From positions 1-35,392 of the IMG/VR virus record IMGVR_UViG_3300026544_000012: a DNA stretch of 35,392 nucleotides; one strand, given 5' to 3'. Shown one piece after another: positions 1 to 35,392 of the stretch. Position numbers and translations under genes: made by a program. Under the pieces are notes generated by a model. The model saw only the letters and a list, made by a program, of their open reading frames with translations, made no database searches and was not told the DNA's origin. This DNA is from a virus. Every line of letters starts with the position of its first letter. Position 1 is the first letter of the stretch.

Positions 1-665
1 GGAGAAGTCAATTTACCTCCAGCTATTACCGCACCACCATGCTCTGTCCATTTACTTGGATCATTAAATTCAACATCTTCATTCAACTCCTGCCCCAACG
101 TAGCCCCATCAGCAAGGTCATAGCTCAACCGCATCCCACTGAACGCAGGGTTATCCACACCAGCATTCTGCAAGATTCGCTCGAAGTCGCTGACGTAGTT
201 GCCCCCTCCGTGGAACGTAGCCCCAAGAGGTAGTGGGTCACTCATCAACTGGATACTCTTACCTGTTGGCACAGGTAAATTATTAATGACTCCGTAGGTC
301 TGGTTGTCCGCCTCGGTATGTGGTGGAGCAATCTGCGCCAAGTCACACGGGCCGCTATCATCATACGCCCACGTCACCACATCCGATCCGATGAACGGCA
401 CAGCCATGACGATCCCCATTTGTTTCTTGTTATGAGGATGAAACTGAACACTTACAGGATGAACCGGTGCGGCACCATTAATCACTACACTGATCTGGTC
501 TTTCACCGGACAAGTCTCGGCCATAGGACGATCCCAACGAACCAGGATACCGTCTGGTTGACCGGGGATAATGGTGGAACTGATGACCTTGGGGACACCG
601 GTAGACGGATGATTCCCTGACACCATGTTTCTACCTAAGTAGACACCTACTCCTAATTGAGCCAT
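1..665 (-). CDS. Phage tip / receptor-binding structural protein, 5' part only (runs off left edge)
   Basis: The reading frame starts at ATG 663-665, behind a GGAG ribosome site, and stays open to the left edge, giving the first 221 residues. The first ~120 residues (start MAQLGVGVYLGRNMVSG) look like a beta-sandwich or Ig-like domain, with a stretch VVTWAYDDSGPCDL typical of such folds. After about residue 195 a second module begins (FNDPSKWTEHGG) that resembles the start of carbohydrate-binding or concanavalin-like modules in phage tip proteins. It is the last gene of the virion module, just after the spike-base gene, which fits a distal receptor-binding role. That role is inferred from position and composition; no catalytic motif is visible. 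Confidence 0.7.
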   Translation of the reverse strand, partial: MAQLGVGVYLGRNMVSGNHPSTGVPKVISSTIIPGQPDGILVRWDRPMAETCPVKDQISVVINGAAPVHPVSVQFHPHNKKQMGIVMAVPFIGSDVVTWAYDDSGPCDLAQIAPPHTEADNQTYGVINNLPVPTGKSIQLMSDPLPLGATFHGGGNYVSDFERILQNAGVDNPAFSGMRLSYDLADGATLGQELNEDVEFNDPSKWTEHGGAVIAGGKLTS

Positions 666-687
666 TATAATTCTCCATCAACGGGTG

Positions 688-927
688 TTATCGCCAAATA
701 ACCAAATCAGTAGCAGTAGTACCTGTAGCAAGAATCTTTGAGGCTCTTAGCGGAAGATCCCGTCCCGCTGGAACACTTTTATGGGTTGCAGTAGAACCGT
801 CGGGCATCTCAACCGCCAGATCACCGTCACCGCCAATGTAAATCGAATGTGGGGTAAAAGGCAGCTTTTGAGTGTCACTGGGTTGAACATCAAGTACGGA
901 TACTGCTGGGTCATTGTAATAACTCAT
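688..927 (-). CDS. Spike base protein, RCAP_Rcc01079-like
   Basis: This 79-residue protein matches the small spike-base family first named in the Rhodobacter capsulatus gene transfer agent. Family traits visible here are the VQPSDTQKLPFTP segment, IYIGGDGDLAVEMPDG, a P-A-G-x-x-L-P-x-R segment and the C-terminal ILATGTTATDLVIW. Its length is usual for the family. The product is thought to form a small beta-structured trimer at the base of a tail spike. AGGAG precedes the ATG. It lies between the large 802-residue protein and the truncated tip protein, consistent with assembly of a distal spike. The family call is from remembered motif similarity. Confidence 0.75.
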   Translation of the reverse strand: MSYYNDPAVSVLDVQPSDTQKLPFTPHSIYIGGDGDLAVEMPDGSTATHKSVPAGRDLPLRASKILATGTTATDLVIWR

Positions 928-943
928 GATTTTCTCCTATAGT

Positions 944-3352
944 TTATGATCTGACACAATCCAGAATCTTCTCTAACTTATCAACCAACTTTTCAGTTGA
1001 TTTCAGTGCTTCTTTTGCAGGGACTTTCTTCTGCTCATTCTCTTCTTCACCGGTCGGAATGGTAACTTCGATTGTGTCTGGAATGGTGTCATGATCAACG
1101 AAAAGATCATTTTCACCTTTCTTTGCAGAGTATTGTGTTTCCGGCTTTTTATCAACAGTTATGTCCTCAGCCGATGCGTTACCATTCACCGCTTCAAGAG
1201 CTTGTTTTCTGGTCTTACCGAGGAACTGATGTTCACCTTCAGGCGTAACCCGATACCACCCTGTAGACTTGGAATCATCCCCCTTTGTCTCGTTGTAAAT
1301 CTCCAGCTTTGCCCCAGTCTTAGGGTCAGTGTAAACAAGCCGATTGGTCTCAGGATTACGTTTTAAGTTTTTCCGGGTAATCGGTTGTGAAAATTCAGCA
1401 GGTTTAGCAGTTTCCTGAGCCTCAGGCACTGCTGGGGAGACTTTCTCCTTCTGTTTCTCACCAAGAGCCGCCTGAACCTGAGAATGGGCCTCAATAGCGT
1501 TGTTGCCGTCCTGTTTGATCGAGACACGACCGTCGGGAGTATCAATCTCCCATGTGGTCTCAGCACCATCAACAATCTTCTCTGCACCCATTTCTTCCAG
1601 AAGTTTTGCAGCCTGTTGATGAGATCCGGGTTTAACCGGTTCAACTTCGGCTGTTTCCTCTGTCGGGGCCTTAGCGGTCTCTTCAGTTTTCGGACTTTTC
1701 TCTTGAGTTTCGATCAGGTTCTTTTTTTCATTCTTTACTTTTTCCAGAGCTGCTTCAAACTCCGGAATTCTTTTGTCCCCTTTTTTGAGACCTTTCAGAC
1801 TTTTCTGGATACTTTCAATTTGAGCATCGACTTGATCAACAGACCGAGAATTATCAAGCTCCTCGACCTCTATAACCCCCTCAGCGTTGGGCTGTCCTTT
1901 CTCAGGAGCAGGAGTTGGGGCCGGGGTTTCACCAGTCTCAGGAGTTGGGGCAGGGGTTTCACCAGTCTCAGGAGTTGGGGCCGGGGTGTTTTCCTTTACC
2001 ATGGCCTCCAATTCAACAGCTCTTGCTTTTTCCTGCTGCAGAGCAACTTCAAGCTGATCATTCCCTACTTGAGGCTCTGCCAGTTGCCCAGTTTCAACAG
2101 TATCGATAAATTCCGCATCATTTTCACCGACGATGATCGGTTTGTTTTCCTCAATCATCGGTTTGGTTGAATCAAGCCAGAATTTAGCTAATTCAGGATC
2201 ATCTTTGGCCAGTGATTTGTAGACCTTTTGAACAGCAACAAGTCTTGCATCAATAGGAGCATCACCGTCGGAAAGTGCTTTCTGTAGTTGTTTCCCTTCG
2301 CTTGTCTCTGCAAAATTCCCGGTTCCTGCGAGAACCACGGACATAATAATTGTTGGCCCGATTACAGCTTTAATATCTTCCCAGCCCGGATCGTTCTCTG
2401 ACTGACCAAATTCATATTGAAGTTTTTGCCCACCGTACTCCTGAATCAGTTCCATCGGGACTTCTGATGCAACACTTGCCGTCAATTCTTTTACCAAGTT
2501 GACAACGGGACTACCGGGCTTTTTAATTGCTCCTGTTATCAGCTTACCCACTTGTTTTTTAGGGAAGAGTTTACGGAGAATTCCTCCCATTTTAACACCG
2601 GCATAAGACTGGAGTGCTTCTAATCCACCCTCAACAGCACCTCGTGAGTTGGCATATATGATTTTTTCAGTTTCGGATAGTTTTTTACCCCCTGCAGCCT
2701 CAGTAGCAACCGTTTCATCGTAAGCTTCCTGAGCAGTTCCTCCCCAGAATTGAGTACCGATTCCGGCAATACCCAACCCGGACACTGCTGATGGAACCAA
2801 CATCCCCAGAGATTCGAACGCAGGATTGATCCACCCTCTCATATTCCAAGCAGAGTCCTGTCTGGCTGACTCACTGGCAAGTGATTCACCGAAAAGGTAA
2901 GGGTGTTCTTCTCTGATCTGTTTAAAAAACTCAGCAGCCCCTGCCGCACCCTCTTCCGCTTCTTTACCTTGTTCCCCATAACTGGGGGTGATCCACTCGA
3001 TGGCTTTGTACGCTTGCTCGATACCACGTAAAGTACCGCTACCAACTCCTGCTGCGACATCACCGACACCACCCCAGAAACCTTCTCCAGTCCTTCGACT
3101 GTTGACCCGGTCAGCATCCTCCTGTTCCAACCTGTCCATCTCCTGAAAATCCTCGAAGGTGAGTATTTTGGTTGGTTCAGGTTCCTGTGGCTCCTGTGGC
3201 TCCTGTGGCTCTTCATTCAGCAAGTCACTGAAATATCCGTCACTGAACAAGTCTTGACTCACTAACTGATCGGACTCTTCTTCATTGAGAGTGTCACTAT
3301 CATCATTCAGCAGATCATCAAAATATCCAGATGTTGTAAGATCAGTTTTCAT
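944..3352 (-). CDS. Large internal virion / ejection-type protein
   Basis: An 802-residue protein without a recognised enzyme motif. The acidic N-terminus carries two copies of a GYF(D/S)DLLN motif (about residues 9 and 39), then a PQE repeat linker. Residues ~95-340 are alanine/glycine-rich and helical, with a GAVEGGLEAL stretch, as in the membrane-active part of large ejection proteins. Residues ~430-620 form a low-complexity coiled-coil and proline linker, including three near-identical TPAPTPETGE units encoded by a 30-bp DNA repeat. The C-terminal ~200 residues hold two small mixed domains (WEIDTPDGRVSIKQDG; TGWYRVTPEGEHQFLG). Comparable phages often encode much larger proteins here. Role inferred from position at the end of the ejection block. 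Confidence 0.6.
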   Translation of the reverse strand: MKTDLTTSGYFDDLLNDDSDTLNEEESDQLVSQDLFSDGYFSDLLNEEPQEPQEPQEPEPTKILTFEDFQEMDRLEQEDADRVNSRRTGEGFWGGVGDVAAGVGSGTLRGIEQAYKAIEWITPSYGEQGKEAEEGAAGAAEFFKQIREEHPYLFGESLASESARQDSAWNMRGWINPAFESLGMLVPSAVSGLGIAGIGTQFWGGTAQEAYDETVATEAAGGKKLSETEKIIYANSRGAVEGGLEALQSYAGVKMGGILRKLFPKKQVGKLITGAIKKPGSPVVNLVKELTASVASEVPMELIQEYGGQKLQYEFGQSENDPGWEDIKAVIGPTIIMSVVLAGTGNFAETSEGKQLQKALSDGDAPIDARLVAVQKVYKSLAKDDPELAKFWLDSTKPMIEENKPIIVGENDAEFIDTVETGQLAEPQVGNDQLEVALQQEKARAVELEAMVKENTPAPTPETGETPAPTPETGETPAPTPAPEKGQPNAEGVIEVEELDNSRSVDQVDAQIESIQKSLKGLKKGDKRIPEFEAALEKVKNEKKNLIETQEKSPKTEETAKAPTEETAEVEPVKPGSHQQAAKLLEEMGAEKIVDGAETTWEIDTPDGRVSIKQDGNNAIEAHSQVQAALGEKQKEKVSPAVPEAQETAKPAEFSQPITRKNLKRNPETNRLVYTDPKTGAKLEIYNETKGDDSKSTGWYRVTPEGEHQFLGKTRKQALEAVNGNASAEDITVDKKPETQYSAKKGENDLFVDHDTIPDTIEVTIPTGEEENEQKKVPAKEALKSTEKLVDKLEKILDCVRS
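1911..1987 (-). repeat. 30-bp tandem repeat coding a Pro/Thr linker
   Basis: Two full 30-bp units (1911-1940 and 1941-1970) differ by one base and are followed by a partial third (1971-1987). In the minus-strand reading frame they encode repeated TPAPTPETGE, a flexible linker in the 802-residue virion protein. Copy number could change by slippage without shifting the frame. Confidence 0.85.
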
Positions 3353-3361
3353 AGAATCTCA

Positions 3362-4372
3362 CTAAGGTGCAGGTTCATCAAGAAGTCCAACCTCTTGAAC
3401 TGGTGGCTTGGATTTCGCCCAGAGTGCATTTCTTTGATCGGTCAAATTAGGTTGAGCGGGTTCCCCGGGAGATTCCCCCGTAGGTTTTCCGGGTACTGTC
3501 TCCATAATGGCTCTGTAAAACGCTGGCCGTTCTTTCCTGTACAGGCTCGTTAAGATGGAGAATCGTTGTGGGTCTTTATTTGACAACCCTGCGACAAGCT
3601 CAATGGCATTTTTCTTGTCAGCTATACCGAGGGCGGCTTTATAGTTTGAAACACTCATGCCGTAAGTTTTGGCTTTCTTTCCTTCCTCTGCTTTAGTCTG
3701 TTTCTCCTCTTTTTTCTTTTGTATGCTCTCCCATTCTTTATCTGCGTAAAGCTTTGCTCTCTCAGGCCACATGTGACCTTCCTTCATGGCATCTTCCATC
3801 AGAACTGACTTAGTTTTCCACTCGTCGTAAAGCTCGGGGCCGAATTTAGATTTAATAGCTGTCTCATTGTACTTGGTCGTTCCATCCTCCATTGTGATGA
3901 TGAATTCGCCCATGTTGATATCTTCCCCGGTCTTGGCTTTAATATCATCGGCATATTGTTTAAATGTATCGTCAAAAAGAATCTGCCGGGCCTGTTTACT
4001 TTGACCAGCATTAAATTTATCTGAACCGTTAGTCCCATCTTTTGCTTCTGCTGCACTGATGGGCCGGGTTTTTTCTACAATATCATCCCCGTAAACATTG
4101 ACAGCCACTTGTTTTCCACCGTCGATATCTCGCCAAGATTTAATTTCCTTGCTCTTTTGTCTGTCCTCACGGGCATTTTTGTCATCGAGAATACCCTTGT
4201 CATAGGTTCTCTTTTCATCCCTGACAGTGGTGTCATGCTCCCATCCAAGTTTCCGGAAGCTCTCTTTGCGAAGTTCGTCTGCTTCAGCATGAACTTCATG
4301 CCACATTTCATCACCGATTTTAGATATACCGATACCCGCACCAGTCATCAATCCTGCACTCAAATAACTCAT
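3362..4372 (-). CDS. Putative internal virion protein
   Basis: A 336-residue, charged, mostly helical protein with no family I recognise. The N-terminus is a short glycine/methionine segment (MSYLSAGLMTGAGIGISKIG) followed by a long Lys/Glu-rich region with coiled-coil character (about residues 20-90 and 190-250) and a proline-rich tail. It overlaps the upstream 277-residue gene by ATGA, so the two are probably translationally coupled. Position between the glycine-rich and the 802-residue proteins makes it a likely member of the set of proteins packed in the capsid and ejected with DNA. Function is inferred from context alone. Confidence 0.6.
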   Translation of the reverse strand: MSYLSAGLMTGAGIGISKIGDEMWHEVHAEADELRKESFRKLGWEHDTTVRDEKRTYDKGILDDKNAREDRQKSKEIKSWRDIDGGKQVAVNVYGDDIVEKTRPISAAEAKDGTNGSDKFNAGQSKQARQILFDDTFKQYADDIKAKTGEDINMGEFIITMEDGTTKYNETAIKSKFGPELYDEWKTKSVLMEDAMKEGHMWPERAKLYADKEWESIQKKKEEKQTKAEEGKKAKTYGMSVSNYKAALGIADKKNAIELVAGLSNKDPQRFSILTSLYRKERPAFYRAIMETVPGKPTGESPGEPAQPNLTDQRNALWAKSKPPVQEVGLLDEPAP

Positions 4373-5202
4373 GAAAGAAGTCCTCCTGCCCCGGTGGCCA
4401 ATGTTTCTTTCATTGTCGCACCCGGTTTAAATGGATTCTGTGGTTGTGGGGCCTGTAGACTGTTTGGATCCACCAGACCTTTTTTTGGTGCGTTTATAGC
4501 AGCTTTTTTCATGGTCTCGGTTGCGTCAACCCTTTGTGCCGTTTGTGTGACATCCTGTCCATTGACTTGTGCTTGAGCAGAAGCCGCCAACTGTGCGTCT
4601 CTTGCTGCTTCTTCCTTACTGATTTCACCTGTTGCCATTCGCTCTTTGTAGTACTTTTGGACGACTTTTGCGATTATGATCTTTGTGTCGTCCTCAGTCG
4701 GTTTCACATTGATTTTTCCAGCGGCTTGAGCCAGTTCCATGACGTCTGTTACAACTTCAGTCCCAGCAACAATTAACACTGCTTTATCAAATGGTTGACC
4801 TTGGCGTTCACCTTCTTGAATGACCCTGCTAATGACACCGTAAGAGGCAGCAGCAATCTCTTCATGAGGTGAATCAACTCCCTGAATTCGTTTCAGAACA
4901 CTTTGTTGTGTTTTCGGGGTGTGAATCAACCGAGTGGCCATGATCTTGAACTTCTCAACATTCTCCATGTCATCTTCATTCAGAGGATTATTTTCGTAAT
5001 CTCGTTCTGGTTGAGGAGTAGCTCCTTGCACTTGGCCGAGTTGTCCCAATTGACTTTGCGGAGGTTGAGCCTGTGGAGGCATCATCCCTTCCTGTTGCAC
5101 AGGAGGTTGCACAGGAGGTTGCATAGGAGGTTGCGGCTGAGGCTGACCCTGAGGCTGAGGCTGACCCTGAGGGGGTAACATACCTTGATTCACGTCCATC
5201 AT
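4369..5202 (-). CDS. Putative virion protein with Pro/Gln-rich N-terminus
   Basis: A 277-residue protein. Residues ~9-65 are a low-complexity PQ-rich tract (repeats of PQGQPQPQ and QPPVQPP). Residues ~75-200 form a compact helical domain (GVISRVIQEGERQGQPFDKA, then a VVTDVMELAQAAG helix). The C-terminus is Ala/Gln-rich. An AAGGAG-like site precedes the ATG. The stop codon overlaps the start of the next gene by ATGA. This layout, a disordered N-terminus plus one helical domain, is common in proteins of the ejection block of podovirus-like phages. I do not recognise a named family. Confidence 0.6.
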   Translation of the reverse strand: MMDVNQGMLPPQGQPQPQGQPQPQPPMQPPVQPPVQQEGMMPPQAQPPQSQLGQLGQVQGATPQPERDYENNPLNEDDMENVEKFKIMATRLIHTPKTQQSVLKRIQGVDSPHEEIAAASYGVISRVIQEGERQGQPFDKAVLIVAGTEVVTDVMELAQAAGKINVKPTEDDTKIIIAKVVQKYYKERMATGEISKEEAARDAQLAASAQAQVNGQDVTQTAQRVDATETMKKAAINAPKKGLVDPNSLQAPQPQNPFKPGATMKETLATGAGGLLS

Positions 5203-5209
5203 TTACTCC

Positions 5210-6013
5210 TTATGCGTGAAGTACACCACGTCTACGGGTGACATTATTTGTTTGGCTATTTTTCCAACCCTTACTGAGGCTGACCCGTGGTTCACTGAGA
5301 CTGACATCAGCTTGCAGATTTAACCGGTTGCTTTCAGCAGCTTCTTTATCTGCTTTGGCTTTAATCTTGGCAGCATCTGCAGTCCCCATACCCTGAAGCA
5401 GTCCCCCGCCCAGTGTCATCATTGCTGCCATCCCTTTATCACTGGTGAGACCGTCAAGCATCTTACCCGCTGCACCTTTAACGGTGAAACCCTGACTGGT
5501 GGCTTCATTGGCTGCACTGTCAACTGCAGTGTCAACCGCAGTGTCATTAGCACCTACAATGATATTTTCACTGCTGTTGGGAACTCCGGCCTGTATTGCC
5601 ATGTCACCTGTTTGAGCTACAGCGTCGCCATTACCAAGCGCAATATTAGTGGCTTTACTTCCTCCAGCATCACCAACGGCCCCGGCTTTATCAATATTTC
5701 TGGCAGACTCACCGGCTGTTTCCCCGGTCAAACCTTTAGTCCCTTCCACTGCTTTACTGGAGGCCGCACCATATCCAGCAAATCCTCCGGCAAGACCACC
5801 TGATAAAGCACCCATTTTCATGCTGTCACCAATGTCTTCGCCAAGGATCGCTCCTGTGATGCCTCCTGCGATTGCTCCAGCTACAGCTCCTGCCATCGCT
5901 CCTGCTGCCACTGCAGCTACAGCTCCAAGACCAGCGGTAACTGCCGCACCTGCTACCATACCGCCTACCGCTGTTCCTGCATATGCTCCCACTACTACTA
6001 CTACCGCTGGCAT
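5210..6013 (-). CDS. Glycine/alanine-zipper membrane-active virion protein
   Basis: A 267-residue protein whose first ~85 residues are almost entirely Ala, Gly and Val, with GxxxG-type spacing (for example AGAMAGAVAGAIAGGITGAI). That pattern is typical of glycine-zipper segments that pack in membranes. The middle is polar and Asn/Asp/Thr-rich; the last ~60 residues contain a helical KIKAKADKEAAES segment and a basic end (RRRGVLHA). A clear AAGGAG site precedes the ATG. It overlaps the preceding GNAT-like gene by 13 bp. The likely role is forming part of the DNA-ejection conduit through the host envelope; this is inferred from composition and position. Confidence 0.65.
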   Translation of the reverse strand: MPAVVVVVGAYAGTAVGGMVAGAAVTAGLGAVAAVAAGAMAGAVAGAIAGGITGAILGEDIGDSMKMGALSGGLAGGFAGYGAASSKAVEGTKGLTGETAGESARNIDKAGAVGDAGGSKATNIALGNGDAVAQTGDMAIQAGVPNSSENIIVGANDTAVDTAVDSAANEATSQGFTVKGAAGKMLDGLTSDKGMAAMMTLGGGLLQGMGTADAAKIKAKADKEAAESNRLNLQADVSLSEPRVSLSKGWKNSQTNNVTRRRGVLHA

Positions 6014-6480
6014 AAGAATGTCTCCTTATCTAGTCCTAGAATTGTTTGATCGTGAAGTATCCCATTCTTTCTGAAACTTTTGGTCATAACTCCTTGTTCG
6101 ATCATACCGACTTTCCTTGCAAATACTTTTGCTGGTTTGTTGAATTCCGGGACAAAAGTGCAGATTTTTTCACACACATTTGCATGATCCTCAAAAAACC
6201 ATTTAGCTGCTCTGCGTACATCATGTACCGCCTGAATACCTCTTCCTTTTGGTTTAATCATGGTGTGAACGTCGTACAGCACCAGAGTAAGAGGAACCAG
6301 CATCAGTAATACATATTCGCTCGGTTGAAGCATCCATACCATGGGGAACGATAACAATGTGCTGCCGAGACTCTTGTTATCCATATCAGTGTGATCATCG
6401 CTGATATCAGGGAGGATTGCCGGATGAGTCATGAAACTGTTGGCAATATCTCTCCCTACTTTGTTATGTGCCAACCTCAT
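6001..6480 (-). CDS. GNAT-fold acyltransferase-like phage protein (P22 gp14 / DUF2824-like)
   Basis: A 159-residue protein that looks like a GNAT-type N-acetyltransferase. It opens with an IANSFMTHPAILPDISDD segment, then a beta strand pair (YVLLMLVPLTLVLYDVHTM), then KPKGRGIQAVHD, which fits the acetyl-CoA-binding R/Q-x-x-G-x-G loop, and the FNKPAKVFARKVGMIEQGV helix-strand seen near the GNAT C-terminus. Proteins of this type sit among the ejection genes of many podoviruses, with P22 gp14 as a likely relative. Whether it is still an enzyme cannot be told. Its start overlaps the stop of the Hint-domain gene by ATGA. Confidence 0.6.
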   Translation of the reverse strand: MRLAHNKVGRDIANSFMTHPAILPDISDDHTDMDNKSLGSTLLSFPMVWMLQPSEYVLLMLVPLTLVLYDVHTMIKPKGRGIQAVHDVRRAAKWFFEDHANVCEKICTFVPEFNKPAKVFARKVGMIEQGVMTKSFRKNGILHDQTILGLDKETFLCQR

Positions 6481-8060
6481 ACATCAACCAACTCTCTGTC
6501 AGTCCCGATAAGGGCAAGCCCTGACACCACTGTTCCCTCGACATTCCAAGTACAAGTTTCACCCATGAGGAAAGTATAAACGAATTCTTCATCACTTTCA
6601 TAATAACGTGCGTCAAGCCGGACATCCTCTCCATCAATGTTCTGACCGAGATCACCCATTTTAATTTGAGTGACAAGATCATCGGTAAACTCGAGAGGAG
6701 TTGCGATGACTTGCTTCATAGTTCCGTCCTTGAGTTCAACGAACGTCGGGAAGCTTTTGATAATCTCATTGTCCATAGCGGCTTTGTTGAATGCTCCCCA
6801 CTTGCCGTTCGCTAAGAGGAAAGGGTGTTCCCCGGTAAAGACAACGTAATCATGATCTTTCAATTTCCACAACACTCGCCCGGCAACAGGTACTTTCTCA
6901 ACACCATTGACTCTATTTACGGAACCGTTTGCACCCATGAGTTTGTCACCCTCACGGACATCACGAACTTTGATCAAATCGCCTTCGCTGTTTACAGTGC
7001 ATGTGTCGCCAAGGAAGCAAGAGTGTTCTTCCATCATGTCGTTATTGTAAGGGTCGTAGTTACGGTTGTTATTTGATGTTTGTTTTGGGGGTGGAGCAGG
7101 TGCGGGTGTCGGTGCATATTGGACATTGTTATCTGGTTGAACCTTGACATCAATCTCGTAACCATAAAGGTCTGATAACAGTTTTACATCGTTGACATAC
7201 CGACGGTTTTGGTTGGCCATGATTCTATTTTTTTGATCAGCACTGAGGTCTGGGTCAGTTGCAACCTTTGACAATTCAACATAATTTTGTCGAGTCATTT
7301 TATCATATGATTCGCTGAAGAATTTTCGTGCATCCTCTGCCAGCTCTTTATTAGCAATCACCTCTTGAGATCTGAGCCGGGCCTCATTGGTTTGCACATC
7401 GACATCAGCAGCAATCTGTTGCCGTTCGGTTTGACTCAACTCGCTGAGTTCAGCCAGCCATTTATCAACTTCAAGTTTTTCCTTTAACCGCTGCGCTTCG
7501 CCAAGTTCAGTGAGCTTCAACCGTTCCAATGAGGCATCATTTTGCATGCCCTGACGTTCGGTTTGGCCGGCCTCAGCAAGTTGCGCCCTCTCAAGAGCAG
7601 ACTCGTTTTGCATCCCTTCTTTTTCGAGCATACCGAGATTCCCCAGTGCTTCACCCCGTTCTTTTAATTCATCTCCTGCGTTGGACATGGAGACGTTGGT
7701 GTTGAGCTGGGAGTTGGTGGATCTGGCAACATTGGTGGCATCTTGATTCGTAAGGCCCTGTTTAAGGTATGTCTCAGCGTCCTGTTGAGCAATCGGTAAA
7801 GCAGCGTCAATGGCAGCGGCCTCGGTCGCTTGCGCCCCCATAGAGGAGTTTAATAGCCCCCGATCAGCAACATATTGTTTGCCACTGGTTCTGGCCCGGT
7901 CAATATATTTACTATCATCATCGAGGAGACTATTTAACTGACCCCTGACAGTGTCAGTGTTAGCGTTGACCTCACGCTGTTTTGCCTCGTAGTTGGACGC
8001 TTGAGCAGGTGTGCGATCTTTGTCAAGTATCGACTTTGAATAGTCTTCGCTGGTTGCCAT
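6477..8060 (-). CDS. Coiled-coil ejection protein with a C-terminal Hint domain
   Basis: A 527-residue protein with two parts. Residues ~1-300 are helical and Gln/Glu/Asn-rich with repeats (EGMQNESALERAQLAE, then QGMQNDASLERLKLTE), as in internal virion proteins. A proline hinge (APTPAPAPPPK) and Asn-rich linker lead to a Hint (hedgehog/intein) module at ~348-527. This begins with Cys348 in CFLGDTCTV, continues with DVREGDKLMG, and has the block-B motif TGEHPFLL. The end (TWNVEGTVVSGLAL) resembles the last Hint strand but lacks the His-Asn pair of splicing inteins and any C-extein. It may cleave or ligate at Cys348 rather than splice. AGGAG precedes the ATG. Confidence 0.75.
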   Translation of the reverse strand: MATSEDYSKSILDKDRTPAQASNYEAKQREVNANTDTVRGQLNSLLDDDSKYIDRARTSGKQYVADRGLLNSSMGAQATEAAAIDAALPIAQQDAETYLKQGLTNQDATNVARSTNSQLNTNVSMSNAGDELKERGEALGNLGMLEKEGMQNESALERAQLAEAGQTERQGMQNDASLERLKLTELGEAQRLKEKLEVDKWLAELSELSQTERQQIAADVDVQTNEARLRSQEVIANKELAEDARKFFSESYDKMTRQNYVELSKVATDPDLSADQKNRIMANQNRRYVNDVKLLSDLYGYEIDVKVQPDNNVQYAPTPAPAPPPKQTSNNNRNYDPYNNDMMEEHSCFLGDTCTVNSEGDLIKVRDVREGDKLMGANGSVNRVNGVEKVPVAGRVLWKLKDHDYVVFTGEHPFLLANGKWGAFNKAAMDNEIIKSFPTFVELKDGTMKQVIATPLEFTDDLVTQIKMGDLGQNIDGEDVRLDARYYESDEEFVYTFLMGETCTWNVEGTVVSGLALIGTDRELVDV

Positions 8061-8074
8061 TATTTGCTCCTCTT

Positions 8075-8539
8075 TTACTTGTCGATGTAATCCAAGAAAC
8101 TTTTACTAATCTCAAATGCAGGTGGATTCCAAGACCGCATGTCGTTCAGTCTTCCACCGACTTCTCGCATAATGTCCGTCACTTCTCTCATCGTAAGATT
8201 ACCATCGATCAGGTCAGTTACCGACTGGCACTGGGCTTCGATATCACTGTCCTTGTAACCACTAAGGTTCCAGTTAAATAATACCAGAGCGTAATCTTTG
8301 AAAAATAACAAGTGATCCTTCGTTGTCTTTTCAAAAGCGATCCAATGATACATTTTATTCAAGACATAAGAGGCGTCTTTGATATCAGCAACAGGATTTT
8401 TGTCCTCTTGCATGAGTTTGATATCAGCATAAATATCATGCCACAATTTCTCAAATTCACCAGCGGCCCCCGCCAAAAGACCACGCAACGCCATTTCATT
8501 CGAGAAAAAATTCTTCATTTTCTTTAAAATTTCATTCAT
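8075..8539 (-). CDS. Hypothetical helical protein coupled to the radical SAM genes
   Basis: A 154-residue, largely helical protein of no family I recognise, rich in aromatic residues (MYHWIAF, FFKDYALVLFNWNLSGY). It overlaps the stop of the second radical SAM gene by 8 bp, so translation is probably coupled. It is followed after 14 bp by the Hint-domain protein. It could be an accessory or substrate-recognition subunit for the radical SAM enzymes, or simply a small virion protein. The coupling favours the first reading, but no RiPP-recognition-element motif can be asserted by eye. Confidence 0.6.
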   Translation of the reverse strand: MNEILKKMKNFFSNEMALRGLLAGAAGEFEKLWHDIYADIKLMQEDKNPVADIKDASYVLNKMYHWIAFEKTTKDHLLFFKDYALVLFNWNLSGYKDSDIEAQCQSVTDLIDGNLTMREVTDIMREVGGRLNDMRSWNPPAFEISKSFLDYIDK

Positions 8540-9902
8540 TACTCATCCTCTCAACTTCGATCATGGTTAAAGCAAGCTCCGAATTGAGCTTTGACACAAC
8601 ATAATTAAAAACGCCCAGCCGTTTAAAGAACTCTACTTGTGTCTTTAACTTCATATGCTGCAGTAAACACACACTCGGTATTGGTGTAAAAGCATCCCCT
8701 ACCGACTCAAACTGCGCCCCCGGACACCCTCCTGAACAAAGATGCTTTATCAGGCAATTTTCACAATAAGGCAGTGCCTTGTGTTCAAATGTCAGAGTTG
8801 CCATGTAAAACGTGATATTCAATGGCTCAATATCAATTATCTTATCATCTTTAACCACAAACTTGAAGCCATTAAGAGCGTCATATGACAGTCTGTGACA
8901 CGAGTTGCAGGTAAGGTCGCTCATTTTAACAAATAACGTAGTCTGCAACGAACAACCGATCCCTCTGCCGATGATCGATATATTATTGAAAAGGTTCATG
9001 CTCGACCCACGATAGTCTTCACTCGAGAACACAAAATTATCCACATAATACTTTGGAAGATTGCTGGGTAAAACACTGTTTCCAATCATATTGTATGTGA
9101 AATTAAGAGTCCATGACATGAACTCTCCATACTGTTTGATCGTTTCCTTTGTCCACCCCTCATTGCGAACTTCGAGCAGGTACACGTTGTTCCATGCTAA
9201 ATCATATTTTTCAAACATGCTCTGGAACCAGACAAAGTTATCTTTCCAGACATGGATGTTTTCCGAACTGATCATGGGATGAAAACCAGCATGATTACGT
9301 TTACAAAACGCAAACACATCATCGTAAAATTCATCACTGTAGTACTCATCAATGTCTACATTTTTCACCGGAAGTCTGGTGATCTTATCAGCAAACTTAC
9401 CGTCTATAGAGGCACTGATTGGCACACTGACACCGTGTTCTGCACCGAGCGCAATAATATCTTCAATACTTTTTACGAGTTCCGGGTCACGGATAAAAGA
9501 CATATTGCTCGGTACAACTACCGATCCTTTGTAACCAATATCGATGTAAAATTGTACAGCCTTCCGAATGATGTCATGGCTCTGTTTGAAAATGAGAGAG
9601 TCACCGCTGAAAATATCGATTGTTTTCGGGATATAATTGTTCTCTTTCAGCCAGTTAAACAATATGTCGGTGTTTTTCCCCAACTGATCCCATGTCGCTA
9701 CCCCGGGTTTATTTAGCTCTTTCCCGTGACCGACGACATTGCTGTAATAACAATAACTGCATTTCAAATTACACTGCGACGTCAATTGTATTTCAAGAGT
9801 ACCGAATAAGTTTCCCTCTCTGTCGGGGTTCTTGAAATCATCGAAAAATGTCCCTTCCAATACTGACTTAAGCAGCTCCTTGTTTTCCCCTTCGTAACTC
9901 AT
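8532..9902 (-). CDS. Radical SAM / SPASM-domain enzyme (rSAM-2)
   Basis: A 456-residue radical S-adenosylmethionine enzyme. The CxxxCxxC motif that binds the catalytic 4Fe-4S cluster is C44-C48-C51 (TSQCNLKCSYCYYSN). The following ~270 residues fit the partial TIM barrel. The C-terminal part carries a textbook SPASM pattern, Cx2Cx5Cx3C at C380/C383/C389/C393 plus C412, and upstream Cys residues (IGCSLQ, LTCNSCHRL) that can complete two auxiliary clusters. SPASM enzymes typically modify ribosomal peptides or proteins by epimerisation, C-C or C-S crosslinking or Cys/Ser oxidation. The start overlaps the rSAM-1 stop by ATGA. The substrate is inferred to be the adjacent octapeptide-repeat proteins; the chemistry is unknown. 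Confidence 0.9.
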   Translation of the reverse strand: MSYEGENKELLKSVLEGTFFDDFKNPDREGNLFGTLEIQLTSQCNLKCSYCYYSNVVGHGKELNKPGVATWDQLGKNTDILFNWLKENNYIPKTIDIFSGDSLIFKQSHDIIRKAVQFYIDIGYKGSVVVPSNMSFIRDPELVKSIEDIIALGAEHGVSVPISASIDGKFADKITRLPVKNVDIDEYYSDEFYDDVFAFCKRNHAGFHPMISSENIHVWKDNFVWFQSMFEKYDLAWNNVYLLEVRNEGWTKETIKQYGEFMSWTLNFTYNMIGNSVLPSNLPKYYVDNFVFSSEDYRGSSMNLFNNISIIGRGIGCSLQTTLFVKMSDLTCNSCHRLSYDALNGFKFVVKDDKIIDIEPLNITFYMATLTFEHKALPYCENCLIKHLCSGGCPGAQFESVGDAFTPIPSVCLLQHMKLKTQVEFFKRLGVFNYVVSKLNSELALTMIEVERMSNE

Positions 9903-11266
9903 TTAGATAATCCCTTCTCTATGATCTGCTCCAACAATCCATTACCGAACAATTTAAAATATGCAGGATCTGTCAGATGCATCGACCCGGTATATTCATT
10001 GTTCCTTGTCAGACAGGAGTGTCGGTTGGTTGCAAAAATAGCAAGTAGTGTGGCCATGTCCTTGTTTTTGTAGCAGGGGTTGACCTGTCCACATTTCGCC
10101 ATTGCGAAAATTACAGATACTGCAAATGACACCCTGAATTTGTAAAAATCATGAAATCCCCGCATGAAATATTGAAATTTGTCCATCTTCTGCTGAGTGA
10201 TTCCTTCAATTTTTACGAACATGGTTCTCTTGGTATTTTTAGTTCGACCACTGTCAAGATTGTCCACCTCTCTCGAACTATTGATCCTCCCTAAGTCATT
10301 CCTTATTGCATCCTGAACTTCATCATACGGGGTGTAAAATGTGTCATGGCACGGCTGAACATACTCACTAATACCGAACTGGGTATCACCGGCTGAACAA
10401 GTAAACATCCGGGACTTGGTGAACAGCTCGTTACCGTATTTCATCACCCTGTCTATCGTCCCATAGTATGTTGAAAAAGAAGGAACAGCATATTTGTAGA
10501 GATTTCTGGATCCCAACTCGTTAACTGCTTTGTAAAATTCAGAAAGCACTTGGCCGTCTCTCTTGGTATATTTATCAGGACATACCAAAGTAGGGTCACA
10601 GTCATTACTGATACTGACTTTACGGTCAATATTGGCGTCATACATTCTGATCAAAAGCTGATCGAAAAACCGATAATGATCTTCAAGTTTATCCCCGGTC
10701 AAAAGGGACTCATACTGATCTTTGCTCATCGTTGGTTTGAAATGCACTTTAACTTCATGCTTCAAGTCTTTGATGGCATTCACGTCCCGGATAAATTGAA
10801 CAATATTATTCTGGATCGGTATTGTCGTTCCTTCCCCCCGATTAACCTCGGTCACCCAAGATTCACCATCGAGAGACATCTGCACATCTATCGTAAACTC
10901 CCGGTCAAGAGGGAGGTTACTGATAAATTTAGAAATAATCCCGGGTCTTGTCATAAAATTTGACGACAATTGTATTGAATTTAAATTTGGGAATTCTTTA
11001 ACTGCTTCAACATAAAAATCGTCGAAATATTGCAGGGTTAGGGTTGGTTCTGATCCCCAATGACTGATTGTCACAAGTTGATCTTTTTCATATAATTTTC
11101 GGAGTCTGTTGATTATCGGGGTGACTGCAATAATGTCCCTGATAATTTCCTGATGTTTGTCCTTTATCATCTGGTTGTGTTTCGGGATACTACAGTATGC
11201 ACAATCAAGGTTACACCATGATGCGGCAAAAATTTCAGCAGCAACCCCCGTCGTGGTTAAATTCAA
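9899..11266 (-). CDS. Radical SAM enzyme with auxiliary-cluster-like C-terminus (rSAM-1)
   Basis: A 455-residue radical SAM enzyme. The cluster motif is C18-C22-C25 (SWCNLDCAYCSIPKH). A GSEPTL sequence near residue 91 fits the SAM-contacting GGEPT-type motif of maturases, and VQMSLDGE near residue 149 fits the barrel. The C-terminal third has CSAG...PCHDTF, a spacing typical of the twitch or SPASM region, followed by CGQVNPC and a further Cys. The likely role is modification of ribosomally made polypeptide. The start is a TTG codon behind AAGGGA; no in-frame ATG is nearby. It follows the 217-residue repeat protein by 26 bp and overlaps rSAM-2 by ATGA, so the genes form one translational unit. 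Confidence 0.88.
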   Translation of the reverse strand: MNLTTTGVAAEIFAASWCNLDCAYCSIPKHNQMIKDKHQEIIRDIIAVTPIINRLRKLYEKDQLVTISHWGSEPTLTLQYFDDFYVEAVKEFPNLNSIQLSSNFMTRPGIISKFISNLPLDREFTIDVQMSLDGESWVTEVNRGEGTTIPIQNNIVQFIRDVNAIKDLKHEVKVHFKPTMSKDQYESLLTGDKLEDHYRFFDQLLIRMYDANIDRKVSISNDCDPTLVCPDKYTKRDGQVLSEFYKAVNELGSRNLYKYAVPSFSTYYGTIDRVMKYGNELFTKSRMFTCSAGDTQFGISEYVQPCHDTFYTPYDEVQDAIRNDLGRINSSREVDNLDSGRTKNTKRTMFVKIEGITQQKMDKFQYFMRGFHDFYKFRVSFAVSVIFAMAKCGQVNPCYKNKDMATLLAIFATNRHSCLTRNNEYTGSMHLTDPAYFKLFGNGLLEQIIEKGLSK

Positions 11267-11292
11267 AATAAATCCCTTCCCTTCTCTCTTTG

Positions 11293-11946
11293 TTAATTTG
11301 CATTTCCGTAATTGTCCTGATCATCACTATGGTAGTTCGAGTTTCTCACTGTGCCATATTTAGTGTGGTAATACGAAATATCCATGCCACTTTTATAATT
11401 GCTGTCGGCTGTACCATAGATAGATGCGTTCTGAGAAGAATCGACCTGCGTGTACAAGGCCCCATCATAACCGATATCCCGGGCAGTATTGTAAGTAGCA
11501 TGTCGATCATTATGCACATTAGTGTAGAGAGTCGCATCATAACCGACATCCTGAGTGGCATTATGCGAACCGTCGTCTGCTGCATCTACTGTATTGTGAA
11601 GAGTAGCATTATAAGAAGCGTCATGAGTGACATGGTCAGTGTCAAAATTGGAAACGTCCTGAGTCGTATCTTCATTGCCGTCGTTCGAAGAAAACTCGCT
11701 GGTGTTGTAGGTGACATGATGTGCTGCTTTATCTGACAGGCAGACATTTTTATCATCAGCGTAATCAACAGCATCCTGCACCTCAGTGTATATGGACGCC
11801 TTGATCAGAGTTCCTTTAACAGGGATACTCGACAACCAATTGAATCTCGGGGCCAATTTGGCATCAGTGAGAGTGTTGACGGCATCTTTGAGTTCCGAGT
11901 AAGAACTTACTGTAACTATTTTTAATGGTTCCCATGTAAATGCCAC
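11293..11946 (-). CDS. Octapeptide-repeat protein 2, probable tail appendage and radical SAM substrate
   Basis: A 217-residue protein. Residues 72-215 can be written as 18 unbroken 8-residue repeats, for example YNATLHNT, HNATQDVG, YDATLYTN, YNTARDIG, YDGALYTQ, VDSSQNAS. The loose consensus is aromatic/Val, Asn/Asp, small, Thr/Ala, polar, His/Asp/Tyr, any, Thr/Ser/Gly. This regularity suggests a beta-solenoid or fibre. The N-terminal ~70 residues are a separate head with the motif KGTLIKASIYTEVQDAVDYA, similar to its neighbour and to the tail fibre. The start is GTG behind AAGGAG; an overlapping ATG is out of frame. It sits directly upstream of the two radical SAM genes. I recognise no published family. 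Confidence 0.85.
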   Translation of the reverse strand: MAFTWEPLKIVTVSSYSELKDAVNTLTDAKLAPRFNWLSSIPVKGTLIKASIYTEVQDAVDYADDKNVCLSDKAAHHVTYNTSEFSSNDGNEDTTQDVSNFDTDHVTHDASYNATLHNTVDAADDGSHNATQDVGYDATLYTNVHNDRHATYNTARDIGYDGALYTQVDSSQNASIYGTADSNYKSGMDISYYHTKYGTVRNSNYHSDDQDNYGNAN

Positions 11947-11958
11947 ATCGACTCCTTC

Positions 11959-12462
11959 CTAATTGCTGTTTCTGACAGTGCTATATTTATTATGTTTATG
12001 GCTGCTGTTCTGATTGTTATCTACAGTGTTATGCCTTGATCCACGATATGTCAAATCACGAGCAGAATTGTAGGTTGCATGCTGATTGTTGTCCACCTGA
12101 GTGTAGAGGGCAGCGTCGAACCCGATGTCCTGTGTTGCATTGTAAGTGGCGTGTTGATCGTTGTCCACCGTGACGTGTTTGGTTCCGTTGTAAGTCAAAT
12201 CTTTGGTTGTGTTACGAGTGCCGTGATCATCATTATCCACCGCATGGAGCTTTGTCGTATTATAATTAGCATCATGCCCTGCGTCATCTGCACTTTTTTG
12301 ACTGGCGTCATCTGATAAGTATTTGGTTGTGTAGTTGGTGACGTGATGAGTGTTACAGGTCAAATTATCTTGAATATGATCAAGATTCGTCCTCATTTCG
12401 AGGATCTCCGGTGTCTTGATGAGCTTTCCTCTGATTATTTTATTTGTCCAGATAAAAGACAT
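11959..12462 (-). CDS. Octapeptide-repeat protein 1, probable tail appendage and radical SAM substrate
   Basis: A 167-residue paralogue of the next gene. Residues 35-162 form 16 exact 8-residue repeats (for example YNGTKHVT, VDNDQHAT, YNATQDIG, FDAALYTQ, VDNNQHAT, YNSARDLT), with a 24-residue super-period in the middle. The repeats begin with an HHVT-ending octad, as in the paralogue, and both proteins carry a TVRNSN motif at or near the C-terminus. The short N-terminal head has RGKLIKTPEILEMRTNLD, matching the head motif of the paralogue. The repeat is conserved in protein more than in DNA, so selection acts on the protein. It lies 14 bp after the tail-fibre gene. Confidence 0.85.
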   Translation of the reverse strand: MSFIWTNKIIRGKLIKTPEILEMRTNLDHIQDNLTCNTHHVTNYTTKYLSDDASQKSADDAGHDANYNTTKLHAVDNDDHGTRNTTKDLTYNGTKHVTVDNDQHATYNATQDIGFDAALYTQVDNNQHATYNSARDLTYRGSRHNTVDNNQNSSHKHNKYSTVRNSN

Positions 12463-12476
12463 AAAACAGGTCTCCC

Positions 12477-14111
12477 TTATGAATAAACTGCATATGAATA
12501 AAGACGCTGAATAATTGACCAGTTCCCGGAAGGATCTGCAACAAGAGCAATGTAATCAAAGTTAATGTTCAGAACAACGTCGGTACTCGCTTTATCGATC
12601 TGCTTGCCGTTGCGCCCGATGGTAATATTATTGGCAGCAGCATGTCCGACCTGATCTTTTACATAGACCACGTCCCCAGCAGATGCGTTGGCAGGGAGCG
12701 TGATTGTTATGGCCCCACTACTGGAATTTACAAAATATCCATGTCGTGCTTTTGCAACAAGAGATGCTGATATTTCCTTCCATTCAATATTGATATAGGC
12801 TGCAGTCCAGTTGGTTCCGTTGTAGACCATCATTGCCCCGGTGTTACTGTTCCAATAGAGCGCACCGGTGACCAATGCGTGACCATCATTATCTGAGGAT
12901 GGATCAGCGGTCTTGTGACCGAGATAACGGTCGTCAAAGGAGTCATAAACCGCTTCAGCCGCATTTTTTGCCACAATAGAAGCATCCCTTGCCGTTTCGG
13001 AGCCAGTCTTTGCTGCAACGGAGGCATCTCTTGCTGTTTCAGAAGCTGTCTGGGCGGCTTTAGATTTTTTCGAGTAATGGAGAGAAGAAAATTCAGACCC
13101 ACTTCCCTCTGGTACTGGGGAATTTTCTGGATGTTTTGCCCAATGCTTGGACTCTAGTGCATTTCCTTCGGCATTCTGGATGTCACCGATATTTGCAGCG
13201 ACCGTGTTGACGTCACCGATGTTTGTAGCAACCGTGTTGACGTTCGCCTCATTATTGGCAACCTTGGTGACGTTCGCCTCATTGTTGGCAACCTTGGTGA
13301 CGTCGGTGTCAATGGCAGCTACCTTGTTGACGTTCGCCTCGTTATTGGCAACCTTGGTGACTTTTGCATCGATAGCAGCCACCTTGGTGACATCAGTATC
13401 GATATTGGCGACCTTGTTGACGTTCGCCTCGTTATTGGCAACCTTGGTGACTTTTGCATCGATAGCAGCCACCTTGGTGACATCAGCATCAATGGCAGCT
13501 ACCTTGTTGACGTTCGGCATATTGGCGTCGACATTGTTGATCTTCGTCATGTTGGCGTTGACGTTATTAATGTCTCCCATGTTGGCATGGACATCGTCAA
13601 TTGCAGCATAATGAGGGTTCATCAGTGCTTCTTTGGCAACAACAATATTTTTAGCGGCAACCGATTCATTTCTGGCGTTGTCCGCATCTTTATAAAATGA
13701 GTTGGGGATGGCTCCTGTAAAAACGAACTCCGATCCGTTATAAGTCAACTCAACGACCTGTCCGTTAATAAAATCCCCGGCAAGAACATCAGTTCCGTCT
13801 GGCCGTTTGATTGATATCGCCCCAAGACCGTCGACATTAACTGTCGATGATCCTGTATTTGTATGGGTGGGATTAAATTTTACAGTGAGTCCATCGTGGT
13901 AGCCACTGGGAGGAACAGGCATAGAGAGGATGTAGGAATTTGCTGACCCTGAGTCGACACCATATTGAAGGCTACCCTCTTTGAGTTTATCCGGAGGAGG
14001 AAGCATATCAAACCCTCTCCCTGTCTCGTCTCGAATAGCATTAACTTCCGAAGATTTAGCCAAAGACCCAGCAACAATCCTGTTTTGGGTTGCATCAAAA
14101 TATATACTCAT
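12477..14111 (-). CDS. Tail fibre protein with decapeptide repeats
   Basis: A 544-residue fibre. The N-terminus (AGSLAKSSEVNAIRDETGRG) is a tail-attachment type motif. Residues ~30-140 form a beta domain (TVNVDGLGAISIKRPDG). Residues ~170-320 are more than a dozen 10-residue repeats of the type NNEANVxKVA / AIDADVTKVA, usual in trimeric phage fibre shafts, followed by Ala-rich repeats (SETARDASVAAK). The C-terminal ~120 residues are a beta-rich tip (YVKDQVGHAAANNITIGRNG) likely to contact the host or a chaperone. It overlaps the nozzle-like gene by ATGA and precedes the octapeptide proteins. Receptor unknown. Confidence 0.85.
   Translation of the reverse strand: MSIYFDATQNRIVAGSLAKSSEVNAIRDETGRGFDMLPPPDKLKEGSLQYGVDSGSANSYILSMPVPPSGYHDGLTVKFNPTHTNTGSSTVNVDGLGAISIKRPDGTDVLAGDFINGQVVELTYNGSEFVFTGAIPNSFYKDADNARNESVAAKNIVVAKEALMNPHYAAIDDVHANMGDINNVNANMTKINNVDANMPNVNKVAAIDADVTKVAAIDAKVTKVANNEANVNKVANIDTDVTKVAAIDAKVTKVANNEANVNKVAAIDTDVTKVANNEANVTKVANNEANVNTVATNIGDVNTVAANIGDIQNAEGNALESKHWAKHPENSPVPEGSGSEFSSLHYSKKSKAAQTASETARDASVAAKTGSETARDASIVAKNAAEAVYDSFDDRYLGHKTADPSSDNDGHALVTGALYWNSNTGAMMVYNGTNWTAAYINIEWKEISASLVAKARHGYFVNSSSGAITITLPANASAGDVVYVKDQVGHAAANNITIGRNGKQIDKASTDVVLNINFDYIALVADPSGNWSIIQRLYSYAVYS
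13165..13560 (-). repeat. 30-bp coding repeats of the fibre shaft
   Basis: Roughly 30-bp units, each coding one decapeptide of the fibre shaft, run through this stretch. The segments 13321-13396 and 13411-13486 are identical over 76 bp at an offset of 90 bp, so three decapeptides were recently duplicated or homogenised. The repeat is in frame, so expansion or loss would change shaft length without a frameshift. Confidence 0.85.
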
Positions 14112-15973
14112 TTTTTCAATCCTTTACGGGAGTAATGAACAGTGGCCCCTTGAATCGTGTGAGGTTCTTCATATTTACAAACCGACTTTAAGCTGAATCT
14201 AAAGTTCCTGCCAATCCCAGTCAGATACCCATATGCGGTACTGAGTGATTGAGAGTCCCAGTAAAAGTTTTCCCAGTATGATAAGTCCCACAGACCGACT
14301 CCCGATCTAATCTCGACAGTTTTTTCATAAGCCACAGGAAGATACGGATCTCCGTAACTGAATTCCGGTATAAATGTTAATTTGAAGGGAGCAGCAGTCA
14401 ATAGTTCAAGTGTTACTTTAAAGAATCTCTTCACATGTTCAGGACTGCCGTAGTGATAAAACACAGGACGAATGTAAGCAACAACTTCATCTCCGTCGAA
14501 GCTGTTACTGGAATCCATTTTATAAACATAGCCATGATTATCACCAACAAACAACAATTCGTCCCCGTCTTGTTCATTTACGGACACACCCACTTGGAAT
14601 ATTTTTTCAATAAAGTTTGCATTGGTGTCGTAATGGCCGTAGTTCGCCTTGGTGATCCCTTTGACAATCCCAGTGTTGGATCTATGGACTAAATCAAGAG
14701 CCAAAATGAGAACCGTCCCATCGGAGAAAAACATCCGATACTGATCCTTTTTTCTAACCCTCATGCTAAACAGGAGTGTTTTTTTCAACTGATCAAGCAG
14801 CGGTTTCACCTTCTGGCTGATGGTGTTCATGGTGAAATCACCGTACTCTTGAGTGGTACTCAATCTTTTTACACCACGGTCACCGAGGAAGAAAGGAACG
14901 TCCATTGTCTGGACAGATCCCTCTATTGCTCCAGCATCGATTGAATAAGTTTTTATGTTCCAGTTAGCACTGGACGTCCCATATAACAGATCTATTTTAT
15001 TCCGGGCAAATACTGCTAAAGTGTCACCCGGGACATTGGCAAACCCTGTAATTTCATCACCGATGGCCATCTCACTTGCCCCGGTAATAGCGTTCCATTC
15101 ATGTGGTGCGCCAATAGAAGAGTGCTGTATCGAACCCCCTTCAAATGAGAAAAACAGGTGATTTTTGAAGGCATAAACATGAGTTGGTTTATCAATTGTC
15201 ATCCCTGTGTCAAGGAACCAGAGACTTTCTCCATCATAAGTGAACCCTTTGCCCACCCCATTGGCCCCGAACATTGCCTGTCTGCTGGTGTGACCATAGA
15301 AGTTGTAATTGATGAATTCGTAGGTTCCTCCGGGTGGGAAAGTCAGTTCTTTTTGTGCAGCAGTGTTCACTGCAGCAGTTGTTCCCCCAACCGTGAGATC
15401 CTCTCCTGCCTGAAAAGTGCCTGTCAGAGTCCCGGGAACAATAGTCAACTTACCTGCAGCATCACCATCGGCCCACGCACCGGTATAATTTAAGACATAA
15501 GCGATCACCCCAGTGGCCCCCGACGCACCCCCGGTAATGGTGTCACCTCTTACAATTTTATTGGCCCCAGCGGTAAAATTTAACTGGAAAGTGGTGTCAA
15601 TCCCCACCCAGCCGGTTGGTGTCGCTTTATACATGACACAGGCAGTCCCTGCAGCATTGTCACGAAACCCGTAAATTTCATTTCTTAATTTCCAAATCCC
15701 CCGCACTACACCTGAACCCGGGAGAGGTAGTATCAGCACACGAGCAGCTTCAACCGCAGCCTCCCATGCATCAAGGTCAGGATAATTTCCCGGGTCAAGA
15801 CCTTCTGGGCTAGGATGACCATCAAACCGCTCAAACCCGTCGACCCGACGATATCCGTCGTTGCTCGAATTCTCATAATTCATTGAATGATGAAGCTCTC
15901 CGGCATCCATCGTTATGACGGGGTCAACTAGATTTTCACCGCCAGTGAATTTAAAGAAATAGGTTGTCCTCAT
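14108..15973 (-). CDS. Tail nozzle / hub-like structural protein
   Basis: A 621-residue beta-rich protein. The start (TYFFKFTGGENLVDPVITMD), followed by NYE...GYRRVDGFERFDG, is shared by a widespread tail protein encoded just after the head-tail adaptor in podovirus-like phages. Later segments such as GDRGVKRLSTTQEYGDFTM and YRMFFSDGTVLILALD look like beta-propeller blades. The inferred role is the tail nozzle or hub that the fibres and ejection proteins attach to, comparable to P22 gp10 or T7 gp12 in position. It overlaps both neighbours by ATGA. The fold is a guess from repeated strand patterns; no enzyme motif is seen. Confidence 0.7.
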   Translation of the reverse strand: MRTTYFFKFTGGENLVDPVITMDAGELHHSMNYENSSNDGYRRVDGFERFDGHPSPEGLDPGNYPDLDAWEAAVEAARVLILPLPGSGVVRGIWKLRNEIYGFRDNAAGTACVMYKATPTGWVGIDTTFQLNFTAGANKIVRGDTITGGASGATGVIAYVLNYTGAWADGDAAGKLTIVPGTLTGTFQAGEDLTVGGTTAAVNTAAQKELTFPPGGTYEFINYNFYGHTSRQAMFGANGVGKGFTYDGESLWFLDTGMTIDKPTHVYAFKNHLFFSFEGGSIQHSSIGAPHEWNAITGASEMAIGDEITGFANVPGDTLAVFARNKIDLLYGTSSANWNIKTYSIDAGAIEGSVQTMDVPFFLGDRGVKRLSTTQEYGDFTMNTISQKVKPLLDQLKKTLLFSMRVRKKDQYRMFFSDGTVLILALDLVHRSNTGIVKGITKANYGHYDTNANFIEKIFQVGVSVNEQDGDELLFVGDNHGYVYKMDSSNSFDGDEVVAYIRPVFYHYGSPEHVKRFFKVTLELLTAAPFKLTFIPEFSYGDPYLPVAYEKTVEIRSGVGLWDLSYWENFYWDSQSLSTAYGYLTGIGRNFRFSLKSVCKYEEPHTIQGATVHYSRKGLKK

Positions 15974-16641
15974 GCCACCCTCACCGCCATCATTTCAGGG
16001 TTTATCTGACTGCCTTCCTGCTGCTCAGGCAAGTACTCCCCTTCAAGTTTTTTGAACCACAGTTCGTACTCCTCTTTAGCTTGGTTCCATTGATCAATGG
16101 ACTCAATGTCCTCAAAGAACCACATTTTGGCACGAGCAATGATCATCCGGTGATATTCTTCTGCATAAAGAGGAACATCATCATTCAAAATGAGACGTTT
16201 CGGCTTCTTCCAGTATTCGGCATAAATTTCATGTGACCCGTTTGAGGGTGCGCTCAGTACCAAATTATTATCCGGCATAATTGCAATCTCATATGGCTCA
16301 CTTTTGGTCTTTATGTTGTTGTTTCTGCGCCATTCGTCATAATGGATCAGTCGAAGAGATCGACCCTGAGGAGTCCCCCGGTCAATTGCAAACGATTTTC
16401 TGTCCCACATGGTAAAGTTAGGTGGTCTGACTACGATGTCAGCACCGTCGACAATAGGGAACTTGAAAACCTTCCACAGAAAATTCCAATCAGTGTGCAT
16501 GGTTTGAATCAGAACATCTGCATCAGCCACCCAGTCCACAAGTCGTTTCAATAATCCAAATTGACCAATTACCGACGACGCACCTTGGCCTTGGATACCA
16601 CACTCCTGACGGGTTATCTTTACCATTTCAAGAAAAGTCAT
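15970..16641 (-). CDS. Head-tail adaptor (connector) protein
   Basis: A 223-residue protein resembling podovirus adaptors that bind under the portal. The start MTFLEMVKITRQECGIQGQG, then LLKRLVDWVADADVLIQ and an aromatic HTDWNFLW segment, is a recurrent pattern of this family: an N-terminal helical bundle that includes the Gly-containing loop. The middle is beta-rich, and the C-terminal helices (EEYHRMIIARAKMWFFEDIE) again fit. It lies between the head genes and the nozzle-like gene, where an adaptor is expected. The start overlaps the preceding stop as TAATG. The end overlaps the nozzle gene by ATGA. Confidence 0.7.
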   Translation of the reverse strand: MTFLEMVKITRQECGIQGQGASSVIGQFGLLKRLVDWVADADVLIQTMHTDWNFLWKVFKFPIVDGADIVVRPPNFTMWDRKSFAIDRGTPQGRSLRLIHYDEWRRNNNIKTKSEPYEIAIMPDNNLVLSAPSNGSHEIYAEYWKKPKRLILNDDVPLYAEEYHRMIIARAKMWFFEDIESIDQWNQAKEEYELWFKKLEGEYLPEQQEGSQINPEMMAVRVA

Positions 16642-17021
16642 TACACGCCTCGTAGATACTTAATCCCTTCGATCTTGTTAGTCCACACTCCACCGGCATC
16701 TTCAACTTTACGTTTAACAGTCTGCCAGTTGAGGCTCTCTAAATCGATTACATCTGATAATTCTGGTTCTGGTTCTGGTGCTGGTGCTGAAGGAACTTCC
16801 GGTGCTGGTGCTGGTGCTGAAGGAACTTCCGGTGCTGAAGGAACTTCAGGAATTTCTGGTATTTCATCAATGATTGAGGAATCATCGTCATTCTGCTCTT
16901 CAATCAGTTCACCACTTTCAGTGATCTCCTGTTCGGTAGCGTTGAAATACTTACCATCCTGAAAATACTTGGCTGGGCTTGTTCCACGAATTGTACCAAA
17001 ATTCTTTGTTTTATCCAACAT
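16641..17021 (-). CDS. Small head-module protein with Pro-Ala linker
   Basis: A 126-residue protein in three parts: an N-terminal segment (MLDKTKNFGTIRGTSPAKYF), an acidic and Pro/Ala/Glu-rich linker with PSAPAPAPEV repeats, and a C-terminal helical motif (LNWQTVKRKVEDAGGVW) common in small phage head proteins. I chose the start at 17021 because AAGGG lies 8 bases upstream; a longer reading to 17090 would run through the terminator stem. The DNA of the linker is repetitive (16760-16850). The gene lies between the coat and adaptor genes. Function unknown; a head-completion or decoration role is possible. Confidence 0.65.
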   Translation of the reverse strand: MLDKTKNFGTIRGTSPAKYFQDGKYFNATEQEITESGELIEEQNDDDSSIIDEIPEIPEVPSAPEVPSAPAPAPEVPSAPAPEPEPELSDVIDLESLNWQTVKRKVEDAGGVWTNKIEGIKYLRGV

Positions 17022-17043
17022 ATCAATTACCCTTCGGGTCAGT

Positions 17044-17082
17044 GTTAAAACAAGGGGAACCGGAAGCACCAGCTCCCCTTGT
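17044..17082 (-). terminator. Rho-independent terminator, minus strand
   Basis: A perfect 9-bp inverted repeat (ACAAGGGGA at 17050-17058 and TCCCCTTGT at 17074-17082) encloses a 15-base loop. Read on the minus strand the stem is followed by TTTTAAC, so it should stop or attenuate leftward transcription after the coat and 50-residue genes. The T-run is short, so partial readthrough into the tail genes is likely. On the plus strand no T-run follows. Confidence 0.65.
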
Positions 17083-17086
17083 AGAC

Positions 17087-17116
17087 TCAAATCAAATCAA
17101 ATCAAATCAAATCAAT
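17087..17116. repeat. Pentanucleotide repeat (TCAAA)n
   Basis: Five perfect TCAAA units run from 17087 to 17111, followed by TCAAT. The tract lies between the stop codon of the 50-residue gene and the terminator stem, so changes in copy number would alter only the spacer. Confidence 0.85.
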
Positions 17117-17268
17117 TATTTGATGGTGAATTTTCCAGCGTTGTGAGTACCAGAGACACTGGTTCCCTTGGGCTGATTTGGACGCTGACCTTCACCAGAA
17201 GTCCGAGGTTGATACCCCTTATCCATTTTGTCCTGAGAGGACAATCCTTTTTCAATACTTCCAGCCAT
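17116..17268 (-). CDS. Small hypothetical head-module protein (50 aa)
   Basis: A 50-residue polar protein starting MAGSIEKGLSSQDKMDKGYQ and ending THNAGKFTIK. AGGAG lies 7 bases before the ATG, which is strong support for so short a gene. It follows the coat gene on the minus strand. It is Gly/Ser/Lys-rich, without a hydrophobic core, so probably flexible or structured only when bound. A minor head protein or coat-associated peptide is possible; nothing in the sequence fixes the function. Confidence 0.6.
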   Translation of the reverse strand: MAGSIEKGLSSQDKMDKGYQPRTSGEGQRPNQPKGTSVSGTHNAGKFTIK

Positions 17269-17296
17269 AACATTTCTCCTTTTGGCTTAGAGGTTA

Positions 17297-17321
17297 GGGG
17301 GCGACTGTTATGTCGGCCCCC
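17297..17321 (-). other. Stem-loop after the major capsid gene
   Basis: GGGGGCGAC (17297-17305) and GTCG plus CCCCC (17312-17321, with one bulged base) can form a strong hairpin with a 6-base loop, 25 bases after the capsid stop codon. There is no T-run on the minus strand, so it is not a typical terminator. It may protect the 3' end of capsid mRNA or separate expression levels. Confidence 0.45.
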
Positions 17322-17345
17322 CGTGACACACTACCAGACTTCAAA

Positions 17346-18247
17346 TTAGGCCTTAGAAGTCCATTTGAGGATACGACAGTTTTTGTCGTCGTTGTGAACC
17401 AGCCCGAACCCACCGAGATAGTACCACGCCACACCTTTTTCACGACCGAAGTCAGCAGGGATTGCTCCACGCATTTCTTCAGGAATGACAACGGCCTCAG
17501 CAACAGTATCTTCACCGAAGAAGTGAACATCATCGGATTTCTTGTTGGTGGCAAAGTTCACAGTAGCCGCAATGTTAGTTTGCTCGATGAAACGAACACC
17601 TTCATAACGACCAATTTCACCGTTCATGATCAACCGGAAACCGGCATCAACATACTGATGAATACCCTCGAGGTCATTTTTGACCTGACGGAAGGTACTT
17701 GGACGACCGATTGAGAAGTAATCTCCACCCTTGAAGGTAGGGATGTTCCGCTCTTTCATTTCGTCCACGATTGCCTTGACGTGATCCTTACCAAGGGCCA
17801 CGTTGTTAGTGATGGTACAACCACCAGTTTCAACAACAACTGCATCAGTTGCAGTGGCCGAGGCTACAGTAACCTTGGTTGCGTCAAATTGCGCCCGTGC
17901 CTGAGCATCAAACACCTTGGAGGCGTCGTTTTTCAGGACTTTCTTGATCACTTCTTTTACAGGATGCAGAGACAAATCATCCAGTTTCGAAGTGAAAGGC
18001 ACACTGTTACCAAATTCAGTAACGGTCAACTCACCCTGACTGATGGTGAATTTGGTTTTTGGAATTGCAGTGTTCTCGGTTAATGCTGCACCGGCAACTG
18101 CCACATCAGAATACACGTTCCAGTGAAACTTATCACCGGCACTGTAACCTTTGTCCATTGCATCTTTGGCATCACAATGCTGACGATACCGACACTGAGG
18201 CTGAACTTCCATCCGCAGAATATCGGACAATTCGTCTGAATACATAT
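17346..18247 (-). CDS. Major capsid protein, exon 2 (N4-gp56-like HK97-fold coat)
   Basis: This exon encodes residues 14-313 of the coat protein; with exon 1 (18996-19035) it gives 942 nt, exactly 314 codons including stop. Family signs are YMYSDELSDILR at the exon junction, GDKFHWNVYSDV, LTVTEFGNSVPFTSKLDDLS, HPVKEVIKKVLKNDASKVFD and the late IGRYEGVRFIEQTNI motif of N4-gp56-type coats. The reading frame stays open upstream to an ATG at 18356, but those extra residues (MRHIMKVIVKIKSG...) are translated intron and do not belong to the protein. The scaffold gene lies immediately upstream and the terminase/portal genes beyond it. About 300 copies or more per virion would be expected for an icosahedral head. 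Confidence 0.88.
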
Positions 18248-18995
18248 CGTTTTTGTTACTCCACTTAATGTGGGGGATAGTCATTTCTGCTACCCTCTGC
18301 ATATCTCTATGCAGACCAGACTTTATCTTCACAATTACTTTCATAATGTGTCTCACGTAAAGTCGTTGAGGTTCGCCTCAACCAGATGTCCATTGTGTCC
18401 TTTTCTCTTAACAAAACGCTTATAAAATTCAACAATGAGTTCGCAATCTCCCTTATCGAGAGGTATTCTTTTATTTCCATTGTTATCAGCAAATTTATTT
18501 ATACGTCTTGCAAGATACTGGATCATGAGAGAAAGTCTATGTTTCTTCTCTCCGAACATCCACGGATGTAATAGCTTCCCAAGTAAATAAGCATCACCAA
18601 TATTTTTAACTGAAATGCTGAGCATAATTCTAGAAGTATCACCATAAACTTTCCCGTTTTTCATTTCCATCGGGATTTGTGATCTTTCTGTCATATACTT
18701 TTTCAAACCAAGCCTCTCAATTATGTCTGATGCTTTTGCAATTATTCCAGCATCAGTATTGTATAATTTTATTTCATTGCCTATCTTTGGTTTACTTCCT
18801 TTTGCATTTCTGATGTAGCAGGATAATGATATTGTTCCATCACATTCTATGACTCCTGCTAACCAAGCTATTTCACCTTCGGTTGGGATTTCCTGCTGAT
18901 TGTCTCTATTCATAACACTTTCTCCTTAGTAGAGGTTATGACCTGCGAGGGTTTCCAGCATACAGTGAGATTTATGGTGAGCAATATGTCTGTTT
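18248..18995 (-). ncRNA. Group I intron in the major capsid gene
   Basis: A 748-nt intron after the 13th codon. P1: exon GGTGGGT pairs with the guide GCTCACC (18976-18982), with the required U-G at the 5' splice site. P10: intron CATAT (18984-18988) pairs with exon-2 ATATG. The intron ends in G (18248). Core: P3 TCTCAC (18965-18970) with GTGAGA (18351-18356); P6 hairpin 18365-18382; P7 GACTTTA (18358-18364) with TAAAGTC (18319-18325), preceded by the usual AAGA joining segment; P8 as an imperfect hairpin between them; P9 hairpin 18297-18314 with a GAGA loop. Splicing joins GGG-T to AT-ATG, giving Gly-Gly-Tyr-Met-Tyr. P4/P5 pairing near 18940-18960 is not fully resolved by eye. Confidence 0.88.
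18353..18913 (-). CDS. LAGLIDADG homing endonuclease inside the group I intron
   Basis: A 186-residue intron-encoded endonuclease with one clear LAGLIDADG motif, WLAGVIECDGTISL at about residues 16-29, keeping the acidic residue before the final Gly. A single motif implies action as a homodimer; a weaker second helix (AYLLGKLLHPWMF) is less convincing. Its role would be to cut intron-less capsid alleles near the junction and drive intron homing. It has its own AAGGAG site before the ATG. Its last codons (LNDFT, TGA) run through P6, P7 and P3' of the ribozyme, so protein and RNA constraints overlap there. Confidence 0.88.
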   Translation of the reverse strand: MNRDNQQEIPTEGEIAWLAGVIECDGTISLSCYIRNAKGSKPKIGNEIKLYNTDAGIIAKASDIIERLGLKKYMTERSQIPMEMKNGKVYGDTSRIMLSISVKNIGDAYLLGKLLHPWMFGEKKHRLSLMIQYLARRINKFADNNGNKRIPLDKGDCELIVEFYKRFVKRKGHNGHLVEANLNDFT

Positions 18996-19035
18996 ACCCA
19001 CCTTCTGCTGCTACTCCCCAAATTTGACCTGCCAT
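18996..19035 (-). CDS. Major capsid protein, exon 1 (13 codons plus one base)
   Basis: ATG at 19033-19035, with AGGAG 7-8 bases upstream, starts MAGQIWGVAAEGG; the next codon is completed across the splice junction as TAT (Tyr). Without splicing the frame ends at once in TAA. The N-terminal pattern MAGQ(x)WGV-x-AEGGYMYSDEL is usual for this coat family, which supports both the start and the junction. It lies 24 bp after the scaffold stop. Confidence 0.85.
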
Positions 19036-19059
19036 AATCTTTCTCCTTTTTCCATATTG

Positions 19060-20118
19060 TTACCCGTGCGATCTCCTTCCTATTAACTGCTCGAAGGTCT
19101 TCGCTTTAGGTTGTGTTTTTGATGTATCACGACGTTGATTCGCCTGTTTGATACTATCGGACGATTGCTTCTTTATATCCCTTTTGTTCTTCAAATCTCG
19201 ATGTTGCGCTGCTTTCGGTTTGGGCTTGTTAAAATCCCTCCGTGCGATGTTGATGGACTCCTGCATGATTTGCATCAGTGTCCAGTCTTCATGCTCAGCG
19301 GCAACTTCTCTGGTGATATCATTCACCGCAGTCCGCATACGACCGACATTCAGGTCAGCATTATCTTTTTCAAAAAGAGCAACAGCTTTAAGCCGTTCCG
19401 CTTCATAAAGCATATCTGCTTTGACCTGTGCCTTAACATCAGCCTTAATGGCTGTTACATCAACCTCTTGGGTTACTGCCACTGGCTTCGATTTCGTTGC
19501 TTTGACAACTTCAAGCATGACATCTTTGATGTCTTCAGAATCACCTTGGTACAAGTTATTGGTCATTCTTTCAGCTCGTTTTACATCTTCCTCAGTCAGC
19601 TCATCCTGATTTTTTACTTCAGTTTTTTTCAACTCTTTCAGTCGATTTTGTTCCTCGATCAATAAAAGTTTTTTAGCTTCAATTTCTCTGAGTTGAGCAT
19701 CATTTGCTTTACGTTGTCGTGCGGCTTCTTTAAGCTTCAGATCCCCTGAAATTTGTTGCTGGATGGCAACGACACCGCCAGCCTCATCAACTTCCTCTCT
19801 GGTTCTCTGAATCTCCTCACCGTTGACCTTTAAAGTGACCATTTCATCTGGTTCCGGGTCTTGATCAGTATCAAATCCACCGTCGTCATTGTTGTCCTCA
19901 TCGAAGTCAACAATATCATCTTGCTCTTTTTTGATGGCTTGACTACGTTTCTCTGCCAACATATCCATCATCTCATCATGAGGTGATTTCTGGCGTGTTT
20001 CTGAGTCACCCTGATCTCCATTCTCCAGATTGGTTTCAGTCTGCTTGTCGGTCGGTTGATCTGTTGCTGGTTGATCTGTTGCTGGTTGTTGCTCTACGTC
20101 CTTTTGGATAGTAGCCAT
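19060..20118 (-). CDS. Scaffolding protein
   Basis: A 352-residue, highly charged and helical protein directly upstream of the capsid gene, the usual place for a scaffold. The N-terminus is a disordered Gln/Thr/Asp-rich tract with ATDQP repeats, then an acidic run (DFDEDNNDDGGFD). A small beta segment (VTLKVNGEEIQRTREEVDE) is followed by a long coiled coil (~residues 125-180). The C-terminus is strongly basic (KAAQHRDLKNKRDIKKQ), as in P22-type scaffolds whose basic end binds the coat. AAGGAG precedes the ATG. It would direct procapsid assembly and leave before or during packaging. The call rests on position and composition. Confidence 0.75.
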   Translation of the reverse strand: MATIQKDVEQQPATDQPATDQPTDKQTETNLENGDQGDSETRQKSPHDEMMDMLAEKRSQAIKKEQDDIVDFDEDNNDDGGFDTDQDPEPDEMVTLKVNGEEIQRTREEVDEAGGVVAIQQQISGDLKLKEAARQRKANDAQLREIEAKKLLLIEEQNRLKELKKTEVKNQDELTEEDVKRAERMTNNLYQGDSEDIKDVMLEVVKATKSKPVAVTQEVDVTAIKADVKAQVKADMLYEAERLKAVALFEKDNADLNVGRMRTAVNDITREVAAEHEDWTLMQIMQESINIARRDFNKPKPKAAQHRDLKNKRDIKKQSSDSIKQANQRRDTSKTQPKAKTFEQLIGRRSHG

Positions 20119-20153
20119 GTTGTTCTCCTTCGTGTCACGCCCGGGGGTGGTGA

Positions 20154-20465
20154 CTAATCTTCTGCGTTAAAATTATCCAAATAGAATTGATACGCCATGT
20201 CTGCTGACACAATCAATTCCTCCAAGTACTTTTCATAATGTTCAAATCGGGCAACGATGTTCTGTAGCTCCATTATCTTTTGAGTGTCTGTCGGTTTGAC
20301 CTTGGTCAGTTCATCCATTGCCGACACAACAATAGCTTCGGCAGTGTTGTTGATAAATCTAGCAAGGTCTGAGTTTAAAAACTCTTTTGCTTGCTGACCG
20401 AGGATCATTGACTCTCTCACTTTTTTCTCTTGCTCACTGATCAGAACGTCCGCTTCTTCGCTCAT
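20154..20465 (-). CDS. Hypothetical helical head-module protein (103 aa)
   Basis: A 103-residue, all-helical, acidic protein (SEQEKKVRESMILGQQAKEF near the start; ELQNIVARFEHYEKYLEELI later). No Cys, no signal peptide and no membrane segment are present. It overlaps the HNH-like gene by ATGA, so it is translated from the same message between portal and scaffold genes. Small helical proteins in this position are common in related phages but I cannot assign a function. A minor scaffold-like or portal-associated role is possible. Confidence 0.6.
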   Translation of the reverse strand: MSEEADVLISEQEKKVRESMILGQQAKEFLNSDLARFINNTAEAIVVSAMDELTKVKPTDTQKIMELQNIVARFEHYEKYLEELIVSADMAYQFYLDNFNAED

Positions 20466-20704
20466 TTTGCACCCTTCTTCCGGTTAGTAGCACGGCTCAC
20501 TACACGTCGATTGCTCTTTGCATTGGAACCGCCTTTAGACAGAGGTTTCTTATGATCCACCTCTTTACCGTCACCCTTCAACAATCCTGCCTGTCGTCGT
20601 GCTGTGTTCCGTGCCGCCCGATTCTTTTTCTGTTCAGGCTTGGCATGAAAGTCACGATATTCTTTAGCGTAATCTCTTTTCGCTTTTGGTTTCTTTGCTG
20701 CCAT
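20462..20704 (-). CDS. Small HNH-like protein
   Basis: An 80-residue, very basic protein. The segment GKEVDHKKPLSKGGSNAKSN matches the core of small HNH nucleases (D-H-x-x-P-L-S-x-G-G-S-N). The zinc-binding Cys pairs of many HNH proteins are absent, and the usual last His/Asn is replaced within RRVVSRATNRK. Small HNH proteins near terminase genes help packaging in some phages, so that is one possible role; loss of activity is equally possible. The start at 20704 is chosen because GGGAAGAGAG precedes it. The gene begins inside the 41-residue gene upstream, in another frame. Confidence 0.65.
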   Translation of the reverse strand: MAAKKPKAKRDYAKEYRDFHAKPEQKKNRAARNTARRQAGLLKGDGKEVDHKKPLSKGGSNAKSNRRVVSRATNRKKGAK

Positions 20705-20789
20705 CTCTCTTCCCTTTGCAGAAAATCCGGTCATAAGCATCACGATACCGAGACATATCAGTCGGTCGCTGCATTGATCCTTTGCTCAT
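20664..20789 (-). CDS. Small conserved phage protein (41 aa)
   Basis: A 41-residue protein beginning MSKGSMQRPTDMSRYRDAYD and continuing RIFCKGKRDG. The pattern (short basic start, R-P-T-D, then Y-x-x-x-Y/F-D-x-I-F) recurs in tiny proteins of many phages. Its start overlaps the preceding stop as TGATG, which implies reinitiation. Its last 41 bases overlap the start of the HNH-like gene in a different frame. Function unknown. Confidence 0.55.
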   Translation of the reverse strand: MSKGSMQRPTDMSRYRDAYDRIFCKGKRDGSKETKSEKRLR

Positions 20790-21034
20790 CAGAACACACT
20801 CCCTTGTTCCTGATTAGTGCGCTCCTCGACAAAATTGTATTCATCTGGTTCCAGACCGACTCTGACAGTGCAACCATCATTCTTGATGTGAATCTTGTCA
20901 CGAGAAGACATGCCGCTCTCCAAACCAGTGTTGGGGATACTCGGCTCAACCTCCATCATTGGACAAGGCACTGCGAAATCTTGCTTGGACTTGCGGAGCA
21001 TCTTTCTGTTTCTACGATTCATGATCATGATCAT
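20789..21034 (-). CDS. Hypothetical protein (about 80 aa)
   Basis: An 81-residue protein with no recognised family. The first codons are ATG-ATC-ATG-ATC-ATG, so there are three in-frame start choices behind one GGAGGAG site; the second (21028) has the best spacing, and the third gives MNRRNRKMLRKSK. The rest is polar, with a short acidic C-terminus (EPDEYNFVEERTNQEQG). It lies between the basic 78-residue protein and the 41-residue gene, to which it is coupled by TGATG. Confidence 0.55.
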   Translation of the reverse strand: MIMIMNRRNRKMLRKSKQDFAVPCPMMEVEPSIPNTGLESGMSSRDKIHIKNDGCTVRVGLEPDEYNFVEERTNQEQGSVF

Positions 21035-21067
21035 CTCCTCCCACGGTGTGGGTCTGTTATATTCAGA

Positions 21068-21304
21068 TTATTTACTTGTCCGTCTGGTCGGTGTTTTTTT
21101 ACGCACGGCCCCTGCTGCTCTGGTTCTGCCGGCAACACTGGAACTGATGGTCGCTTTCTTTTTTACACCAGCCGAGGAACTCGAGTTCATTGGTCGACGT
21201 GCATTGTTGCTGGCAGTTTTAGCCCGTTTACGAGCAGCTTCTGCTTCTCTTTTAGCTTTACGTTTCGCCCCTTTTGACGACCCACCGATACCGAGAAAAC
21301 TCAT
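21068..21304 (-). CDS. Small, highly basic Ala/Lys/Arg-rich protein (78 aa)
   Basis: A 78-residue protein starting MSFLGIGGSSKGAKRKAKRE and ending RKKTPTRRTSK. About a third of residues are Lys or Arg, so nucleic-acid or portal-surface binding is plausible. AGGAGG sits at ideal distance before ATG 21304. It follows the portal gene directly. Proteins with a glycine loop and a basic helix in this place are common but of unknown role. Confidence 0.6.
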   Translation of the reverse strand: MSFLGIGGSSKGAKRKAKREAEAARKRAKTASNNARRPMNSSSSAGVKKKATISSSVAGRTRAAGAVRKKTPTRRTSK

Positions 21305-21328
21305 TTTCAACCTCCTATGATTAAATTA

Positions 21329-23554
21329 TTATCCCTGCCCCATCTCTTCTGCCGCTGGAACCATTCCATACTGATCCCGCATGAGTACGGAGCTGATACG
21401 ATCATTGCTGTCCGTCAAGAGAGTCAGTTCTTTCTCTCGTTTCTGGAACTCAAGAGTTTCTTGCTGCAGGATTAACTCACCCCGGGCAATATCATTCTTC
21501 TCAGCAGCGACCTGCTCTTTGATGTATTTGATCTGCATGTCGAGCTGGGCAACCTGTTTCTCGGCATCAAGCTTCATCTGCATCCGCTGAGTATCACCCT
21601 GCTCCTTCATCTGAACAGCTTCCAGCTTAACTTGGCCCTCAGCTTGTTTCTCAGCCGCACCGGACTCAATCTGCTGGGTGAGCTGTTCGACCTGTTTCTT
21701 CAATTCTGCTACCTGTGGATCCTCTTCATCTTGTGTGGTGAAGAATCGAGACCCGTCACGATATCCCAATGCACCAAAGACTTCACGCATGACTTCATCA
21801 CCATTGATCTGACTCAGTTTCTCAGGCATGAATTCACCAACTGTTTTCAGTCCAATACTCAGCTTCTCGATCCGTTTATGCGGTGCGGTTGCACCATAAC
21901 CGACAGCCACTTTAATAGCGTACTCAGTATCCATGAGTGCAGCCACTGTGCCGGGATCAGCACCTTCACCGACGATCTTGAGAATGCGTTGGTCGGTCTC
22001 ATATTTCTGCCCCATTGTGATGAGTTGTCGCAACACCCCTTCAACCCATGTTTCGGTGAACACCCGAAGCTGAAACTCGGTCACTGCATTGGAGTCATCC
22101 GAGGCAATATCCATTCCACCGACGGTTTCATTGAGATGTCGATTGGTCTGCACAGAACCCATGCTGAAGCTACCCAGCAGCTCATCAATATCAACATTGA
22201 TTCGATCCTGCTCCTGATACGCTGAACTGGTGACATCATTAAATTCCTCAGGCTCAACGTCGTCCAAACTGTCCATAAGGATGACACCCCCGGGAACTGA
22301 GGTTGTTAATGCCCTCCAGTCCACATTCGTGCCACGTCTCGCCCGGTATCGTTTGTTCAGAATCAGTTTGATATTGTCGAGTCGCTGGTTGGTGACGTCG
22401 TTTGCCTCAACCACTAAGTCTTGAGACAGCTCTGGTACACCTGTGCTGTAATTTCGATGCGGTTCGATGACAATTGAGCCAACAACATACGGTCTACCAT
22501 GCAGGAAGACATCTTCCAGAGGGACTGGATCAGACAAAAGATGCTCTGTCCCCAGTGTGTAATAGAGATAATCAACCCCACTGTGTCGGATGATGTTGCG
22601 ATGCACCCAGACAATATCAAACAGTTTGATCTGATGACTCTGATCCTTTGAATCCATCCGCTTGCCTTCACGGGCCATGCGGGTTGTGTCGTAGTCACCG
22701 GTTTGTCGTGCAGAAAGAAGATGCTCTGGGTTGACGTTCTTCCATTTGGTCTCCCCTGTTTTACTGTTGGTGGTTTCAGTGCGCTCAATGACATCCTGCA
22801 CGAACATCGGAATCATTTCGATCAGGAAAGGGGACGTTCCAACTGGGTCACGCCAGTCTGATGCGGTGCTGAATCGGAAGTTCTCAACCGGGACAAGGAC
22901 GATATCGGGCTTGTCTATCTTGATACGATGATTTGTCTTTGACTCTGTTTGTGGTTCCCCGTCTTCATCAAGAACAACTAACCCATTTTCAACAACAACT
23001 TCGTCCTCTTCAAACTCTTCTTCCTCATAAACCCACTCTTGACGGGATATGACGATACCGTTGACCATGGCTTCATTGTAGGCCCCAATGATGGTTTTGA
23101 ACCACTGGATTGAATGCTCCAGACGAAAGTCCACCCAGTTCTTACCGAACTTTGCACCGAGGATTGAGTTCTCATCGTTCGGATCTTCCGGGTCACAACT
23201 TACTGTGTCAATCGTACTGAAAAATGCCAGTGCTGCAGCAGCTTCATGGCGTCTGATAATGGAACGGACTTTGGGACGGAACACTTTGGAGCGATACTTG
23301 TAGGACTCCTGATAATACTTAGAACCTGCTGGGTGTTTGCTGCGGAATAAAGATATGTTTTTCTCGAGCTGCTTACGGATGTTTGCGTCGAAATAGTCGG
23401 TACTGGTTTCGAATGAGTCACGGGCCATCGCCAACCAATTCACTTCGCCATCGATGTCATAACTCTCAAGTGTCTGGTCTTGCTTCTGTTGAGATTCCTC
23501 GTCACCACTGTAATCGTCATTATTTTCCTGATCGTAATCCTCTGGGCGTTGCAT
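21329..23554 (-). CDS. Portal protein
   Basis: A 741-residue portal, forming the dodecameric ring through which DNA is packaged and ejected. Consistent features are the acidic N-terminus, the early helical segment with YYQESYKYRSKVFRPKVRS and RRHEAAAALAFFST, the wing region with PVENFRFSTASDWRDP, and DVTNQRLDNIKLILNKRYRARRG, which fits the long stem helix. The C-terminal ~130 residues are a Gln-rich coiled coil (from VAELKKQVEQLTQQIE), expected to form a barrel inside the head. Length is in the upper range for P22-like portals. Its start overlaps the preceding stop as TAATG. It lies between terminase and scaffold genes. Confidence 0.88.
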   Translation of the reverse strand: MQRPEDYDQENNDDYSGDEESQQKQDQTLESYDIDGEVNWLAMARDSFETSTDYFDANIRKQLEKNISLFRSKHPAGSKYYQESYKYRSKVFRPKVRSIIRRHEAAAALAFFSTIDTVSCDPEDPNDENSILGAKFGKNWVDFRLEHSIQWFKTIIGAYNEAMVNGIVISRQEWVYEEEEFEEDEVVVENGLVVLDEDGEPQTESKTNHRIKIDKPDIVLVPVENFRFSTASDWRDPVGTSPFLIEMIPMFVQDVIERTETTNSKTGETKWKNVNPEHLLSARQTGDYDTTRMAREGKRMDSKDQSHQIKLFDIVWVHRNIIRHSGVDYLYYTLGTEHLLSDPVPLEDVFLHGRPYVVGSIVIEPHRNYSTGVPELSQDLVVEANDVTNQRLDNIKLILNKRYRARRGTNVDWRALTTSVPGGVILMDSLDDVEPEEFNDVTSSAYQEQDRINVDIDELLGSFSMGSVQTNRHLNETVGGMDIASDDSNAVTEFQLRVFTETWVEGVLRQLITMGQKYETDQRILKIVGEGADPGTVAALMDTEYAIKVAVGYGATAPHKRIEKLSIGLKTVGEFMPEKLSQINGDEVMREVFGALGYRDGSRFFTTQDEEDPQVAELKKQVEQLTQQIESGAAEKQAEGQVKLEAVQMKEQGDTQRMQMKLDAEKQVAQLDMQIKYIKEQVAAEKNDIARGELILQQETLEFQKREKELTLLTDSNDRISSVLMRDQYGMVPAAEEMGQG

Positions 23555-23901
23555 TATGCGCCTCCGGCTGAATAAGTGTCCATAGTGGTTATGTTTCCTC
23601 TCGAATCACGATCCGCAATCAACTGCTCTGGTCGCTTCCCTCTGGGGAAATTACATCGTTCAAGAAGTTCCCCTCCTGCGGTAATAGCAGAATGTTCTCC
23701 ACCGCTCACCTCAACATCTTTCACATACAAAACGAAACCGTAATCACCATGCAGATTGAGACATCTCACCGATATGATGCCAGTGGATAAAGTGCAATCA
23801 ACATACCACGACCACCCGGGGTAATGTTCTTGCAGCACTTTACCGACTTTGGCACACAATTTATTCTCATCAATTGCCGTGCTGAACTGCCCACTATTCA
23901 T
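23554..23901 (-). CDS. Conserved hypothetical protein between terminase and portal (115 aa)
   Basis: A 115-residue protein with PGWSWYVDCTLSTGIISVRC, then LHGDYGFVLYV, a conserved GGELLERCNFPRG and a short polar tail. This alpha/beta pattern recurs in small proteins next to portal genes of podovirus-like phages, where it has no proven function. It overlaps the 52-residue gene by ATGA and the portal by TAATG, so all three are translationally linked. Confidence 0.65.
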   Translation of the reverse strand: MNSGQFSTAIDENKLCAKVGKVLQEHYPGWSWYVDCTLSTGIISVRCLNLHGDYGFVLYVKDVEVSGGEHSAITAGGELLERCNFPRGKRPEQLIADRDSRGNITTMDTYSAGGA

Positions 23902-24056
23902 CGATGATGTCCTGTCGGATAGAAGGTGCGCCCATTACTGAAAACGTAATCAGGCACTGGGTCATTGATGGCCGGGTCAAGTCGTTGCACCGCATCAGCA
24001 ATATCAAAATAAATGACAACTGGTCGCCTGATCTCGTCTGGAGGAATAGCGTTCAT
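23898..24056 (-). CDS. Small hypothetical protein (52 aa)
   Basis: A 52-residue protein starting MNAIPPDEIRRPVVIYFDIA and ending PTGHHR. AGGAG lies 6 bases upstream of ATG 24054-24056, and its stop overlaps the next start by ATGA, both of which support a real gene. It sits 9 bp after the large terminase stop. No family is recognised. Confidence 0.55.
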   Translation of the reverse strand: MNAIPPDEIRRPVVIYFDIADAVQRLDPAINDPVPDYVFSNGRTFYPTGHHR

Positions 24057-24065
24057 GTCTGACTC

Positions 24066-25613
24066 CTATATGTCTTCTGCGTGTTCCGGGAGCAAGTCCT
24101 GCTGCATGACTTCCTCGATCATTTTGTATCCTACTGCCCCACAACGCAATGCATCTGCTCCATTGCTTGCTGCGTTATGAAGTGGTTTCAATTTGAATTC
24201 GCCAACATTCTTGTCCCACTCCTTGCGGTAGTTGTCAAGGCACTTGATTCCCTGATCACACAGTTCTTCATCAATGTATGCCGTGCCAAGGAAGTTTCGT
24301 GAAGCTTGAATTCCTTGTTGCACTTCCTCTGCATTCTTGGCCCTCGGGATCAATCTAATGTCACGCAATCCGAGCTTCATTGCGTACTCTCTGAAGGACA
24401 ACCCTGTCTGCGGAGAATGCTGTCGGCCATCGTGTGGCATGTAATGAGTACCGTAAATGTACTCTAACTTAAACAAATAATCAACGTAATATTGCAAACC
24501 TTCGCCCGAACCCTCAAAGTATCGGATTAACCTATTTTCAGTTCCAATGCGCTGATGAAACCACAATGCCATTGCATCATTGAAACCAATGTCCCAGAAC
24601 ACGTTGACCGGAACCAACGGATCATAAGCAATATTACCAATTCTACGCTGTTTCCGGATTATCATCATCTGGGTGGCAAAGTACGCCCCGATGACCGATG
24701 CATTGAAGGCTTCTTGTGGCGTTGATGGGAACTCTCGCATCATGTCATCCTGCTGAGTCTCATACTTCGCACAGTACCACCACTTCTGCTTGTCGGTGAG
24801 ATGAATCCCTTTGCTTTCCAGTTCCAAGAAGTAAATCTTCAAGTCCGAGCTGATCACCACAGGGGACTGCATCTGATACTTCTCATCCTTCCACCACGGG
24901 AAGAAGTGGAACCGAAACTGCAGCGGATTGAGCTTGATGCCACGCAGTAATCGATTCATAGCTGCCATGCAGAATTCGAAGAAGTAACCCTCTCGCCCCT
25001 CGGCTGTTGATTCAATGAAGATGAACTGGCCAGCGTGAACGGTGTTGATTGATCCGGTCACAATTTCCTGAGCTTTGGCAGGGTATCTGGCACAAATCTT
25101 CCCGAACTCGGACACATGCAACATGTAGAACGTCCCGGAACGCAATGACGTACCGACCCGGATGCTGGAGCCATTGCTGAATGACAGTTTCTTACTACTG
25201 TCGGTCGGAGCGTAAAGCTCATTGCGGATGGAGTCCGGGAGGTTGTCATATGCGAACCGGACTTTATTGCTGAAGAATTCCTCAGCATCTTCCCGGTTGT
25301 GAGCGATGATGCCGCAGTGAGTATCTGGTCTGAATAGAGCTGTGTCGAGGAAGAGAATACAGATGAACGTGGTCATTCCGAGCTGTCGGGCCTTGAGGAT
25401 GATGTTGAAGTACCACATGTTTTTCATCAGCTTGCGCTGCGCTTTGTTCATGCGGAATTTAACTTTGTTGCCTTTGATATCGATGATGTAATACAGGTTA
25501 TTGAGTCGCCACATCCGACTCTTCAGATTGATCTGGAGCTGATCATAGGACTTTTTTTCCTTAACATTCATCCCGGCCCCACCGACATAAGGAGCAGGAC
25601 TATTCGTCATCAT
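24066..25613 (-). CDS. terL: Terminase large subunit
   Basis: A 515-residue packaging motor. The ATPase half has a deviant Walker A, KARQLGMTT (about residues 74-82), a Walker B-type strand YMLHVSEFGK (about 163-172) and the coupling motif FIESTAEG (about 203). The nuclease half begins near VNVFWDIGFNDAMALW, where the Asp is the expected first metal ligand, and continues with later acidic residues. It would cut concatemers and pump DNA into the prohead with the small subunit. It overlaps the small-subunit gene by 14 bp. A second possible start is Met15. Confidence 0.92.
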   Translation of the reverse strand: MMTNSPAPYVGGAGMNVKEKKSYDQLQINLKSRMWRLNNLYYIIDIKGNKVKFRMNKAQRKLMKNMWYFNIILKARQLGMTTFICILFLDTALFRPDTHCGIIAHNREDAEEFFSNKVRFAYDNLPDSIRNELYAPTDSSKKLSFSNGSSIRVGTSLRSGTFYMLHVSEFGKICARYPAKAQEIVTGSINTVHAGQFIFIESTAEGREGYFFEFCMAAMNRLLRGIKLNPLQFRFHFFPWWKDEKYQMQSPVVISSDLKIYFLELESKGIHLTDKQKWWYCAKYETQQDDMMREFPSTPQEAFNASVIGAYFATQMMIIRKQRRIGNIAYDPLVPVNVFWDIGFNDAMALWFHQRIGTENRLIRYFEGSGEGLQYYVDYLFKLEYIYGTHYMPHDGRQHSPQTGLSFREYAMKLGLRDIRLIPRAKNAEEVQQGIQASRNFLGTAYIDEELCDQGIKCLDNYRKEWDKNVGEFKLKPLHNAASNGADALRCGAVGYKMIEEVMQQDLLPEHAEDI

Positions 25614-26289
25614 CGGTCATGTCCTCAATCACAAGTGGATCTTTGTCTGAATCCTTCTGCACTTCCTTGAGTAGGTCAGCAAATTTGTGTTCATGCACCA
25701 CAGTTTCTTTTGTGATGCCAATGATGCCGGCCAGATCTTTGAGGGCTTGCAGTTTCTGCCCCACTTTGAGTTTGATAATCCGTTGCACTTCGTCATCGGT
25801 TGTCCTGACCGAGGCAATATTGAACTCAGCAACGGCTCTCCTGACGTCCTCAGGCATATCTTTTGGATGAAGCAGGTTGCCATCCTCATCATACATTTGA
25901 AGTGGGTCAAAGAAGGCAATACGGCTGTATTCCAACATGATCCTCTCTCTGGTTGCGTCAAGGTGTGACACTCTGGTGTTTCGTGCATTCTCCACAATGT
26001 CCCAGAGATGTGGTTTGCTTGAGTCTTCACGTCGGGCCATCACCCAATTGTGTGACCCTGCTGTGGCCTGTAAGTTACCGACCGCTTTATTTGCCGCCCG
26101 GACATTGAAGCCGTTTGCAATGAATTCGTTGACCCAGAGATATTCAGCAGACGTCACCAACTCCTGCAGATGTGTCTTACCGATCTCAAGTTCCTCAGCG
26201 GTCACCGAGATGAAATCATTCGGAATGTTATCAATGTTGTCGTTGTCGTAATGTAGTCCCATATATGGCTGTCCCTTCAATATCCCCAT
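25600..26289 (-). CDS. terS: Terminase small subunit
   Basis: A 229-residue DNA-recognition subunit of the terminase, of the Terminase_2 type. The N-terminal half has a helix-turn-helix region (FIANGFNVRAANKAVGNLQ). The middle carries RERIMLEYSRIAFFDPLQMYDEDG and MPEDVRRAVAEF, and the end KVGQKLQALKDLAGIIGI, all typical of the family. An alternative start at 26262 (MGLHYDNDN) has AAGGGA upstream and may be the true one; the longer start lacks a ribosome site. It is the first gene of the leftward virion module, next to the control region, and is coupled to terL by overlap. Confidence 0.85.
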   Translation of the reverse strand: MGILKGQPYMGLHYDNDNIDNIPNDFISVTAEELEIGKTHLQELVTSAEYLWVNEFIANGFNVRAANKAVGNLQATAGSHNWVMARREDSSKPHLWDIVENARNTRVSHLDATRERIMLEYSRIAFFDPLQMYDEDGNLLHPKDMPEDVRRAVAEFNIASVRTTDDEVQRIIKLKVGQKLQALKDLAGIIGITKETVVHEHKFADLLKEVQKDSDKDPLVIEDMTDDDE

Positions 26290-26427
26290 GATGGTGTGTT
26301 AGCCACCGAGTTTGTCCACTCAGCGTCTGATTTAAGCCCTTCCCTGTTGTTTTTTTAATGCGGCAAGGGAGCAGGAAGGGGCTGCTCCCCTGACACCCAG
26401 AGAGAGGATTGGATGGCCGCACCGATA

Positions 26428-26456
26428 ATAATAATTAAAACAAACTGAAAAAGCAA
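26428..26456 (-). promoter_or_regulatory. Candidate leftward promoter for the virion module
   Basis: On the minus strand TTGCTT (26451-26456) and TATTAT (26428-26433) are separated by 17 bases, upstream of the small terminase gene. The -10 box is good and the -35 box matches only three of six consensus positions. No better sigma70-like candidate was seen nearby; a phage-activated promoter is also possible. Confidence 0.3.
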
Positions 26457-26481
26457 GAACAGCCACCCGGAAACGATTATG

Positions 26482-26568
26482 TGACGAACCGACGCATTTA
26501 TCACTAAATGTGATGAACCGACGCATTTATCACTAAATGTAATGAAATGGTGCAACTATTACCGAATG
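26482..26568. repeat. Three 29-bp direct repeats
   Basis: Units at 26482-26510 and 26511-26539 differ by one base; the third (26540-26568) is degenerate but keeps length and phase. Each contains a TGATGAA-type start and a TATCACTAAATG-type end, related to the palindromic 17-mers 400 bp away. They are probably binding sites for the same or a related protein. Confidence 0.85.
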
Positions 26569-26948
26569 TAATGAAATATCACAATGTGATGAAATGTAAC
26601 GGGTCATGTGGATAGGTTGCCAAAAACTAAAAGTTTACCCCCCGTATTCCTGAGCGTCTAAGTAACATCAGTCCTTTCTAATGTCTATATTTTTCTCTAT
26701 TTTTCTCTATTCCCCACCTTTTTACGTGTAAATTCTCTTTTTAATACTTACTAACTACTCTATATTTAATATAACCATACGACCATAATTAAGTAAATAG
26801 TTAAAAATAAAAGGAAAATTCAGGGTCACAATCAGGGTCACTTCACTTATTTGGGTCACATATTCATATTACCAAAACTGCGTCATTTCATCACACTAAA
26901 AATTACGGGCATTTATTATTAGCACAGAATAATTATGTGATGAAAACA

Positions 26949-27131
26949 TGTGATGAAATGATGTAATGAAAACATGTGATGAAATATCACAGTAAAAACA
27001 TGTGATGAAATATCACAGTAAAAACATGTGATGAAATATCACAGTAAAAACATGTGATGAAATATCACAGTAAAATAATCAACTCAGTAACAATGTGATG
27101 AAATATCACAGTAAAATAATCAACTCAGTAA
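26949..27131. repeat. Iteron array of TGTGATGAAATATCACA palindromes
   Basis: Five exact copies of the 17-bp near-palindrome TGTGATGAAATATCACA lie at 26975, 27001, 27027, 27053 and 27094; the first four are spaced exactly 26 bp. A partial copy starts at 26949. The last two are part of a 39-bp direct repeat (27052-27090 and 27093-27131) that also carries AATAATCAACTCAGTAA. A 26-bp step places successive sites about 2.5 helical turns apart. They are suitable for a dimeric initiator or repressor. Confidence 0.9.
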
Positions 27132-27188
27132 TAGTGCAGGAAAAATAATTTAAAATAAATGTTGACATATTATACTGAGTTGATTATT
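27074..27188. promoter_or_regulatory. Operator-like 17-mers around the rightward promoter
   Basis: AATAATCAACTCAGTAA occurs at 27074-27090 and 27115-27131. Its reverse complement, with one mismatch, occurs at 27172-27188, inside the promoter spacer and -10 box. A related copy (14 of 17) overlaps the promoter at 34372-34400. This arrangement suits a repressor or activator acting on both plus-strand promoters. Confidence 0.65.
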
Positions 27189-27190
27189 AT
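27162..27190 (+). promoter_or_regulatory. Sigma70-type promoter for the rightward small-gene module
   Basis: TTGACA (27162-27167), a 17-base spacer and TATTAT (27185-27190) form a near-consensus promoter. Transcription would start near 27197, some 230 bases before the first gene. The spacer contains the ACTGAGTTGAT element shared with the promoter at 34372. Confidence 0.75.
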
Positions 27191-27238
27191 CACCCCAGAT
27201 CGACGCACCACACTCTTTGATAATTAAATAATAACACC

Positions 27239-27274
27239 CCGGAGCGGCAGTGGATTAATCTCCCCCCGCTCCGG
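27239..27274 (+). other. Strong stem-loop in the 5' leader
   Basis: CCGGAGCGG (27239-27247) and CCGCTCCGG (27266-27274) form a perfect 9-bp GC-rich stem with an 18-base loop, within the leader of the rightward transcript. No T-run follows, so it is not a plain terminator. It could be an mRNA-stabilising 5' structure or part of an attenuator; the leader continues to 27428 with further short inverted repeats. Confidence 0.55.
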
Positions 27275-27428
27275 TAATGAGTTGATCGACGATTTGATTA
27301 ACCTGACCGGTCGCCTGACCATGCCATGATGCAGAGGCAGTGATACACCCGAATCTTCACTGGGTCTTCCGGTCGCTTTAATCAATTTTTTGATCACCGT
27401 ACTCACTCACACCAAAAGGAGAATAACC

Positions 27429-27584
27429 ATGAAAGTAAGAATCGTAGCAGCAGTTCCCCACAACGACAGTGAAGAGCTTGAAGTAATCATCGAGATCACC
27501 CGGGACACATCAGCTTTTCAAACATCAACAGAACTCAAGAGTGTCTGGCTGGATGCCCACAGATTAGCTGAGGAGGCTCACTGA
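27429..27584 (+). CDS. Small hypothetical protein, first gene of the rightward module (51 aa)
   Basis: A 51-residue acidic alpha/beta protein (MKVRIVAAVPHNDSEELEVI), with a strand-strand-helix pattern. AAGGAG lies 9 bases before the chosen ATG; a longer in-frame start at 27390 has no ribosome site. As first gene after the strong promoter it should be made early and abundantly. No family is recognised. Confidence 0.55.
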   Translation: MKVRIVAAVPHNDSEELEVIIEITRDTSAFQTSTELKSVWLDAHRLAEEAH

Positions 27585-27585
27585 T

Positions 27586-27795
27586 ATGACAGCACAAGAA
27601 TTACGCAATGACGATATGGAGCGGTTCACACTGCTCAACGAGCTTGACAAGCTCAAAGCCATGATGAAAGCCATCAGCGACATCCCGGTCACTGAATTGA
27701 CTGCTGAATTGAAACAGAGTCATGACAGACTCCATCAGCGGTTCTGGTTAATCCTCGGGAAGCATCCTGAACTTAAAACCCAGATCGAGATTTAG
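27586..27795 (+). CDS. Small helical hypothetical protein (69 aa)
   Basis: A 69-residue helical protein with two probable helices (MERFTLLNELDKLKAMMKAI and VTELTAELKQSHDRLHQRFW). GAGGAGG lies upstream, overlapping the end of the previous gene. No motif is recognised. It is part of the tightly packed early-type module. Confidence 0.55.
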   Translation: MTAQELRNDDMERFTLLNELDKLKAMMKAISDIPVTELTAELKQSHDRLHQRFWLILGKHPELKTQIEI

Positions 27796-27807
27796 AAGGG
27801 AAATATC

Positions 27808-27996
27808 ATGCAACTCATAGAAACCGAATACGCTCCAGAATATAAGTGTCCACGTTGTGGGGGTGGGTTTGACATAGATGACCTGCCTTGGTGCAACACG
27901 GATCAGAGTCACGATTGCCCACACTGTGACAGCCGTCTAAAAATAAAAGTTCGTATGTCCAGAACAGTGAATGTAGAAGGGAAATATCATGAATAA
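27808..27996 (+). CDS. Zinc-ribbon protein (62 aa)
   Basis: A 62-residue protein with two CPxC knuckles, CPRCGGGF (about residues 14-21) and CPHCDSRL (about 37-44), the pattern of a small zinc ribbon. The C-terminal strand (KIKVRMSRTVNV) completes the fold. Such proteins often bind nucleic acid or another protein. It overlaps the next gene by 8 bp, and an AAGGGA site precedes it. Confidence 0.65.
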   Translation: MQLIETEYAPEYKCPRCGGGFDIDDLPWCNTDQSHDCPHCDSRLKIKVRMSRTVNVEGKYHE

Positions 27997-28324
27997 ACGA
28001 GAAGCGATCCAATGGCTGATGGACAACCCAGCAAATCAGGTTGTCGTCGAAGGATGTAAACCATGGAAGTATGAAGACGGTGTGTTTTTTCATCAGGATA
28101 ACGTAGATGATGAATGGAAGTGTTGTGATCCACTGATCAACATGACCACTGTTGAACATTATTACCCGGTCGATGAAAAATCACAATGGATTGTCCGGGC
28201 AACAGATGGCAGCTACACCGTTACCGAGAATAAATTCACCGAGGCCGGCATCAATGAAAAATTGAAAGCCAAATTTGATTACACCATTGTCGGGCGTGTT
28301 AGCTCGAAGAAGTTTTTACTCTAA
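27989..28324 (+). CDS. Hypothetical protein (111 aa)
   Basis: A 111-residue protein. The N-terminus (MNKREAIQWLMDNPANQVV) reads as a helix followed by a beta-rich, aromatic domain (CKPWKYEDGVFFHQ, DDEWKCCDPL). The second half is a separate beta/alpha segment. A similar N-terminal 'EAIxWLxxNP' opening is found in small phage proteins of unknown role. The gene overlaps the zinc-ribbon gene and is preceded by AAGGGA. Confidence 0.55.
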   Translation: MNKREAIQWLMDNPANQVVVEGCKPWKYEDGVFFHQDNVDDEWKCCDPLINMTTVEHYYPVDEKSQWIVRATDGSYTVTENKFTEAGINEKLKAKFDYTIVGRVSSKKFLL

Positions 28325-28344
28325 TCCTTGAAGGAGAGATACCC

Positions 28345-28638
28345 ATGAAAAAGTCAAAAGAAAATCTGTTGGTAAGAGAGAAAGTCATCACCGAGATTCG
28401 CAACTTGAACGGGAAACTGTTCTCCGCTGTGTTTGTGAAGGCTGATGGAACTGTCCGAAAGATGACCTGTCGTACTGGAGTCAGCAAAGGCATTGTCGGT
28501 GGGGGATACAGCCACAGCAAGGATAAGACCCGTCGGAATTTGACCGTCTGGGACATGGCAAAGGGTCAGTATCGTGCCATTCCAATCAATAGGTTGGTGA
28601 CCATCAAGCTGGCAGGTCGGCAGTATCAAGTCGTTTAA
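28345..28638 (+). CDS. SH3-like beta-barrel phage protein
   Basis: A 97-residue protein recognised as the small phage SH3-like beta-barrel type: NLNGKLFSAVFVKADGTVRK, CRTGVSKGIVGGG, LTVWDMAKGQYRAIPINRLV and a final VTIKLAGRQYQV strand. Members occur in early regions of many phages; function is not established. GGAGAG precedes the ATG. Confidence 0.65.
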   Translation: MKKSKENLLVREKVITEIRNLNGKLFSAVFVKADGTVRKMTCRTGVSKGIVGGGYSHSKDKTRRNLTVWDMAKGQYRAIPINRLVTIKLAGRQYQVV

Positions 28639-28706
28639 TATTTCATCCTGCTACTCACCAGTGTGGGTGGCAGCATTGAAACATCAAACCACGAACGGAG
28701 GAACCC

Positions 28707-28934
28707 ATGAGAAAGTTTAACGGCAAGATCAAAGGATATCGTGTGGCAATAGAGTTTGTCCATGAAGGGGAGACATATACTTTTATGACCGAGCCAAACG
28801 ACATGAACGACAACCAGATGTGGTGGTTTGATCCACAGCCAACGATGTATGCGGGGGATGTAGGGGGAGCAAAAGCTATCGCCAAGAATATCCTCAAGGC
28901 CGGAGGGAAAAGCCTTGATATAAAAGGACTGTGA
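28707..28934 (+). CDS. Hypothetical protein (75 aa)
   Basis: A 75-residue beta-rich protein (KIKGYRVAIEFVHEGETYTF) with an aromatic loop (QMWWFDPQP) and a C-terminal Ala/Gly/Lys helix. GGAGG precedes it. A short hairpin (28649-28670, no T-run) lies in the gap before it. No family is recognised. Confidence 0.5.
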   Translation: MRKFNGKIKGYRVAIEFVHEGETYTFMTEPNDMNDNQMWWFDPQPTMYAGDVGGAKAIAKNILKAGGKSLDIKGL

Positions 28935-28974
28935 TAAATTTTAAATTAACCCACACCGGAGAGAGGAAAAAGAA

Positions 28975-29193
28975 ATGATTGATCTATTAACCGTCGGGAA
29001 CATCACCGTTGGTGGCAAAGTCTGGACATGTGCTAAAGGCTGGGCGACTGTCGAATATATCTACAGCGACGACATCAGCGGAAACAATCACGCCTTCAAA
29101 GCTGGTGGCCGGTTGTACACCAAGTTTGGTATCCGTGGAAACGATAAGTTCCCAACGGCATTCTTAACCGATCCATATGGAGGCAAATACTGA
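28975..29193 (+). CDS. Small protein of the 'G-x-LYTK' type, paralogue of 30330-30740
   Basis: A 72-residue protein with VGGKVWTCAKGWATVEYI, then GGRLYTKFG, then DKFPTAFLTDPYGG. The same ordered motifs occur in the N-terminal half of the 136-residue protein at 30330-30740 (VGDWIWTIRDGWMQI, GTLYTKGG, DKYPSAFLTPPEG), so the two are paralogues. The fold is probably a small beta barrel. It is coupled to the next gene by TGATG. Confidence 0.6.
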   Translation: MIDLLTVGNITVGGKVWTCAKGWATVEYIYSDDISGNNHAFKAGGRLYTKFGIRGNDKFPTAFLTDPYGGKY

Positions 29194-29372
29194 TGTCAAT
29201 TGATGCAGATCTTAGAATTGAAATTGAGTTGTTGAACTTGGCCCGGGAACAAATGGCAAAAGGCAGGATCGATCCAATCATTGGGGATCGAACCTTCTAC
29301 CAACTAACCCGCATGTTTGAGGGCAACATTACTCAATTGCTGAAACTTAAGCTAAAGTATGGAGGATACTAA
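29193..29372 (+). CDS. Small helical hypothetical protein (59 aa)
   Basis: A 59-residue helical protein (MSIDADLRIEIELLNLAREQ ... KLKLKYGGY). Its start overlaps the preceding stop as TGATG and its end carries the GGAGG ribosome site of the next gene, so the gene fills the space exactly. Function unknown. Confidence 0.6.
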   Translation: MSIDADLRIEIELLNLAREQMAKGRIDPIIGDRTFYQLTRMFEGNITQLLKLKLKYGGY

Positions 29373-29373
29373 C

Positions 29374-29589
29374 ATGAAACTAACCAACCCCTATAAATAC
29401 CCAACACCCTGTTATGAACAGTTTATTGTTCACACAGAATCAGGCATCTACCTCGAGGCTCACAGTACCGAGGCTCAGGCAGAGAAAGCTGCTGCTGTCC
29501 TGAATAAACACAACAAGACAGTGTTGGCTTTCCCCGACCTCATTACTTACAGCCATATCAACCTGATTGAGGAGATAAAAATACGATGA
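29374..29589 (+). CDS. Hypothetical protein (71 aa)
   Basis: A 71-residue protein starting MKLTNPYKYPTPCYEQFIVH, with a strand-helix-strand pattern (EAQAEKAAAVLNKHNKTVLAF). GGAGG is 8 bases upstream of the chosen ATG; the in-frame ATG at 29359 has no such site. Overlaps the next gene by ATGA. Confidence 0.55.
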   Translation: MKLTNPYKYPTPCYEQFIVHTESGIYLEAHSTEAQAEKAAAVLNKHNKTVLAFPDLITYSHINLIEEIKIR

Positions 29590-29924
29590 ACAGATACGAT
29601 GTTTTTTGTCCTCTTTCTGGCTCGGTAGACTCCAAAGGAAATAACTTCCTGCAGTCTAGTTGCAATCTGAAACAGCAGCAACCGAGTCTGCATAAAACGT
29701 GCTACCCGCATTGTCACATGAAGAGTGAGAAGACGGTGCTGTCACCCCCGGAAACCAAGCATCACAAACCAAGCATTGAGAGAGCCGTCCATTTTGGGGA
29801 CATCTGGTTCAAGCTCCGGGCGAAAGATATTCCGATCCCGGATATCGCTGCAGAATATAATGTCTCAGTATCCACGATTGGAAAATATATCCGAATCTTT
29901 AAGCAGAGTCGGGGGTGGTCATGA
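29586..29924 (+). CDS. Cys-containing protein with C-terminal helix-turn-helix
   Basis: A 112-residue protein. The N-terminal half has scattered Cys/His (C8, C26, a CYPHCH cluster near 39-44) that could bind a metal. The C-terminal ~40 residues form a likely helix-turn-helix: IPIPDIAAEYNVSVSTIGKYI, with the usual A-x-x-Y-x-V-S-x-S-T-I pattern. It is therefore a candidate DNA-binding regulator, possibly of the shared promoter elements. It overlaps both neighbours by ATGA. Confidence 0.6.
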   Translation: MNRYDVFCPLSGSVDSKGNNFLQSSCNLKQQQPSLHKTCYPHCHMKSEKTVLSPPETKHHKPSIERAVHFGDIWFKLRAKDIPIPDIAAEYNVSVSTIGKYIRIFKQSRGWS

Positions 29925-30199
29925 ACAGAATACCAATATGTCCGTGCTGCAAAATCAATGACGTTGTTATCCAGAGGAAATCACCACGGAGATATGCAGC
30001 ATATTGTGAAGAGTGCAACCGGATACTCTGCAACGTAAGGAAGAAGCAGGGGAGGGATCTTGTCTCTCTTGAGCAGCACCTTCGCAGGGAGTTGCACATT
30101 GTCAGACTGATTGAGGATGGCTGGAACGGCAAACAGATAGCCTCCTCAATTGTTCAATCTCGATACCATAAACCTGAAAACACTGGGAGGAAAGAATGA
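29921..30199 (+). CDS. Zinc-ribbon plus helical-domain protein, paralogue of 33671-33961
   Basis: A 92-residue protein. An N-terminal zinc ribbon (CPCC ... CEECNRIL) is followed by a basic stretch and a helical segment ending in LIEDGWNGKQIASSIVQSRY. The 96-residue protein at 33671 has the same order (CPIC ... CRRC, then IYDGKPTTLIIREIINSQQY), so they are paralogues. DNA binding is plausible. The start at 29921 overlaps the previous stop by ATGA. Confidence 0.6.
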   Translation: MNRIPICPCCKINDVVIQRKSPRRYAAYCEECNRILCNVRKKQGRDLVSLEQHLRRELHIVRLIEDGWNGKQIASSIVQSRYHKPENTGRKE

Positions 30200-30333
30200 T
30201 TTATATTCAAGGACATGACCTGATTCAAATACTCAAACATCCACCTAAACGTCGCTACACCAAGGACATCATTTTGATAGCGGTGGCCCTGACAATAACC
30301 GCAGCACTTTTCTGGATAGGAGCGACGGTGTGA
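30196..30333 (+). CDS. Small single-pass membrane protein (45 aa)
   Basis: A 45-residue protein: a short N-terminal part with a basic patch (KHPPKRRYTK) followed by one transmembrane helix (IILIAVALTITAALFWIG) that reaches the C-terminus. The positive-inside rule puts the N-terminus in the cytoplasm. It overlaps both neighbours by four bases. A role in membrane interference or lysis control is possible but unsupported. Confidence 0.6.
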   Translation: MIYIQGHDLIQILKHPPKRRYTKDIILIAVALTITAALFWIGATV

Positions 30334-30740
30334 ACAATGACTTAAGTGGTCGTAAGGTTGGTGACTGGATTTGGACAATACGAGATGGGTGGATGCAGAT
30401 AATAGGAATATTGAAAACTGATGAGCCAACTATCAGGACTCAGGGGACGCTATATACAAAAGGCGGAAAACTTTTCAGCACTGACAAGTACCCCTCAGCG
30501 TTCCTCACCCCCCCAGAAGGATTCAACGCAGAGCCTAAACCATGTGAGTTCAAGAAGGGGGATAGGGTGTTGGTAAGCGACATCAGCCAAGACTGTCAAA
30601 TTAGGAGACATTTTTTTCATGTCGATGAGGATGGCCGTTGTCACTGTTACGCTGGGGGGATGTCTGATTGGACGGCCCCTGACGAACTAGCAAAGCCATG
30701 GAAATATTGTAAGAAACCAGAAGAAGGGAGGGAAGGGTAG
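30330..30740 (+). CDS. Two-domain small protein, paralogue of 28975-29193
   Basis: A 136-residue protein. Its first ~65 residues repeat the motifs of the 72-residue protein at 28975 (VGDWIWTIRDGW, GTLYTKGGKLFS, DKYPSAFLTPPEG). The second half is another small beta domain (FKKGDRVLVSDIS ... DEDGRCHCYAGG), reminiscent of KOW/SH3-like folds. The start is GTG inside GTGTGA, overlapping the membrane-protein stop, with GGAG upstream. Function unknown. Confidence 0.6.
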   Translation: MNNDLSGRKVGDWIWTIRDGWMQIIGILKTDEPTIRTQGTLYTKGGKLFSTDKYPSAFLTPPEGFNAEPKPCEFKKGDRVLVSDISQDCQIRRHFFHVDEDGRCHCYAGGMSDWTAPDELAKPWKYCKKPEEGREG

Positions 30741-30995
30741 ATGTGCGAGTGCGAAAGCCCAAGGTGCTTTGAAGAGAGCGTTCCTGTAGCACGGAAAATC
30801 CATATCTGTGGAGAGTGTGGAAAAGAAATAAAGATTGGACAGAGATACTGGAAAATCCGTGGGATATGGGATGAGCATTTCGAGACTCATAAAATGTGTA
30901 AATCATGCCGAAAGCTCGCCGATGAAATTGACCATTGTATCTGCTTCGGTGAGGTTTTATATACTGCAAAAGAATTAGGAATTGATGCAGTTTGA
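30741..30995 (+). CDS. Cys-rich zinc-binding phage protein (84 aa)
   Basis: An 84-residue protein with MCECESPRCFEE, then ARKIHICGECGKEIKIGQRY, a KMCKSC pair and HCICFGEVL. This order of Cys pairs is shared by a small protein common in phage early regions (C-x-C start, then R-x-x-x-C-x-E-C-G, then C-x-x-C). The eight or more Cys suggest one or two zinc sites. It starts immediately after the previous stop. Confidence 0.65.
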   Translation: MCECESPRCFEESVPVARKIHICGECGKEIKIGQRYWKIRGIWDEHFETHKMCKSCRKLADEIDHCICFGEVLYTAKELGIDAV

Positions 30996-31119
30996 ATAAC
31001 TGGCTGAACTGTTCAAATTATTGAATGGTTACTCCGTTAAATGGTGCTTAAAAACCTTGTCAGGTATCAGCCGGTGGCCCGGTGCGGAACGGGCAGTCAG
31101 TAAATTAATGGAGGATTAG

Positions 31120-31293
31120 ATGGAAGTTGGTGCAAAAGTATACACCGCAGGAGGGGAATGCCTTGGGGATGAGTTTGTTGACCTATCTAAACTACAATTA
31201 GACTCAAAAAAAGCTATCTTACAGATAATTTATCTGGATGGAATGACGGAGGTTTTGGTGGATAGAATTATTGACGAGCATAGGGAGGATTAG
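31120..31293 (+). CDS. Small hypothetical protein (57 aa)
   Basis: A 57-residue protein starting MEVGAKVYTAGGECLGDEFV and ending RIIDEHRED. A strand-rich small fold is likely. GGAGG is upstream, and the next gene starts immediately after its stop. The 124 bp before it hold no gene; a weak hairpin (GCCCG/CGGGC, 31077-31094) lies there. Confidence 0.55.
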   Translation: MEVGAKVYTAGGECLGDEFVDLSKLQLDSKKAILQIIYLDGMTEVLVDRIIDEHRED

Positions 31294-31497
31294 ATGCCAA
31301 TATCAGGAGAATGTGAGCATGGTCAATTGGCAAGGCAATGCCCTTTCTGCGAGTACGAAGCTGAAATTTCCGATCTGGAAAAGAAGATAGAGAGGATGGA
31401 TGCAGCCTTGGAGAAGATCGGGCTAATGGCAAACATAACCAACGCTGATAGCAGGATCTTTGATCTTGCCAATGAAGCAATCAAGGAGAGAAAATGA
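31294..31497 (+). CDS. Zinc-knuckle and coiled-coil protein (67 aa)
   Basis: A 67-residue protein with CEHGQLARQCPFCEYEAEI at the N-terminus, a C-x-H ... C-x-x-C metal site known from small phage proteins, followed by a coiled coil (ISDLEKKIERMDAALEKIG). GGGAGG precedes the ATG. It overlaps the next gene by ATGA. Related in layout to the 81-residue protein at 32860. Confidence 0.6.
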   Translation: MPISGECEHGQLARQCPFCEYEAEISDLEKKIERMDAALEKIGLMANITNADSRIFDLANEAIKERK

Positions 31498-31679
31498 TGG
31501 GATATAAAGACCGCACTTGGTGTGTAAGTACAGATTGCAGACTGTTCAATACCTGTGACAGGGCGTTGACAGATGCGGTCAAGGAAGCAGCTATAAAATG
31601 GTGGGGAAATTCGTCTGCACCATTCACACAATCAAACCAGTTTGAGTGCTTTGAACCACTCAGCAAAGAGGAGGATTAA
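31494..31679 (+). CDS. Small Cys-containing protein (61 aa)
   Basis: A 61-residue protein (WCVSTDCRLFNTCDRALTDA ... SNQFECFEPL). The C-x5-C-x5-C spacing and a late Cys suggest metal binding. It overlaps the gene before it by ATGA. Its end carries the first copy of a duplicated ribosome-site/start segment. Confidence 0.55.
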   Translation: MMGYKDRTWCVSTDCRLFNTCDRALTDAVKEAAIKWWGNSSAPFTQSNQFECFEPLSKEED

Positions 31680-31720
31680 ACATGAATGGAAAGCAAAGAG
31701 GAGAGTCAAACATGAATGGA
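31661..31720 (+). repeat. 30-bp tandem duplication of a ribosome site and start codon
   Basis: The units 31661-31690 and 31691-31720 match at 26 of 30 positions. Each holds AAGAGGAG and, after it, AAACATGAATGGA. The next gene therefore has two complete initiation regions in frame, ten codons apart. Confidence 0.8.
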
Positions 31721-32005
31721 ATAAATGAAAGTATGAAATGCCCAACTACGTTAGCACCTGATCGACAATCAGATGTTGCTTTTAGTCGTCTGTCGCAGAT
31801 TAGTGACCGGGTCGGAAAGATGAATGAGGCCCTCAGAATGCATGCTTCACCGTTGTTGAGACCAGAGGAGCCTATCTGTCAACCAGAACCTGCTCCCGTC
31901 AACAATGCAGAATCGGAATTCTTTACCGAGTTGTTGGTTGGGATCAATGTCCTGAGCAGTCGACTCGATGACCTTGAAACTACGATCTCAAGAATCGAGG
32001 TTTGA
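31682..32005 (+). CDS. Hypothetical coiled-coil protein with dual start (107 or 97 aa)
   Basis: A 107-residue protein from the first ATG (31682), or 97 residues from the second ATG (31712), each with its own AAGAGGAG site created by the tandem duplication. The N-terminus of both forms is MNG. The middle is Pro/Glu-rich (RPEEPICQPEPAP) and the C-terminus a coiled coil (VLSSRLDDLETTISRIEV). No family is recognised. Confidence 0.55.
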   Translation: MNGKQRGESNMNGINESMKCPTTLAPDRQSDVAFSRLSQISDRVGKMNEALRMHASPLLRPEEPICQPEPAPVNNAESEFFTELLVGINVLSSRLDDLETTISRIEV

Positions 32006-32006
32006 T

Positions 32007-32360
32007 ATGGCCCATGAACCATTACTCGACGGCCTGACAACGGTCAGGCTTAATCAACTAAAGCCGACCTACCTACGACCGAAGATAGCAGTCAAAATAG
32101 ATACAGAGGAGATTCCTAAGGATCTCACTTACTCGAGCTTCCTCACCTGCTACAGGATGACACTCGTCCTTGGGGCTGAGGTAGTCTCCACCCGGGAAGG
32201 TAGAACCGACCATGTCCGGGACATGCTCCGCAGACACATAGCGAATGGACTGTACGGCAACATCTTAGAGGAATCATATGTTCTGATTGAGAAGCTGCAT
32301 GAGGAGGACATCGGGTCGTGCTTAGATCAGGTCGATAAGATGATAAGGCTAATGCGATGA
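32007..32360 (+). CDS. Hypothetical helical protein (117 aa)
   Basis: A 117-residue protein starting MAHEPLLDGLTTVRLNQLKP, with a central alpha/beta part (YSSFLTCYRMTLVLGAEVVS) and amphipathic C-terminal helices. A GAGG site precedes the ATG at 32007; an upstream in-frame ATG lies inside the previous gene without a site. It overlaps the endonuclease gene by ATGA. Function unknown. Confidence 0.55.
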   Translation: MAHEPLLDGLTTVRLNQLKPTYLRPKIAVKIDTEEIPKDLTYSSFLTCYRMTLVLGAEVVSTREGRTDHVRDMLRRHIANGLYGNILEESYVLIEKLHEEDIGSCLDQVDKMIRLMR

Positions 32361-32863
32361 TTACCCAGAAAAGATTGAAAGAGATGCTTCATTATGATCC
32401 GGATACTGGAGTGTTTACATGGCTGGTGAATCTTCCCAACGGCACTAAGGTCGGAGATATTGCTGGGTGTAATAATTTCCGTTATAATCTTATCGGTGTT
32501 GATAAAAAACAATATTTAATCCATCGTCTCGCATTTCTTTACATGATCGGTGAAATTCCTAAATATGTGGATCACATCAATGAGATCAAGGATGACAACC
32601 GTTGGTGCAATCTGCGTCCCTGTAACCAGAGTCAGAACATGGCTAATGTGGTAGCACCTTTATCCAACAATAAATCAGGATTCAAAGGTGTGTATTGGGA
32701 GAAGTATCGATGTAAATGGAGGGCTGATATCAAAAAGAACGGAAAGAATCATCTCGTCGGTCGCTTCGATAGCCCGGAAGCAGCACATAAAGCTTACAAG
32801 CAGAAGCATGTGGAAATTTTCGGAGAATTTTCTCCATATTTTAAGCAGGAGGGAAGCCCATGA
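32357..32863 (+). CDS. HNH endonuclease with AP2 domain, probable free-standing homing nuclease
   Basis: A 168-residue protein. The N-terminal LHYDPDTGVFTW and AGC..FRYNLIGVDKKQYLIHRL segments, followed by YVDHINEIKDDNRWCNLR, are the HNH_3-type nuclease (H-R-x-A-x-x-x-M, D-H-I-N, D-N-R-x-x-N-L-R). The C-terminal ~55 residues (FKGVYWEKYRCKWRADIK ... EAAHKAYKQKHVEIF) form an AP2 DNA-binding domain. Catalytic His and Asn residues look intact. The gene is inserted between two genes and overlaps both by ATGA, so it is co-translated and not in an intron. Confidence 0.88.
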   Translation: MITQKRLKEMLHYDPDTGVFTWLVNLPNGTKVGDIAGCNNFRYNLIGVDKKQYLIHRLAFLYMIGEIPKYVDHINEIKDDNRWCNLRPCNQSQNMANVVAPLSNNKSGFKGVYWEKYRCKWRADIKKNGKNHLVGRFDSPEAAHKAYKQKHVEIFGEFSPYFKQEGSP

Positions 32864-33105
32864 ACTGTCCGGAGCATGACAACTTGTCAGTCCCATATTG
32901 CCCACAATGCCTCGCAAATTACTGGGAGGCCCGGTATCGGGAACTGAAACGCAAGACCAGTGACTCGGTCACCGAGGCTGCATACCGTATCAGGTTCCTG
33001 CAGCAATACACCCCGGGCGAAGATTCAAAATGGTACAAACTTCTTGAGTCTATCGCCACGGATATTCAAAAATGGCATGAAGATGCCCTCAAAAAGAAGG
33101 AGTAA
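32860..33105 (+). CDS. Zinc-knuckle protein (81 aa)
   Basis: An 81-residue protein with MNCPEHDNLSVPYCPQC at the start (C-x-x-H ... C-x-x-C), then a long helix (WEARYRELKRKTSDSV) and a Lys/Glu-rich C-terminus. The layout recalls the 67-residue protein at 31294. It overlaps the endonuclease gene by ATGA. Confidence 0.55.
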   Translation: MNCPEHDNLSVPYCPQCLANYWEARYRELKRKTSDSVTEAAYRIRFLQQYTPGEDSKWYKLLESIATDIQKWHEDALKKKE

Positions 33106-33109
33106 AACC

Positions 33110-33667
33110 ATGATCAGAAAAAGAAAAAATAAATCAGCAGGTAAATCATTGGAATCCATCATCTACACGAAATCTGTAGATAAATTTATCCCGATGGCAG
33201 CAGCTCATGCTGACCTTGTTGTCTCTGGTATTAATTACGATCCCAGCGACAAAGAGTATAAACGTAAAAGGAAAAGGGGGGAAAAGCTCATTAACCTCCG
33301 GAAGAATGAGACCGAGGATCAACGTCTTGCCCGTGTTAATAAATGGAATAAAGAGTATCATACCGAGATGAACCGACTGTGTCATGAAGCCGGCATCCGG
33401 ACAATGATTTCCACTCTGATTGTTCTGCTCTTTCTCACGGTCTCCTGTTATGCCAGTGGCACGATATACCAGACTCAGGGGATCACACCGATCCGGGACT
33501 ATGATGCACCATCCTATCATTATGACGACGACGGACGGGTGTATCAGGGCCAAGGAATGACTGACATTGAAGACTATAATGAAGACGCTTATGTCGTTGA
33601 AGATGACATGGCTTATAAAGTTCAAGGTCAGACAAACATCAGGGACTATGAATTAGAGGAGGAATAA
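33110..33667 (+). CDS. Membrane-anchored protein with three 14-residue extracytoplasmic repeats
   Basis: A 185-residue protein from ATG 33110 (AAGGAG upstream); an open frame to 32960 lies inside the previous gene. The first ~98 residues are basic and cytoplasmic (MIRKRKNKSAGKSLES; KEYKRKRKRGEKLINLRK). One hydrophobic helix follows (MISTLIVLLFLTVSCYASG), resembling a signal peptide or anchor with a possible cleavage after CYA. The remaining ~65 residues hold three repeats: IYQTQGITPIRDYD, VYQGQGMTDIEDYN, AYKVQGQTNIRDYE. Similar 'IYxTxxxTxIRDY' repeats occur in small bacterial periplasmic proteins. It may act in the envelope, for example in superinfection control; that is inference. Confidence 0.6.
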   Translation: MIRKRKNKSAGKSLESIIYTKSVDKFIPMAAAHADLVVSGINYDPSDKEYKRKRKRGEKLINLRKNETEDQRLARVNKWNKEYHTEMNRLCHEAGIRTMISTLIVLLFLTVSCYASGTIYQTQGITPIRDYDAPSYHYDDDGRVYQGQGMTDIEDYNEDAYVVEDDMAYKVQGQTNIRDYELEEE

Positions 33668-33670
33668 ACC

Positions 33671-33961
33671 ATGGATATTCATTCTTCTAAAGAGAAAGTA
33701 TTTTACTGTCCCATCTGTGGAAACCCCCGTGAAAAACGCAAAGACGGTGGTTATTGCAGACGCTGTGCAACTCTGACAGCCAATATCAACACCAAAAAAC
33801 GACGTAAAAATGTTAGCAATGATATAGCTCACCATCTACAGGAGTTACAAATCCTGCGAAAAATTTATGATGGTAAGCCAACGACCCTTATTATTCGGGA
33901 GATCATTAATTCTCAACAGTATTATATTACTAAATTCGGGGAAGGTGTGAGAGTTGAATGA
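33671..33961 (+). CDS. Zinc-ribbon protein, paralogue of 29921-30199
   Basis: A 96-residue protein with CPICGNPREKRKDGGYCRRC (zinc ribbon), a basic patch (TKKRRKN), and a helical end (LQELQILRKIYDGKPTTLII). It matches the order and spacing of the 92-residue protein at 29921. Nucleic-acid binding is plausible. It overlaps the next gene by ATGA. Confidence 0.6.
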   Translation: MDIHSSKEKVFYCPICGNPREKRKDGGYCRRCATLTANINTKKRRKNVSNDIAHHLQELQILRKIYDGKPTTLIIREIINSQQYYITKFGEGVRVE

Positions 33962-34164
33962 GCAGATGGTACGGAAGAAGGAAGCAAAATAATGATTTTG
34001 TCTTTCCCGCAATTGTAATGAAGCATGGTGAATGGTGGGTGGTCTGCGATAGCAGTGAAAAACATATCAAAGTCCTACTCACCATGAACCCTGTTTCCGC
34101 TCGGAAAACAGCAGACTATGTAAACAAGACCGGTAACTGGATATTGACAGGGATCGGTCGATAA
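33958..34164 (+). CDS. Small hypothetical protein (68 aa)
   Basis: A 68-residue protein starting MSRWYGRRKQNNDFVFPAIV, with a beta-rich middle (GEWWVVCDSS) and a helix (SARKTADYVNKTG). It overlaps the previous gene by ATGA. Function unknown. Confidence 0.55.
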   Translation: MSRWYGRRKQNNDFVFPAIVMKHGEWWVVCDSSEKHIKVLLTMNPVSARKTADYVNKTGNWILTGIGR

Positions 34165-34184
34165 ACTCATCTAGGAGGATGATT

Positions 34185-34361
34185 ATGAACGATGTGAAAT
34201 TGATTGATCTGTTTGCGATGGCATCTTTGATCGCAGTGAGAAGCCAGATGTCAGCGTCTAATATGGAAGCAGAAGATGACAAAATCCGCAAACAGATGGC
34301 CGATGCATGCTACCGTGATGCTGCTGCAATGCTGTCTGTGAGAACTAAATTCATAACTTGA
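34185..34361 (+). CDS. Small helical hypothetical protein (58 aa)
   Basis: A 58-residue helical protein starting MNDVKLIDLFAMASLIAVRS and containing YRDAAAMLSVR. The pattern DLFAxAxLxA ... A-Y-x-x-A-x-x-M recurs in small phage proteins of unknown role. AGGAGG lies upstream; the ATG at 34179 is too close to it, so 34185 is preferred. Last gene of the rightward operon before the second promoter. Confidence 0.55.
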   Translation: MNDVKLIDLFAMASLIAVRSQMSASNMEAEDDKIRKQMADACYRDAAAMLSVRTKFIT

Positions 34362-34371
34362 TAAAAATACC

Positions 34372-34400
34372 TTGACTTAATAAACTCAGTTGATTATTAT
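34372..34400 (+). promoter_or_regulatory. Second rightward promoter with the shared operator element
   Basis: TTGACT (34372-34377), a 17-base spacer and TATTAT (34395-34400), 50 bases before the DUF932 gene. The stretch AGTTGATTATTATC is identical to that in the promoter at 27162. The element inside the spacer matches the control-region 17-mer at 14 of 17 positions. Confidence 0.75.
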
Positions 34401-34450
34401 CCTCACCAGACAGCAACACAATCAACTAACCCGATCATAGGAGATCACCC

Positions 34451-35380
34451 ATGAGTATGTTCACAACTGACCAAAACTATCGCCCAGAACTGAATGACAA
34501 CGACCTGTTCCGGATGGCCCCAAGCATTTTTGCAACTCAACCTTCCGAGATTGTTTCAGATCGTTATAGCTTCATTCCAACTATCGACGTCATCAACGGT
34601 CTGCGTGACAACGGCTGGTTGCCAGTTGACGCACAACAGACTAAAGTCCGCAAAGGTGAGAAGGTTGATACCACCTTGCACATGATCCGGTTCCGCAATC
34701 CCGATCTGGAGCCAGTGGGCAATGACAAAATCTTTCCTGAGGTCATTATGACCAACAGTCACAACCGGACATCGGCATTCAAGTTCATGACCGGGTTGTT
34801 CCGGATGGTTTGTTCCAATGGTCTGGTGACCAGTGATGCCAACTTCGGCAGTGTGTCAGTCCGGCACAACAGCAAAGCCGTTGAGGAGTCGATTCAAGCT
34901 GCCTTTGGTATGCTTGATAACATCCCCAAGGTCGTGCAGGAGATTGAGCGGTTCAAGCAAATTGAACTGTCCCCGATCCATCAGGAAGTATTTGCCAAGT
35001 CTGCTCTCAACTATAAGTATGGTAGTCACAACCAGCAGAACGAAGGTAAAGATCTGAAGATTATTTATGCCAACCCTCACGAGTTTCAACGTGAGCAGTA
35101 CATTGCCAACGAGCAGGGCAAGGATATCGACCTGATCAAATACATCCCTGTGAAACCGGATCAGCTCCTTACAACTCGTCGGTCACAAGATGTCGGTCGA
35201 AGTCTCTGGACAACTTACAACAAGATCCAAGAAAACCTGATGAACACATCCTTGAAGGGTTATTCACCCAGCGGTCGTAGATCGACTACCCGTGGTGTCA
35301 CCGCCATTAATCAGAATGTCAACCTCAACAAGGCCCTCTGGTCAATGACTACCTACTTGGCTGATCGTATCGCAGCTTAA
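34451..35380 (+). CDS. DUF932 family protein
   Basis: A 309-residue protein of the DUF932 (phage/plasmid-like) family. Family features: SDRYSFIPTIDVINGLRDNG near residue 36, an HMIRFRN strand, PEVIMTNSHNRTSAFKFMTG and GLFRMVCSNGLV, followed by a helical C-terminal half. Length is usual for phage members. The function of the family is not established. It has its own promoter, GGAG before the ATG, and is complete, ending 12 bases before the window edge. Confidence 0.85.
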   Translation: MSMFTTDQNYRPELNDNDLFRMAPSIFATQPSEIVSDRYSFIPTIDVINGLRDNGWLPVDAQQTKVRKGEKVDTTLHMIRFRNPDLEPVGNDKIFPEVIMTNSHNRTSAFKFMTGLFRMVCSNGLVTSDANFGSVSVRHNSKAVEESIQAAFGMLDNIPKVVQEIERFKQIELSPIHQEVFAKSALNYKYGSHNQQNEGKDLKIIYANPHEFQREQYIANEQGKDIDLIKYIPVKPDQLLTTRRSQDVGRSLWTTYNKIQENLMNTSLKGYSPSGRRSTTRGVTAINQNVNLNKALWSMTTYLADRIAA

Positions 35381-35392
35381 TTACTATCATCT

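Follow-up and report, generated by a model that had tools for sequence, protein, structure and literature searches.

Layout of the gene block

The window (the whole stretch of DNA analyzed, 35,392 nt, positions 1 to 35,392 of IMG/VR record IMGVR_UViG_3300026544_000012) carries a minus-strand block of genes directly downstream of a tail fibre gene (12477..14111, minus strand, 544 aa). In order of reading, the block contains rep1 (repeat protein 1; 11959..12462, 167 aa), rep2 (repeat protein 2; 11293..11946, 217 aa, GTG start), rSAM1 (radical SAM enzyme 1; 9899..11266, 455 aa, TTG start), rSAM2 (radical SAM/SPASM enzyme 2; 8532..9902, 456 aa), and a small coupled gene (8075..8539, 154 aa), all on the minus strand. 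The genes and their order were found as described in a sequence-only reading of the same DNA, and the fibre that it placed beside the block is backed by PHROG tail-fibre models (PHROG 38058 tail fiber, 2.1e-18; PHROG 22284, 3.1e-16). Its assignment of the genes downstream of the block to ejection proteins is plausible. From the fibre on, successive spacings are 14, 12, and 26 nt, followed by overlaps of 4 nt (rSAM1/rSAM2) and 8 nt (rSAM2/small gene), and each start in the block is preceded by a purine-rich stretch resembling a ribosome binding site. This operon-like order, fibre-rep1-rep2-rSAM1-rSAM2-small gene, was counted in favor of maturation of the repeat proteins by the enzymes.

The GC content of the block is lower, with GC3 unchanged; the lower GC was thus attributed to amino-acid content, and recent acquisition judged by composition was rejected. 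RNA families and tRNAs were searched for and none were found. The small protein had no significant match in Pfam, PHROGs, or NCBIfam and is possibly a helper. Compared by eye, the C-terminal domain of the fibre looks like the domain bearing cysteine tetrads in the podovirus-like contig L084.

Repeat arrays and radical SAM enzymes

The basic repeat unit of both repeat proteins is a tetrapeptide, [D/N/H/Y]-x-[T/S/A/G]-x. In rep1, a short N-terminal head is followed by an array at 11962..12345 (minus strand, residues about 40-167) that ends in KYSTVRNSN; in rep2, a head of ~75 aa precedes an array at 11296..11718 (minus strand), with the corresponding KYGTVRNSN near the C terminus. Measured against shuffles, period 4 gave z = 11.9 for rep1 and 13.2 for rep2, above period 8 (9.9 and 9.4) and period 3 (1.5 and 1.9). 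The octapeptide repeats proposed earlier were thus right as to repetition and wrong as to the unit, the octad being two alternating tetrads; a 24-residue super-unit is also present in rep1. At the DNA level, a pattern of 14 tetrads in a row matched nine times in the window and not once in 100 shuffles. About half of the aligned tetrad units with identical residues differ in codons (9/17 for rep1 vs rep2), and therefore the repeat has been maintained at the protein level and is not merely recently copied DNA; the persistence of strong period-4 arrays in the face of synonymous change was counted for maturation. Cysteine is absent from both arrays. The heads look structured and lack a GG-type leader. 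AlphaFold modeling of rep1 from the single sequence was of low confidence (pLDDT 46) and provided no structural support; in that model the head forms a beta hairpin (residues 3-20, pLDDT about 88) and the remainder is disordered.

The CX3CX2C [4Fe-4S]/SAM motif reported for each enzyme was confirmed in the translations, at C18, C22, and C25 of rSAM1 (11192..11215, minus strand) and at C44, C48, and C51 of rSAM2 (9750..9773, minus strand). The exact SPASM Cx2Cx5Cx3C cluster claimed for rSAM2 is likewise present (C380, C383, C389, and C393) and, with C412, spans 8667..8765 (minus strand); further cysteines of this enzyme are C317, C332, and C335. In rSAM1, the C-terminal cysteine set is partial (C290, C306, C392, C398, and C418) and without the Cx2Cx5Cx3C part. 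Matches to PF04055 were below the gathering cut-off of 29.5 bits for both rSAM1 (20.5 bits, 5.8e-4) and rSAM2 (16.8 bits, 8.2e-3), yet both matched PHROG 1802 (radical SAM; 4.8e-7 and 2.6e-12, respectively) and carry the CX3CX2C motif, so by sequence they are divergent members of the radical SAM superfamily. The NCBIfam matches of rSAM1 were to sulfatase/GrrM/PapB-type models (1e-7 to 1e-8) and those of rSAM2 to QhpD/PapB/nif11 SPASM models (1e-8 to 1e-10), with TIGR04085 on rSAM2 reaching 19.8 bits, short of the cut-off of 27. The full SPASM-type cysteine set of rSAM2 is typical of peptide and protein maturases, its nearest models are such maturases, and both points were counted for maturation. 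The AlphaFold model of rSAM2 from the single sequence was also of low confidence (pLDDT 41), and that neither model gave structural support was counted against maturation.

SPASM enzymes usually serve RiPP clusters and the NCBIfam matches are RiPP maturases, which would fit a block that makes a secreted, bacteriocin-like modified peptide against competing cells or phages, with rep1 and rep2 as precursors. That is very unlikely here: peptidase, exporter, and immunity genes were not seen in the block, and the would-be precursors are 167-217 aa long, have structured-looking heads without a GG-type leader, and lie inside a structural module.

Relatives and repeat-enzyme pairings in other phages

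Searches of about 51,000 phage records, of IMG/VR, and of 84,980 species genomes turned up no homologue of rSAM2; those made with rSAM1, rep1, and rep2, in phage records and IMG/VR, likewise turned up none. Searching with the repeat motif brought no relatives either. The terminase relatives L003 and L004 end before reaching the block. This lack of homologues, and so of direct relatives in which conserved linkage would show, was counted against maturation. Matches to the D/N/H/Y tetrad patterns, among those listed for IMG/VR and in the species genomes, consisted for the most part of low-complexity frames or repeats of other types, and none had a comparable radical SAM neighbour.

Unrelated phages, among them many IMG/VR viruses, repeatedly carry (CXXX)n-repeat proteins beside radical SAM genes within their tail or structural regions. 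In SPN3US, Phobos, CR5, Machina, and Kwan, at least two (C-x3)n proteins are flanked by virion structural genes on one side and a coupled radical SAM pair on the other; the lead to SPN3US came from weak matches (E up to 10). The repeat genes are unannotated in SPN3US and the Erwinia/Cronobacter giant phages; such repeat ORFs lie at 4968-5366 and 5380-5781 of L016, and in Machina they are gp176 and gp177. A 180-kb virus encodes a CXXX protein with an F5/8C head, a radical SAM enzyme, and a helper in a row, the module of L278 and L279 follows Tail_P2_I or fibre genes, and tetrad-protein/radical SAM pairings were also found in the T4-like L274 and in L084, where the cysteine tetrads form part of a tail protein. 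Among IMG/VR relatives of the CXXX maturase, a CXXX gene lies 90 nt or less from the radical SAM gene in 11 of the 13 strong matches, and non-seed viral relatives have a repeat gene within 90 nt in 10/11 cases. Several enzymes of these viral modules belong to NCBIfam TIGR04115 (CXXX-repeat maturase). By profile alignment, rSAM2 aligned over its full length to the viral CXXX maturase profile (342 columns, 93.9%) and over 324 columns to the L274 enzyme, whereas other phage radical SAM enzymes aligned mostly in the N-terminal core; that its best full-length alignments are to phage repeat maturases was counted for maturation. Two proposed links to the CXXX modules were rejected: a relation of the rep1 and rep2 heads to the CXXX "WTD...HIxxLR" heads, good by eye, failed an HMM test, and the small protein as a CXXX helper had an hhalign probability below 1% to viral CXXX helpers. 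Both outcomes were counted against maturation.

Against maturation, every other phage radical SAM-repeat module found has cysteine in its repeats and the window lacks it, and tetrad arrays of NVTG, YTGS, and HxGD types occur in phage structural proteins without a radical SAM enzyme. The tetrads could accordingly be ordinary structural repeats, like the NVTG/YTGS arrays, beside an unrelated auxiliary cassette for nucleotide, cofactor, or glycan modification in a variable tail region. Asn/Tyr/His-type arrays without a detected radical SAM gene in several viral contigs (most of them fragments), phage radical SAM genes in a sugar-related or metabolic setting (HTVC008M and KVP40, for example), and pelagimyophage radical SAM cassettes, presented in PMC7029224 solely as variable cargo within the host-recognition cluster, are in line with this explanation. 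It was nevertheless judged unlikely, given that the window genes overlap and are packed between the repeat genes and the small gene, that rSAM2 is of the SPASM maturase type, and that radical SAM genes are directly paired with tetrad proteins in independent phages. Action of the enzymes on another target, either the adjoining fibre (12477-14111) or a host protein, with the repeat proteins as scaffolds or chaperones, is very unlikely. The cysteine tetrads of L084 do sit in a tail protein with a domain like the fibre C-terminal domain (by eye), but no comparable tetrad array is present in the fibre, and nearest to the enzymes are the two paralogous tetrad proteins.

Proposed maturation and comparison with known systems

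The block probably encodes the phage's own machinery for maturing tail-associated proteins, with rSAM2 and rSAM1 modifying the rep1 and rep2 arrays. Its most likely reading is a variant, free of thiols, of the tail repeat proteins that phages mature with radical SAM enzymes. We infer that rep1 and rep2 are the enzyme substrates and parts of the virion, and the same applies to all of the chemistry. The N-terminal heads would probably attach to the tail or fibre. After translation of rep1 and rep2, rSAM1 and the SPASM-type peptide maturase rSAM2, both made from the same tightly packed operon, would act iteratively along the array, with 5'-deoxyadenosyl radicals installing repeated modifications at the four-residue period. 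The best guess is that residues i and i+4 or i+2 become joined by sulphur-free cross-links, side chain to backbone or side chain to side chain; a disordered tail would thereby stiffen into a rod or tip that resists proteases. Modification of repeat proteins of a virion appendage, as the sequence-only reading proposed, is supported by analogy, tetrad proteins with phage-type heads being found beside radical SAM genes in several unrelated phage groups. More broadly, but tentatively, virion proteins with radical SAM-matured tetrapeptide repeats may be a widespread and largely unrecognised layer of phage tails, thiol-free here, with two cooperating enzymes cross-linking the Asp/Asn/His/Tyr tetrads or modifying them in some other way.

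If so, some phages build tail parts from ribosomal proteins rewritten by radical chemistry, like RiPP peptides, and such rewriting would be invisible to standard annotation and structure prediction. Enzymes would stamp repeated modifications along a protein with no need for cysteine, and there would be a target and a reason for the series of radical SAM genes, so far without explanation, that occur in the tail regions of phages (one reported phage has as many as eight). Radical SAM genes close to tail genes in phages have received passing mention (PMC7029224, PMC12390700). The claim that no such phage system had been described held in part: no paper in the open literature searched explains tail-region radical SAM enzymes of phages as tail-protein maturases, but the cysteine version is already named in NCBIfam (TIGR04115/TIGR04116).

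In that CXXX-repeat system, tetrapeptide-repeat proteins adjoin a SPASM maturase (TIGR04115) and a helper of roughly 100 aa (TIGR04116), placed after tail genes in viral contigs. The window is similar in that its repeat genes lie directly beside the maturase genes and near tail genes, and differs in having D/N/H/Y instead of cysteine at period 4, two radical SAM genes instead of one, and no TIGR04116 homologue; rSAM2 scored 11.5 bits to TIGR04115 (cut-off 350) and rSAM1 had no match. The His-Xaa-Ser system (HxsA-D) also combines two radical SAM enzymes, an [H]-x-[S/T]-motif repeat protein, and one more small protein. The arrays of HxsA have period 3, whereas the window has period 4, with Asp, Asn, and Tyr as frequent as His, and rSAM1 scored 21.6 bits to HxsB (cut-off 370) and 15.7 to HxsC (cut-off 267.9). 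PapB, a SPASM enzyme, acts repeatedly on CX3D motifs with residues spaced by three (PMC9413430), and TvgB modifies TVGG tetrapeptide repeats (PMC9062424); the two are thus precedents for radical SAM enzymes acting on tetrad-spaced motifs. The likeness to PapB and the ranthipeptides (freyrasin, six CX3D motifs) lies in the rSAM2 match to NF047865 (PapB; 4.8e-9, 35.9 bits, cut-off 340); PapB needs cysteine and acts on a short RiPP peptide, not a phage protein, and the window arrays lack CX3D/E cysteines. TvgA/TvgB (TVGG to cyclopropylglycine) has a radical SAM enzyme acting on a tetrapeptide repeat, as proposed for the window, but with another repeat, no phage context, and a single radical SAM enzyme plus a dioxygenase. 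The SPN3US-like giant phages (Seoulvirus, Machinavirus, Derbicusvirus, and Wellingtonvirus), with repeat genes unannotated or labeled "hypothetical," differ from the window in their cysteine tetrads, a short first radical SAM enzyme (about 300 aa), and the extra genes gp101, gp104, and gp105; significant homology to the window was shown for neither the heads nor the small protein. They share with it two coupled radical SAM genes and at least two headed tetrad proteins directly after virion structural genes, and the block appears to be an atypical form, free of cysteine, of a little-known means by which virus tails are toughened or decorated.

The gene block and its tetrapeptide arrays

The gene set of the window (35,392 bases, IMG/VR virus record) resembles that of a short-tailed phage, with genes for a terminase (24066-25613), a portal (21329-23554), a major head protein (17346-18356), tail proteins (14108-16641) and a fibre (12477-14111). 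On the fibre strand (minus), the fibre gene is followed, with no gene between, by two repeat genes, rep1 (11959-12462, 167 aa) and rep2 (11293-11946, 217 aa), two radical SAM genes, rSAM1 (9899-11266, 455 aa) and rSAM2 (8532-9902, 456 aa), and a gene for a 154-aa protein (8075-8539). The first three spacings are gaps (14, 12 and 26 nt), the last two overlaps (4 and 8 nt). At 6477-8060 (minus strand) lies a gene for a large protein (527 aa) whose long N-terminal part is Ala/Gln/Glu-rich and whose C-terminal domain is Hint/Vint-like (PF14623, E 2.6e-4, residues 347-422); it is likely an internal virion protein, in which an autoprocessing domain would be unusual. An ORF at 18353-18913 (minus strand), overlapping the start of the major head protein gene, has a LAGLIDADG-like stretch (LAGVIECDGTISL), is lower in GC (0.358) than the rest of the structural region, and was judged by eye to be a putative homing endonuclease.

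The sequence-only reading had described octapeptide repeats in rep1 and rep2. Repeats are present, but their basic unit is the tetrad: column statistics against shuffled sequence gave z values of 11.9 and 13.2 (rep1, rep2) for period 4 and of 9.9 and 9.4 for period 8. The tetrads have D, H, N or Y in their first position and T, S, A, G or N in their third; the octads are tetrad pairs in which position four alternates between Y/V/F and Q/K/R/L. Since the position-one residues are exactly the NAY-coded set, DNA pattern searches were possible, and a pattern of 14 consecutive tetrads had nine matches in the window and none in 100 shuffles. Identical residues in aligned units are often encoded by different codons, and the array is therefore under protein-level constraint. 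In a single-sequence structure model of rep1, the N-terminal hairpin was confident and the array disordered, which is compatible with, though no proof of, a tail that would be rigid only after modification.

The radical SAM pair and the search for relatives

The cysteine motifs noted earlier in both enzymes were confirmed on re-check. Both fell below the Pfam cut-off and clearly matched PHROG 1802; judged by sequence, they are divergent radical SAM proteins. The nearest NCBIfam models were peptide or protein maturases (PapB, GrrM, QhpD, anaerobic sulfatase maturase), with scores far under family cut-offs. The SPASM-type cysteine series is complete in rSAM2 and partial in rSAM1. Single-sequence searches returned no homologue of rSAM1, rSAM2, rep1 or rep2 (IMG/VR, 50,697 phage records) and none of rSAM2 in 84,980 species genomes. 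The contigs of two terminase relatives (L003 and L004, about 70%) end short of the block region or have no visible radical SAM gene. The link between enzymes and repeats in the window rests on one genome.

Similar pairings in other phages

Salmonella phage SPN3US, reached through a weak match (E 0.04), has two coupled radical SAM genes. When the DNA directly upstream was re-read, the annotated frame of gp100 proved wrong, the true frames encoding small proteins with a head and then a (C-x3)n array (e.g. CGGTCSWTCSNGCSHGC). SPN3US, Phobos, CR5, Machina and Kwan, from four genera in all, share a layout in which a long virion gene and then a virion structural gene are followed by Cys-tetrad proteins, one further gene, a short radical SAM and a SPASM radical SAM. 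The Cys-tetrad proteins are unannotated or in the wrong frame (L016 4968-5366 and 5380-5781 in SPN3US; also L021-L024), and the annotated start of gp102, a radical SAM protein of SPN3US, is too late and cuts off the CX3CX2C motif.

IMG/VR was scanned for eight consecutive CXXX units, and obvious low-complexity frames were removed; in the remaining virus lineages the repeat was fused to another domain and had a radical SAM gene alongside, as in a T4-like contig (L274). A 180-kb virus has an F5/8C head, CXXX array, SPASM radical SAM and 102-aa helper in direct succession after very large tail-type genes; a podovirus-like fragment (L084) has a radical SAM, a helper and a tail protein with Cys tetrads at its end; and a 292-kb virus has a 778-aa Cys-tetrad protein two genes away from a radical SAM/SPASM protein. 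NCBIfam assigned the L084 enzyme (385.6 bits) and the L102 enzyme (341.5) to TIGR04115 (CXXX-repeat target maturase, cut-off 350); the L102 helper matched TIGR04116 weakly. A further IMG/VR scan seeded with these two enzymes returned 22 loci with 13 strong matches. In 11 of the 13, no more than 90 nt separate a CXXX gene from the radical SAM gene. As CXXX was the criterion for choosing the seeds, this count measures conserved linkage and not independent discovery. The two exceptions were the L084 seed contig (short array under threshold) and a locus cut at its contig end. Upstream of the module lie Tail_P2_I or DUF2612 genes and one more tail-like gene in L278 and L279, and a 1,105-aa fibre-like protein itself ending in NVTG tetrads in L285-L287 (L284-L287 being mutual near relatives). 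A different Cys repeat, of the type CxC..RT (e.g. CTCNARTNTCDCVDRT), adjoins radical SAM genes downstream of phage tail-type genes at L289 8487-9068 and L291 8489-9970.

Some phage and virus genomes have several radical SAM genes. Pseudomonas phage pPa_SNUABM_DT01 (L329 8642-18127) has six annotated ones, two 2OG-Fe oxygenases and one cupin adjoining fibre-like genes, and among the six lies a small protein ending CHTSCHTSCHS; in the 292-kb virus (L272 7032-13341, minus strand), three in tandem lie beside a 419-aa protein ending CHTVCHNNCYRDCHDDCHDDCYSD. Aeromonas phage 332-Vera has eight such genes in its tail cluster, which were called highly unusual (PMC12390700), pelagimyophages carry cassettes within the host-recognition cluster (PMC7029224), and a marine T4-like genome has twelve (PMC5332604). 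None of these three reports, all from open-access PubMed Central, names a tail-protein substrate; a description elsewhere is possible.

Proposed modification and comparison with known systems

In the best-supported account, rSAM1 and rSAM2 would introduce repeated modifications into rep1 and rep2 at tetrad intervals, and the modified proteins would be tail parts. The feature noted from sequence alone is real, and the sequence-only proposal is partly supported and has been broadened. Gene order, one shared operon, the four-residue period of the arrays and the pairing seen repeatedly elsewhere point to rep1 and rep2 as substrates; the position after the fibre gene and the analogues suggest a virion location. 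The main doubt is that the array may be a structural repeat without modification: unmodified-looking NVTG, YTGS and HxGD arrays occur in phage structural proteins of records, mostly fragments, with no radical SAM gene detected, so an array alone does not imply modification. HxGD, YxxE/YEGS, YTGS and NVTG arrays were seen in phage proteins of L164 (2436-3915, minus strand), L203, L206, L230 and L246, likewise with no radical SAM detected.

For repeated modification of rep1 and rep2, Cys thioethers of the kind made by PapB on CX3D (PMC9413430) are excluded because the arrays have no cysteine; C-C or C-O/N cross-links involving Tyr/His and Asp/Asn, epimerisation or desaturation could apply. TvgB is an example of a radical SAM enzyme that can modify all the units of a tetrapeptide array (PMC9062424).

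rSAM2 aligned over its whole length with the viral CXXX maturase profile (342 columns, 93.9%), as it did with the enzyme of L274 (324 columns, 91.8%), whereas other phage radical SAM proteins aligned with it mainly over the N-terminal core. The best match of rSAM1 was the first of the two SPN3US enzymes (93.9%, 105 columns). Since all radical SAM cores align, these scores are no more than suggestive. rSAM2 scored 11.5 bits on TIGR04115, against the cut-off of 350, the 154-aa protein is not the CXXX helper, the rep1 and rep2 heads have no detectable relation to CXXX heads, and their arrays lack the Cys tetrads of CXXX modules. The block was therefore classed as working like the CXXX modules and not as a member. 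What is new in it is the cysteine-free form; the kind of system itself has already been sparsely described.
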